Of a DNA stretch of 64,000 bases, positions 1-64,000 are shown in pieces. Numbering within the stretch: position 1 is the stretch's first letter; every line of letters begins with the position of its first letter. The stretch is from contig WIUZ02000001.1 in the NCBI GenBank assembly GCA_015956445.1, positions 124,001 through 188,000 of the forward strand, in the 5' to 3' direction. The DNA is from Thelephora terrestris (taxonomy: Eukaryota; Basidiomycota; Agaricomycetes; Thelephorales; Thelephoraceae). The notes under the pieces are model-generated. The model was not told the DNA's origin. It was given only the letters and a program-made list of their open reading frames with translations, and searched no databases. The translations under genes and the position numbers were made by a program.

Positions 1-320
1 GCCCAGTGGGCACATTGTGAAAACATCTCATGTTTTTGAGCGCATTTATATTTGAGCGCATTTATATTACATCTCAGACAATCGAAGGACATGTTGATTA
101 CATTGCAGTATCATTTTTGCCGACAGGTAAAAAACATCCCAGAAACATTTGTAGAGAACATTTCAAATGTAATTGGTGGACATTGGCTGGATTGCATGTC
201 AAGGTAACATTTGAAATGTAATCAACCTGGAGTCGGCGATTACAATCATTGAAAAGTGCACATGAACTCACCATGTAATCAAGATGTAATCACTGATTCC
301 AGGTGCCCTTGCCCCCAGTG
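1..320. mobile_element. M0: right end of a CACTG-type (CACTA/Plavaka-like) MITE
   Basis: The stretch ends in TGCCCTTGCCCCCAGTG at 304-320, the same terminus as the complete MITEs further on. The body is rich in ACATT/AATGT words like the other family members. The left end lies outside the window. It sits inside the F1 antisense gene that resumes at 321, so the predicted 3-bp duplication on the missing side is AGT (321-323). No coding potential is seen. Confidence 0.8.
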
Positions 321-2755
321 AGTTCAAGCCGATAGGAAGAGATACCTTCGAGCGGACCGATCAGCCTCCCAGATGTCACTGAACTGCGGAACACCTGATT
401 CCACATCTCCATCACCGGGTGAGTGTTCGGCAGCGCTGTCGACGTAGTCGAAGAGCAACCCTCCGTCTCCCTCGTCAGACCCCTGGGTGGGATCCTGTCG
501 TGCGAGTCGAAGCTGGTGGCGAAGCTGGATCTCCGACTTGACCTGTCGGTAGGAACGGTTGACCCGGTATCGGAAGGATTGTCCCTCATCTCGACCAGAC
601 TGGTCACCATCCGACTCAACTCACTGGGGGCAAGGGGTCACTTACCCAGCAGATACATTGTGATTACATTGTGATTTTTTAGACAATGTGTCCAGCCTGT
701 AGCCAGGAGGTACATGCTGAGTTCTTTTACAAAGTACCCATCAATGTGACCACAATGTGGCCAGTGGGTCCATCTTGATCACTTTTACAAAGTGCCCATC
801 AATTCGATCACAATGTGCCCTGTGGGTCCATACAGGATACATTGTAAAAGTATTCATCAAAGTGGCCACTGGACACTTTGTGAAAGAAACCCCTGGTTTC
901 TTTCACAATTTGGTTCACAATGTATCCTACTGGGTGCCTGAGCCACTCATTGAGTTCTTTCAAAAAGTACCCAGCAATGCGACCACAATGTCCCCAGGGG
1001 GTTCTTCTCAATGTTTTCACAATGAACTCTCAATGTGGTTAGATTTCACAACAAAATCTCAAAGAATCCATTGAGTATCTGGTTGAATACTCTGTGGACA
1101 CATTGCTGGATAATTTATGAAAGAACTCTCAATGAGTGGCTCAGGGGTATGCTGGACACATTGTAAGCAAAATTGTGAAAGAACCCAGGGGTTTCTTTCA
1201 CAAAGTGCCCAGTGGCCACTTTGATGGACACTTTTACAATGTATCCTGCATGGACCCACAGGGCACATTGTGATCGAATTGATGGGCACTTTGTAAAAGT
1301 GATCAAGATGGACCCACTGGCCACATTGTGGTCACATTGATAGTTACTTTGTAAAAGAACTCAGCATGTACCTCATGGCTACAGGCTGGACACATTGTCT
1401 AAAAAATTACAGTGTAATCACAATGTATCTGCTGGGTAAGTGACCCCTTGCCCCCAGTGACTGGACGCGGATAAGGATTAGCCGAAGATGAGCAACACAG
1501 TGTCGAGAGCGTTTGCAACACTGCCCTGTTGTCACCGGACGTACCTCAATGGCCCTCGGAACATCTTCGGCCCGGTCAACCTCCATGACCTCATCCTCGA
1601 TCTTGACCAGCTGACTAATCGGCTGCAACGGACAGCGCCGACAGTTCTCCTTGTCGGACTTGGCCAAAGTCGAAGCTGGAGCTGGAGTCGGAACAGGAAC
1701 CGCATTCTCGATCGGAGGCATCGCGTAGGACGACGGGCTAGGCGATGGGAGTACCACCTCGTCGGCGTACTCCAACTCAAACGGAACATCGGCTGTCCCC
1801 TGTCCAACCAAAACGGGACCTTCCTTACAGTTACAGGTCTTCTCCTGCAAGGACTCGACCTGCGCCGTCAACACAGCCACCACGTCTTCAAGCTGTTCCG
1901 TCTAGAAGAAGTCTCTCAGTCATTGCATAAACCTGCAAAGGCTGAAAGAACCTTTTCATCCCTCTGAGCCAAAGCACCCTTGATGTTGTTGTCCCTGACC
2001 TTTAGCCCGGCAATCAACTCTTGATGGTTAGTGACCATCGCCTCCAACGCCTCATTAGTCCCCTGCTGGAAGGCGGCCAGAGTCTCCTTCATCAAAAGAC
2101 CCTCCGCCGACAGACAAAGGACGTCTGCCTTCGCCTCCTTCACCTTGCGCTCCAAACATTCAACCTAGCAGTTTGGTTAGTCGAGAGTCATACTCGAATA
2201 TCCAAACGGAAAACCTACCTGGCTTTCCCCCTCTCGAACGAGCGACCACAACAGCGTGGTGGAAGCGGTGGCATGGCGGACGGCCCGAGGAACGGTTGCC
2301 CCGTGCTCCAATAGGTCCTGATCGTAGATCCCCCTTTGCAGGGTGTACCAGAGCTCCTTCTTGATCGGGTGCTCCAATTCCCCGAACCTACCCCTCATCT
2401 GGAAGATCACCTTCTTGGCGATCATTGACTGGACCCAGAGCTCATCGTCCCAGGTCAACCCCATCAAATGTGGGATTGTTTCCCTGAGACGTTCGGCGCC
2501 ACCTGCTTGACGACCTGCAAGATCTAGAAGCCGTTAGTTGGACATCAACGCCCAAAAGAACGTAACCTCTACCTAGAGGAAGGCGTTAGTGCAAACACAC
2601 GAAGCTCTAGACCTCCCCCATACCTGGTCATCAGTGGTATAGGGAGTCCCCGCCTCACTGGTGTAGGTCTTGCGGTTGGCGGTACGGCGGTCGATGTGAG
2701 AGATGGTGGAGATGCTGTTGGCAACTTTGTAGGTGTGGTTGTTTGGGAAAGACAT
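321..2755 (-). pseudogene. F1 antisense coiled-coil gene, broken copy
   Basis: Exons on the minus strand match the intact F1 gene: exon 1 about 2755-2624 (starts MSFPNNHTYKVAN), exon 2 about 2523-2219, exon 3 about 2164-1952, exon 4 about 1901-1545, exon 5 from 1460 and resuming at 621. Exon 2 reads GTGGCGCC where the intact copy has GTGGACGCC. This 1-base deletion causes a frameshift early in the exon. M1 lies one base into exon 5, and M0 truncates the 3' end. Exon borders keep GT-AG signals, including the exon 4 donor GTACGT. The function of the protein is unknown; it has a coiled-coil segment (exon 3) and an acidic ELEYAD/IEDEVMEV section (exon 4). Confidence 0.7.
622..1459. mobile_element. 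M1: palindromic CACTG MITE, TSD ACT
   Basis: The element starts CACTGGGGGCAAGGGGTCA (622-640) and ends with the exact reverse complement (1441-1459), flanked on both sides by ACT (619-621 and 1460-1462). The two arms mirror each other about position 1040.5 with no net length difference, so nearly all of the 838 bp is a hairpin. It has no coding capacity of its own; short open frames in it are arm-against-arm shadows. The TIR and 3-bp TSD fit CACTA-type (EnSpm/Plavaka) transposition. It is closely related to M3. Confidence 0.92.
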
Positions 2756-2981
2756 TTGGTGAGATGATGGGGAAGTTGCTGGTGTTGCTGATCAAGGATG
2801 GCTCCAAGAAGACGTCCTTCTTATAGCCTAGATCGGTGATCCTTCACGTGACCTACCTTGACGAACCTCATTGGTCCAGGTCACATCAACTTCCGCCCCT
2901 GTACCATCATCGTTGGCTTACTACATCAAGCTGACACCTCGGCCCGTGGGATGGCCTTGGAAGAACTTCGTTCCGGAACGC

Positions 2982-4102
2982 TGTCGCGACGTCGAAACTC
3001 TCAATCTCCGATTCCTTCCTATTGGTCGTTCGACTCCATTGAGTTCCGGACTCTTCTTGGCCTCGCGACTGCCTCGAGGCAACCTTCACCCTGATCACCG
3101 GACCGCCTCTATTGTTTCTCGAACGTTCTTCCCCGCTTCGCGTCCCCTCTCGGGAACCCTGTTTCGAATCCTCGCGTCCTGCCATCTGCCACCCGCTACT
3201 CGACCTTCCGGAACTCTGATATCCCCGACGCCTCGTTCCCCTCGCCTTTCATCCTCGTTTCGACTCTCGTTCTAGCCCTTCGCCATCGCCATCTATCGTT
3301 ATCAATTCCTCCCGCCATCGATCTCCGGTTATCCCATCGTTCTGTGCTCTCGTCCCCGCGAATCCTTATCGATCGGAACTTCCCGGTCGATTGATCAGTT
3401 CCATTCCCCGCACCGTTCCGTTCTCCGGGCATTTGCCTCCATTGCTATCTTCCGCTCTCGATTTCTGTTCCCCTGCATTTTCTCCTGTATGACGCGGCTT
3501 CCTCTCGTGCCGTCGTCACCCCTTCGTCATCGTCCCTGTAGTTACTCAGCCTTCGTCGTCGTTTCCCCCCCCTAGTAGTTACCCCTCTTACCAAGTTCCT
3601 CTTAGTTTCGCTTTTCCGTTCCCCTTCTCTCTCACGGACTATCTCGACACTGCTTATTTAGGAGATTCTTCGGTTTCCTTTATATACTGTGTCTTAGATA
3701 GCCTGGAATGCATCGACTCAGATCCCCCAGTTCAGTTTCAGTCCGAGTTCTCCAGTTCTCTGGTTCGCTCTCCAGTTCTCAAGTCAAGTTCTCGGCTTCT
3801 CTGTGTCTCTTCTCTTGCTCCCACCAAAAGCCTGCCTCAGCTACTTTACGATTTCGCGGTGATTCTCTATCGCAACTCTCAGCAACCTCGGTTCCTATCC
3901 CCCTCTGCTTTGTCTCGAATCTCGCGCTTTACTCTAGTCGTCGCGGTCTTCCCCGGCGATTCTCCAGACATCTTCGGGCATCTCTGAACAGCTCTTCTGT
4001 TCCGGTGGTCGTACAGAACTCAACACTCAACCGGTACCCACCTCAACTGCTTGTACACTTTTTTTTAGGGTATCCGACTACCCGGAGTGTTAAGTAAGTT
4101 CA
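2982..4102 (+). repeat. G1 5' LTR (1121 bp)
   Basis: It begins TGTCGCGACGTCG and ends GTTAAGTAAGTTCA, so it has TG...CA ends. It is followed directly by the primer-binding-like site. A TATATA box lies near 3680-3686 (TTTATATACTG), placing the probable RNA start shortly downstream. It is GC- and pyrimidine-rich compared with its surroundings. Confidence 0.9.
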
Positions 4103-4104
4103 CC

Positions 4105-4123
4105 TGGAACCCACGCCGGGACC
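4105..4123 (+). other. G1 primer-binding site (putative)
   Basis: TGGAACCCACGCCGGGACC lies two bases after the 5' LTR and starts with the TGG complementary to a tRNA CCA end. I did not identify the tRNA. Confidence 0.6.
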
Positions 4124-4524
4124 GGTAACGTTGTGTTCTCCGAATTTCCACCATTCCTACCACTCGAGCTGAAGCTCGAGATCTTGCCGAACTTCGAGCT
4201 ACTTTTGCAGAGATCCACCAGACCTTCCGCACTCTTCAGCGGATTGAGAGAGTCGTTTTATCCTACCCACCCACCCGCGAACACAGCCTGGAGGAGGATT
4301 ATCTTTCTTCTTTATCTTCTTTAACTCCTTCCCCAGAGCCTGCTTCGCAACGCTATCTTCACTACTCTCCTTCTTTGAATCATATCTGGTCTTCTTCGCA
4401 ACTCTCTTCGCAACTCTCTGGATCTCCTGCTCGCTCTTCTACTTCTTCTCCGCCGCGGCCTTCTTCGCCGTTTTCCGATACTTCGCAACCCCCTTTTTCC
4501 CTTTTACCTTCGATTTCTTCTCCA

Positions 4525-6690
4525 ATGCCTGACGGTTCCTCCTCCGGTGGTAATGATCACTACATGCCACTATCGCATACCAAAAGTGCCCCAGTCTTTT
4601 CCCGCGCATCAGCTCCGGCTTTCAAAGAGTTCTTCAGGAGCGTTGCCGCACTTGGAAAGCGCTGTGGTTTAGAGGACGCTGAAATGATCGATTGGGCTAT
4701 TCGGTATGCCGGAGATGCCGGGGACGGTTGGGAATTCCTACCGTGCATGGCTGGCAACCCCACCTTCGACGAGTTCGAGCTCGCGGTTCGCAAGGGATAT
4801 CCTGCCCTTGACGATGCACGCCGCTACACCCATAACGAACTTACTAGACTCGTCGAACGGACTCAGAAGTCTGCAGATATGACGCGCGAAGACGTTGGAG
4901 ATTACTATCGAGAGTTCCTTGCAATCTCCCAGTACTTGATCTCCAAAGGTCGGCTATCCACGCGGGAACAGGGAGCATCTTACCTTAGAGGTTTCCCGCA
5001 ACCGCTTCGCGCTTCTATCCGTCGCCGCCTTGCCGCCAAGGATCTTGACGCACTTCCAGAGGATGGTTACAAGTTTGCAGCGATTCACGAAGCCGCTCTC
5101 TATGTTCTGTCTGCTGAGATAGACGATGACATCGTTTCCGCCCCTCGCGATGTCACCCAGCCACAGGGTATAGATGATTTGCTCAAACTTGTAACCAACC
5201 TCACGAATTTGGTCGCTTCGAACATCCAATCGCAGCAGCAACCTCAGAACACCTCACAGCCCCAGGCACCCCCAGTCGCTCAGTACCCTCGCGCTCCTCT
5301 CCCAGCTCCGGGAGGAGCAGTTCCAAACGTTCCCCAGTGGAACCCCCCGCGAGTGCCTGAAGGGAACGACTGTATGTTCTGCAGTGCCAAGGACCATTAC
5401 GTGCGAGTGTGTCCCGTTGTCGAAGAATACCTTCGATTGGGGAAAGTCGTCCGCAACCAACAAGGGCGGCTTACTCTCCCCAACGGAAGGTATCCCCCCC
5501 GCAATACCCCCGGTCGCAACATGCGCGAACGGGTGGACAACTGCGCGACAACCGGACAACAGGACTTCAACGCCGTTTCCGCGAACTACCTAGAAGGTCC
5601 GAACGAGTACGTGTTCGAGTTCGACCTCTCTCCCGACGACCCAGCGCAGCCTACCGAAGAAGATGAGATCAACGAGCGGTTCAATATCATGAAAGCCGAG
5701 CTTGAGTCTCTTCGGGAAGCCCAAGTCCTAGCTACGCAGCAGGGTCGCCGAGAAAAGTTCGACGGAGTCGAAGTCCCCCAGAGAAAGACTGGTCCCCCTC
5801 CCCGCAAGAACCCTCCTGTTCCCCAGCCTAACGTTCACGGCCAGCGAGATCCATTTAAACCAATCAACAAAGATCCACCTCCTCATCTCGCCGGGAAACC
5901 AGGAGCTCTTGCGGGAACTTCCCAGAATCGCCCACAAGGTCCAATTAAGCCTATCGCTATGCAGCCCAAGCCATCCGCCGACGAATCTAGAACTCGCTAC
6001 CACGCCGCTATCGAGGACTCAGCCAAAGCCTCCGACATTCTCGAACGAGTTCTCGATATAAAGATTCCGGTATCTGCTCGCGAAATCCTCGCCGTCTCCA
6101 ACGATGCCCGGAGACAGGTGAAGAACCTTGTAACCTCTAAAAAGGTTTCGGCGAATCTACTGGAAGCAGGGACCACTGATTCTACTTATAGGATCGCGGA
6201 AACTTCCCCATTCGACGTCTATGAGTACTCGTCTCCATCTGCCGCTCCGTTCCTCCCGCTACGAGTGATCACTCTCAACCTCGCTCCAGGAGTGACACCC
6301 GAGTGTATCCTCGACGGAGGATCGCAGATTGTGGTCATGAGACGCGACGTCTGGGAGAAGCTCCACGTACCTATCACGGCGGACAGAGCTATGAAGATGG
6401 AGTCGGCGAACTCCGGGACGACTCTCACTCTCGGAGAAATCGAGAACTTCCCCGTGAAGATTGGACCAGTTACCGTCCATCTTCAGATCCAAGTCGTCCC
6501 TTCAGCTCCATTCGAAGTCCTTCTCGGAAGGCCCTTTTTCGATGTCCTCAACTGCACTGAATACAGCCGAGCCGGCGGTGTTCACGAGATCGAAATAAAG
6601 GACCCCGAGACAGGAACTCCATATGTGTTCGCCACGCAGCCGCGCCAGCATAAGAACTCTAAGGGATCTGCGGTAAATTTTCGTATGTAG
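4525..6690 (+). CDS. Gag-protease polyprotein of Gypsy element G1
   Basis: This is a long frame, open from 4129 (just after a TAA at 4126) to the TAG at 6688-6690. The first ATG is at 4525 (MPDGSSSGGNDHYMP). The 132 upstream codons are open and coding-like (Glu/Arg-rich helices) but have no ATG, so a non-AUG start or a start in LTR-derived leader RNA is possible. From the ATG, a Ser/Pro-rich segment is followed by an all-helical capsid-like region (about residues 15-210). Next comes a CCHC zinc knuckle CMFCSAKDHYVRVC (C-x2-C-x4-H-x4-C, near 5371-5412). The C-terminal third is a retroviral-type aspartic protease with active-site motif ILDGGSQ (near 6307-6330) and the later LLGRPFF flap/strand motif. 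The active site reads D-G-G rather than D-T/S-G. Gag would package element RNA; protease would mature it. No Pol follows. Confidence 0.85.
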   Translation: MPDGSSSGGNDHYMPLSHTKSAPVFSRASAPAFKEFFRSVAALGKRCGLEDAEMIDWAIRYAGDAGDGWEFLPCMAGNPTFDEFELAVRKGYPALDDARRYTHNELTRLVERTQKSADMTREDVGDYYREFLAISQYLISKGRLSTREQGASYLRGFPQPLRASIRRRLAAKDLDALPEDGYKFAAIHEAALYVLSAEIDDDIVSAPRDVTQPQGIDDLLKLVTNLTNLVASNIQSQQQPQNTSQPQAPPVAQYPRAPLPAPGGAVPNVPQWNPPRVPEGNDCMFCSAKDHYVRVCPVVEEYLRLGKVVRNQQGRLTLPNGRYPPRNTPGRNMRERVDNCATTGQQDFNAVSANYLEGPNEYVFEFDLSPDDPAQPTEEDEINERFNIMKAELESLREAQVLATQQGRREKFDGVEVPQRKTGPPPRKNPPVPQPNVHGQRDPFKPINKDPPPHLAGKPGALAGTSQNRPQGPIKPIAMQPKPSADESRTRYHAAIEDSAKASDILERVLDIKIPVSAREILAVSNDARRQVKNLVTSKKVSANLLEAGTTDSTYRIAETSPFDVYEYSSPSAAPFLPLRVITLNLAPGVTPECILDGGSQIVVMRRDVWEKLHVPITADRAMKMESANSGTTLTLGEIENFPVKIGPVTVHLQIQVVPSAPFEVLLGRPFFDVLNCTEYSRAGGVHEIEIKDPETGTPYVFATQPRQHKNSKGSAVNFRM

Positions 6691-7223
6691 ACGGTCCTTC
6701 GAGAGAGATGTCCTCCTCTCGGCAACGTTTCCACCCCCGGGAAACGTTCGCCCTCGTCGAAGTTCCGTCGCGATTACCCAGTTCTCTTAGAGCCACTTCT
6801 GGTTCATCTGCACTCCCGCTTCCCGGCACACTTCATAGTGCCTCACCTGGGTTTCTTCATTAGTAGGAAGCTCTCGCGCGAAGGTATCTCTAGGAGAAAA
6901 CTCACTATCCAAGCCTTTACGAGAACGGTCCACGTTCTATCCCCGGTACCTAGTTCCTCGAAAGTACTCAACCTCCACACCTCGCGGACAGATTCCCAGA
7001 TCCCCTTAGTCGACGGATACGCAACCTTCACCTCTTCAAAAGTCCACGGAGAGTCGTTCTCGATAGATGGGAACAATCCTCCCTTACGATCAATCGCGTC
7101 AAGGGGACCGAACGGAGGAAGAGGGTTCCCCTTAGCGTCAGATGGGAACCAGGTCATAGAGAACGAAGGAAAGGTTAGCGAGTTGGCAACCGAGGACGGT
7201 TGATTTTTAAAGTCCCGAGGAGA
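6691..7223 (+). other. G1 non-coding 3' internal region with short polypurine tract
   Basis: There are 533 bp between the gag-protease stop and the 3' LTR. I see no reverse transcriptase, RNase H or integrase motif. GAGGAGA at 7217-7223 directly before the LTR is the likely polypurine tract. The rest is unassigned. Confidence 0.6.
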
Positions 7224-8343
7224 TGTCGCGACGTCGAAACTCTCAATCTCCGATTCCTTCCTATTGGTCGTTCGACTCCATTGAGTTCCGGACTCTTCTT
7301 GGCCTCGCGACTGCCTCGAGGCAACCTTCACCCTGATCACCGGACCGCCTCTATTGTTTCTCGAACGTTCTTCCCCGCTTCGCGTCCCCTCTCGGGAACC
7401 CTGTTTCGAATCCTCGCGTCCTGCCATCTGCCACCCGCTACTCGACCTTCCGGAACTCTGATATCCCCGACGCCTCGTTCCCCTCGCCTTTCATCCTCGT
7501 TTCGACTCTCGTTCTAGCCCTTCGCCATCGCCATCTATCGTTATCAATTCCTCCCGCCATCGATCTCCGGTTATCCCATCGTTCTGTGCTCTCGTCCCCG
7601 CGAATCCTTATCGATCGGAACTTCCCGGTCGATTGATCAGTTCCATTCCCCGCACCGTTCCGTTCTCCGGGCATTTGCCTCCATTGCTATCTTCCGCTCT
7701 CGATTTCTGTTCCCCTGCATTTTCTCCTGTATGACGCGGCTTCCTCTCGTGCCGTCGTCACCCCTTCGTCATCGTCCCTGTAGTTACTCAGCCTTCGTCG
7801 TCGTTTCCCCCCCCTAGTAGTTACCCCTCTTACCAAGTTCCTCTTAGTTTCGCTTTTCCGTTCCCCTTCTCTCTCACGGACTATCTCGACACTGCTTATT
7901 TAGGAGATTCTTCGGTTTCCTTTATATACTGTGTCTTAGATAGCCTGGAATGCATCGACTCAGATCCCCCAGTTCAGTTTCAGTCCGAGTTCTCCAGTTC
8001 TCTGGTTCGCTCTCCAGTTCTCAAGTCAAGTTCTCGGCTTCTCTGTGTCTCTTCTCTTGCTCCCACCAAAAGCCTGCCTCAGCTACTTTACGATTTCGCG
8101 GTGATTCTCTATCGCAACTCTCAGCAACCTCGGTTCCTATCCCCCTCTGCTTTGTCTCGAATCTCGCGCTTTACTCTAGTCGTCGCGGTCTTCCCCGGCG
8201 ATTCTCCAGACATCTTCGGGCATCTCTGAACAGCTCTTCTGTTCCGGTGGTCGTACAGAACTCAACACTCAACCGGTACCCACCTCAACTGCTTGTACAC
8301 TTTTTTTAGGGTATCCGACTACCCGGAGTGTTAAGTAAGTTCA
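7224..8343 (+). repeat. G1 3' LTR (1120 bp)
   Basis: It is the same sequence as 2982-4102, beginning TGTCGCGACGTCG and ending AAGTTCA at 8343. The only difference I see is seven versus eight Ts in the tract at 8301-8307. ACGC follows as the right target duplication. Confidence 0.9.
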
Positions 8344-9015
8344 ACGCCTAGAACATGCACGCACTAAAAATAGGTCTCAAGACCCTGATGACCCCTTTAC
8401 AACATCACGAACCCCTTTTACGACCCCTCATGACTTTACGATTACGACCAACCCTGGACCCTGATCACACACGTGGACAGTCACATCACAGTCTCCTAAC
8501 CGGAGGAAGGAATCGCCGTTATTCGAAAGGAGTGCCCTAGACTCCTTTTGTTTAGCTCAGCAAATGTGGAGTAGCCGTTAGCGTGAAACGCCGGTGAACC
8601 TGTAATCCCTCATGTCCCATGAGTCTAGGCCTGCGCTCCTCATGTTCGGACGCACGTTGAGGTTGCCACTAGTCCGTGATGCTGTTACCGCCTACAGACA
8701 ACAAGGGATGCTGTATGGTCTCTATCTTTGGCCTCTCCAAAGGAAGCATCCAAGAAGATTCTCACCTGACCCTTGGGTGTGATCCCCAGGTACGAACTTT
8801 CATGACTCCATGCCCCTCTTTCTTTTAGGACTAGTGTTATCTTCACCCCTATGTTTCATGCGGACATTCGTTATCTTTTATGCAATCCTTCACACGCTAG
8901 TAAGGCCCTTTGTCCTTTATTCTCCCACGCATCATATTTGTTCGCTTCCCTTACTTAGCATTCTCACACTCCTTATCTCCCCTTGTTCCGACTCGATAAG
9001 GGTATATTAGGGTAT

Positions 9016-9044
9016 TGACGTCATGGCCACTCCTTTAGTATAAG
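9016..9044 (+). promoter_or_regulatory. F1a sense promoter: CRE-like TGACGTCA plus TATAAG
   Basis: TGACGTCA at 9016-9023 is a perfect bZIP (ATF/CREB-type) palindrome, followed 15 nt later by TATAAG at 9039-9044. The pair points toward the CCTGACA terminus at 9493, leaving about 450 nt that would be R-U5 if the unit is an LTR. The same arrangement occurs in F1b and F1c. Confidence 0.6.
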
Positions 9045-11035
9045 TAGCAACTGTGGCTGTATCGTAGTACCTTAGTTTTGTTACCTCAGGAAATCCTCTG
9101 CCATTCTCAGCCCAGTTGCAGTTAAGGACAAGTCAGAGTTTCTTGTTTGATCCAAGACATCCCCCATCTGCTCTCCCTCCCGCTCTGCACGTCAACTGCG
9201 CCTCGTAACTATAGAATCCCAGCATTCATATTAGAACACCTCGAGCGTCCAGTCGATCACCTGGTGGAGTCATCAAATCCTGTTGTAGGGATAAACCCTT
9301 GCGTGTTAAACCGAACGAAGTACGGTTTAGGTTGGGTTTCTCTTTAGGATTTCAACCTGACTTGTAGTGACCTCGGACAACCTACCGGAAGAATAGAGAC
9401 GTGATCGTTCTCTCACAAGCTAGTTGGACTAGTGAGTACTCTGTGGAGTTGGCTCAGTGCACTGGTAGTTGTTGGGGTAGAGTGGCCCTGACAGCTGTGT
9501 GGTGCTGATTTTTTCCGCCTGAGGGCACCCCTTTAACTCACTTCTGAACCAAGTCCATGGATGCCTGGTCACCGGTCACAACTCAATTTTTACAGCACGT
9601 TCAAGCTCGCCATTTTGTTATTCCTAGGGTGGCCGGTACATAGAGTGGTAAGTTAAAACCTAGATCTCTTGCACTCTCTCAAGGCTGCCGACCTTTCCAT
9701 GAATGGCAGTGACCGGTGCAACACGACTAACGTGACCAACGCGATCAAGGAGATTGGGGTCCGAGATGCAGGGAATGCTTGGAATGTACGCCGACTGTTG
9801 GCAGCGGGTGCTCTTCGGGCAAATTTTGCAATTCCGTGTAAATGGGCGTATGTAGTAAATAGACCACTGTGCATGTACTTCCAACACAATGTATACTAAG
9901 TATAGTGATCAGATGCCCGCCTCGTGCTTTTCGGTTTATAATCTGCTTGTCAATGGCTGGAGCTGCTTTTCAGCCTGGTGCTTTTCCTGCTTTCCCGTGG
10001 ATCAAGCACGGAAAGCACGGAAAGCAACGCGCGGTTTTGCTGATGGAGGCAGAGCCTAGTTGTGTGTGTCAGGTGGGAACTGCTGTTGTCGGGTTTGTGG
10101 GGAGTGTAGTGTTATTTTCTATACGGAAGATAACTAACACCCTTTGGTTTGCTTAGAGACTAGAGTATAGAAACCAAGCAGGCTGGTTGATTAGTCAATG
10201 AACTCAACTAACAACTCCACAGGGTAGAGCGGGGTTCCTCTTTCCGGCTCTTGGTCCTGATGAGTTCGCTGGGGATCCACTAGTAGTGTGTCCCTCAGTA
10301 ATTATTCCAGGGAATCAGTAATGTTATCACTCAGGGGCTCTGTACACTCTGATTAGACACCTAACTTCACCGTGGGAATCTGTGTTCTGATAGGAATGGA
10401 GTTCCTGACTCAAGGATGGACCTTGAGGCTGTGCTTGAGGCTGTGTAATAGTCCTGTGCTTAGGCTGTACCTAAAGCTGTGTTGAAGCTGTGCTTGATAT
10501 GTCATAAAAGTGACAAGATATGTCGTAGAGCTTATAGAGGTATGTCAGATACCTTAAACTTGCTACAGATGACGCCTAGTACGTCAAACAAATATAACTT
10601 CAAATAAACTTGGGATAAAACGATATGTTGTAGAATATGTCGGAGACCTTTGTGGTACTTGCTAAATCTGGCTGTTACCTAGACAAACACTCTTCTGAAG
10701 TGGAGGGCTATCTGCCTAAAGTATCAGACTTCAGCAATACAGACACCAAAACTCCAACGTCACAAGTGTGCTAGGCTTGATCAGTACTTCTGACTTAGTG
10801 CTTCTTCACACAGAGGATGAGGCTGAAAGTGGTATGTAATTACTCAAAATCACTCAACCAATCAGCCCTAAGGGGTAGGGGGTAGATGCAAAGTTGTGGG
10901 GGGGAAACTAGCAAAGAGAGCCTCAGTCTAGGTGAAGACTGAGCTGTTGGTGATTCTCCCTGAGTAGTGGGTGAACTGATCGTCCCTTAGAAGTGTGGTT
11001 GAGGTCTATATATACTAATTTACAGGAGAATGTCC

Positions 11036-11220
11036 CAGAACATTCCAACGCATTCCACATTATTCCATAACATTCCATCATGTTCCATGGCATTCCGTCT
11101 TGTTCCTTTGGGTGACAAGTGGTCACATCTGTGACATTCCGTCACCTTCTAGAACGTTCCATTACCTTCTAATACGTTCCAGTGTTCTCCAGTAGGCTCC
11201 AAGGAATTCCATGATTTTCC
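11036..11220 (+). repeat. 10-bp phased TTCC repeat
   Basis: TTCC or a close variant recurs every 10 bp from 11043 to about 11106 (pattern NNTTCCNNNN). After a 30-bp break it recurs in the same 10-bp rhythm to 11220. The four variable bases differ between units, so it is the spacing that is conserved. A TATATATA box lies just upstream at about 11006-11013. Confidence 0.75.
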
Positions 11221-11347
11221 AGGCTTATCTTATCTCTTATCTTATCTATTTGTCCTTATCTTATCAAATGAATAAACAATTGTCCATAAAATATTCTTGC
11301 TTGGGCTGTAAGTACACTATTAATTGTGCAAAAATTGTAAATAAATC

Positions 11348-11554
11348 ATGATTAATCCAGGGGTCCGATACCGTTGGAAAGGGAACGAGACCTACATCAG
11401 GCAGCCCATTCCCACCCTTTTCGTCGTCGAAAGTTGGTTGAATCTTCTTATCCTCTTCCTCAGGTTCAATACCTTTTGCTTCAAGGTCCTTCGTTCAGCC
11501 GAGATACCTTCCCTTGATTTTTTTGTAGAGGATGAACAGGATAATGACGGCTAA
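11348..11554 (+). CDS. Hypothetical 68-aa protein
   Basis: An ATG at 11348 opens a 68-codon frame (MINPGVRYRWKGNETY...) ending in an acidic EDEQDNDG tail. It contains a hydrophobic stretch (LNLLILFLRFNTF) that could be a membrane segment. I do not recognise it, and it may be a chance frame or an exon of a broken gene. Confidence 0.2.
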   Translation: MINPGVRYRWKGNETYIRQPIPTLFVVESWLNLLILFLRFNTFCFKVLRSAEIPSLDFFVEDEQDNDG

Positions 11555-11611
11555 CAGTGGCAGCTGAGTTGAATGTCTTCATCAGTTAGAAGGTGTTATT
11601 CAGAAACTGAC

Positions 11612-12308
11612 TGTCAGGGCCACTCTACCCCAACAACTACCAGTGCACTGAGCCGACTTCGCAGAGTACTCACTAGTCCAACTAGCTGTGAGAGAATGGT
11701 CACGTCTCTATTCTTCCGGTAGGTTGTCCGAGGTCACTACAAGTCAGGTCGAAATCCTAAAGGGAAACCCAACCTAAACTGTACTTCGTTCGGTTTATCA
11801 AGCAAGGGTTTATCCCTACAACAGGATTTATGACTCCACCAGGTGATTGACTGGGCACTCAAGGTATTCTATGCTGTGAACGCTGTGGTTCGATAGTTAT
11901 GAGGCGCAGTGGACGCACAGAGCGGGAGGGAGAGCAGATGGGGGATGTCTTGTGTTCAAACAGAAAACTCTGACTTGTCCTTAACTGCAACTGGGCTGAG
12001 AAGGGCAGAGGATTTCCTGAGGTAACAAAACTAAGGTACTACAATACAGCCACAGTTGCTACTTATACTAAAGGAGTGGCCATGACGTCAATACCCTAAT
12101 ATACCCTTATCAAGTCCGAACAAAGGGAGATAAGGAGTGTGAGAATGCTAAGTAGGGGAAGCGAACAAATATGACGTGTGGGAGAATAAAGGACAAAGGC
12201 CTTACTAGCGTGTGAAGGATTGCATAAAAGATAACGAATGTCCACATGAAACATAGGGGTAAAGATAACACTAGTCCAAAAAGAAATAGGGGCATGGGGT
12301 CATGAAAG
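11612..12308 (+). mobile_element. F1b: terminal 697 bp of an F1 element, cut by F4
   Basis: It starts TGTCAGGGCCACTCTACC, the same terminus as F1c and F1d, and stays collinear with F1c to GTCATGAAAG (12308). There the F4 terminus TGTCAGCATGC begins. It holds the conserved promoter (TGACGTCA at 12083-12090, reverse TATAAG near 12062-12068). The rest of the copy is not visible downstream, so it was lost or displaced. Confidence 0.8.
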
Positions 12309-12680
12309 TGTCAGCATGCTGAATTTTATTCTCATTTTGAACCATTTTCACACCCAACTTTCGCCCACTTTCCTTACCGATACCCCTTTCTATCTTATCC
12401 TTTTCCCTTATCACGACTCACACGTCATCAAAGAACACAGACAAAGGCACAGATGATATTATATGGGTGCACACCAACGAAGACACAAGACGACCAACCG
12501 ACGGAGTTGAATCCACACGGACTCTATGGACAAGGACTAAGGCATACAAACCCTAGTCGTCAAGACCTGGTTTGCCAGTACTCCTCAGCACTGGCAATCT
12601 CCTCCTCTGTCCCCTCCGAGGCACTCTCGACGGTTTCCTCGTCGACCATCTCGACAACCCAAGCTTCCTCCAGACGATGA

Positions 12681-13633
12681 CACTGGGGGCAAGGGGTCAA
12701 ATACCTGGTGGGTATGTGCTGAACACATTGTGATCACAGTCAACAAGCGATCCCAATGTGCCCCGTGGGGGAAATTTGAATACATTAAAAATGTGCCTGG
12801 CCATGTGAGTCCAATGTGCCCAGTGGGCACATTCTGATTGTGATCGCAATGTATCCATCAATGTGATCTCAATGTGCCCACTGGGGACATTTTGATTGCA
12901 ATCACAATGTACACATCAATGTGATCTCAATGTGCCTGCTGTGCACATTTTGATTTCTTTCACAATGTTCCCACCAATGTGTTCTCAATGTACCCAGCTC
13001 ATTATATAATAGTTTCTTTCACAATGTTGTCCACAATGTGTCCAGCATGTGGCTGAGCCACTCATTCAAAGTTCTTTCACAAAGTATCCAGTGATGTGTC
13101 TAGAATGTGTACAGCCATATACATAGTGATTTCTTTGAAAGCTCATGGTGAAATTAAACAATATTGAGATTACATTATGATTACTTCAAAAAGAACCCCC
13201 TGGGGACATTATGGACACATCACTGGGTAATCTTTGAAAGAATTTTCAATGAGTGGCTCAGCCACATGCTGGACACATTGTGGACAACATTTTGAAAGAA
13301 ACTATTATGTAATGAGCTGGGTACATTGAGAACACATTGATGGGAACATTGTGAAAGAAATTAACATGTGCACAGCAGGCACATTGAGATCACATTGATG
13401 TGTACATTGTGATTGCAATCAAAATGTCCCCAGTGGGCACATTGAGATCACATTGATGGGTACATTGCGATCACAATCAAAATGTGCCTACTGGGCACAT
13501 TGGACTCACATGGCCAGGCACATTTTGAATGTATTTAAATTTCCCCCACTGGGCACATTGTGATCACCTGTTGACTGTGATCACAATGTGTTCAGCATGT
13601 ACCCACCAGGTATTTGACCCCTTGTCCCCAGTG
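12681..13633. mobile_element. M2: palindromic CACTG MITE, TSD TGA
   Basis: It begins CACTGGGGGCAAGGGGTCA and ends TTGACCCCTTGTCCCCAGTG, flanked by TGA at 12678-12680 and 13634-13636. The 953 bp folds as one long hairpin with blocks of CACAATGT/ACATTGTG words. It has the same subfamily termini as M4 and M9. It has no coding capacity and is inserted in the F4 antisense gene. Confidence 0.92.
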
Positions 13634-14585
13634 TGAGCTACGGCCAGCTGGACTTCGGCGCGGAGCCGGTTCCTCGCTGAATCGACTGTAGTCTGATCCT
13701 GAGTCCTCTGGACTGACCAACCCTCCACTCTCTCGGTCAGTTGAGCCACCAGGCGTACGGCCTCCGCTGCACGCTGGACCGACAAGAGCATAAGGTTCGT
13801 TAACCTGTTCACATCGACGGACTCCACGGGGATCAGCTCGCCGCGATCCAGGCGACATTGCAGCATTGTCGCATTGGAATAGGACGGTGGACTCGATGTC
13901 TCCACCCTGGCGGACGGTGTCAGGATTACTGGGACGCATGCGATGGGCTGGATGACGAGCACCAGGGTAAGGAACCCAGCGACGCGCACGAATGGAACGC
14001 TGCCCATGCACCGGAGAGATCGAAGGAGGCGGAACCGGGATGGCCACCTCATTCTCCCCCGCATACTCCAACTCCGGCGAACTACTAACCGGGTTGACGG
14101 CCGTCTCCTCGGACGTTTCGCGGACGACCTCCTCCCTGCCATCAGTGTGCGCAGGTGTACGGTACGAACCATCGGAGGCTAAGCGGAACATCAGCGGACA
14201 AATCAAATATGTCAACCGGCATCCCGGACCTATTGGGGAAGCCATCCTGTCCGGAATTGACTTGTCCTCGGACTCGTCCCTAACCGCTGCCACCGAACGA
14301 GTACGGCAGTGGCATAGTCACTCACTCATGGATTCGACCTGAGCGCCCAGCAACGGCAAGGCGTCATCCAACGTGTCAACCTAGAAGTGGCATGAGCTCT
14401 CTCGGTTAAAGACCAGGAGAAGTCGCACCAACCTTGGTGTCCAGCTCATTCAGAGCCCTTCTATGATGGTTGAGCCATCGGTTGACCTCGATCAAGTCCC
14501 GCTGTATGGTGTCGTCCCTCTCCTTCAATGACTCGACCAGTCGGTTGTGTTCCTCCCGCATCGCCAGCATCTCGCTCTCAAACGT

Positions 14586-15311
14586 TGTAGTGCCTCCAGT
14601 TCTGGGGATGTGGGATTCTGAGGTTTGCCCTCATTCCTCCTCTTCGCTTTTCCTCCCCTTCGCAACCTTCGCAACCTCCTTCGGAACATCCTCCTCTTCA
14701 GAACTTCCTCTCCTTCGCTGGAGCTTCCTCTTCTCCAGAAGACTTTCCCCTTTGCTTAGTTCCCCTTTATGATGACTTTCCCCTTTCATGACGACTTTCC
14801 CCTTTTCTCCTCTTCCCCTATGACTTCGCCATTGCATCATAGGTCCCTATTTCGCAGTTTCCCTCCTTTCTTCTCTGGATCCTTCTCAGAGCAGACCTTA
14901 GTATATATATCCTGTACTAGCTACTCCGGAGATAATTGCGCTCCATCCTATTGAAGTCCAGTCAGCCATGTTCCCCTCCTCCTAGTCTGAAGCTTTGCTC
15001 TAGTCCCCTCGTCGTCCCCAGTGTCTTCTTGCTTTCCTCAGTGTCTTCCCCTAGTGTTCTCTGCTCCCCTCGTTGAATCTTCCCTTCGGAACCCCTCAGA
15101 ACTCTTTCGGAACTCTCGTGATCTCTCTGTTCTTCTTGCTTTGTCTCTAGTTCTCTTCTGGTATCTCCACCTTTGCGCTTTCTTCGCAACTGTTCCCCAG
15201 TCGCTGCTTGGAGTTCCTTGACACTGTACAACCTAGGACCCACCTTCACAGGAACTCTCTGGGCCTTGATCCTCTGCCACCACGGAGGTCCCCAAGCAGA
15301 TCCCCTGTTCA
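14586..15311 (+). mobile_element. S1: solo LTR (726 bp), TSD ACGT
   Basis: TGTAGTGCCTCC...CCCCTGTTCA has TG...CA ends and is flanked by ACGT at 14582-14585 and 15312-15315. It contains a TATATATAT box at 14902-14910. The first half is pyrimidine-rich on this strand. Two more copies (S2, S3) have the same ends, so this is a solo LTR of an otherwise unseen retrotransposon. Confidence 0.88.
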
Positions 15312-15352
15312 ACGTCACCCGAAGAGTGTCGTTCATCAGGAGGAGCGTCTTC

Positions 15353-16192
15353 CACTGGGGGCAAGGAGTCACTTACCCAGCAATTACATTGTGATTACAT
15401 TGTGATTTTTTAGACAATGTATCCAGCCTGTGGCCAGGAGGTACATGCTGAGTTTTTTTAGAAAGGACCCATCAATGTGACCACAATGTGGCCAGTGGGT
15501 TCATCTTGATCACTTTTACAAAGTACCCATCAATTCAATCACAATGTGCCCTGTGGGTCCATGCATGATACATTGTAAAAGTATTCATCAAAGTGGCCAC
15601 TGGGCACTTTGTGAAAGAAACCCCTGGGTTCTTTCACAATTTTGCTTAAAATGTGTCCAGCATACACCTGAGCCACTCATTGAAAGTTCTTTCATAAAGT
15701 ATCCAGCAATGTGTCCACAAAGTATTCAACCAGATACTCAATGGCTTCTTTGAGAGTTTGTTGTGAAATCCAACCACATCGAGAGTTCATTGTGAAAACA
15801 TTGAGAAGAACCCCCTGGGGACATTGTGGTTGCATTGCAGGGTACTTTTTGAAAGAACTCTCAATGAGTGGCTCAGGCACCAAGTAGGATAAATTGTAAA
15901 TAATATTGTGAAAGAAAACCCTGGTTTCTTTCACAAGGTGCCCAGTGGCCACTTTGATGAATACTTTTACAATGTATCCTGCATGGACCCACAGGGCACA
16001 TTGTGATTGAATTGATGGGTACTTTGTAAAAGTGATCAAGATGGACCCACTGGCCACATTGTGGTCACATTGATGGGTTCTTTCTGAAAGAACTCAGCAT
16101 GTACCTCCTGGCCACAGGCTGGATACATTGTCTAAAAAATCACAATGCAACCACAATGTAATCGCTGGGTAAGTGACCCCTTGCCCCCAGTG
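15353..16192. mobile_element. M3: palindromic CACTG MITE, TSD TTC
   Basis: It runs from CACTGGGGGCAAGGAGTCAC to GTGACCCCTTGCCCCCAGTG, flanked by TTC at 15350-15352 and 16193-16195. The 840 bp is almost fully self-complementary. Sequence and length are close to M1 (838 bp). It interrupts the F4 coiled-coil exon. Confidence 0.92.
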
Positions 16193-16696
16193 TTCTTGGT
16201 GTCCAACACCTCCGAGTACATTCTGCGGGCGTCGTCCTTCGCTTCCTTCACCTCGCGCTTCAGGCGTTCATTCTACAAGCCAATCAGTGTTATCCCACAA
16301 GCGGGATGCACAGATCGACTCACCGCTTTCTGTTCCGTCCTCAAAAGGAACCAGAGACGGTGAGCAACGGCCGCTGTATAGTGTTGGGAACACGTAGCTC
16401 CCGGCCACCTTCCTTCGCCATTCCCTAGGTCGTAGATTCCCATCCACAGAAGACCCTACAGCGACGAAGCCACAGGAGTCTCATACGGCATGCGCAACTC
16501 AGTGTTGAACGTCACTCCACGCATCGACTCCTGCAGCTTGTGGTCGATCAGGTTGTGGTACCACAACTCGTCGTCCATGGTCAGGTAACTGGGAGGTTTA
16601 GCAATCATCGCCTCCAGTTGGCGAGCATCCACCTTATCGGCAGCTGCGAAGATCTACGAATGCAATGTCAGTTGTTGCCAGCAAACGGCGACACGT

Positions 16697-17729
16697 TGAA
16701 CAGGGGGTCTTCTGGGGGCCCTCCGTGGTGGTAGAGGATCAAGGCCCAGAGAGTTCCTGTGAAGGTGGGTCCTAGGTTGTACAGTGTCAAGGAACTCCAA
16801 GCAGCGACTGGGGAACAGTTGCGAAGAAAGCGCGAAGGTGGAGATACCAGAAGAGAGCTAGAGACAAAGCAAGAAGAACAGAGAGATCGCGAGAGTTCCG
16901 AAAGAGTTCCGAGGGGTTCCGAAGGGAAGATGACGAGAGGAGCAGAGAACACTAGGGGAAGACACTGAGGAAAGCAAGAAGACACTGGGGACGACGAGGG
17001 GACTAGAGCAAAGCTTCAGACTAGGAGGAGGGGAACATGGCTGACTGGACTTCAATAGGATGGAGCGCCATGATCTCCGGAGTAACTAGTACAGGATATA
17101 TATACTAAGGTCTGCTCTGAGAAGGATCCAGAGAAGAAAGGAGGGAAACTGCGAAATAGGGACCTATGATGCAATGGCGAAGTCATAGGGGAAGAGGAGA
17201 AAAGGGGAAAGTCGTCATGAAAGGGGAAAGTCATCATAAAAGGGGGAAGTCATCATAAAAGGGGGAACTAAGCAAAGGGGAAAGTCTTCTGGAGAAGAGG
17301 AAGCTCCGGCGAAGAGGAAGTTCGCAAAGAGGAAGCTCTGGTGAATAGGAAGCTCTGGCGAAGGAGGGAAGCTCTGGCGAAGGAGGGAAGCTCTGGCGAA
17401 GAGGAAGAAGTTCCGAAGAGGAGGAGGTTCCGAAGAGGAGGAGGTTCCGAAGAGGAGGAGGTTCCGAAGAGGAGGAGGTTCCGAAGAGGAGGAGGTTCCG
17501 AAGAGGAGGAGGTTCCGAAGAGGAGGAGGTTCCGAAGAGGAGGAGGTTCCGAAGAGGAGGAGGTTCCGAAGAGGAGGAGGTTCCGAAGAGGAGGAGGTTC
17601 CGAAGGCGGTTGTGAAGGTTGCGAAGGTGGTTGCGAAGGTTGCGAAGGGGAGGAAAAGCGAAGAGGAGGAATGAGGATTGAGGACAGCAAACCTCAGAAT
17701 CCCACATCCCCAGAACTGGAGGCACTACA
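16697..17729 (-). mobile_element. S2: solo LTR, reverse orientation, enlarged by a tandem repeat, TSD ACGT
   Basis: Reverse-strand ends TGTAGTGCC (17729) and TGTTCA (16697) match S1, flanked by ACGT at 16693-16696 and 17730-17733. The copy is 1033 bp versus 726 bp for S1. The excess is mostly the 17-bp tandem array at 17411-17602, which is a single unit in S1. Confidence 0.88.
17411..17614 (+). repeat. 17-bp tandem array (12 TTCCG starts)
   Basis: The unit TTCCGAAGAGGAGGAGG starts at 17411, 17428, 17445 and every 17 bp to 17598, with essentially no divergence. Because 17 is not a multiple of 3 and the unit lacks stops, all three frames stay open on both strands. The long Glu/Arg- or Leu/Ser-rich frames across it are therefore artefacts. 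Confidence 0.95.
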
Positions 17730-17926
17730 ACGTGACGTTGCACCTCGCGATAGCTAGGGTACGCCACATTGGCGTTCGGCAGGAAGTAACCCTTGTTCTG
17801 CATGGAGCGCGGATCTGCGGACTCAATGGTAGCGGTGCTGTTCTCAGCACAGAATACACGATCAGAGATCATGGGCATGATAGGATGAGTAGTTGGTTGG
17901 TAAGATTGTTGGTTTGGGAAGAAGGG

Positions 17927-20900
17927 CACTAGTGGTAGTTAACTTTTACTGAGTAAAGTGTGATAACTGGTCAGATTTCATACCCATAGTTATCATGATA
18001 ACTTGAGTACTGCTCAACCCATACTCACCCACTGTTTTGGGTTGATGGGAGAGGTCCCAATTAGGCAGGTGCCGAGGGTGTGGATTGCCTGGGAGTCTGG
18101 GTGGGTTTTCTTTTTGGGAATATCCCAGAAAGGAAATATTGATGGCTTATGTAAGCAATGATGGGAAGCAGGTTAGGACAGAATTGCTATAAAAGGAAAT
18201 ACCATAAGAGAAAATTTGATGGATTACATAATGGAGTCATGTGACTTTCTAAAAAGGAAATTTTACCTAGTATGTTATTTTTACCTAGTATGTTATTTTT
18301 ACCAAATATGTTATTTTTACCAAATATGTTATTTTTTTACCAGATTTGTTATTTTTCTAACTACAGCAATTTCTAAGTATGAGAACCCCCAAATAACATA
18401 ATTTTCAAGGATGGTGACCTTTTAACATGTTGATTTTCTAACATTACAATTGGAAGGTTTTTACTTCAATGGGATGTATGCAAACTTTTCTTTACCTTTT
18501 CTACCATACAATAGAACATGGTTCTGTTTGTAGTCATGACCTAACCTAACCTAAACTGACCCTAACCCAACTTTATTTTGTTTCATCTTATCTCAGCTAA
18601 CCCCTAATCTAATCTGATCTACAAGTGTTTCATCTAATCTACCCAAAATAGTCCACCTAACCTAACCTAACCCAACCTATGGTAAAAATATCTATGGTAA
18701 ACATAATCTACCATAAAAGTCATCTACCGTACACGTAGTCTACCGCAAACGTAGTCTACCGCAAACGTAGTCTACCGCAAACATAGTCTACCGCAAACGT
18801 AGTCTACCGTAAACGTAGCCTACTGTAAATGTAATCTACCGTAAACGTAGCCTACTGTAAATGTAATCTACCGTAAACGTAGCCTACTGTAAATGTAATC
18901 TACTGCAAACTTAACCTAACCTAACCTAAACCTACCCTAACCTAACCTAGCCTAAACCTAACTTAACTAACCTACCTTCAACGTATACCTAACCTGACCT
19001 ACCCTAAACCTAACCTGTCCCAAATCTAAACCTAACCCACCCTAAACCCCACCCTACAGTAGTCCACCTAACCTTACCTGACCCTGTTCTAAAGTAGCCT
19101 TATCCAACCCAATATGGTCTACCCGACCTAACCTAACTAAGTCTACCTGGCCCTGACCTGACCTAACCTGATCTAACCCAGCCTAGCATAACCTAACCTA
19201 ATCTGCAGAAATGTGAACCTAGCTCAACCTATCCTCACCCAGCACATTAGTATGTAACTTGGTTTATGGGAACACAGCATGAACCACACACTTCCCATGT
19301 TCTGTGCCCAACTACAAGCTGACAATTGCTCAAGTGCATCTACTTTGCTGGACCTAAAAGCCAGTGGACCTATAAGCCTATAGGCCCACAAACCCATAGA
19401 GACCTATACTCAGTACATGTGACAAGCAATATTTTGTTCCTGACTGCAACCCAAGCCCTTTCACCCTATAAGCTAATGGACCCATAAACTCAAACCCTTA
19501 CAGATCTGTGGGCCCATAATACACCAACTGGCTAATAGGTCCAGCTAGGTGGACAAGTTTGGGTTGCAGTCAGGAACAAAATATTGCTTGTCACATGTAC
19601 TGAGTATAGGTCTCTATGGGTTTGTGGGCCTATAGGCTTATAGGTCCACTGGCTTTTAGGTCCAGCAAAGTAGATGCACTTGAGCAATTGTCAGCTTGTA
19701 GTTGGGCACAGAACATGGGAAGTGTGTGGTTCATGCTGTGTTCCCATAAACCAAGTTACATACTAATGTGCTGGGTGAGGATAGGTTGAGCTAGGTTCAC
19801 ATTTCTGCAGATTAGGTTAGGTTATGCTAGGCTGGGTTAGATCAGGTTAGGTCAGGTCAGGGCCAGGTAGACTTAGTTAGGTTAGGTCGGGTAGACCATA
19901 TTGGGTTGGATAAGGCTACTTTAGAACAGGGTCAGGTAAGGTTAGGTGGACTACTGTAGGGTGGGGTTTAGGGTGGGTTAGGTTTAGGTTTGGGACAGGT
20001 TAGGTTTAGGGTAGGTCAGGTTAGGTATACGTTGAAGGTAGGTTAGTTAAGTTAGGTTTAGGCTAGGTTAGGTTAGGGTAGGTTTAGGTTAGGTTAGGTT
20101 AAGTTTGCAGTAGATTACATTTACAGTAGGCTACGTTTACGGTAGATTACATTTACAGTAGGCTACGTTTACGGTAGATTACATTTACAGTAGGCTACGT
20201 TTACGGTAGACTACGTTTGCGGTAGACTATGTTTGCGGTAGACTACGTTTTGCGGTAGACTACGTGTACGGTAGATGACTTTTATGGTAGATTATGTTTA
20301 CCATAGATATTTTTACCATAGGTTGGGTTAGGTTAGGTTAGGTGGACTATTTTGGGTAGATTAGATGAAACACTTGTAGATCAGATTAGATTAGGGGTTA
20401 GCTGAGATAAGATGAAACAAAATAAAGTTGGGTTAGGGTCAGTTTAGGTTAGGTTAGGTCATGACTACAAACAGAACCATGTTCTATTGTATGGTAGAAA
20501 AGGTAAAGAAAAGTTTGCATACATCCCATTGAAGTAAAAACCTTCCAATTGTAATGTTAGAAAATCAACATGTTAAAAGGTCACCATCCTTGAAATTATG
20601 TTATTTGGGGGTTCTCATACTTAGAAATTGCTGTAGTTAGAAAAATAACAAATCTGGTAAAAAAATAACATATTTGGTAAAAATAACATATTTGGTAAAA
20701 ATAACATACTAGGTAAAAATAACATACTAGGTAAAATTTCCTTTTTAGAAAGTCACATGACTCCATTATGTAATCCATCAAATTTTCTCTTATGGTATTT
20801 CCTTTTATAGCAATTCTGTCCTAACCTGCTTCCCATCATTGCTTACATAAGCCATCAATATTTCCTTTCTGGGATATTCCCAAAAAGAAAACCCACCCAG

Positions 20901-21063
20901 ACTCCCAGGCAATCCACACCCTCGGCACCTGCCTAATTGGGACCTCTCCCATCAACCCAAAACAGTGGGTGAGTATGGGTTGAGCAGTACTCAAGTTATC
21001 ATGATAACTATGGGTATGAAATCTGACCAGTTATCACACTTTACTCAGTAATGTAACTACCAC
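17927..21063. mobile_element. P1: 3.1-kb palindromic element with TTAGG-like repeats
   Basis: It begins CACTAGTGGTAGTT and its right arm ends AACTACCAC at 21063, five bases short of a full mirror image. Arms of about 1.5 kb pair almost perfectly around a spacer of roughly 100 bp (19461-19558). From the ends inward each arm holds an 18-bp TTATTTTTACCAAATATG array (about 18265-18345), blocks of CCTAACC, a 15/16-bp array of the type ACGTAGTCTACCGTAA (about 18715-18905) and unique sequence. Flanks differ: F4 gene on the left, G2 integrase on the right, with no duplication. No protein-coding capacity is apparent. P3 is a second copy. Confidence 0.85.
18541..19210 (+). repeat. Degenerate CCTAACC / ACGTAGTCTACCGYAA arrays, P1 left arm
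   Basis: Runs of CCTAA(C/A)C pentamer/hexamer units (TTAGG-like on the other strand) flank an array of about 15-16 bp units of the form ACGTAGTCTACCGYAA. The mirror copy occupies about 19790-20470. The irregular units and internal position argue against a real telomere. Confidence 0.8.
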
Positions 21064-21498
21064 AGCTGGCAGGCGAACCTAAAGCGTGATGCGGCAGAAT
21101 ACAAGCCGGGTGACCTAGTGTACCTGTCAATGAGGAACATATCGTTGCCCAAGGGACGCGCTCAGAAGTTGGCACTGAAGTACCTCGGCCCGTTCAAGAT
21201 CTCCAAGGTTCTGAAGGAAGGGGCGACTTACCAGTTGGACCTGAGTGAAGAATTGTTGAAGCAGGGGAGAAACCCTTCGTTTCACGCTTCCTTGCTTAAA
21301 CCACACGTCCCGAGCGATGACAGACGGTTCCCAGGGCGGTTACCCTCTCAGATACCCGGATTTGGTGAAAAGCCCGACGAATCAATCGACGAATCAATTG
21401 TCTCACACCATGGAAAAGGCGTTAGGAGCGAATTTGAGATTCAATGGAAGGCGGGTGACCGAACTTGGGCCCCGTACCTGTCAGGGTTGTGGGCCTGC

Positions 21499-22122
21499 TT
21501 ACTGTTTAGGGGACACTAGAGGGTTAGCGGACGGGTGAGGAGTGTCGGGTCGAACATTGAGGGGAGTTCCGGGTGTAGAGATGAGGGAAGGAGGAATATC
21601 AAGAGCAAGTGGTGACTTGGTTTGATAGGGGTGGACAGCTGAGTGATAGTCTTGACAGAACTGACTTAGTTGTTGAATGAACGGGTCAAAATCTTGGTCG
21701 CTGAGGCGTTCAAAGCTTACGAGGTATTCTAAAACTGAATAAGGTAGTTCAGTTGGGATTTCCCACCACAAGACAATGATAGCGGGGCAATGGGTGTGGA
21801 TGTTAGTAGTAAGGTGAATGCGAGGGTTGGGAAAATAGAAGGCCAGACTTATACTGAAGTAGACGGTCGCTAGGACACTCTCAGTAGTGTCTGAGTTCCA
21901 AAGGAACTGATGATCGGCTCCTAAGAGGAAAGGGGGAGTGGTGACTCCGGAGTTGAGGGCTGCAAAGGGGCGGTAATAAGGGAAATGAGTAAGTAAACCG
22001 GCGGTTCGGTTTACTTGAAGACTTCTGATGAGTTTATACTCCCAGATAGATCTTCTGGCGTCTGGTATGACTGGACGCTGGATGGGACTGGTAGAGGGGA
22101 ATGGGTTAGGGGCGTTGAACAT
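21499..22122 (-). CDS. F2 207-aa protein (sense gene), function unknown
   Basis: A single frame runs from ATG at 22122 (MFNAPNPFPSTSPIQ) to TAA at 21499-21501, only 20 nt from the element end. TATATAAG lies about 150 nt upstream at 22273-22279. Between them AAGTAAGCTGAG...CAAAGCAG looks like a 5'-leader intron. Conserved blocks in four copies are PDARRSIWEYKLIRSLQ, YYRPFAAL, LLGADHQFLW and FERLSDQDFDPFIQ, followed by a Pro-rich tail. There is no signal peptide or catalytic motif I can name. Conservation across copies suggests a translated product; I do not recognise a family. Confidence 0.65.
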   Translation of the reverse strand: MFNAPNPFPSTSPIQRPVIPDARRSIWEYKLIRSLQVNRTAGLLTHFPYYRPFAALNSGVTTPPFLLGADHQFLWNSDTTESVLATVYFSISLAFYFPNPRIHLTTNIHTHCPAIIVLWWEIPTELPYSVLEYLVSFERLSDQDFDPFIQQLSQFCQDYHSAVHPYQTKSPLALDIPPSLISTPGTPLNVRPDTPHPSANPLVSPKQ

Positions 22123-22792
22123 ACACTAGCAGGAGAATTCCTGCTTTGAATGAGTCAGAAAGGAGTAAGGCGTGAGGAAAATTCCTCAGCTTACTTTGTT
22201 TATTGAAACTTGTTGGTAGAGGAGTACAGAAGAGATTGAGAATGGGGAAAGAAAGGAGCGAACACTCTTCCTTATATACCCAGTCCTCTACAGGAGTCAT
22301 TATTGTTACAATGAACCAAACAGGGATCCACATGGTCTGTGTGTACTTTAGGGTAGGTCGAATGAGTCAGGGGGAGGGAACTTAGAGCGACAGATGGTAA
22401 TTACTAATGCGGGAACAATAGAGGTGCGAACTGATGGAAGTATTAGGGGATTTCTTGTGTTTCATGGTAGCAATAGAAGCGTGATGGGGATTTCTCATGA
22501 TCGATGGTGGCAATAGAAGTGGGGCGGGGATTTCTCATGATTGGTGGGGATTTCTCATGATCGGTGGGGATTTCTCATGATCGATGGAGATTTCTCAGGT
22601 TTTGATGGGATCTCGATTGGGGCTTGAGGGTTCATTTGCCCTAATTGGGATTTTAATGAGTGCTGGTTTGTTGTTCTCCCCTTTCGGTTTGTATATAATC
22701 TAGGGGGATTGAGCGTTCTTTCCTCCCATCATCTCTTTTCCTTTCCCACCCACACCACTAAGACTTCCTCTCTCAAACCACCTTTTCGCTCA

Positions 22793-23690
22793 ATGTCTAC
22801 CTACGCTGCCAACAATGCCTTGCTCAATGCTGCGGCTACCCCTTTCGACTTCTCCCCGTCCTTCAAGACGGATGCTCCCTTCAACGTGGAGCAACACCTA
22901 TATGATACCCCCACCAACATCGCTCGTGACAACCAGGTGGCCGTGGACTTCCTAACCGCCCACAATGCTCCCGCCGAGTTCTGGGAGCAAGCTGGGTACG
23001 AAGATCCCAACAGGACTCGGAGGTGGGCTCCTGGGGTCACTCCCTTGCAAGACGCAATGGAGCAGGAGAGGGAGGACAGGATTCTGAAGTTGGAGAAGAG
23101 GATGGACATCATGTATGTGGTCGTCAATAGTCTCAATGACGACTTTTCTCACTTTGCCTTGGAACATTGGAAACCTTTCCAGGAATCTCTCCTCGGGTAC
23201 TTTGGCCATAGATGCCATGGAGCGTACTGTACCGACGCAACTCCTCACTCCCCCATTGTCCCTCCACCACCTTCACAATCAGGGAGTTCCTCTTCCTCAG
23301 TCCCCTCCTTGGAGTCCTGCTCCAATGCGTCAGATGGTGGAGAGGACCCAGAGGAAGAAAAGTCGCAAGAATCCGATGACTCATACTGGTCAACGTTGTC
23401 GTCCCTCCGACAAGTCACGTCAAGTTCAAATGAAGTTGAAGGTGGAAGTAGCGGGTCTCCAGAACCGTTATGGATTCGCATTAGTGAGCGCGGTGTTGAC
23501 GGACGTGAAGCGGGAGATGCATGATAGTTTGTTCCATGATGTGTTGGGATGCAGGGAGTGTTGGCAAGACCCAGTAACCCGGGTGTATTTGTATTGTCCT
23601 CACAGCGTACATAACCCTCATCACTTCGCTCATCGTTGTCTGTTTGCCCAAGACTGTGCTTGTGATGTGGACCCATTTGTTCTTGTTTAG
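22793..23690 (+). CDS. F2 Cys/His-rich coiled-coil protein (antisense gene), likely two exons
   Basis: ATG at 22793 (MSTYAANNALLNAAA) lies about 95 nt after TATATAA at 22692-22698. Removing a 61-nt GT-AG segment (23424-23484) joins the first frame to the downstream frame, giving 278 codons ending at TAG 23688-23690. The N-terminal half has a conserved YDTPTNIARDNQVAVDFL block, followed by a charged coiled coil (EQEREDRILKLEKRMDIM), a Ser/Pro/acidic linker and a C-terminal Cys/His module. The module reads LGCRECWQDP...YCPHSVHNPHHFAHRC...DCACDVDPF, which suggests metal binding. The 61-nt segment has the same length and borders in the other F2 copies but no clear branch point, so a frameshift is an alternative. 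Function is unknown. Confidence 0.6.
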
Positions 23691-24813
23691 TTTTGTAATA
23701 CTTATTAGTCACCTTTGTACTTTTAGCACTACGAATAAGTCTAATGTCTTGAATTATTTGTGCAATTTTAACCACTATGTCATGCGTTCGTGACAGTACC
23801 GGGAAGTAGCTCACCTGATAGCGATGGATCGCTACTGCGAATTGATGGGGGTCGCAGACCCTAATGATTTGCCGGCGGTTTATTCCAAGCGAGGGACTCC
23901 TGACACTTCGGTCAGCTCGGTCCAGGTGATAGACAAGGGATATAAAGGTGGGCGTACTCGTAGGGGTGGTCCTCACCTACCCACAATGACCCACAGAATT
24001 ACCAGAGAAGAATGGGCTGAGTGTGCCACCTTCGAGGTGGCGTACAACGCCTTTGTCTCCAACGGCTTAACCCGTCCTGGTCCAACCCCTCACCATTATC
24101 CCAAGTACCGGAGGCTCATCAACGAGGGGTTCGTGCCTTACCCAATCTACAGCAGCAAACCTCGTGACGCGCCAATCGCCGTGGCACCGAATCTGTCTCC
24201 TCAGGGCACGATCTCTATGCCACAGGAGGCACTTACCTCATTCTTCAACGCCCAGATCTGTATGGTTGAGCTCACGATGAACAACCAGAGCCCGCAGACG
24301 TTGCGAGCGCCGCGCCCTATCCCCTACACACCGAGGCCATTGATCCCTTACCGTGGTAGACAGCCTCACGGTCATAGTTCTCACTACAGAGGCCGTGGCA
24401 GAGAAAGGTTCGGCAGGGCTAGGCCCACGCGTTCCTACTCGAAGTGTTTCACCAAGGCGCCAGAAGAGGATATCATGATGAAGATCTTACCCACCATCAA
24501 TGACAATGTCCTTAGCGACTTCTTTTGCATGGGAACAGACAGCGAAGCGGGTCCCAGTTCCATGGTGATAACAACCCCGACGTTGATCAGTACATCGGCT
24601 GTCGAGATTTTCCCAGAAGTGATTGCTGGACAACTGGCCAGTGAACTGGCTAGCGGCATCAGCAATATTGATATTGAAAGTGTATGCACCGAGGAGGTGG
24701 TAGTCTCTGGGAAGGGAAAGGGCGTTGACCACAATACTGGACCCGAGTAAATTTTTTTTGACTACCCTACAGCCTGTGACTTCAGTAGTGCTTTACCCTA
24801 CTGGGAGGGTGGA

Positions 24814-24970
24814 TGTAGACCCAAACCCCTGCCCGGTTTGATCGGCCCGTAGATAGTCACGCCTCAACGAATTTCCCAAAAGATTAGATGACTCGTTTGC
24901 TCAATTACAAATAAAATAGAACGTATATAAAGCCCTGTAATAGGTAGAGAGAGAACAGGATGCTTTACAA
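24814..24970 (+). repeat. G2 3' LTR (putative, right end unclear)
   Basis: After the G2 stop a purine tract CTGGGAGGGTGGA (24801-24813) leads into TGTAGACCC, the expected polypurine tract to LTR step. A TATATAA box lies at 24924-24930. The LTR end is not clear; TTTACAACA near 24964-24972 is a candidate. There is no partner LTR in the window to confirm it. Confidence 0.4.
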
Positions 24971-25039
24971 CAGTTCTTACCCCGTGTGTTACCTTCGACC
25001 CGACTCGCACTCCACCGGTTATCGGATTTCCCGAACCGG

Positions 25040-27807
25040 CTCAAGCACCAACGAGGCCAAAACTTCACATTTGGTCAGGCAAAAATGTTTATGGACAAAT
25101 TCAACAACAATCAATACTCAGAGTTTCATACGAGCAACATCCATTACCCATTTTCAGGGAAGGCCGAGTGGGAGCTCACCTCATTCCTCCTCTCTTCTGG
25201 CCTCTCAATGAAGAAGATCAACGACTTCCTCAAGCTGGAAATGGTAAGCTTGAGTTTGTACCTTGCGAGAAGTGCGCTGACCCTTTAAACCTGTGCAGAT
25301 CCACGACGCCGGAGTTTTGTTTTCCACCACAAAGGCCCTTCGTGGCAGGATAGAGTTACTCCCCGAGGTTCCAGACTGGAAAGTCAAGGATATCAGCATC
25401 CCTAGCCACCCGACCCATGAACTGATGTTCCTCTCCTATCGCGACTCCCTAGATTGCGTCGAATATCTCCTTGGGAACCCTCTTTTTGCGGACACCATGG
25501 ACTTCTGTCCCATTAAGTTTTACCAGGACAGCGAGAAAACCATTCGTGTCTACACAGAATGGTTAACAAGAAATGTGGCCTGGGAGACTCAGGTAAGTTG
25601 GTTTCCACGCTTCTGGGCTGACCATTTCTGATCATGACTACAGTCGATTCTTCCAGATGGTGCGACACTTCTCGGGGTCATTCTCTCATCAGACAAAACC
25701 AACATACACTGGGGGCAAGGGGTCAAATACCCAGTGGGTCCATGTTGAACACATTGTGATCACAGTCAACAAGTGATCACAATGTGCCCAGTGGGGGGAA
25801 TTTAAATACATTCAAAATGTGCCTGGCCATGTGAGTCCAATGTGCCCAGTAGGCACATTTTGATTGTGATCACAATGTACCCAGTTCATTACGTAATTGT
25901 TTCTTTCACAATGTTTTCCACAATGTGTCCAGCATGTGGCTGAGCCACTCATTCAAACTTCTTCCACAAAGTATCCAGTGATGTGTCTAGAATGTGTACA
26001 GCCATATACATGGTGATTTCTTTGAAAGTTCATGGTGAAATTGAACAATATTGAGATTACATTGTGATTACTTCAAAAAGAACCCCCTGGGGACATTATG
26101 GACACATCACTGGGTAATCTTTGAAAGAATTTCGAATGAGTGGCTCAGCCATATGCTGGACACATTGTGGACAACATTGTGAAAGAAACTATTATGTAAT
26201 GAACTGGGTACATTGTGAACACATTGATGGGAACATTGTAAAAGAAATTAAAATGCGCACAGCAGGCACATTGAGTTCACATTGATGTGTACATTGTGAT
26301 TGCAATTAAAATGTCCCCAGTGGGCACATTGAGATCAAATTGATGGGTACATTGGATTCACATAGCCTGGTACATTTTGAATGTATTCAAAATTTCCCCA
26401 CTGGGCACATTGTGATCACTTGTTGACTGTGATCACAATGTGTTCAGCATGTACCCACCAGGTATTTGACCCCTTGCCCCCAGTGGCTGGGAAGGCATCA
26501 TTGTTGTTCGTCATTGCTCTCCAGGCCCTCATGGACTTTTGGTATCTTGCTCAGTCCCGGCAACTCAATGACAATCAACTCACTCAGATAATAACCTCTC
26601 TCCAACTCTTCCATGCCCACAAACAATCTATCTTGGATGCCTGCGCTCGTGTAGGTCCTGCTTCTGAGGTGACCACGCAATGGACCGCTAACAACACTGA
26701 GCATGCGCACATAACAGAGATCAAAGTTCCTGGTCGTTCTGGCAACAATAAGTCATACAGCCCACAAATCTGCAGGTGGCTTGACTGCTCTGAGAGGCAC
26801 AGAAATTTTGCCCTTGCTCTTTCCATACACAAGGTCCAGCTCCAAGTGCACAACACTGGCACACCAGAGTAACTTGATGATAACCCCAACGAAGCAGACT
26901 CTGATTCCTCTGATGATCAAGATTAAAACGCAACCTACCGGGACTCATCTCAGCCAAATCTATTCTCTTGCGCTGTGCAGCTATCCTCAAATGTCACACT
27001 CTCGACGCTGCTCCCCCTCTGCACCCTTTATACTGATACGACAGCCTTCCGGCTCAACTTTCACCCCAGTTTGCCATCCTTCACTGTCGATGAAGTTGCC
27101 ATCAAGTTCAAGCTTCCTGACCTCCATCCTGCCCTCACCAACTATATCCAATGCTTGCGGGACCTCCGGACCTCTATGGCCAAGATTGGACAGCGACAAG
27201 TATCTCCCTCTAACGCCGTGTTGCTGTTCACCCACCTCCAGGTGTGGTACTCGGTCCACATGCAAATGTGCACGAGTGATGCACCTGGGCTGACTGATCT
27301 GCAACGGGTCAGTGCCATGCCGGCAACCAAAGGCTGGCCATTTGGGCAGTATGAAACTGTTCTCCTTTCAAATAGAATGGCACCAGGGCCAGGGCTTGGA
27401 GGTACATGTTCTTTTTGCTCTTACCCTCGTTCAGTGCTGACAAATCTCAGGCTACGATGTTGCACAGATCCGCGTTATTTTCCACCCCATTTGGCCCATC
27501 AATACTTATCTTGTTTATGCAGAACGCTTCAACATTATCCCACACCCCACCTTCCACGGTAGTACATCCCGGGGGACCTGTCCAGATCCCATCACTGGGC
27601 GTGAAATGTTCCACAAGAGCCAATGGATCCCGTATTGGAGATGTTATTCCACTCTTACAGGCTCGAATCCCTGCTCCCCTAATCCTGCAGTATGGCCTCA
27701 AAGCGGACCCAAAGTTAACATCTGTTGAACCGGAGGTCTGTGCCCAGCAACGGGTCAACCGGCTCCACTGCTTCAAGCGAGAGCCAATGCCGGAGAGCGC
27801 TAAATAA
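25040..27807 (+). pseudogene. Plavaka-type (CACTA-related) transposase, catalytic middle missing
   Basis: The conserved Plavaka blocks appear in order: YPFSGKAEWELTSFLLSSGLSM, then across an intron (25244-25298) a block ending YTEWLTRN. A second intron (25593-25643) precedes LPDGATLLGVILSSDKTNI, where the reading stops at M4 (25707). After M4 (from 26486) come ALQALMDFWYLAQ, TTQWTANNTEHAHITEIK, PSFTVDEVAIKFKLPDL and WPFGQYETV, then an intron (27402-27450) and GYDVAQIRVIFHPIWP. From my recollection of Plavaka proteins, the segment between the SDKTN block and ALQALMDF, which should include the DDE core, is absent. Frameshifts and stops occur after 26872. The product would be an inactive transposase. 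Confidence 0.8.
25707..26485. mobile_element. M4: palindromic CACTG MITE without matching flanks
   Basis: It runs from CACTGGGGGCAAGGGGTCA to TTGACCCCTTGCCCCCAGTG, with hairpin arms like M2. Unlike the other MITEs, its flanks differ: ATA at 25704-25706 versus GCT at 26486-26488. It sits exactly where the transposase gene lacks its middle part, so it looks like the product of recombination between two insertions. Confidence 0.88.
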
Positions 27808-28378
27808 GCGACCTGAAGGGACAGTATCACATCAGTGATCCGATCGATTGGTATGACGCGCGCATGCCTTATGCTGCCGCACGGACCCTGCATCAATCAC
27901 GCTGTATAGTTGTGACACCAATAGAGTAGATTGTCAGGGCCACTCTACCCCAACAACTACCAGTTCACTGAGCCGACTCCGCAGAGTACTCACTAGTCCG
28001 ACTAGCTTGTGAGAGAACGATCACGTCTCTATTCTTCCGGTAGGTTGTCCGAGGTCACTGCAAGTCAGGTCGAAATCCTAAAGAGAAACCCAACCTAAAC
28101 CGTACTTCGTTCGGTTTAACAAACAAGGGTTGATCCCTACAACAGGATTGATGACTCCACCAGTTGATCGACTGGACGCTCGAGGTGTTCTAATATGACT
28201 GCGGGGAGTCTATAGTTACGAGGCGCAGTTGACGCGCAGAGCGGGAGGGAGAGCAGATGGGGATGTCTTGGATCAAACAAGAAACTCTGACTTGGCCTTA
28301 ACTGCAACTGGGCTGAGAAGGGCAGAGGATTTCCTGAGGTAACAAAACTAAGGTACTACGATACAGCCACAGTTGCTA

Positions 28379-28407
28379 CTTATACTAAAGGAGTGGCCAT
28401 GACGTCA
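28379..28407 (-). promoter_or_regulatory. F1c sense promoter: TGACGTCA and TATAAG
   Basis: On the minus strand the CRE-like palindrome TGACGTCA (28400-28407) precedes GTATAAG (28379-28385) by about 15 nt. The layout is identical in F1a and F1b. In F1d the palindrome is altered to TGACATCA (near 42532-42539). Confidence 0.6.
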
Positions 28408-29312
28408 ATACCCTAATATACCCTTATCAAGTCCAGAACAAAGGGAGATAAGGAGTGTGTGAACGCTAAGTAAGGGAAGCGAACAAAGGTGACGCGTGGG
28501 AGAATAAAGGACAAAGGGCCTTACTAGCGTGTGAAGGATTGCATAAAAGATAAGAAGTGTCCGCATGAAACATAGGGGTAAAGATAACACTAGTCCTAAA
28601 GGAAAAAGGGGCATGGGGTCATGAAAGTTCGTACCTGGGGATCACACCCAAGGGTCAGGTGGAAGCCTCCCATTGCTTCGTGCAATTTTCGAGCGGCTCC
28701 GGGATAAGAGACCATTCAACATCCCTTGTTGTCTGTAGGCGGTAACAGCATCACGGACTAGTGGCAACCTCAACGTAGGTCCAAACATGAGGAGCGCAGG
28801 CCTAGACTCATGGGACATGAGGGATTACAGATTCGCCGGCGTTTCACGCTAACGGCTACTTCCACATTCGCTTGGCTAACCAAAAGGAGTCTAAGGCACT
28901 CCTTCCGAATAACGGCGATTCCTTCCTCCGGTTAGGAGACTGTGATGTGACTGTCCACGTGTGTGATCAGGGTCCAGGGTTGATTGTAATTGTAAAGTCA
29001 TGAGGGGTCGTAAAAGGGGTTTGTGATGTCATGAAGGGGTCATCAGGGTCTTGAGACCTATTTTTAGTGCGCGCGCGTTCTGGGCGTTCCGGAACGAAGT
29101 TCTTCCAAGGCCGTCCCGCGGGCCGAGGTGTCAGCTTGATGTAGTAAGCCAACGATGATGGTACAGGGGCGGAAGTTGATGTGACCCGGACCAATGAGGT
29201 TCGTTGAGGTAGGTCACGTGAAGGATCACCAATCTAGGCTATAAGAAGGACGTCTTCTTGGAGCCATCCTTGATCAGCAACACCAGCAACTTCCCCATCA
29301 TCTTACCACAAC

Positions 29313-31049
29313 ATGTCTTTCCCCAACAACCATACCTACAAAGTTGCCAACGGCATCTCTACCATCTCTCGTATTGACCGCCGTGCCGCCAACCGCAAGA
29401 CCTACGCCTGTGCGGCGGGGACTCCTTATACCACGGATGACCAGGTATGGGGGAGACCTAGAGCTTTGTTCGCTAGCACTAACGCCTTCCTCTAGGTAGA
29501 GGAACGTTCTTTCGGGCGTTGATGTCCAGCTAACGGCTTCTAGATCTTGGAGGTCGTCACGGAAGTGGACGCCAAACGTCTCAGGGAGACGATCCCTCAC
29601 TTGCTGGGATTGACCTGGGACGACGAGCTCTGGGTCCGTACCATAATCGCCGAGAAGGTAGCCTTCCAGATGAGGGGTAGGTTCGGGGAGCTGGAGCATC
29701 CGATCAAGAAGGAGCTCTGGTACACCCTGCAGAGGGGGATCTACGATCAGGACCTATTGGAGCACGGAGCTACCGTTCCTCGGGCCGTCCGCCATGCTAC
29801 CGCTTCCACTAGCCTTTTGTGGTCGCTCGTTCGAGAAGGAGAAAGCCGGGTAGGTTTTCTGTCTGAATATTCGAGTATGACTCTCGACTAATCAGACTGC
29901 CTAGGTGGAACAATTGGAGCGGGAGGTAAAGGAAGCGAAGGCAGACGTCCTTCGTCTGTCCGCAGAGGGTCTTCAAATGAAGGAGACCTTGGCAGCCTTC
30001 CAGCAGGGGACGAACGAGGCGTTGGAGGCAATGGTCGCCAACCATCAGGAGTTGATCGCAGGGTTGAAGGTTCGGGACAACAACATTAAGGGGGCGTTGG
30101 CCAGAAGGGATGAAAAGGTCGTCCTTCAGCCTTTGCAGTTTGTGCAATAACTGAAAGACCTTCTAGACCGAAGAACTCGAGAACGTGGTGGCCGTGTTGA
30201 CAGCGCAGGTCGAGTCCTTGCAGGACAAGACCTGCAACTGCAAAGCGGGTCCCAAATTGGTTGGTGAGGGAACAGCCGATGTTCCATTCGAGTTGGAGTA
30301 CGCTGACAAGGTGGTACTCCCATCTCCTAACCCGTCGTCCTATGCGACGCCTCCGATCGAGAATGTGGTTCCCGTGCCAACTCCAGGTCCGGCTTCTACT
30401 TTGGCCGCTTCCGACAAGGAGAACTGTGGGTGCTGTGTCTTGCAGCCGATCCAACGGTTGGTGAAGATCGAGGATGAGGTCATGGAGGTTGACCGAGCTG
30501 AAGATGCTCCGAGGGTCGCCGAGGTATGTCCGGTGACTAAGGGGCAACGTTGCAAACGCTCTCGACGCCGTCCTGCTCATCGTATGACCACATCGGCTAA
30601 TCCTTACCCTCGACCAGTCGAGTCGGATGGTGACGAATCTGGTCGAGGTGAGGAGCGAGGGTTCCGATATCGGGTCCACCGTCCTTACCGACAGGTCGAG
30701 TCCGAGATCCAACTCCGACACCAGCTTCGCCTCGCAAGGCAGGATCCCACCCAGGGGTCCGATGAGGGAGACGGAGGGTCGCTCGCCGACTACGTCGACA
30801 GTACTGTCGAGCAGTCACCCGGTGATGGAGATGTGGGACCAGGTGTTCAGCAGTTCGGTGACATCTGGGAGGCTGATCGGTCCACTCGAAGGCATCTCTT
30901 CCTATCGGCTTGAACTGGTCGTTCAGCTGAGTGCCGAAGACGGTGACGCCATGTTTGGGGAGGTCCTAGCAAGGAGGGGCCAGCACTACGATCTCCGGGA
31001 TGGACAGTTGATGACCTTCAGGCCTGCCGTAGATAGAGTCGACTTTTGA
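29313..31049 (+). CDS. F1 antisense gene: five-exon coiled-coil/acidic protein, apparently intact
   Basis: Exons 29313-29444, 29544-29849, 29905-30117, 30167-30523 and 30618-31049 join in phase 0 throughout and give 479 aa. TATAAG at 29240-29245 is the likely promoter. Exon 1 starts MSFPNNHTYKVANG. Exon 2 has TWDDELWVRTIIAEKV, MRGRFGELEHPIKKELWYTL and PRAVRHAT. Exon 3 is a continuous coiled coil (LEREVKEAKADVLRLSAEGL onward). Exon 4 has PFELEYADKVVLPSPNPSSY, a Pro-rich stretch and VKIEDEVMEVDRAEDAPRV. Exon 5 is Ser/Thr-rich and ends AVDRVDF. The exon 4 donor GTATGT is strong; the exon 3 donor GTCGTC is weaker. No enzymatic motif or retroviral domain is recognised. Homologous genes in F3 and F4 share this order. 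A structural or DNA/RNA-associated role is only a guess. Confidence 0.7.
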
Positions 31050-31235
31050 GGACGTTGTATAAGCATTAGTATAGCCATGTTGTTCCGTATTGCCGTGAAT
31101 GTATGCGCGTTTTGTGTGTTTTGAATGATTGGTGTGAAGGATAAGGAGTGTAAAGCATTCAAACATAAGAAGTGGTAAGAAGAGTTCGAAGAAAGAGCGT
31201 GTTATAAAAAGTTTAAAAATACCATGTTCCTGACA

Positions 31236-32560
31236 TAGATAGATATATATACCCCACATGTGTAGATAGATCAATCAATTGCTTCTCTCTCTCTCTCCCC
31301 CATTAGCAACTACAAGCATCTCCCCTCCAGGTAAGACTTAGAGTACCCATGTAGTAGTATAGTATTATACTCTACCTGCTCAACAACATCGAGAAACAGT
31401 CTGGAATTCAGTACAGAGTTCTACCTCAACCACATTTTTGATTGACCACTTTGAGGGTCTTTTTGGCAACCAATGGCTCAATGGCTCTTTACTCTATTTC
31501 CGCCATCATTTGTCTACTTTTGATACTTTGCCACTTTGAAAAAAAAAACTGTTTTTGTGATGCTAGCTTATGATCACAAAAAGGTCTGTACTTTATGATA
31601 CAATGAAGATCTTGGATAAATCTGTAATTTATTTATTTATTTTTATTTTAGAGGGCAGAAAATACCTTAATATCAGAGGTACAAGCTATTCAATGAATAA
31701 AAAAGTCAAAAAAATGCTTACAAGATATTTTATATGCTCTGAAAATTTTGAAACTCTTTACAGAAATTTTCCAGATTTCTTTTAGTATTTTTCAGGATTT
31801 TTCAAATTTTTCCAAATTTTTAGTATATAATTTTTTTTTGGGATATTTCTTTTTTGAAAAATTCCCTTCTTTAATAATTTCCTTCTTTAATAATTTTTAC
31901 CAAGACCATTTTTGATCACTTATGTAAGCTGTCAAAATTGCCTTTTTTGCAAAGTCTTTCCTAAAAAAAATTCATTTTGGAAGTTTTTTGCTAAAACCTT
32001 TTTTGAGTTGCTTATATAAGCTATAAAAAAACTCTGGTTTTGGAAAGTCACACGACCTGCTTACATCAGCAACATTCATTTGCTCATACCCCCATTGAGA
32101 GGCATGGGAATTTGTATTAATTTTTCTGTAATTTTCTAGCATTTGTTTTGGAAATATCTACCTGTCAGCCAATAACCACAGATACATTAATTCCCTATTT
32201 TGGCATGTCACCAGACCTATTGGATTTTTTTACCATGCTTGGAAAAAAATTGGAGTTTTTAGCAATTTAGTATTTCTCATTTTATTATATGAGCAGGCCT
32301 GAGTAACCTGGCACAATAGTTCTCACTTAACCAGTGGCCCAAGACAGTGGGTCAGGTGGACCCAGTCTCCTAAAATGATGAGCCAGAGGTGGGGGCTGCA
32401 ACCCTATTTTTATAAATGTAGGATCAGACAAAGGTTGAATTGTAATTGACAAATTAACTGGGGCTTTTTACAAAGTTGCTGAGTTTGTTAAGTGCAACAA
32501 TTATATTTGTTGGGCTGAAATTATTGATGATGGAGCTTTCATTGTACCCATTGTCCACAT
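31236..32560. other. AT-rich unassigned stretch
   Basis: After the right TAGAT duplication comes TAGATAGATATATATACC microsatellite-like sequence, a CT run near 31284-31299 and about 0.9 kb of T-rich sequence with many short homopolymers (31500-32290). I see no gene, LTR end or MITE end. The base composition differs from the GC-richer elements around it and suggests old, decayed sequence. Confidence 0.5.
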
Positions 32561-33180
32561 TCACAGAATAATTCTATGACATTTCACGTGAGTTGACTCG
32601 TTGTGCATAAATTCCAAATATATCAACGGATTTTCAACAACATGTAAAAAACTGCTCCAAGTCACTGCACCATTGCCCTTATCACAAAGTCTGCCATAAG
32701 TGTATTTCAGTGATGTATGGGACAAGTTGAACATCTCAAGAACAACAGAATCAGTTATAAATGATGGTGGGTGAAAGTGATTGTTTTCCTTCACACAGAG
32801 GACCCCTCTGCCTCTGTGTGTTGGATGGAATGGATGCTAGGGGTAGCGGAGCGCTCACAAGATGGTGGTGGCTGTTGGGAGCCATGTGCATTCTGCATCG
32901 TGTCAGAAGTGCTGGATCCTCCACCCTCTGTTGCATTGGGGGCACCAGAATTGCCATCCCACAACACACCCAGCATCAGTGGAGAGGGTAGCAATCTCAA
33001 GATTTTTTCATTGTCTCTTTTCAGCTGAAGCAATGGATGTTAATATGAGCAAATGTGGGGGCAGATTGAATTTACAGAAGGTGGTGAGAGTGATGTTAAG
33101 TTTTAAAAGCACCTCTGAGGGTCCCTAACTAAAAATATGCAAAATAGGTGAAGACAACCAGCAGTTAGGGGGTAATCAAG

Positions 33181-33451
33181 GACAAAGCAAAGTGTGTGTA
33201 TGGGGTCCACATGACTTCCAATTGAGCACTGAAACTCCTACTCTTTTTGCAAAGAATGAATTTTTGGCCAAGATAATTTTTTGTTGTAACAAGTCTTCTC
33301 TGGTATTCTTTGTAATTATTTCACAAGTCAGTTTCTTGTTACAAAAAAAGATTATTTTGGCCAAAAATTCATTCTTTGCAAAGAGATAAGGAGTTTCAGT
33401 GCTCAATCGGAAGTCACATGGACCTCATATACATATTTCGCTTTGTGAAGG
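33181..33451. mobile_element. Small hairpin MITE-like insertion (about 270 bp)
   Basis: Left arm (CAAAGCAAAGTG...GACTTCCAATTGAGCACTG...) and right arm (...CAGTGCTCAATCGGAAGTC...CGCTTTGTG) are imperfect reverse complements around a spacer near 33290-33330. The second copy of the surrounding repeat (near 35450) lacks it, consistent with insertion. I could not define a target duplication. Confidence 0.55.
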
Positions 33452-33878
33452 TATGAACTGCACTTTCTAAGCTAATTTTTTGCTGATATCCCATCAGCAG
33501 CTACAGCCTTCCTCATCCCACTTGAGGGAGACAGTGATGAAGAAAGTGGTAGTGGCCGTGATGGCAACAAAGAGTATTCTGATGAGGGTGGAGAAGTTGA
33601 GGGGGGTGGCCATGATGAAGTGTTGGTGAGGAGCCAGAGTAATTATCTCAAAAAGAGTCCTCTCTGACTACCTTTCAGACATGACACAGATCTCTTTTCA
33701 CTCAACGGATGGGAATGGTGATGGTGTGAATGCTGGTAAGGAGTTATGAGTCCCAAAGGGACTCTTATTGACTTCCTTCCAGGAAAACATATTGAATCTA
33801 ATGTTCACTTGGGATATGGGAAATAATTTTTTTTAAATTTTTAAATAAATAAACTTAGAATCAAAATCAACCTTAGTC

Positions 33879-35013
33879 ATGCAGTTGACATATGTGTGTT
33901 GTGAAAGACAACCATCATCCCTGACAATTTATATACCCACCTCCACAAAAAACAATCACCACAAAACTAAAGAATTCCGCAAAAGAAACAGGCTTGCCTT
34001 TTCCAATCAAAATTACTTTGATCGGCTCATTGAAACATTTCATCTCAAGCACCCATTTAAACAAGTACCCAAATCCATCGTCTCAAGTGTGCCTGGCCTC
34101 AGAGTTTATCTGCGACACTTTCATTGCAGTAACTGTGGCCATGTGTTCCAAGTGGAGTCAACAGCAGACAAGGACACCTGTAGGGGGGGGGGCAAAGGCG
34201 AGATGAGAGAGAGACCTTTTCAGTGCTTCTCCCCTGGTCTAAGGCTCTATTATTTGGAGTCAAGCTACCAGCTAATAATCAATCTGATGCTAATTTACAT
34301 AAGACAACTATTCTCTTACAAAATCAATTTGCATCAGACCATTACAGTGGGGCTGGTTAGATCCAAGGCCAATTTCATCCCAGGGAAATGTCCCTTTTTT
34401 GGCTATAAAGAACTGGTTGGATTATGTCCATAGATTGTCAGGTCCAGAGATGAAGAAAGTTCCAAAAAATCCAATGCCTGAACATAGAGAGGCTGTAAGG
34501 AAGATTGTGGCCAGATATATTTCTGACTTAATCTCAGTCCTCAAGGATGCTAAAGTAAGTGAAAGACTTGCCATTGTTAAGTTTTTTTAACCAAAGCCTT
34601 CTATTCAGGGCCATTTCACTAGCTGGCTCAGACCAATACAAAAGGGTGCCCAGCAAAAATATAGAAAATTTGGCACTGACATGGTTCTTTTTTGCATTGG
34701 CCTAGCACTGGGAAAGTTCAAGAATTGCCAAGTACCAGTAGCACATGATCAGAAAACAGCAGCCAAGAAACTCGTCAGAGCACTCCAATCAGATGAAGAG
34801 AAACAGTACGCTGCATTGCAAAATTTGCTCTTTTCACTCTTTACCCAGAGCAGGCAGGACAGATCACGATATGCTCTCACAGTCTATCAGTTTTTTGTTT
34901 TTTATTTATTCAGGGAAAAAGACAATCTTCAGAGGTCCAGCATAATTACCCAGTACATATCTGGCATTGTATTTTTGGCTGAGGAGCAATTCGCCATGGG
35001 ATTTGGAAACTGA
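33879..35013 (+). pseudogene. Decayed gene with CxxC zinc-like motif (tentative DUF3505-like)
   Basis: Frames at 33879-34433, 34399-34590 and 34681-35013 look like one broken gene. The first holds VPGLRVYLRHFHCSNCGHVF, a CxxC module placed like the first zinc motif of large fungal DUF3505-type proteins. The others hold MPEHREAVRKIVARY and a helical block with RYALTVYQFFVFYLF and IITQYISGIVF. The order resembles multi-exon fungal proteins often found near repeats. This is recollection, not a match, and I give no function. Confidence 0.3.
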
Positions 35014-35480
35014 TCAAGACTGGAGCAAAAGCTAAACAGGCAGATGATGGAGCCTTTCATTGTGCCCGTTGCTCATATTTATAAAATAAACCTGTGACAT
35101 TTCAGATGAGTTGACTCTTTGTGCATGAGTTTCAAATATATCAAAAAATTTCCAGCAACATGTAAAAAACTGCTCCAAGTCACTGCACCACAACACGCCC
35201 AGCATCAGTGGGGAGGATAGCAATCTCAGTGGAGATACCAATATCAGTGATGAGAGGGTATGGACTTAATTCAGATATAAGGAGATTTTTCACTGTCCCC
35301 TTTCAGCTGAGGCAATCGATGTTGATATGAGCAAATGTGGGAGCAAAGCTGAATCTACTGAGACAGCAGGTGGTGAGAGTGATGTCAAGTTTTGAAAGCA
35401 CCTCTGAGAGTTCCTAACTAAAAATCATGCAAAATAGGTGAAGACAACCATGAAGACACTGAAGGTACGAACTACACTTT

Positions 35481-37127
35481 CTAAAATAATCCTTTGCTGA
35501 TTTCCTCCTCCCACCTGAGGGAGACATTGATGAAGAAAGTGGTAGTGGCTGTGATGACAACAGGGAGTCTTCTAACAAGGAAGGCATCTATGAAGAAGGT
35601 AGTGATGAGGAGAATGGTGATGGGGCAGAGATGTTGAGGGGGTGGCCATGATGAATTGACTGGTGAGGCGCCAGAGTAAGTGTTTTGTAGATAGCCCTCT
35701 CTGACCTTTAGATATGACATAGATCCCTTTTCAATCAATAGATGGGGATAAAGATGGTGTGGATGCTGGTAAAGAGCTAAAGCCCCAATGGGGCTCTTAT
35801 TGATTTTCTTCAGGGAAACACATTGAACCTACTGTTTACTAGGAATATGGGGATATAACCTTCTCAGATTTTCAAATGGACAAACTTAGAATCATAATCA
35901 ACCTTAATCTTGAGAAGGAAGGGGTACAGGAGAAATTCATGGTCAACCCAAACAGGTTGTAAAGTGTAGGATTGGTGTGATTCCGCCTTCAAATAGATTT
36001 GCTGGTGGGCTTCCTTATTGTTGCGGAGGTATTGTAGAACTTGTGTTTCTGTTTTTATATTTGAGTTGGCAGGGAGAGGGATGGTGACATAATCACTGTC
36101 ACTGAAGCTGAAATCCATGGCAACTGATTGGAAAAGGAGAGGAAGGAGGGTTGGAAAAAGTTTTTGAAAGGATGGTAATACCAGAGTTGGATTAACATGT
36201 ACCAACAGGGCTCTCTTTGGTAAATATAGGGAGTAAATAGCATGGTAATGAGGTTGGCAGGCTTTTTTGAGAGATGGGAAAAGGTTAAAGGAGAGGAGGC
36301 AGTTGGGACTTGGGGGAGAATTGAGGTTGCTGTCTGCAGGGTTATGTCATTGCTGGGTGCTCCGTGTTGTGATAAGGTTTGGTGATTGGGTGGCAATTTC
36401 CATATATGACCTGGATTGAATGGCTTAAACTTGACATAATTCTATGTGTGGGAATGAGGAAAGGGTTTGGTATAGGATAAAAGAGATGTCATCCAACCAG
36501 TTATGAAGTGATTACAGAGTGCCATGTTGTTGGCTCTACCCAACTCAGGCCCTACTTTCCACCTCTAATTTATTATAGATTAATTCTACAAATTCAGCGC
36601 CACTGTGGTAGCTTTCAAGAGTGGAAGATTGAGAAGGGGGTAGAAAATGTAGATGGTGTCCCATCCTGTGAACAAGATGACTTTGGATATTCTTCAGAGG
36701 AGGCACCTGGTGCTCTGGTTTTGCTGGAGGTATTCAAGGACATCTTCAGGGTTGCTCAGCTCAGGCCCATGTAGTTAACTACAAGGGCCTCTTTGTAATG
36801 ATAGGGGTGATGGTACACCTTCCAGGGCGTCTCCCAGGAGGGGCTGAGTGTGGGTCAAAAGTCTTGATAGATGATATGGAAAATGAAGACCCTACATACT
36901 TCTCCATTTGCAGGCGCATGAGTTTAAGAACAAACAGTGCTGTGTGTCCATGAGAATACACAGTAAAATAAGTGGTGTTCTGATAAGAGTTAAGGGGAGG
37001 GAGAAACAAGAAGGGAAATAATACTGGTGAGTTGATGCAAATGGCAAATATTTAAATGTGGGTGACAGGGAAGCTATATACATAAGTACTGTTCTGGTGC
37101 CAAAAAAAGGGAGGCACCAAGGTGTCT
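35481..37127. other. Unassigned stretch before M5
   Basis: It contains short open stretches on the minus strand (35864-36205, 36055-36396) and plus strand (36508-36774) with no recognisable motif, good start or promoter. GAAGAAAGTGGTAGTGGC-type acidic repeats near 35535 also occur near 33540. I see no element ends. Confidence 0.35.
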
Positions 37128-37291
37128 TTAGATACCCACCATGTACCCAGTGGGCAAAATTTGGGCGAATTGATGGGTATCTTTTGAAAAGTACCCAGAA
37201 AGTACCTAGTGGGTAAAGACTGGGTAAATTGTTTCAAATCCACAATGAACTCACAATGTACCCACTGGGTAAGTACCCCTTGCCCCCAGTG
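37128..37291. mobile_element. M5: right end of a CACTG MITE (M8 subfamily)
   Basis: The sequence from TACCCAGTGGGCAAAAT to AAGTACCCCTTGCCCCCAGTG (ends 37291) closely follows the right arm of M8 (48600-48757). The left arm and left flank are not found upstream. Next bases TTT (37292-37294) would be the duplication if intact. Confidence 0.8.
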
Positions 37292-38003
37292 TTTGTTCCT
37301 TTTGTGGAGAACACATCACCTATCCCGGTTCCAGAACCAAGCCCACCACCAACAACTCTTTCAGTGTTGTCCTTGGAGGAGCCTGAGAAGGAGAATGTTC
37401 AGCAGGTGACCAAGCTGGTCCTTCTTGTGTTTCTCCCAGGAAATGTGAGCAAGGAAGGCCAAGGTAGACCAATGAGTTTATTAATGTTGATACTTACTCT
37501 TTCGTCTTCCACTCTTTTAGTCATAACGACCAGATCGCAGACCAAGTCTTTCAAAGTCGTTACCTCTCCTTTCAACAAGTTGATAGCTGTGCCCTGTCTC
37601 TCCCTTCCATCTTCAGCCATCAATGTCCATTCCTGGAACCCAACAACATCCTTCTCAATCCTTTCAATTGCCTCTTGACAAGTATCAATACGCTTGTTAA
37701 CATGAGTGACCTCATCCATCAACATAACACCAAGGTTACTTGTATGAGTAACAGCAGCATCTAAAATGGACAAGTGGGTCTCATTGGACTCAACAACAAA
37801 GTCCACCCCACAAGAGAGGAGTCCTTGAGTATAAGGATTCACTGGGGGCAAGTGGTGGAGTTCCGGTCCAGAACATTGCAAGTTCATTGCAAGGAAATGG
37901 ACGATGTACCTGTCACGAACACGTGACATGTTGAGGAAAATCACACAGGTCATTCAAGAAATTTGTATCATTTGTAGTAATAGTACAAAACAAAATAAAT
38001 GAA

Positions 38004-38823
38004 CTAAACAAGGAGGAAGGGATTTACTTTGCAAGCACACACCTGACCCAAAGGACAATAATGAGAGAAACGGAAAGGGTTATGAACACTCTGCGGGCAG
38101 TAAGAATACTCTCTGGATACTGGATCCACCCAGCAGTCCTGGCACCCCAGCCCATCGAGCTGCAACCCATCATGCATCTCTCTCCTCACTTCTTCTAGCC
38201 CTTTACTCACTAGATCAAACCCATACTTGTCCTGAAGACTTGCTACCTCCAACTTCAGCTGCATACAAACTTGGCGAGCCTTGTTCAACAGGCAACACTG
38301 CTGTCCAGAACGAGTCATCGGACTCTTGCAACTCTTCTTTGCGGTTCTCTCCACTATCTGAAGCACTGGAGCAGAACTCCAAGGAGGGGATTGAGGGAGA
38401 GGAATGCCCTGATCCTGCTGGAGTCAGAGGGAGGACTGGGGGCTCATCTGTGGAGATGCATAGCCTGCAGACGCAGTGCTTTTGGACAGCTTCCTGAAAG
38501 GGTTTCCAATGTTTGTCACAGAAATGCGCAAAGTCTTCATTAAAACTTTCAAACATAATGTACATGAGGCCCATCTGCTTTTCCAACCTAATAATCCTCT
38601 CCTCCCTGTCGTGCTCCATGGTGTCAAGGAGGGGGATGAGATGTCTGGCCTGATCCCAAACTCGGAAAGGGGCCTCATGCTGACAGAGGAAGTCCTGGGC
38701 AACCTTGTTGTCATGAGCGATGGCGGCAGGGGTGTCATACAAATGATTGTCAATGTCGTAGGTGGTGGTGACCTCAAAAGGGGAGGCAGCGACAAAGGGA
38801 GTAGTGTCGACATTAAGGGACAT
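38004..38823 (-). CDS. F2b Cys/His-rich coiled-coil protein, likely two exons
   Basis: ATG at 38823 (MSLNVDTTPFVAASPFEV) leads through YDTPAAIAHDNKVAQDFL, a coiled coil (DREERIIRLEKQMGLMYIM) and a Ser/acidic linker. A 61-nt GT-AG segment (GTTTGT...GATCTAG, about 38268-38208) would join it to the C-terminal frame ending at 38004. That frame holds LGCQDCWVDPVSREYSYC, FSHYCPLGQVCACKVNPF. It has the same architecture as the F2a gene with about one-third of residues changed and no internal stop seen, suggesting past selection. Function is unknown. Confidence 0.55.
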
Positions 38824-39923
38824 AGTAATGATGGTTTGTAAGAAGGGAGGTGGTTGAGTATTTGTGGAGAGGAGAAAAGACGATGGGGGGGGAAGGCCAA
38901 GAGACCCCACGGACTATATACATCCAAAACAATGGGACACCAAAAGGGATATGGCAAAAAACCATTATTCATTGATATCCCAAAAAAGGATAAACAAACC
39001 CTCAGCCCCAATTGCGATCCCATCAAATCATGAGAAATCCCCATTTTTCCTCTATTGCTACCATGAAACCTGAGAAACCCCATTGTACTCCCATTGACTT
39101 ATCTCCTATTGTTCCCCTATTTGTATATACCATTGGTCATCCTAAGTCCTACTTCTCTGGCTCATTCAGCCTGCCCTAAAGTACGCACAGACCATGTTGA
39201 CTCTTGTTTGACTCATTGTATGATTACTAAGCATGTAGAGGATTGGGTATATAAGGGAAAACATTTTCTTCTTTCTCTCCCCATCCTCAACCTCTTTTGT
39301 ACTCTCCTACAAACTGCTCAATAAGAAAAGTAATCTGAGGAATCCTCCTCATGCCTTACTATTTAGCTGGCTCATTCAAGCAGGAATTCTCCTGCAAGTG
39401 TATGTTCAGTGCACCAAACCCTTTCCCTTCCAACAGCCCCATTCAACACCCCGTCATCCCGGATGCCCAGAGATCTATCTGGGAGTATAAACTCATCAGA
39501 AGTCTCCAAGTTAATAGGACTAGTGGCCTATCAGCCCATCATCCCTATTATCGTCCTTTTGCTGCCCTCAATGCCAGAGTCATCTCTTCACTGTTCTTAC
39601 TTGGTGCAGATCACCAATTCTTGTGGAAGTCCAATTTCACTGATAGTGTGTTAGCCACCGTCTATTTTAGTATTAGCCCGAACTTTTACTTCCCCGCCCC
39701 ACGTATCCATTTAATCATTAATGTTCACACTCATTGTCCTGCCATCATTGTGTCAGGGCCACTCTACCCCAACAACTATCAGTGCACTGAGCCAACTCCG
39801 CAGAGTACTCACTAGTCCAACTAGTTGTGAGAGGATGGTCACACCTTTGTTCTTCCGTTAGGTTGTCCAAAGTCACTGCAAGTCAGGTCAAAATCCTAAA
39901 GAGTGTCAGGGTTGTGGGCCTGC

Positions 39924-40547
39924 TTACTGTTTGTGGGGCGCTAGAGGATTAGCGGAGGGGTGAGGGGTATCGAGTCTAGTTTTGAAGGGGGTTCCGGGCG
40001 TGGAAACGAGGGGAGGAGGGATATCGAGAGAGAGAGGTGACTCTGTCTGATAAGGGTGCACGGGTGAGTGGTAGTCTTGGCAGAACTGATTGAGTTGCTG
40101 CACGAAAGGTTCGAAGTCCTGGTTGCTAAGGCGTTCGAAGTTGACGAGATATTCTATAACCGAATAAGGTAATTCAGTTGGGATCTCCCACCAAAGAACG
40201 ATGATAGCAGGAGAGTGGGTATGGATGTTAGTGGTGAGATGAACCCGTGGGGAGGGAAAGTAAAAGGCCGGACTGATACTGAAGTAGACAGTCGCAAGGA
40301 CGCTCTCAGTAAGATCTGAATTCCAAAGGAATTGATGATCGGCTCCTAGGAGAAAAGGGGGAGTAGTGACTCCGGCGTCGAGAGCTGCAAAGGGGCGGTA
40401 GTAAGGAAAATGGGTGAGTAAGCCGGTGGTTCGGTTTACTTGAAGACTTCTGATGAGTTTATACTCCCAGATAGATCTCCTAGCGTCAGGGACAATTGGT
40501 CGCTGAACTGGACTTGTAGAGGGGAAGGGGTTGGGGGCACTGAACAT
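39924..40547 (-). CDS. F2c 207-aa protein (sense gene)
   Basis: ATG at 40547 (MFSAPNPFPSTSPVQRP); stop at 39924-39926, 20 nt inside the element end. It is the same length and blocks as the F2a gene (WEYKLIRSLQVNRT, YYRPFAAL, LLGADHQFLWNSD, VHPYQTESPLSLDIPP). Many differences from F2a are conservative, hinting at selection for protein. The TATATAAG box lies about 150 nt upstream, and an apparent leader intron ends at the AG just before the ATG region. Function is unknown. Confidence 0.65.
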   Translation of the reverse strand: MFSAPNPFPSTSPVQRPIVPDARRSIWEYKLIRSLQVNRTTGLLTHFPYYRPFAALDAGVTTPPFLLGADHQFLWNSDLTESVLATVYFSISPAFYFPSPRVHLTTNIHTHSPAIIVLWWEIPTELPYSVIEYLVNFERLSNQDFEPFVQQLNQFCQDYHSPVHPYQTESPLSLDIPPPLVSTPGTPFKTRLDTPHPSANPLAPHKQ

Positions 40548-41201
40548 ACACTGGCAGGAGGATTCCTGCTGAAATGAGTCAGAAAGGGTAAGACGTGAGG
40601 AGAATTCCTCAGCTTACTTGTATTCAGGTTGTGGGTAGAGGAGTACAGAAGAGATTGAGAATGGGGAAAAGAAAGGAGCGAACGCTCTTCCTTATATACC
40701 CAATCCTCTACAGGAGTCATTACTTTACAACGAGTCAAACAGGAATCAACATGGTCTGTGCGTAGTTTAGGGTAGGTTGGACGAGTCAGGGGAGTGGGAC
40801 TTTAGAGCGACAAATAACGAAATGAAATAGGAGAACAATAGTAAAGGAGTCATTAGAAGCATAATGGGGATTTCTTACGATCGATGGTGGTAATAGAAGA
40901 CTGATGGGGATTTCTCATGATCGGTGGGGATTTATCTCGTTTCACGGTGGCAGTAGAGGACGAATGGGGATTTCCCATGATCGATGGGGATTTCTCTGAA
41001 TTGATGGGATCGCGATTGGGGTTGAGGGTTCGTTTACCCTAATGGGGACGTTAATGGATAATGGGTTTTTGTTTTCCCCTTTTGATTTTCTTTGAGTCAG
41101 GATGTATTTAAGTCAGGGGGATTAATGATCGTTCCCCTCATCGTCTCTTTTTCACTCCCACCCAACACCACTACCACCTTCTCCAAATATCCACTACTAC
41201 T

Positions 41202-42105
41202 ATGTCTTCTTTCGTTGCCAACAACGCCGTGCTCAATGCTGCCGCCACCCCCTTCACCCCGTCCTTCGAGACGGATGCTCCCTACGACGTGGAGCAACAT
41301 TTGTATGACTCCCCTGCCAACATTGCCCATGACAACCAGGTTGCCATTAACTTCCTCACCGCTCACAACGCCCCCGCCGAGTTCTGGGAACAGGCTGGTT
41401 ATGAGGACCCCAGGCTTTCCGGGCCTCGTGTTCAAGCTGCTCACCCTGGAGCCGTTCTTTTGTTAGACGCCATGGAGAGGGAACGAGAGGATAGGATTGC
41501 GAAGTTGGAGAAGCGTGTGGACCTCATGTACGTCATCATGAACAGTTTGAATGATGACTTCTCTCACTTTGCTTTGGAACATTGGGGACCTTTCCAGGCA
41601 TCTCTCTTCCGATATTTCGGACACCAATGTCACGGGGCTTATTGCACCGACCCCCCTTGCAAGTCCCCAGTCGTCCCTTCGCCACCGCCAGGATCAGGGT
41701 GTTCCTCTCCCTCCATCCCCTCCCTGGAGTCCTGCCCCAGTTCATCAGATGGTGGAGAGGTCCCAGAGGAAGAAGAACCGCAAGAGTCCGATGACTCGTT
41801 CTGGTCAACGTTGTCGTCCCTCCGACAAGTCACGTCAGGTTCGGATGAAGTTGAAGGTGGAAGTGGCGGGTCTCCAAGACCGCTATGGGTTCGCCTTAGT
41901 GAGCGCAGCCTTGTCGGACGTGAAGCGGGAGATGCATGATAGTCTATATCATGATGTGTTGGGGTGTAGGGAGTGTTGGCAAGATCCGGTGACGCGAGCG
42001 TACTCGTATTGTCCTGAGAGCGTACATAATCCTCACCACTTCGCTCATCGTTGCCCGTTTGCTCAGGACTGTGCGTGTGACGTAGATCCGTTTGTTCTTG
42101 TCTGA
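41202..42105 (+). CDS. F2c Cys/His-rich coiled-coil protein, likely two exons
   Basis: ATG at 41202 (MSSFVANNAVLNAAA). A 61-nt GT-AG segment at 41839-41899 joins the frames, giving 843 nt (280 aa) ending at 42105. Blocks: YDSPANIAHDNQVAINFL, coiled coil EREREDRIAKLEKRVDLM, HFALEHWGPFQ, an acidic linker (EEEEPQESDD), then LGCRECWQDPVTRAYSYCPE, HHFAHRCPFAQDCACDVDPF. The regular Cys/His spacing suggests a zinc-binding fold. TATTTAA lies about 95 nt upstream. If the segment is not spliced, the first frame ends at 41939. No family is recognised. Confidence 0.6.
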
Positions 42106-43097
42106 ATTTGTAGTTCTTGCTAGTCGCCTTTGTACTATTATTACTGCGAATAAGACCAATGTCTTGAATTACTTGTGTGATCTTGGCTACTATGTCACGC
42201 GTTCGTGACAAAGAGAAACCCAACCTAAACCGTGCTTCGCTTGGTTTATCCAACAAGGGTTTATCCCTACAACAGGATTGATGACTCCACCAGGTGATCG
42301 ACTGGACGCTCGAGATATTCTATGTGATGAACACTGGGGTTCTATAGTTACGAGGCGCAGTTGACGCACAGAACAGGAGGGAGAGCAGATGGTGATGTCT
42401 TGTGTTCAAACAGAAAACTCTGACTTGGCCTTAACTGCAACTGAGCTGAGAAGGGCAGAGGATTTCCTGAGGTAAAAAAACTAAGGTACTACGATACAGC
42501 CACAGTTGCTGCTTATACTAATGGAGTGGCCATGACATCAGTAACACTAATATACCCTTATCAAGATATAACAAAGGGAGATAAGGAGTGTGAGAACACT
42601 AAGTAAGGGAAGCAAACAAGTATGACGCATGGTGTGATGATTTCGCCGTTTACCCCCTTTCATTTCCACTATTTAACGCCTCATCACCACTAAGTTAGTT
42701 GGTGCCCTGCCCTAAACACGGCGGTAAACTGTTTATTATGCAGTATGCCCTATGCTTAACGACTCAAAGTCCAATACGTGGAACGTGCTACTAGTCAAAA
42801 TACCCCAGAAGACCCGAGGTATAATACGTGAACATGTACCGGCGGACCTTCATATGAAGATCCCCCCTACCTGGCCCTCCGTTGCCCCTGGACGACTAGT
42901 AGATATTCAGGCTACCGACAACAAGGGATGTATTAATAAGCGTCGCGCGCTGACCTCTCGCAGAAGTCAACCGGCTTATTAATCTGACCCTTGGATTGGA
43001 CTTATGAAAACCATTATGCTTTACGACTCATGGATCACACGCAATAAACAAAATAGAAGATTGATTCCTTGGAAGCCAAATAGTACAAAAGAGTTAT

Positions 43098-44359
43098 TTA
43101 ATCAATATCTCTGCGAATCCTCTGTACTACTTCCAAGGCCGATCTCACCAACTCCTCATTCAACCAGTTCTGCTCCCGGATCTCGTTCGGGTCTACATCC
43201 GACAAGTCATCATAATCTGGAAGCTCCGTATCAGAGTTTGGTTCACTATCGGGAACGAACTCGGCGTACGGGTCATACTCCAGGGCAGGCCATTGACGAC
43301 GACTACCCCAAGGAGTAGACACGAACTCAGGACGAGGAGTGTCCCGACGGACGACTCCTACGTTCTGGTAGAATTCGTCGCTCCCAATCTCAATGACCTC
43401 ATCATCAACGGGAACCAACCTGTTCTCGTGACGGACCAACAGACGAGCGGGCGGCGACTCAGCCCGATTAGGGATGATCGGCGATCCGGCCCGATACGGA
43501 ACCTCCGGCTCCTCTTCTTCGACTTGGACCTCCGGCTCGTTGCACCTCCTCTGGAGATCCCGGACTTCTCCGGTCAACTCGGAAACACGACGAGTAAGGC
43601 GAACCTAACAGGAACAGGGTTAGAAGATGACAACTATCTTCGATCCCAGTCCCAGTACCTTATCGTCTTCCAATTCCCTGGTCTTCGCAACGAGACTCCG
43701 GACCAAGTCCTTCAACGTGATCACCTCTCCCTGAAAGAAAGTTTGAGTTAGAAAGGTCAATTACTCCTGACCCAAACTTTCTTACCTTCAACCTGTCGAT
43801 CGCCATACCATGCTGCTCTTGTTCATCTTCAATCTTCAAGATGCCCTCATGACATCCAAGGAACTCCTTCTCCAGCTTCTCAATCTCTTCTCGACAACCA
43901 TCAACTCGCTCATTAACATGAGCAATCTCATCCATCAACATGGACCCAACGTTACCTGTATGGATAACGCTGGCCTCCAACACGAAGTTGAAGGTCTCAT
44001 TGGTCTCCGTGACGAACTCGACACCCCTGTTAAGGAGTTCGGTCGCATAGGGGTTCGTCTCGATACGCGCCAACTTGCGCCGAGACACCCTTCGAGAAGC
44101 CTGGATGAAATCCCTGAAACCTAAAGCGGAACGTCAGAAGACATGCTAAATATGTCGACCGGCATCCCGAACCTAAGTCGGTAAAACCCTCATTAGGGTT
44201 GGCGGTGGCGGTCCGGTCCATAATGTTTCCCAAAGTGGGATAAGGGCGGGAAGCATCCCGACGAGCATGAGAGAAGCAGTCAATGTTAAAGTTATTCTCC
44301 TGAACAGGAGAGTAGGAAGAAGAGCGGCGGGTGGAAACACGAGTAGAGGCACGAGGCAT
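43098..44359 (-). CDS. F3 antisense gene: four-exon coiled-coil/acidic protein, apparently intact
   Basis: Exons on the minus strand are 44359-44173, 44120-43786, 43730-43659 and 43604-43098. They join in frame (phase 1, then 0, 0) to 366 aa, with donors GTTCGG, GTAAGA, GTACTG and acceptors TTTAG, TTCAG, GTTAG. The N-terminus MPRASTRVSTRRSSSY is basic. Exon 2 begins with GFRDFIQASRRVSRRK and continues as a long coiled coil (LMDEIAHVNERVDGCREEIE). Exon 4 continues with VSELTGEVRDLQRRC, an acidic segment, LVPVDDEVIEIGSDEFYQ and a C-terminus with EIREQNWLNEELVRSALEVV. The V-x-DDEVIEI motif corresponds to VKIEDEVMEV of F1. Function is unknown; low-complexity charge suggests protein or nucleic-acid interaction rather than catalysis. 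Confidence 0.7.
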
Positions 44360-44790
44360 GTTGGCTGTGTATAACAAAGGTGGGTTTGTTGAGAGACCCA
44401 GTCATCCAACCCCCTTTGGTTATATACCAAACGCCACGCCCCTTCCACGACTCAGGAGTTGAGTCATCATTTCTATTGTTTACTGCACATGACCCACATG
44501 ACATCATATGCCCCTATTTCTTAGTCATATGCTCCTCTTTTGCCATTGGCTGTTAGTCAGTCATACCCACATTCCCTCCGAACATTCCCAGGCTACGTCA
44601 TGCTTTGTAACTGCTTTGTAATGCTCTCAAATTGCTATTGGCCGCCACACTTTCATTTATCAGCTGATAATTTGTAGCATTAGTCACCACGTAACGCACA
44701 GACCATGCAGTGCTGCGCACGGACCATGTTTGTCTGTGTTTGTATCTTTAGGGTAGTTACATGTCACTGTCACGTCACAAATCTAAGTAG

Positions 44791-44798
44791 TATATATA
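44791..44798 (+). promoter_or_regulatory. F3b sense TATA box
   Basis: TATATATA lies 256 nt before the CCTGACA end, and the equivalent is conserved in F3a (near 54448). It faces away from the antisense gene, whose own promoter must lie between 44360 and 44790. Confidence 0.55.
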
Positions 44799-45463
44799 CT
44801 CAGAGTAGTTTAGCCTGTACTCCTTAGATTTGTTATCATCAGACTCTCCGTGACCTCTACTGCTGTGTGCTTAGAGCAAGAGTGCCTGAAGACCCTTGTC
44901 TCCTTCTTTCTCCTCTTCTCCAATCTAGTCTGTGAAGAGACTTCCGATATCCCTGGGTTTGCAACAGGGTTATAACTGTGTGTTTGACCCCTGCGTGTGA
45001 TAGGTTTGGATAGCAAGAGTGCTATTGAACTGTAGAGGTCGCGTCGGCCTGACACATGGGAGAATAAAGGACAAAGGGCCTTACTAGCGTGTGAAGAAAT
45101 GCATAAGAGATAACAATAGTCTGCATGAAACATAGGGGTAAAGATAACACTAGTCCTAAAAGAAAAGGGGCATGGGGTCATAAAAGTTCATACCTGGGGA
45201 TCACACCCAAGGGTCAGGTGGGAACCTCGCTTTACTTCGGAGATTCAAGCGGATTCGTGAGTGGAACCATACAGCATCCCTTGTTGTCGGTAGGTGGTAA
45301 CAGCATCACGGACTAGTGGCAGCCTCAATGGTGTCCGAGCATGGGGAGGTCAGGCCTAGACCCATGGGACATGAGGGATTACATGCTTCGCTGGCGTTTC
45401 ACACTAATGGTTACTTCCACATTCACTTGACTAACCAGAAGGATCCTAAGGCGATTCTTCTGA

Positions 45464-46642
45464 CACTGGGGACAAACCCCAGTTTCCCGGCCTGGGACAT
45501 CGTAAATACATTGTAAGGGAATGGAAAATGTGCCTGGCAATGACCCACCTGGTACATCATAAATACATTCAAAATTTCCAGGCCAATTTCCTTAGGGTGT
45601 TGCCAGCACAGGAAATGCTCAGTACATTCATGGTGTTCCTGGTCATGTGATCTCAGTGTTCCCATTAGGTAATCCATGGGAACATCATGAATTTTCCCAA
45701 AGAAATACCCATGATGTCCCCGAGTGGCTCATTGAAAGAAAACCCTGAGTGAACCCACAGTTTCCCAGGTCATGTGACCTTGATGTCCTGATTAGGTAAT
45801 CTGAGGGTAAACCATGAATTTTCCCAAAGAAAGTAACCATGGTGTTCCTGAGTGGCTCATTCACAGTGTTCTTTCCAGTGTTCCCAGTCAGTAAAATTCA
45901 AATTGAGCCTTAACAGTGCACCATAAGTGTACCAGTGTGGTATATCCTGAAAGTACCAAGGCCTTCGACCATGATGTACCAAAATTCAGCAAACCATCAG
46001 GAAACTGTGGGAACACTGAAAGGAAACTGGGGACACTGGGAACATCATAAACTCATTCAAAATGTTCCCAATTTCTCAGTTTCCTTTCAGTGTTCCCACA
46101 GTTTCCTGATGGTTTGCTGAATTTTGGTACATCATGGTCGAAGGCCTTGGTACTTTCAGGATATACCACACTGGTACACTTATGGTGCACTGTTAAGGCT
46201 CAATTTGAATTTTACTGACTGGGAACACTGGAAAGAACACTGTGAATGAGCCACTCAGGAACACCATGGTTACTTTCTTTGGGAAAATTCATGGTTTACC
46301 CTCAGATTACCTAATCAGGACATCAAGGTCACATGACCTGGGAAACTGTGGGTTCACTCAGGGTTTTCTTTCAATGAGCCACTCGGGGACATCATGGGTA
46401 TTTCTTTGGGAAAATTCATGATGTTCCCATGGATTACCTAATGGGAACACTGAGATCACATGACCAGGAACACCATGAATGTACTGAGCATTTCCTGTGC
46501 TGGCAACACCCTAAGGAAATTGGCCTGGAAATTTTGAATGTATTTATGATGTACCAGGTGGGTCATTGCCAGGCACATTTTCCATTCCCTTACAATGTAT
46601 TTACGATGTCCCAGGCCGGGAAACTGGGGTTTGTCCCCAGTG
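45464..46642. mobile_element. M7: near-perfect palindromic CACTG MITE, TSD TGA
   Basis: CACTGGGGACAAACCCCAG starts at 45464, and the mirror end CTGGGGTTTGTCCCCAGTG stops at 46642. TGA flanks both sides (45461-45463, 46643-46645). The arms are exact in coordinate mirror about 46053, with a very short loop, so the 1179-bp unit would form one hairpin. The body differs from M1-M4 but shares the CACTGGGG start. It has no genes of its own. Confidence 0.92.
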
Positions 46643-48126
46643 TGAGTAGCGGTGATTCCTTTCTTTGGTTGGAAGACTGTGATGTGACTGTCCACGTGTG
46701 TGATCAGGGTCCAGGGTTGGTCGTTATAGTGATGTCATAAATGAATCATCAGGGTCATAAAGGGGTTGTCAAGGTCATGAGACCTATTTTTAGTGCACAC
46801 GTATTCTAGGCGTTCCGGAACGATGTTCTTCCAAGGCCGTCCCACGGGCTGAGGCGTCAGCTTGATGTAGTAAGCCAACAATGATGTGACCTGGACCAAT
46901 GAAGTGCATCGAGGTAGCTCACGTGAAGGATCACCGATCTAGGCTATAAGAAGGATGTCTTCTTGGAGCCATCCTTGATCAGCAACACCAGCAACTTTCC
47001 CATCATCTTACCATCATGTCTTTTTCCAACAACCATACCTACCAAGTCGCCAATGGGATCTCCACCATCTCCCGTATCGACCGTTGTGCCGCCACTTGCA
47101 AGACCTATGCCTGTGAGGCAGGAGTTCCATATAGCTCCGATGAACAGGTTGGCTTGTTTTCTCAGAGTTTAACTCAAGGAACTTGCCTGACATCTTTTTG
47201 GATCTTGGAGGTCGTCAAGAAGGTGGACACCGAACATCTCAGGGAGACGATTCCTCATCTCATGTCATTGACCTGGGATGACGAGCTCTGGGTCCGTTCC
47301 ATAATCACCGAGAAGGTGATCCACCAAATGAGGGGTCGTTTTGGGAAGTTGGAACATCCCATCAAGAAGGAGTTGTGGTACACCCTAGTATGGGGGATCT
47401 ACGATCAAGATCCGTTGGAACACAGGGCCACTGTTCCTCGAGCAGTCCACCATGCCACTATGTCCACCACCCTGCTCTGGTCGCTGGTGTGAGAAGGAGA
47501 TAGCAAGGTGGGTTGCTAGGTTGTTCCAAGTATGACCCTCGTTAACCATAGCTTCCGTAGGTCGACCGTTTGGAACGTGAGGTGAAGGAGGCGAAGACAG
47601 ACGTGCTTTGTGTCTCTGCAGAGTGCATCGGATTGAAGGAGACCATGGCCAAGTTCCAGGCAAAGATGAATGAGGCGTTGGAGGCGATGGTTGCTAACCA
47701 TTGTGAGCTGGTTGCAGGTTTGAGCGTTCGGGATGACAATGTGAAGGGCGCCTTGGATAGGCGGGATGATCGGATGGACAGGCATTCAAAGAAGATTGGG
47801 GAGGAGAGTGTCAAGGTAGACGTCTTTCAGCGTTTGCAATTGTGAAATGTTAAAGGATGTCTTTCTCTAGGTCAATGAACTCAAGGACAAGGTTGCTGTT
47901 CTGACTGCAATGATTGAGTCCCTGCAGGAAAAGATTTGTCACTGCAACAAGTCACTGCGTTTGGTGGGCCAGGGTTCAGCCAATGTTCCCTTCGAGTTGG
48001 AGTACGCCGATGAGGTGGTACTCCCATCTCCCAATCCGTTGTCCTACGCCACACCTCTGGTGGAGAACAAGGCTCCTATCCCAACTCCGGCTCTGGCTTC
48101 TACTTTGGCCAATTCCGACAAGGAGA

Positions 48127-48757
48127 CACTGGGGACAAGGGGGTACTTACCCAGTGGGTACATTGTGAGTTTGTTGTGGGTTTTGAAACCATTCGCCCAG
48201 TCGTTACCCACCAGGTACTTTTTGGGTACTTTTTGAAAGATACCCATCAATTCGCCCACATTTTACCCACTGGGTATTTTTTGAGCGAAACCCCTGGGTT
48301 CTTTCACAATTTAATTTCCAATGTGCCCATCACAAACTTGAGCCATTTGTTGAGAGTTCTTTCACAAAATACCCACCGATCTGATCAAAATGTACCCAAT
48401 GGGTTTTTTTCAAAGAACTCACAAAGAACTAACAGTGTGGCTCAGTTTAACCACAAACTCTCAAAGAACCCATTGAGTATCTGGTTGAGTACATTGTGAT
48501 CAGATCAGTGGGTGCTTTATGAAAGAACTCTTGATGAGTGGCTCGGGTTTGTGATGGGCACATTGGAAAGTAAATTGTGAAAGAACCCAGGGGTTTCGCT
48601 CAAAAAATACCCAGTGGGTAAAATGTGGGCGAATTGATGGGTATCTTTCAAAAAGTACCCAAAAAGTACCTGGTGGGTAACGACTGGGCGAATGGTTTCA
48701 AAACCCACAACAAACTCACAATGTACCCACTGGGTAAGTACCCCCTTGCCCCCAGTG
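48127..48757. mobile_element. M8: palindromic CACTG MITE, TSD AGA
   Basis: It runs from CACTGGGGACAAGGGGG to CCCCCTTGCCCCCAGTG, flanked by AGA at 48124-48126 and 48758-48760. The 631-bp arms mirror exactly about 48442. It is inserted in exon 4 of the F1d gene. M5 is a fragment of the same subfamily. Confidence 0.92.
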
Positions 48758-48891
48758 AGAACTGTGGGCGTTGTCCAATGCAGCTGATTGGTCAGTCGGT
48801 GCCAATTGAAGAGATGGTTTTTGACAGGGCTGAAGATGCGCCGAGGGTGATTGAGGTATGTCCGGCTCGAACTGGGCAGCGTTGTACACGC

Positions 48892-49701
48892 TGTAGTGCC
48901 TCCAGTTCTGGGGATGTGGGATTCCGGTGTTCGCTGTTCTCAGTCCTCATTCCTCCTCTTCACTTTTCCTCTCCTTCGGAACCTCCTCCTCTTCGGAACT
49001 TCTTCCTCTTCGCTGGAGCTTCCTATTTGCCAGAGCTTCCTCTTTGCGAACCTCCCCTTTGCCGGAGCTTCCTCTTCGCTGGAACTTCCCCTTCTTCGCG
49101 ATCTCCTCTTCCTCGGGATCTCCTCTTCACTGGAACTTCCTCTTCTCAATGCTTTCCTCTTTGCTTAGTTCCCCCCCTTTATGATGACTTTCCCCTTTCA
49201 TGACGACTTTCCCCTTTTCTCCTCTTCCCCTATGACTTCGCCATTGCATCATAGGTCCCTATTTCGCAGTTTTCCTCCTTTCTTCTCTGGATCCTTCTCA
49301 GAGCAGACCTTAGTATATATATCCTGTGCTAGCTACTCTGGAGATCATTGTGCTCCATCCTATTGAAGTCCAGTCAGCCATGTTCCCCTCCTCCTAGTCT
49401 GAAGCTTTGCTCTAGTTCCCTTGTCGTGCCCAGTGTCTCCTTGCTTTCCTCAGTGTCTTCTCCTAGTGTTCTCTGCTTCCCTCGTCGAATCTTCCCTTTG
49501 GAACCCTCACGGACTCTCTGTTCTTCTTGCTTTGTCTCTGGCTCTCTTCTGGTCTCTCCACCTTCGCGCTTTCTTTGCAACTGTTCCCCAGTCACTGCTA
49601 GGAGTTTTTGACACTGTACAACCTAGGACCCACCTTCACAGGAACTCTCTGGGCTCTGATCCTCTGTCCTCACGGAGGTTCCCCAGAAGAACCCCTGTTC
49701 A
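48892..49701 (+). mobile_element. S3: solo LTR (810 bp), TSD ACGC
   Basis: TGTAGTGCC...CCCTGTTCA is flanked by ACGC at 48888-48891 and 49702-49705. It contains the TATATATAT box near 49312-49322 as in S1. It lies within intron 4 of the F1d gene. Confidence 0.88.
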
Positions 49702-49811
49702 ACGCTCCAGGTTTAGTCGAGTGGGCCGGATGGCAGCATCCAATCCTTACACTCTTCCAGCTGCGTTGGATGGTGACAAGTCTGGTGGAGGTGTCAAGTT
49801 TGAAGGCCTGC

Positions 49812-50435
49812 TTACTGTTTGTGGGGCGCTAGAGGATTAGCGGGGTAGGGAGTGTCTGGGTGAGTTTTTAGGGAAGGGGTTCCTGGAGTGGAGACAAGAA
49901 GAGGGGGAATATCAAGAGTGAGTGGTGACTCGGATTGATAAGGATGAATGGGAGAGTTGTAGTCTTGGCAGAATTCAACTAGGTGTTGAATGAAGGGTTT
50001 GAAGTCTTGATCGCTGAGCCGTTCGAAGCTGCTAAGATATTCTATGACAGTGAAAGGTAAGTCAGTTGGTATGTCCCACCAGAGAACAATAATAGCTGGG
50101 CAGTGAGTGTGAACGTTGGTCGTGAGGTGAATTTTAGGGGTGGGAAAATAGAAGGCTGGGCTGATACTGAAGTAGGCAGTGGCTAGCACGCTCTCAGTGA
50201 AATCTAATTTCCAGAGGAACTGATGATCAGCTCCAAGTAGGAATGGGGGAGTAGTTACTCCGGCGTCGAGGGTGGCAAAAGGTCGGTAATATGGGTGATG
50301 AGCTAATAGACCAGTGGTTCTATTGAGCTGTAAACTCCTGACGAGTTTGTATTCCCAGATGGAACGTCGAGCGTCGGGGATAACCAGACATTGGAGGGGA
50401 CTAGTAGAAGGGAAGGGGTTAGGAGTGCTGAACAT
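49812..50435 (-). CDS. F2d 207-aa protein (sense gene)
   Basis: ATG at 50435 (MFSTPNPFPSTSPLQ); stop at 49812-49814, again about 20 nt inside the element end. It is the same length as the F2a and F2c genes despite about a quarter of residues differing. WEYKLVRSLQLNRT, YYRPFATL, LLGADHQFLW and FERLSDQDFKPFIQ are kept. Length conservation in an older copy, while the partner gene carries stops, is notable. Confidence 0.6.
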   Translation of the reverse strand: MFSTPNPFPSTSPLQCLVIPDARRSIWEYKLVRSLQLNRTTGLLAHHPYYRPFATLDAGVTTPPFLLGADHQFLWKLDFTESVLATAYFSISPAFYFPTPKIHLTTNVHTHCPAIIVLWWDIPTDLPFTVIEYLSSFERLSDQDFKPFIQHLVEFCQDYNSPIHPYQSESPLTLDIPPLLVSTPGTPSLKTHPDTPYPANPLAPHKQ

Positions 50436-51056
50436 ACACTGGCAGGAGAATTCCTGCTTGAATGAGTCAGATAAGTAGTAAGGCGTGAGGAGAATTCCTC
50501 AGCTTACTTTGTTTATTGAGCAGTTGGTAGGAGAGTACAGAAGAGATTGAGAATGGGGAAAAGAAAGGAGCGAACGCTCTTCCTTATATACCCAATCCTT
50601 TACATGCTTGGTAATCGTACAATGAGTCAAACGAGGATCAACATGGTCTGTGTGTAGTTTAGGGCAGGGCGAATGAGTCAGAGAAGTAGGACTTAGGATG
50701 ACTGATGATGGGATATGGAATAGGGGAATAATAAGGAATGAGTCAATAGGAATACAAATGGGGATTTCTCGTGTTTCATGGTAGCAGTAGAAGGACTACG
50801 GGGATTTCCCATGATCGATGGGGATTTCTCATGATCGGTGGGGATTTCCCAGAGTTGATGGGATCGTGATTTGGGCTGAGGGTTTGTTTATCCTTTTTAG
50901 GATAACAATGAATAATGGTTGGTTGTCATTACCCTTTTGGGCGTCCCATTGATCTGGATATATTTAATCTGTGGGGTTCCTTGGTCTTTTCCCCTCATCG
51001 TCTCTTTTCCACTCCCACCAATCTACAACAACCTCCTTCTCACAACCTTTGACACT

Positions 51057-51925
51057 ATGTCTCTCAATGTTGCTGCTGCTCCCTTTGTCTCTGCCTCCCC
51101 TTATGAGGCTGCCACCCCCTACGATGTCGACAACCACTTGTACGACACCCCCGCCAACATCGCCTTTGACAACAAAGTCACCGTCGACCTCCTCACTCAA
51201 CACCAGGCTCCTCCTCACTTTTGGGAGCAGGCTGGATACAATGATCCCAACAGGACTGTCATGAACACTGGACGTGCACCCCTCTTGGATGCTATGGAGT
51301 GAGAGAGGGAGGAGAGGATCGCTAAGTTGGAGAAGAGGATGGACCTTATGTACGTCATGTTTGGAAGTTTGGACAAGGACTTCTCTCACTTTGCCTTGGA
51401 ACATCGGGGACCTTTCCAGGCATCTCTCTACCAATATTTTGGTCATGACTGCAGGGGAGTCCGATGCTGTGACGTGCCACAGCTCTCCGCCTTTGTCCCT
51501 TCGACACCGCCAGGACAAAGGGGTTCCTCTCCCTCAATCCCCCTCCCTGGAGTCCTGCTCCGGTTCTTCAAATGGTGGAGAGGACCTCCAAGAAGAGTTG
51601 CAAAAGTCCAATGGCTTGTTCTGGACAGCGGTGTTGTCCATCGAACAAGGCTCAACAGGTTCGCATGCGGTTGAAGTTGGAAGTGGTGAGTCTGCAGGAC
51701 AGGTATGGGTTCGATCTAGTGAGTGAAGGACTAGATTGAGTGAGGAGGGATATGTTTGAGGGGTTGGAACACGATGCTCTGGGATGTCGAGACTGCTGGG
51801 TGGATCTGGTGTCGAGAGAGTATTCCTATTGTCCCCAATCAGTTTATAATCCCTTCCATTTCGCTCATCGTTGTCCAATAGATCAGAACTGTGTCTGTAA
51901 GGTAGATCCTTTCCTCCTTGTTTAG
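51057..51925 (+). pseudogene. F2d Cys/His-rich coiled-coil gene with premature stops
   Basis: ATG at 51057 (MSLNVAAAPFVSASPYEA). The frame meets TGA at 51300-51302 where F2a and F2c have CGA or CAG in DAME(R/Q)ERE, then continues as a recognisable coiled coil (REERIAKLEKRMDLMYVM). The 61-nt putative intron is present (about 51664-51724). The C-terminal frame has a second TGA (near 51737) before LGCRDCWVDLVSREYSYC and ends at 51925. Confidence 0.7.
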
Positions 51926-54900
51926 TGTGTACGCTTTGTCTTGTATTATTACTACGAATAAGACCAATGTCTTGAATGATTTGTGTGATCTTCCTCAACA
52001 TGTCACGTGTTTGTGACAGGAGGTGAGGGAAGACGGTTCCGATACTGAGTCAACCGTTCCAACTGACAGGTTGAGTTGGAGGTCCAGCGTAGGCACCTCA
52101 CTAGACTTGCAGTTCAGGATTCCACCCAGGGGTCTGATGAGGGAGACAGAGGGTTGCTCTTCGACTACGTCGACAGCGCTGCCAAGCAGTCACCCGGTGA
52201 TGGAGATGTGGAACCAAGTGTTCCAAAGTTCTGTGACATCTGGGTGGCTGATGGGTCCCTTCGAAGGAGTCTCTTCCTATTGACTTGAACTAGTAGTTCA
52301 GTTGAGTGCGGAGGATGGGGACGCCATGTTCAGAGCGCTTATCGCTGGGAGAAGAGGTTGGCTGAACCAGGATGGACAGCTCAAGCATTGGGTGCCTGTA
52401 GAAGATACAATCGACTTCTAGATAGCTTTGGACTTTCGTTGTACCAGTGTAGCGTTCCGTTTTGTGCCTTGAATACACTTGTGCATTTTCGTGGTTTGAA
52501 TGATGAAATGAAGGAAAGGAGTGTGAAGCATTCAAACAATTAGAAAAGGTAAGAAGAGTTCAAAGAAAGAGCATGTTATAAAAAGTTTTTTTTTTAAAAT
52601 ACCATGTTCCTGACACATTGTTCTTTGGTGGGATATTCCAACTGATCTCCCTTTCACTGTTATAGAGTACCTCAACAGCTTCAAACAACTCAGTAACCAA
52701 GACTTTGAACTGTTCATTCAACATCTTGTTGAATTTTGCCAAGACTACAATTCCCCCATTTATCCCTACCAATTCGAGTCTCCACTCACTCTTGATATAC
52801 CTCCGCCTCTCATCCCCACCCCCAGAACTCCCTTCACCCAACCTCAACCCAACACTCCCTACCCCACTAATCCTCTAGCGCCCCACAGAAAGTAAGCAGG
52901 CCTTCAACCCTGACAGTACCTGGCAAAAACCGACCCAGTACATCGCAAAGACATTCTGAATTTTCCAGGCTAATTTCTTTATAGCATTCTGAAACAGAAA
53001 ATGGTCAGTACATTCACAGTGTTCCGGTAATGTTACAATTAGGTAATCCATGGGTACGTTCAAAATTTTCCCAAAGAAAGTAACCTCGACATTGACAATC
53101 GGTGCATTTACAATGTTCCTGACCAGGAAAATTCAAAATGCACCCAAACAGTGTGTTTGCAGTGTTCTGGGGTGGTACATCCAGAATGTACTGGTGCCGT
53201 TGACTGCAATGTACTGAGTTCAGCAAAGCTCAGGGACACCGCAGGAACACTGCAAGGAAACTGGAAAACTGGGAACATTTTGAATGAACTTGTGATTTTC
53301 CCAGTTTTTCAGTTTCCTTGCAGTTAGTGTTCCTGATGTTTGCCAAACTCAGTACATCGCAGTCAACAGCACCAGTACATTCTGGATGTACCACCCCGGA
53401 ACACTGCAAACACACTGTTTGGGTGCATTTTGAATTTTCCTGACCAGGAACATTGTAAATGCACTGATTGTCAACATTGAGGTTACTTTCTTTGGAAAAG
53501 TTCTGAACGTACTATGGATTACCTAATGGCAACATCACCGGAACACTGTGAGTGTACTGACCATTTTTTGTCCCAGAACACTGCAAGGAAATTGGCCTGG
53601 AAATCTCAGAATGTGTTTGTGATGTACTGGGTTAGTTTTTGCCAGGTACATTGTCCATTTCCTTGCAATGAACTTGCATTGTTCTGGACCAGAACACCAG
53701 CCCTTGACCCCCAGTGATTGATATCAATCCACGCCAACCTGTGGCAGGACACCCGGCGACAGGCCTGAAAAAATTCCTAAATCCTAAAATGGGAAATCAG
53801 TAAACATGCTGATTATGTCAACCAACATCCCAAACCTAAATTGATAAAATCCTTGCTCAGGTCGGCAGTGGCGCAACAGTTTATAACATCTCCCAAAGAG
53901 GGATAGGGACGAGAACAATCATGACAAGCGTGGACAAACCCATCCATGTTGAAGCCACCCTCCTGGACGGACGGGAGAGTGAGAAGAAGAACAACAAGTA
54001 GGAGTGCAAGTGTTGGTACAAGGCATGTTGGCTGTGTGTGTAACAAAGGTGGTTTGTTGAAAGACCTAGTCATCCAACCCCCCTTTGGTTATATACCAAA
54101 TGCCACACCCCTTCCATGACTCAGGAGCTGAGTCATCTTTTCTATTGTTTACTGCACACAACCTACATGACATCATATGCCCCTATTTTTAGTCATATGC
54201 TCCATTTTTGCCATTGGCTATCACTCAGCCAACTCACATTCATGTCCACTTTCTTTGTCATGCTCTCATTTTGCTATTCACTGTTATTGTTGTGCATGAG
54301 TCAGCATGACTCATTTGTACCTTTATTACTAAGATTCTTAGTCACCCTGCACACAGACCAGGCTGTGCTGTACATGGACCTTGTATGACTCTGTTTGTAT
54401 ATTAGTTTAGTCACTAGTCACAAGTCATGTCACAAATCTAGGTAGTATATATACTTGAGGTAGTTTAGCTTGTACTTCCCTAGATTTGTTATCATCAGAC
54501 TCTCTGTGACCTCTACTGCTGTGTGCTAAGAGCAAGAGTATCTGAAGTCCCTTGTCTCCCTCTTTCTCCTCCTCTCTATTTAGTCTGTGAAGAGACTTCC
54601 AATATCCCTGGGATTGCTATAGGGTGATTACTGTGGGTTTGACCCCCTGTTTGTGATAGGTTTAGATAGCAAGAGTGTTATTGAACTGCAGAGGTCACAT
54701 CGGCCTGACAATGGCAAAACTTGTTTTATATAACAATGCACACAAGGATATCTGAAGCATGGAAATGTGTGGGAAGAGAGAGGCAGGATGAGAAGCCTGG
54801 AGGGCTATCCGACTGGGTGATAAGAACCTGGGTATGGGGTCAGCTGCATTTCCAAAGTAGTAGGAGGTAGACAACGCATGAGGTGAACCTCATACCCAGG

Positions 54901-55357
54901 AGCTAGTCATTGTCAGAAACATGATATTTTTAAACTTGTTATAACAACACTCTTTCTTCAAACTATTCTTATCTTTTCTTATCATTTAAACACTTCACAC
55001 TCCTTTCTCTTCATTCCCCCATCATGCAGACAACAGACGTGCAATTGATTCAAGGCACTATCGTAACAACAAGCTAGTTATGTATAGAAACTGGGAGTTG
55101 AATCCCACTTGACCTGGCGTGCTACCAGGAACCCTTTCAGACATCGTCAAATCACCTCCTCCCCATCCGATTGACCTGCCTACCTCTCCAGACTCAAGGA
55201 GCGTCCCTGACCAACCATCAATGCCTCGAGCATAGTGTCTCCATCTTCAGGACCCAGCTGAACGATTAGTTCAAGCCTGTAAGAAGACACTCCTTTGTAG
55301 GGTCCCACCAGCTGGCCAGATATCCCCAAATTCCTCAACACCTGGTCAAGCAACTCT

Positions 55358-56425
55358 CACTGGGGGCAAGGGGTCAAATACCCAGTGGGTACATGCTGAA
55401 CACATTGTGATCACAGTAAAAAAGTAATCGCAATGTGCCCAGTGGGGGAAATTTGAATACATTCAAATGTGCCTGGTCATGTGAATCCAATGTGTGCAGT
55501 GGGGACATAGTGATCACATTCACAATGTGCCTGTCAATTTGATCTCAATCTGCCTATTGGGCACATTTTGATTTTAATCACAATGTACACATCAATGTGA
55601 TTTCAATGTGCCCAGTGGGGACATTTTGATTGCAATCACAATGTATCCACCAATGTGATCTCGATGTGCACACTGGGCACATTTCAAGTTCTTTCACAAA
55701 GGGCCCATCAATTTGTTTACAATGTACCCAGCTCATTACATAATGATTTCTTTCACAATTTTGTCCACAATGTGTCCAGCATGTGGCTGAGCCACTCATT
55801 CAAACTTCTTTCAAAGATCATCCAGTGATGTGGAAATAATGTCCCCAGGGGGTTCTTTTTGAAGTAATCACAATGTAATCTCAATATTGTTCAATTTCAC
55901 TATGAACTTTCAAAGAAATCACTATGTATATGGCTGTACACATTCTAGACACATCACTGGATACTTTGTGAAAGAAGTTTGAATGAATGGCTCAGCCACA
56001 TGCTGGACACATTGTGGACAAAATTGTGAAAGAAATCATTATGTAATGAGCTGGGTACATTGTAAACAAATTGATGGGCCCTTTGTGAAAGAACTTGAAA
56101 TGTGCCCAGTGTGCACATCGAGATCACATTTGTGGATACATTGTGATTGCAATCAAAATGTCCCCACTGGGCACATTGAAATCACATTGATGTGTACATT
56201 GTGATTAAAATTAAAATGTGCCCAGTGAGAAAATTGAGATCAAATTGATGGCTACATTGTGAATGTGATCACCATGTTCCCACTTGGCACATTGGATTCA
56301 CATGGCCAGGCACATTTTGAATGTATTCAAATTTCCCCAACTGGGCACATTGTGATCACTTGTTGACTGTGATCACAATTTGTTCAGCATGTACCCACTG
56401 GATATTTGGCCCCTTGCCCCCAGTG
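55358..56425. mobile_element. M9: palindromic CACTG MITE, TSD TCT
   Basis: It runs from CACTGGGGGCAAGGGGTCA to GGCCCCTTGCCCCCAGTG, flanked by TCT at 55355-55357 and 56426-56428. The 1068-bp arms mirror within one base. It is the same subfamily as M2 and M4 and lies in the F1e gene. Confidence 0.92.
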
Positions 56426-56470
56426 TCTAGGATCGGATGACTCTTTGGCAGCAGAGGAGCCCCTTCAGCT

Positions 56471-58780
56471 ATCTTTTCTCCATGGGTCATGGGCCATGCA
56501 ACATTGTACAATGTGTTGTACAACCCATGACCCATGGGAAATAGATAGGTATCTGTTGCCCATGCCCCATGGGTTGTACAATGGTATATGCTGCCCATGC
56601 CCCATGGGTTGTACAACACTATCTGTTCCCCATGGGGCATGAGTTTTACAACACTATCCATTCCCCATGCCTCATGGGTTGTACAACGCTATCCATTCCC
56701 CATGGGGCATGGGTTGTACAACACTATCCATTCCCCATGGGGCATGGGCTGTACAACACTATCCTTCTCCCATGCCCCATGGGTTGTACAACACTATCTG
56801 TTCCCCATGCCTCATGGGTTGTACAACACTATCCTTTCCCCATGGGGCATGGGTTGTACAACACTATCCATTTCCCATGCCCCATGTGTTGTACAATGCT
56901 ATCCATTCCCCATGGGGCATGGGTTGTACAATAGCATCTTGTGCCCATGGGGCATCAGTTTCACAATGGTGTCCTTTCTCCATGACCCATGGATTGTATC
57001 ACTATTCCAGGAAAGGAGATACTTCATAAATCAACCATCATAAGAGGTCCTTTATGGACAACCAACAGGATACACTTAATGAGTTACATAACAAACTGTG
57101 TGACTTTGAAAAAAATCAAACTCTGTTTGTATGCATGATAGACCACATATCAGTTTGTGGCTCTAACCTAATGGAAACTAAAATTAACCTGATAATAGCC
57201 ACAACCTAATCCTAAATCTAACCTGACCCAATGTAAACCTGACCCATGACCCTAAGCTTAACCTAATCCTAAACCTGGACTAATCCCAAATCTAACCCTA
57301 CCCTAACCTAACCTAACCCTAACCTAACCTAAACCTAACCTAACCTAACCTAGTATGGGCAAACCTAACCCACCTATCATGTCTTATTGCAGCCTAATGT
57401 CATATATACCAGCCAAAACTCCCTTCACCCAGTTGCAAACATATGACTTGGGTCACAGGACCATAGAGCAAACTGCAGTCCCCTCAGTCTATGCTCGACC
57501 ATCCCATAAGCCCACAGACCCACATATATCATCAGCAACCCAGTAACATGTTTGTCACCAATGTTCAACCACAAACCACCCTCACCCTTTGTTCTGTGCC
57601 ATCTCACAGACAAACCATAACTCAAACTCATCCTCCTCATTGGGCCCACAAGCAAGTGGCCTACAAACATATGGTTTATAGACCTATAACATAGTCCACA
57701 AAAGGATTAGTATGGGTGGGTGAGCTAGAGTTATGGTTAGGCTTTAAGATAGCACAGAACAAAGGGTGGGAGTGGTTTGGGGTTGAACATGGGTGACAAA
57801 CTTGCTGCTGGGTTGCTGATGATATATATGTGGGTCTGTGGGCTTATGGGATGGTTGAGCACAGAGTGAGGGGACTGCAGTTTGATTTATGGTCCTGTGA
57901 CCCAAGTCATATGTTTGCAACTGGGTGAAGGGAGTTTTGGCTGGTATATATGACATTAGGCTGCAATAAGACATGATAGGTGGGTTAGGTTTGCCCATAC
58001 TAGGTTAGGTTAGGTTAGGTTTAGGTTAGGTTAGGGTTAGGTTAGGTTAGGGTAGGGTTAGATTTGGGATTAGTCCAGGTTTAGGATTAGGTTAAGCTTA
58101 GGGTCATGGGTCAGGTTTACATTGGGTCAGGTTAGATTTAGGATTAGGTTGTGGCTATTATCAGGTTAATTTTAGTTTCCATTAGGTTAGAGCCACAAAC
58201 TGATATGTGGTCTATCATGCATACAAACAGAGTTTGATTTTTTCAAAGTCACACAGTTTGTTATGTAACTCATTAAGTGTATCCTGTTGGTTGTCCATAA
58301 AGGACCTCTTATGATGGTTGATTTATGAAGTATCTCCTTTCCTGGAATAGTGATACAATCCATGGGTCATGGAGAAAGGACACCATTGTGAAACTGATGC
58401 CCCATGGGCACAAGATGCTATTGTACAGCCCATGCCCCATGGGGAATGGATAGCATTGTACAACACATGGGGCATGGGAAATGGATAGTGTTGTACAACC
58501 CATGAGGCATGGAGAACAGATAGTGTTGTACAACCCATGGGGCATGGAGAGCGAGCGTATACCGTTGTACAACCCATGGGGCATGGGCAGCATATACCGT
58601 TGTACAACCCATGGGGCATGGGCAGCATATACTGTTGTACAACCCATGGGGCATGGGCAGCATATACCATTGTACAACCCATGGGGCATGAGCAACGGAT
58701 ACCTATCTATTTCCCATGGGTCATGGGTTGTACGACGCGTTGTACAATGTTGCATGGCCCATGACCCATGGAGAAAAGAT
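56471..58780. mobile_element. P2: 2.3-kb palindromic element with minisatellite arms
   Basis: It begins ATCTTTTCTCCATGGGTCATGG and ends with the reverse complement at 58780. AGCT lies on both sides (56467-56470, 58781-58784); because AGCT is itself a palindrome, the exact edge (a 4-bp AGCT or a TA duplication) is ambiguous. Each arm holds a minisatellite of about 37 bp, then unique sequence and CCTAACC runs (57290-57355, mirrored 57970-58065). The spacer is about 57625-57725. No genuine gene is seen. Confidence 0.85.
56481..57000 (+). repeat. P2 left-arm minisatellite
   Basis: Units of about 37 bp contain CCATGGGGCATGGGTTGTAC followed by AACACTATCC. Variants CCCCATGGGGCAT and CCATGCCCCATGG occur. 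About 12 units here against about 8 in the mirror array at 58360-58770, so the arms differ in copy number. Confidence 0.85.
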
Positions 58781-59386
58781 AGCTGAACCCTGTGAGCAGA
58801 GTCGACGTAGTCGGCAAGCAAGCCTCCATTTCCCTCATTGGAGGCCTTTTTGGAACCCTTGATGGCAAGCTGAGTGAGGTAGCAATGCTGGATCTCTGAC
58901 TTGACCTGTCGGAACCCTTGGTTGACCTTGTATCAGAACAGTTGTCCTCCATCTCCACCAGACTCATCACCATCTGAACCGACTGGAAGAGGGTAAGGAC
59001 TTGAGGCTGCCATACGACCTATACAACTAAACTTGGAGTGTTTACAACACTGCCAAGTTTGAGTCAGACCTACTTCAGTAGCCCTCGGTACATCCTCGGC
59101 CTTGTCAATGTCATCTCCTCGATTGGGACCAACCGACCAATTGGACGAAGCTGACGAGGGCTGGAGATCCCTTTCGGGAAACGTGGACAGTTTTCCTTGT
59201 CAGACGCCTCCAAGACGGAAGCCGGAGCAGGTGTGGGAATGGGAGCCTCGTTTTCTACAGGAGGTGTGGCGTAGGATGATGGGTTGGGAGATGGAGCAGC
59301 CTCATCTTTGGCATACTCCAGTCAAAATGGAACCTCTTGTGAACCCTGGCCCACTAACTGCAGAGGACTCTTGGCACAGTGGCACA

Positions 59387-59425
59387 TACTGGGGGCAAGG
59401 GGTCAAATACCCGGTGGGTACATGT
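59387..59425. mobile_element. M10: left terminus of a CACTG-type MITE, cut by F3c
   Basis: TACTGGGGGCAAGGGGTCAA (first base T rather than C) continues ATACCCGGTGGGTACATGT as in M2, M4 and M9, then F3c starts at 59426 after CATGT. No matching right end is in the window. Confidence 0.75.
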
Positions 59426-59565
59426 TGTCAGGCCGACGCGACCTCTACAGTTCAATAGCACTCTTGCTATCTAAACCTATCACACACAGGGGTCAAACAC
59501 ACAGTTATAACCCTGTTGCAAACCCAGGGATATCGGAAATCTCTTCACAGACTAGATTGGAGAAG
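59426..59565 (-). mobile_element. F3c: terminal 140 bp of an F3 element
   Basis: TGTCAGGCCGACGCGACC at 59426 is the reverse complement of the F3b right end, and homology continues to CTAGATTGGAGAAG (59565). F2e then begins. The left flank CATGT is the candidate duplication. Confidence 0.85.
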
Positions 59566-60072
59566 TGTCACGAACGCGTGACATAGTAGCCAAGATTTCA
59601 CAAGTCATCCAAGACATTGGTCTCATTCGCAGTAATAATAGTACAAAAAGGGTAAAAAGGAACTACAAACTCAGACAAGAACAAACGGGTCAATGTCACA
59701 TGAACAGTTCTGGGGAAGAGGACAGCGATGAGCGAAGTGGTGAGGGTTATGAATACTCTCAGGACAGTAAGCCCACTCTCGCGTCACCGGATCCTGCCAA
59801 CACTCCCTACATCCCAACACGTCATGAGATAAACTATCATACATCTCGCGTCGCACGTCCGACAAGGCCTCGCTCACTAATGCGAACCCATAGCGGTCTT
59901 GGAGACCCGCCACTTCCACCTTCAACTTCATCCTCACCTGCCGTGACTTGTCGGAGGGACGACAACGTTGACCAGAACGAGTCATCGGACTCTTGCGGGT
60001 CTTCTTCCTCTGGGACCTCTCCACCATCTGGCGAACTGGGGCAGGACTCCAGGGAGGGGATGGAGGGAGAGG
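59566..60072 (+). mobile_element. F2e: terminal part of an F2 element, cut by P3
   Basis: TGTCACGAACGCGTGACATAG starts at 59566 after AGAAG and follows F2c (reverse) until GAGGGAGAGG at 60072, where P3 begins. It carries the C-terminal coding part of the Cys/His-rich gene on the minus strand (stop at 59671, LGCRECWQDPVTREWAYC, FAHRCPLPQNCSCDIDPF), with no stop in the remaining frame. Promoter and N-terminus are absent. Confidence 0.85.
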
Positions 60073-60429
60073 CACTAGTGGTAGTTAACTTTTACTGAGT
60101 AAAGTGTGATAACTGGTCAGATTTCACCCTCAAAGTTATCATGATAACTTTGAGTACTGCTCAACCCATACTCACCCACTGTTTTGGGTTGATGGGAGAG
60201 GTCCCAATTAGGCAGGTGCCGAGGGTGTGGATTGCCTGGGAGTCTGGGTGGGTTTCCTTTTTGGGAATATCCCAGAAAGGAAATATTGATGGCTTATGTA
60301 AGCAATGATGGGAAACAGAATAGATGGAATGTCTATAAAAGGAAATACTATAGAAAGAAATACCATAAGAGGAAATTTGATGGATTACATAATGGGATCA
60401 TGTGACTTCCTAAAAATGAAATTTTACCT

Positions 60430-60570
60430 GGTATGTTATTTTTACCAAATATGTTATTTTTACCAAATATGTTATTTTTACCAAATATGTTATTTTTACC
60501 AAATATGTTATTTTTACCAAATATGTTATTTTACCAAATATGTTATTTTTACCAAATATGCTATTTTTTT
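60430..60570 (+). repeat. 18-bp array TTATTTTTACCAAATATG, P3 left arm
   Basis: About eight near-identical 18-bp units, some lacking one T. The mirror array on the right arm is listed separately. Confidence 0.9.
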
Positions 60571-60979
60571 TACCAGATTTGTTATTTTTCTAACTACAGC
60601 AATTTCTAAGTATGAGAACTTCTAAATCGCATAATTTTCAAGGATAGTGACCTTTCAATAAGTTGATTTTCCAACATTACAATTGGAAGGTCTTCATTTC
60701 AATGGAATTTATGTAAACTTTTCTTTGCCTTTTCTACCATATGATAGAATATGGTTCTGTTTGTAGTCATGACCTTAACCTAACCTAAACCGACCCTAAT
60801 TCAACTTGATTTTGTTTTATCTTATCTCAGCTAACCCCTAATCTAATCTAATCTACAAGTGTTTCATCTAATCTACCCAAAATAGTCCACCTGACCTAAC
60901 CTAACCTACAGTAAATCCAACCCACTGTAAATGTAATCTACCATAAACATAATCTACAGTAAACATAATCTACGGTAAA

Positions 60980-61225
60980 CATAGTCTACAGTAAACGTAG
61001 TCTACGGCAAACGTAGTCTACAGCAAACATAGTCTACGGCAAACGTAGTCTACAGCAAACATAGTCTACGGTAAACGTAGTCTACGGTAAACGTAGTCTA
61101 CGGTAAACGTAGTCTACGGTAAACGTAGTCTACGGTAAACGTAGTCTACGGTAAACGTAGTCTACGGTAAACGTAGTCTACGGTAAACGTAGTCTACGGT
61201 AAACGTAGTCTATGGTAAATGTAGT
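60980..61225 (+). repeat. 16-bp array ACGTAGTCTACGGTAA, P3 left arm
   Basis: Units repeat every 16 bp, most identical between about 61070 and 61205. The mirror array is at about 62815-63000. The unit contains the near-palindrome TAGTCTA. Confidence 0.9.
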
Positions 61226-61314
61226 CTATGGTAACCTTAATCTACCGTAAACGTACTCTACCGTAAACGTACTCTACCGTAAATGTACTCTACTGTAAAC
61301 ATAATCTACCTTAA

Positions 61315-61700
61315 ACTTAACCTAAACCTAACCTAACCTAAACCTAACCCAACCTAACCTAAACCTAACCTAACCTAACCTAAACCTAACCTAACCTAAC
61401 CTAAACCTAACCTAACCTAACCTACCGTCAATGTAAACCTAACCTGACCTAACCTACCCTAAACCTAACCTACTCTACACCTAACCTACCCTAAACCTAA
61501 CCTGTCCCAAACCTAAACCTAACCTACCCTAAACCCCACCCTACAGTAGTCCACCTAACCTTACCTGACCCTGTTCTAAAGTAGCCTTACCCAACCCAAT
61601 ATGGTCTACTTGACCTAACCTAACTAAATCTATCTGGCCCTGACCTGACCTAACCTGATCTAACCCAGCCTAGCATAACCTAACCTAATCTGCAAAAATG
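61315..61700 (+). repeat. CCTAACC/CCTAAACC array, P3 left arm
   Basis: Telomere-like but irregular CCTAA(A)CC units. The mirror (62290-62730) contains a regular higher-order unit of about 21 bp (GGTTTAGGTTAGGTTAGGTTA) repeated about six times, again longer on the right arm than on the left. Confidence 0.85.
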
Positions 61701-63419
61701 TGAACCTAGCTCAACCTATCCTCACCCAGCCCATTAGTATGTAACTTGGTTTATGGGAACACAGGATGAACCACACACTTCCCAACTACAAGCTGACAAT
61801 TGCTCAAGTGCATCTACTTTGCTGGACCTACAAGCCAGTGGACCTATAAGCCTATATGCCCACAAACCCATGGGGACCTATACTCAGTACATGTGACAAG
61901 CCATATAATGTTCCAGACTGCAACCTGGCTGCAACCCAAGCCCTTTCACCCTGCAGGCTAATGGACTCATCAACTCAAACCCTTACAGATCTGTAGGCCC
62001 ATAATACACCAACTGGCTAATAGGCCCAGCTAGGTGGACAAGTTTGGGTTGCAGTCAGGTTGCAGTCTGGAACATTATATGGCTTGTCACATGTACTGAG
62101 TATAGGTCCCCATGGGTTTGTGGGCATATAGGCTTATAGGTCCACTGGCTTGTAGGTCCAGCAAAGTAGATGCACTTGAGCAATTGTCAGCTTGTAGTTG
62201 GGAAGTGTGTGGTTCATCCTGTGTTCCCATAAACCAAGTTACATACTAATGGGCTGGGTGAGGATAGGTTGAGCTAGGTTCACATTTTTGCAGATTAGGT
62301 TAGGTTATGCTAGGCTGGGTTAGATCAGGTTAGGTCAGGTCAGGGCCAGATAGATTTAGTTAGGTTAGGTCAAGTAGACCATATTGGGTTGGGTAAGGCT
62401 ACTTTAGAACAGGGTCAGGTAAGGTTAGGTGGACTACTGTAGGGTGGGGTTTAGGGTAGGTTAGGTTTAGGTTTGGGACAGGTTAGGTTTAGGGTAGGTT
62501 AGGTGTAGAGTAGGTTAGGTTTAGGGTAGGTTAGGTCAGGTTAGGTTTACATTGACGGTAGGTTAGGTTAGGTTAGGTTTAGGTTAGGTTAGGTTAGGTT
62601 TAGGTTAGGTTAGGTTAGGTTTAGGTTAGGTTAGGTTAGGTTTAGGTTAGGTTAGGTTAGGTTTAGGTTAGGTTAGGTTAGGTTTAGGTTAGGTTGGGTT
62701 AGGTTTAGGTTAGGTTAGGTTTAGGTTAAGTTTAAGGTAGATTATGTTTACAGTAGAGTACATTTACGGTAGAGTACGTTTACGGTAGAGTACGTTTACG
62801 GTAGATTAAGGTTACCATAGACTACATTTACCATAGACTACGTTTACCGTAGACTACGTTTACCGTAGACTACGTTTACCGTAGACTACGTTTACCGTAG
62901 ACTACGTTTACCGTAGACTACGTTTACCGTAGACTACGTTTGCCGTAGACTATGTTTGCTGTAGACTACGTTTGCCGTAGACTACGTTTACTGTAGACTA
63001 TGTTTACCGTAGATTATGTTTACTGTAGATTATGTTTATGGTAGATTACATTTACAGTGGGTTGGATTTACTGTAGGTTAGGTTAGGTCAGGTGGACTAT
63101 TTTGGGTAGATTAGATGAAACACTTGTAGATTAGATTAGATTAGGGGTTAGCTGAGATAAGATAAAACAAAATCAAGTTGAATTAGGGTCGGTTTAGGTT
63201 AGGTTAAGGTCATGACTACAAACAGAACCATATTCTATCATATGGTAGAAAAGGCAAAGAAAAGTTTACATAAATCTCATTGAAATGAAGACCTTCCAAT
63301 TGTAATGTTGGAAAATCAACTTATTGAAAGGTCACTATCCTTGAAAATTATGCGATTTAGAAGTTCTCATACTTAGAAATTGCTGTAGTTAGAAAAATAA
63401 CAAATCTGGTATAAAAAAA

Positions 63420-63785
63420 TAGCATATTTGGTAAAAATAACATATTTGGTAAAAATAACATATTTGGTAAAAATAACATATTTGGTAAAAATAACATATT
63501 TGGTAAAAATAACATATTTGGTAAAAATAACATATTTGGTAAAAATAACATATTTGGTAAAAATAACATATTTGGTAAAAATAACATATTTGGTAAAAAT
63601 AACATATTTGGTAAAAATAACATATTTGGTAAAATAACATATTTGGTAAAAATAACATATTTGGTAAAAATAACATATTTGGTAAAAATAACATATTTGG
63701 TAAAATAACATATTTGGTAAAAATAACATATTTGGTAAAAATAACATATTGGTAAAATAACATATTTGGTAAAATAACATACCAG
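63420..63785 (+). repeat. 18-bp array CATATTTGGTAAAAATAA, P3 right arm
   Basis: About 20 units, nearly identical, mirroring the 60430-60570 array but more than twice as long. The unit length is a multiple of three, so long repetitive frames (ICYFYQ...) are open on the minus strand without being genes. Confidence 0.92.
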
Positions 63786-64000
63786 GTAAAAATAACATAC
63801 CAGGTAAAATTTCATTTTTAGGAAGTCACATGATCCCATTATGTAATCCATCAAATTTCCTCTTATGGTATTTCCTTCTATAGTATTTCCTTTTATAGAC
63901 ATTCCATCTATTCTGTTTCCCATCATTGCTTACATAAGCCATCAATATTTCCTTTCTGGGATATTCCCAAAAAGGAAACCCACCCAGACTCCCAGGCAAT

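Follow-up and report, generated by a model that had tools for sequence, protein, structure and literature searches.

A five-exon gene antisense to gag-pol lies within the giant LTR of a Ty3/Gypsy chromovirus of Thelephora terrestris

Units that open with TGT and close with CCTGACA recur in the 64,000-nucleotide stretch of Thelephora terrestris DNA analyzed here (the window), and they fall into three families, F1, F2 and F3. The original prediction read them as giant solo LTRs whose U3 contains an antisense gene. Because the ends are near-palindromic, the label "antisense" is undecidable from the window alone. The question raised by this locus is whether the units are LTRs of a retroelement and how the gene they carry is oriented relative to gag-pol.

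All seven predicted pairs of ends and 5-bp target-site duplications (TSDs), belonging to six complete copies and the split copy F2b, were located in the window (Table 1). Among 1353 TGTCA/TGACA pairs tested there, 11 have equal 5-mers, where ~1.3 would be found by chance; some of the 11 are spurious. Genome-wide, the first 20 nt of F1 were found at 578 places with at most two mismatches, compared with one place for a reversed-pattern control. Identical 5-bp flanks were observed in 34 of 41 same-strand F1 end pairs spaced 1.5-4.2 kb and in 14/59 longer pairs, the pairs being drawn from 97 of the 100 listed 5′ ends and from every one of the 100 3′ ends listed. Two unit-length F1 pairs on C8 have unequal flanks and lack a junction match.

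Table 1 Features located in the window.
Feature	Position	Strand	Basis or remark
F2 unit, TSD GTACC, LTR-like (putative LTR)	21479..23795	-	
F2 gene, single exon, 243 aa, purifying selection	22793..23521	+	
F1 solo LTR, 3304 bp	27932..31235	- (LTR sense)	ends and TSD, match to full-length LTRs
TSD TAGAT of F1 solo LTR	27927-27931 and 31236-31240		
12-nt segment complementary to internal-region start of C4 full-length element	28339..28350	-	putative self-priming
TATA-like motif, putative sense (gag-pol) promoter	28375..28384	-	~25-35 nt before putative R start
TATA-like motif 5′ of antisense start codon, putative promoter	29237..29249	+	sequence
F1 gene exon 1, start codon	29313..29444	+	
F1 gene exon 2	29544..29849	+	intron 1 splice sites differ in some annotated relatives
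F1 gene exon 3, coiled coil	29905..30117	+	
F1 gene exon 4	30167..30842	+	donor GT in 16/17 copies
F1 gene exon 5, stop	30892..31049	+	acceptor AG in 17/17 copies
F2-type unit, reversed, TSD GTACC, split by nested insertions	37911..52915	+	
F1 copy 2, TSD CATTG, interrupted by nested insertions	39751..52615	-	
F2 unit, TSD AAGAG, inserted in F1	39904..42210	-	
F2 gene of the 39904-42210 copy, single exon, 245 aa	41202..41936	+	
F3 unit, TSD CATGG, LTR-like (putative LTR)	42633..45054	+	
F3 multi-exon gene	43101..44359	-	exons match annotated and metagenomic relatives
F3 exons, approximate borders	44359-44171, 44118-43786, 43727-43656, 43601-43101	-	
F2-type unit, TSD GGAGG	49792..52018	-	

Full-length F1 elements and a sister family

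We initially took the F units for DNA transposons, since complete copies at the loci examined first had TSDs of their own and the gene reads forward from TGTCAGG. This hypothesis was dropped when a polypurine flank common to two copies led to full-length elements. Two of these were read whole, C4:70589-82281 (LTRs of 3307 bp, 99.97% identical to each other, TSD ATCAC) and C1:546891-559509 (LTRs of 3301 bp, 99.94% identical, TSD TAATC), and the F1 unit at 27932-31235 matches all four of their LTRs at 91.8-92.7% across its entire length. Paired F1 units around a priming site, pol and a polypurine tract (PPT), as the prediction had anticipated, were found with eight LTR/internal junctions, eight PPT/LTR junctions and eight pols. 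The pols match at 98-100% identity (40 scored of 162 candidates), and one of the eight contains a stop codon.

Between the LTRs of the C1 element are encoded a zinc knuckle, an aspartyl protease, RT, RNase H, integrase, an SH3_Tf2-1 domain and a chromodomain. The order protease-RT-RNase H-integrase is that of Ty3/Gypsy, and the chromodomain at the integrase C-terminus (PF00385, 1.3e-16) is that of a chromovirus. Its gag gives a Retrotrans_gag match slightly below cut-off and a zinc knuckle above it. The C4 element is missing ~0.93 kb from gag, which is thus incomplete in some copies. Both pol frames stop 23 bp short of the 3′ LTR, and a PPT precedes that LTR. In both elements, pol lies on the strand opposite the LTR gene, so that the predicted giant LTR with an antisense gene in U3 is borne out for F1 by full-length copies. 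We conclude with high confidence that a Ty3/Gypsy chromovirus has the 3.3-kb F1 unit as its LTR and that this LTR contains a five-exon gene antisense to gag-pol. Since 578 LTR ends stand against eight internal regions (~70 to 1), most F1 copies are solo LTRs.

A sister family, F4, was recognized at three places among the same 40 scored of 162 candidates by a pol 64% identical to that of F1. The F4 LTR is 2.93 kb long and contains a homologue of the F1 gene, also antisense and at the corresponding position (tblastn 3e-19). The single F4 copy read on both sides resembles the two F1 elements in its near-identical direct LTR pair (99.93%), TG...CA ends and TSD (GTTTT). At the F1 LTR/internal junction a TGG-type tRNA site is absent, and a complement to the LTR is found there instead. 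This complement measures 12 nt and lies 420 nt from the LTR end in F1 (reached in 2 of 500 base shuffles); in F4 it measures 11 nt, at 445 nt (1 of 500). Tf1/Tf2 and other self-primed chromoviruses likewise have an SH3_Tf2-1 domain and an LTR complement to the sequence directly following, which suggests that F1 and F4 may be self-primed like Tf1. Self-priming of this kind would give a U3 of about 2.9 kb, with U3 of the 27932-31235 copy at about 31235-28351 and R-U5 probably at about 28350-27932. The LTRs of Tf1/Tf2 and the other self-primed chromoviruses are a few hundred bp long and are not known to contain genes.

Anatomy of the antisense gene and selection on it

The F1 antisense gene consists of five exons and four introns and encodes 494 aa. 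Codon periodicity switches frame at the exon borders. For the 3′ part, two other models were considered and rejected, one with the tail left unspliced (to 30913) and one with an intron at ~30524; the intron that agrees with codon periodicity is 30843-30891. The protein is conserved in its N-terminal region and also contains a coiled coil and a charged tail, and a search of solved structures by sequence returned two weak, coiled-coil-like matches (E 0.013-0.015). A multi-exon gene had been predicted for every family, which holds for F1 (from codon periodicity) and for F3 (whose exons match relatives) but not for F2, where the window copies read have one exon of 243-245 aa. The F2 gene is homologous to the F1 gene at profile level, and searches for F1-F3 and F2-F3 gene homology found none. 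A gene within the LTR would be a trait common to at least F1, F4 and, through profile homology of the gene, F2.

Selection was assessed on 17 F1 copies, a non-random sample chosen by exon-region similarity, of which 15 have core exons free of stops. Across the 136 pairs of copies pN/pS is 0.103, and the three codon positions vary at rates of 0.026, 0.015 and 0.124. Between the C1 and C4 gene copies alone there are 35 synonymous and five nonsynonymous changes. Variation is 0.066 in introns and 0.056 in the 3′ noncoding part, and in the countable part of the 5′ noncoding stretch (248 sites) it is 0.024, as low as at codon position 1. Because this noncoding stretch varies equally little, the coding claim rests on three-base periodicity. 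Variants common to several copies have an N/S of 0.28, compared with 1.19 for private variants (P = 5e-15); without selection 3.18 would be expected for the latter, which therefore also look partly constrained. As judged from this inter-copy variation, the F1 gene is shown to be under purifying selection.

F2 and F3 units

F2 and F3 are putative LTRs as well, and both look solo among the sampled ends. In subsets of the listed rows, identical 5-bp flanks were seen in 37/44 F2 end pairs and 28/29 F3 end pairs. Among the ends listed (100/173, 100/222, 100/123 and 100/238), no paired F2 or F3 copies flanking an internal region were found, and the apparent self-priming flanks of both families are read as insertions into other copies. 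These units may alternatively not be LTRs of present autonomous elements, but solo remnants whose masters are extinct or which are moved in trans by F1/F4-type machinery. We regard the case for this as evenly balanced. In the rows listed (by eye; a subset by script), no F2 or F3 end is joined to a common internal region, and a third close pol family was absent from the 40 scored of 162 candidates. However, with that many of the ends listed, a small number of full-length copies could escape; three F2 end pairs of approximately unit length have unequal flanks; and for each of two F2-type proteins the longest contig listed, from a metagenome, measures 12,065 bp, as long as a complete element.

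Two candidate leads to full-length copies were rejected. A purine-rich flank common to C6:158899 and C12:2831108 was taken as a possible F2 PPT, and its neighbour proved to be another F2 fragment, with no internal region. The 8.5-kb units at C8 and C22 (TSD CAACC) were considered as full-length F3, and F3 sequence is absent from two stretches of the C22 unit, 501 and 401 bases long. The C22 unit is most likely a split copy, and one of these stretches contains a frame that looks Copia-like to us.

Possible roles of the F1 gene and comparison with known elements

The antisense orientation has consequences for how the gene would persist. Its introns survive reverse transcription because they cannot be spliced from genomic RNA, and because it sits in U3 each insertion brings two gene copies, of which a solo LTR retains one. 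The gene would be transcribed from a TATA promoter of its own, lying ~0.85 kb from the sense promoter and pointing away from it. Its protein could serve the element in trans, perhaps by controlling how the element is transcribed or silenced, and would continue to be supplied by solo LTRs. We consider such an element-serving role plausible, if somewhat short of probable. It is possible, though doubtful, that the LTR is a selected gene vehicle, in which the intron-bearing antisense gene, fixed in U3 and duplicated with every insertion, comes through LTR-LTR recombination and goes on working in trans out of the hundreds of solo LTRs. The influence of the element would then outlast loss of its internal region, and such loss may belong to its strategy.

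Yeast Ty1 p22 exerts copy-number control in trans, and the F1 gene might similarly be a self-limiting factor whose product comes mainly from solo LTRs. The large excess of LTR ends over internal regions, the stop-free core exons in most of the copies chosen by similarity, and the youth of the two full-length copies with compared LTRs are consistent with such control, but the strong purifying selection on variants common to several copies is more readily explained by a helper function, and we consider self-limitation unlikely. Very unlikely is a host-derived gene that now serves the fungus, its solo LTRs maintained as a host gene family. Among the matches listed, 71/72 protein clusters correspond to annotated T. 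terrestris genes, relatives of the F2 and F3 proteins occur in metagenomes, and relaxation of private variants is incomplete; yet in the protein search, which extended to 8000 candidates, none of the listed relatives stands out as a single-copy host gene, and the far stronger constraint on common than on private variants is the pattern expected from selection in the element lineage. Finally, an identity of the F units as DNA transposons, or as non-autonomous derivatives of these, with a transposase or passenger gene, is suggested by the 7-bp inverted repeat (TGTCAGG/CCTGACA) formed by their termini and by sampled copies being mostly single units with 5-bp TSDs. It is refuted for F1 by the pairing around a chromovirus pol at eight places, with LTR and PPT junctions, and by the near-identity of the two LTR pairs compared, and with no transposase domain in the F1 protein, the F2 protein or the scanned F3 exon it is exceedingly improbable overall.

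For the F1 gene, several known systems offer partial likenesses. HTLV-1 HBZ is antisense and spliced, and its promoter is located in the 3′ LTR; its coding sequence lies mostly outside the LTR, HTLV-1 is a retrovirus, and the protein is unrelated to that of F1. MMTV sag and the foamy virus 3′ genes have protein-coding sequence in or extending into U3, in sense orientation, and are not known to have antisense introns. The antisense gene brtn of Boty/BcGypsy1 in Botrytis cinerea was reportedly described by Zhao et al. in 2011. According to passages of PMC7264820, HTLV-1 has an antisense promoter, and the LTR elements Boty (brtn), Grande and Retand carry an antisense gene located after pol and before the 3′ LTR. 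Boty/BcGypsy1 is, according to PMC8365987, PMC7264820 and PMC4227169, likewise a Gypsy element of a fungus, with a chromodomain and an extra gene antisense to gag-pol. Whereas brtn is placed between pol and the 3′ LTR (PMC7264820), the F1 gene, with its four introns, lies within the LTR, so that an element has two copies of it and a solo LTR one. Grande gene23, RIRE2 and Retand TRP28 are described in sections of PMC7264820 and PMC11963269 as plant antisense accessory genes retained in most copies, and an own promoter is reported there for gene23. The described location between pol and the 3′ LTR also sets these plant antisense ORFs apart from the F1 gene; the word "intron" is absent from the main text of both papers. 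Among the papers listed by our literature searches, none described a conserved, intron-bearing antisense gene inside an LTR.

An intron-bearing protein gene can thus reside stably inside an LTR, an arrangement workable only in antisense, and solo LTRs, usually regarded as inert scars or promoters, can retain an intact gene. With hundreds of copies and several comparable families, the role of LTR-element antisense accessory genes becomes testable. Dozens of annotated T. terrestris "hypothetical proteins" are retroelement genes, and among the annotated relatives of F1 the gene models of the tail vary.

Ends, internal regions and orientation of F1

The genome (40.6 Mb, 60 contigs; the window occupies 124001-188000 of contig C1) was searched with the ends of F1, the LTR-like family whose reference copy lies at 27932-31235. 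The TGTCA...TGACA ends and 5-bp duplications that had been proposed were all found in the window, and the first 20 nt of F1 matched 578 genome places at ≤2 mismatches, against one for a reversed-pattern control. Flanks were listed for 100 of 281 5' ends and 100 of 318 3' ends, and 97 and 100 of these, respectively, were used for pairing. Among the matches listed, same-strand pairs 1.5-4.2 kb apart had identical 5-bp flanks in 34 of 41 cases, and longer pairs in 14 of 59. Seven short pairs had unequal flanks: one was off by a single base, three (spaced 3.98-4.15 kb) may pair ends that belong to separate copies, and the last three were of unit length. Following one of the latter revealed a full-length element. 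The remaining two lie on contig C8; they have full LTR length, differing flanks and no junction match, and are perhaps products of recombination between copies.

An F1 copy on C4 shares its 3' flank with a C1 copy. Seen from the opposite strand, the shared flank forms a polypurine tract (PPT) immediately ahead of the unit. A complete element with paired LTRs was found on each contig (see table). The window copy aligns over its full length to each of these LTRs, with 91.8-92.7% identity. The C1 element has an open gag frame of 681 aa with a zinc knuckle (Retrotrans_gag score just below cut-off) and an open pol frame of 1322 aa with aspartyl protease, RT, RNase H, integrase, SH3_Tf2-1 and chromodomain; the C4 element retains the pol frame and lacks ~0.93 kb of gag. 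Because the C1 internal region encodes gag and pol with these domains, the element with F1 LTRs is a chromovirus. A 30-nt pattern spanning the LTR/internal junction occurs eight times in the genome, a 29-nt pattern spanning the PPT/LTR junction occurs eight times at matching places, and a pol protein search returned the same eight places at 98-100% identity, one of them with a stop. Paired F1 units around pol and a PPT, as sought on the original prediction, are thus present.

With eight internal regions found, roughly 560 of the 578 F1 ends belong to copies without one, a ratio of about 70 to each internal region. Both full-length copies that were dated are young, and divergence among the copies compared amounts to several per cent; this would fit fast loss of internal regions through LTR-LTR recombination. 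On C23, two internal regions are consecutive; from the spacing, the middle LTR appears to be common to both, as expected from recombination between elements.

Read in gene direction, F1 matches the full-length elements on their minus strand, the plus strand being defined by pol. The gene is therefore antisense, as had been claimed from a window that alone could not decide it. A TGG-type tRNA site is absent at the internal start, directly after the 5' LTR. Starting at the third internal base, a 12-nt segment is the complement of LTR sequence lying 420 nt ahead of the LTR end (a length reached by 2/500 single-base LTR shuffles), and a TATA-like motif precedes this LTR sequence by about 25-35 nt. 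F4, a sister family, has an 11-nt complement of different sequence 445 nt before the LTR end (1/500 such shuffles). The F1 layout resembles the Tf1-type arrangement (self-priming is described in PMC2864245 and PMC5006619), and if Tf1-type priming applies, the U3/R border would lie near 28350.

A selected gene inside the LTR

Nineteen F1 sequences were found; with each full-length element represented by one LTR, 17 copies were left. Codon periodicity across these delimits five exons encoding 494 aa, and the frame of the most variable codon position shifts at the introns. Mutation per base at codon positions 1/2/3 is 0.026/0.015/0.124. In the 19-sequence count, introns vary at 0.066, 3' noncoding sequence at 0.056 and 5' noncoding sequence (countable sites only) at 0.024; given this last value, the gene is marked by periodicity and not by low variation as such. 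Mean pN/pS is 0.103 (136 pairs), and the two full-length elements differ in the gene by 35 synonymous and 5 nonsynonymous changes. Stop-free core exons and intact intron 1-3 splice sites are found in 15/17 copies, which were picked by similarity to this region. N/S is 0.28 for variants in more than one copy and 1.19 for private ones, against a no-selection expectation of 3.18. Variants common to two or more copies are the most constrained, the pattern that selection acting in the replicating lineage would produce; private variants in this sample show no more than partial relaxation. The chromovirus carries a selected gene inside its LTR.

Positions of features (unprefixed, in the window; prefixed, on the named contig of the assembly)
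Feature	Position	Remarks
F1 gene exon 1	29313-29444	codon periodicity, 17 copies
F1 gene exon 2	29544-29849	codon periodicity, 17 copies
F1 gene exon 3	29905-30117	codon periodicity, 17 copies
F1 gene exon 4	30167-30842	codon periodicity, 17 copies
F1 gene exon 5	30892-31049	codon periodicity, 17 copies; stop included
Predicted sense promoter	28375	
Predicted antisense promoter	29237	
Complete F1 element	C4:70589-82281	LTRs 3307 bp each, 99.97% identical; TSD ATCAC
Complete F1 element	C1:546891-559509	LTRs 3301 bp each, 99.94% identical; TSD TAATC
Consecutive F1 internal regions	C23:1032741-1048095	
F1 units, differing flanks	C8:197645-200970, C8:351733-355032	
F2 ends around F1 element	C4:68508-82450	13.9 kb apart; common TSD GCCAA
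F2/F3 insertions	C11:93445, C7:936365, C23:2542306, C23:1329858, others	
LTR element in F1 copy	2982-8343	LTRs 1121 bp, 99.9% identical; ends TGTCGCGACG...AAGTTCA
Inverted-repeat elements	12680-13634, 45457-46649, 48127-48757, 52916-53649, 55358-56425	0.6-1.2 kb, self-complementary
Related 3.1-kb units	17932-21063, 60422-63562	each 94-97% self-complementary

The F1 protein has no known domain; weak coiled-coil matches were seen at about residues 131-242. Among the best 8000 candidates scored, 71 of 72 clusters of close matches carry the annotation T. terrestris hypothetical protein. The clusters matching the LTR gene (P0001-P0071) sum to 257 member sequences, perhaps with duplicates between sources, some being fragments or fusions. 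As 71 'hypothetical protein' clusters match the LTR gene, T. terrestris gene counts include retroelement genes.

It follows from the anatomy that antisense placement puts the introns beyond the reach of genomic-RNA splicing, and that placement in the LTR doubles the gene at each insertion and retains it in solo LTRs. The predicted divergent promoters would lie within about 0.85 kb of each other. Our leading, tentative reading is that the protein is a trans-acting regulator serving the element. That it is a self-limiting factor ranks next and is doubtful, and use of the protein by the host is quite improbable.

Antisense additional genes are described in Grande, RIRE2, Retand, PvRetro13 and Boty (PMC7264820, PMC11963269; for brtn of Boty also PMC8365987, PMC4227169, PMC5987419). 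These lie between pol and the 3' LTR, whereas that of F1 lies inside the LTR. Titles and abstract starts among the open-licence matches listed describe no intron-bearing antisense gene inside LTRs, and passages of a genome paper including T. terrestris (PMC7550596) report TE content and show nothing on such a gene. Antisense accessory genes are already known; an intron-bearing one inside an LTR appears new among the open-licence matches listed.

Related families and nested insertions

The pol search found F4 at three further places (64% identity, one with a stop; 40 of 162 candidates scored). A copy on C12, read on both sides, has LTRs of 2934 bp, 99.93% identical, and TSD GTTTT. Little DNA similarity remains between F4 and F1 LTRs; the F4 antisense strand encodes a protein alignable to that of F1 (tblastn 3e-19). 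Where F1 has intron 2, this alignment is interrupted by inserted sequence that contains an in-frame stop and is bordered by GTGAGT on one side and TTGTAG on the other; the F4 gene thus likely has an intron at the same place.

A multi-exon gene had been expected in every family. This holds for F1 and F3 (the latter with relatives in T. terrestris and metagenomes) and fails for F2, whose protein is encoded by a single exon (243-245 aa in two window copies; pN/pS 0.09-0.40 in 15 pairs of 6 copies). F1 and F2 protein profiles match (hhalign probability 97.5%, E 8.6e-12, 101 columns) in alignments of low diversity; F1-F3 and F2-F3 profile comparisons gave no match. In the part of the matches listed, chosen by position, flanks are identical in 37/44 F2 and 28/29 F3 end pairs; three of the seven unequal F2 pairs are near unit length. 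In this part, most F2 and F3 copies look like solo units. The proposal that all units are LTRs stands for F1, paired around a chromovirus pol; among the ends listed, F2 and F3 gave no paired copy and no full-length element. For two F2-type proteins (P0077, P0079), the longest contig listed is 12,065 bp, which might represent a complete F2-type element from a relative.

Insertions within repeats were also observed. The full-length C4 F1 element probably sits inside an F2 copy, because the F2 ends enclosing it have a common TSD. At several places, the sequence flanking an F2 or F3 insertion resembles, on visual inspection, the F1 region of the antisense promoter and exon 1, which suggests that members of these families insert into one another. 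Another LTR element lies within an F1 copy of the window; it has an 853-aa frame, gag/protease-like by eye, no RT-like frame was noticed, and it is perhaps a non-autonomous, gag-only element. Several of the 0.6-1.2 kb inverted-repeat elements recur within the window, and the two related 3.1-kb self-complementary units are accompanied by tandem repeats near 63.4-63.8 kb.
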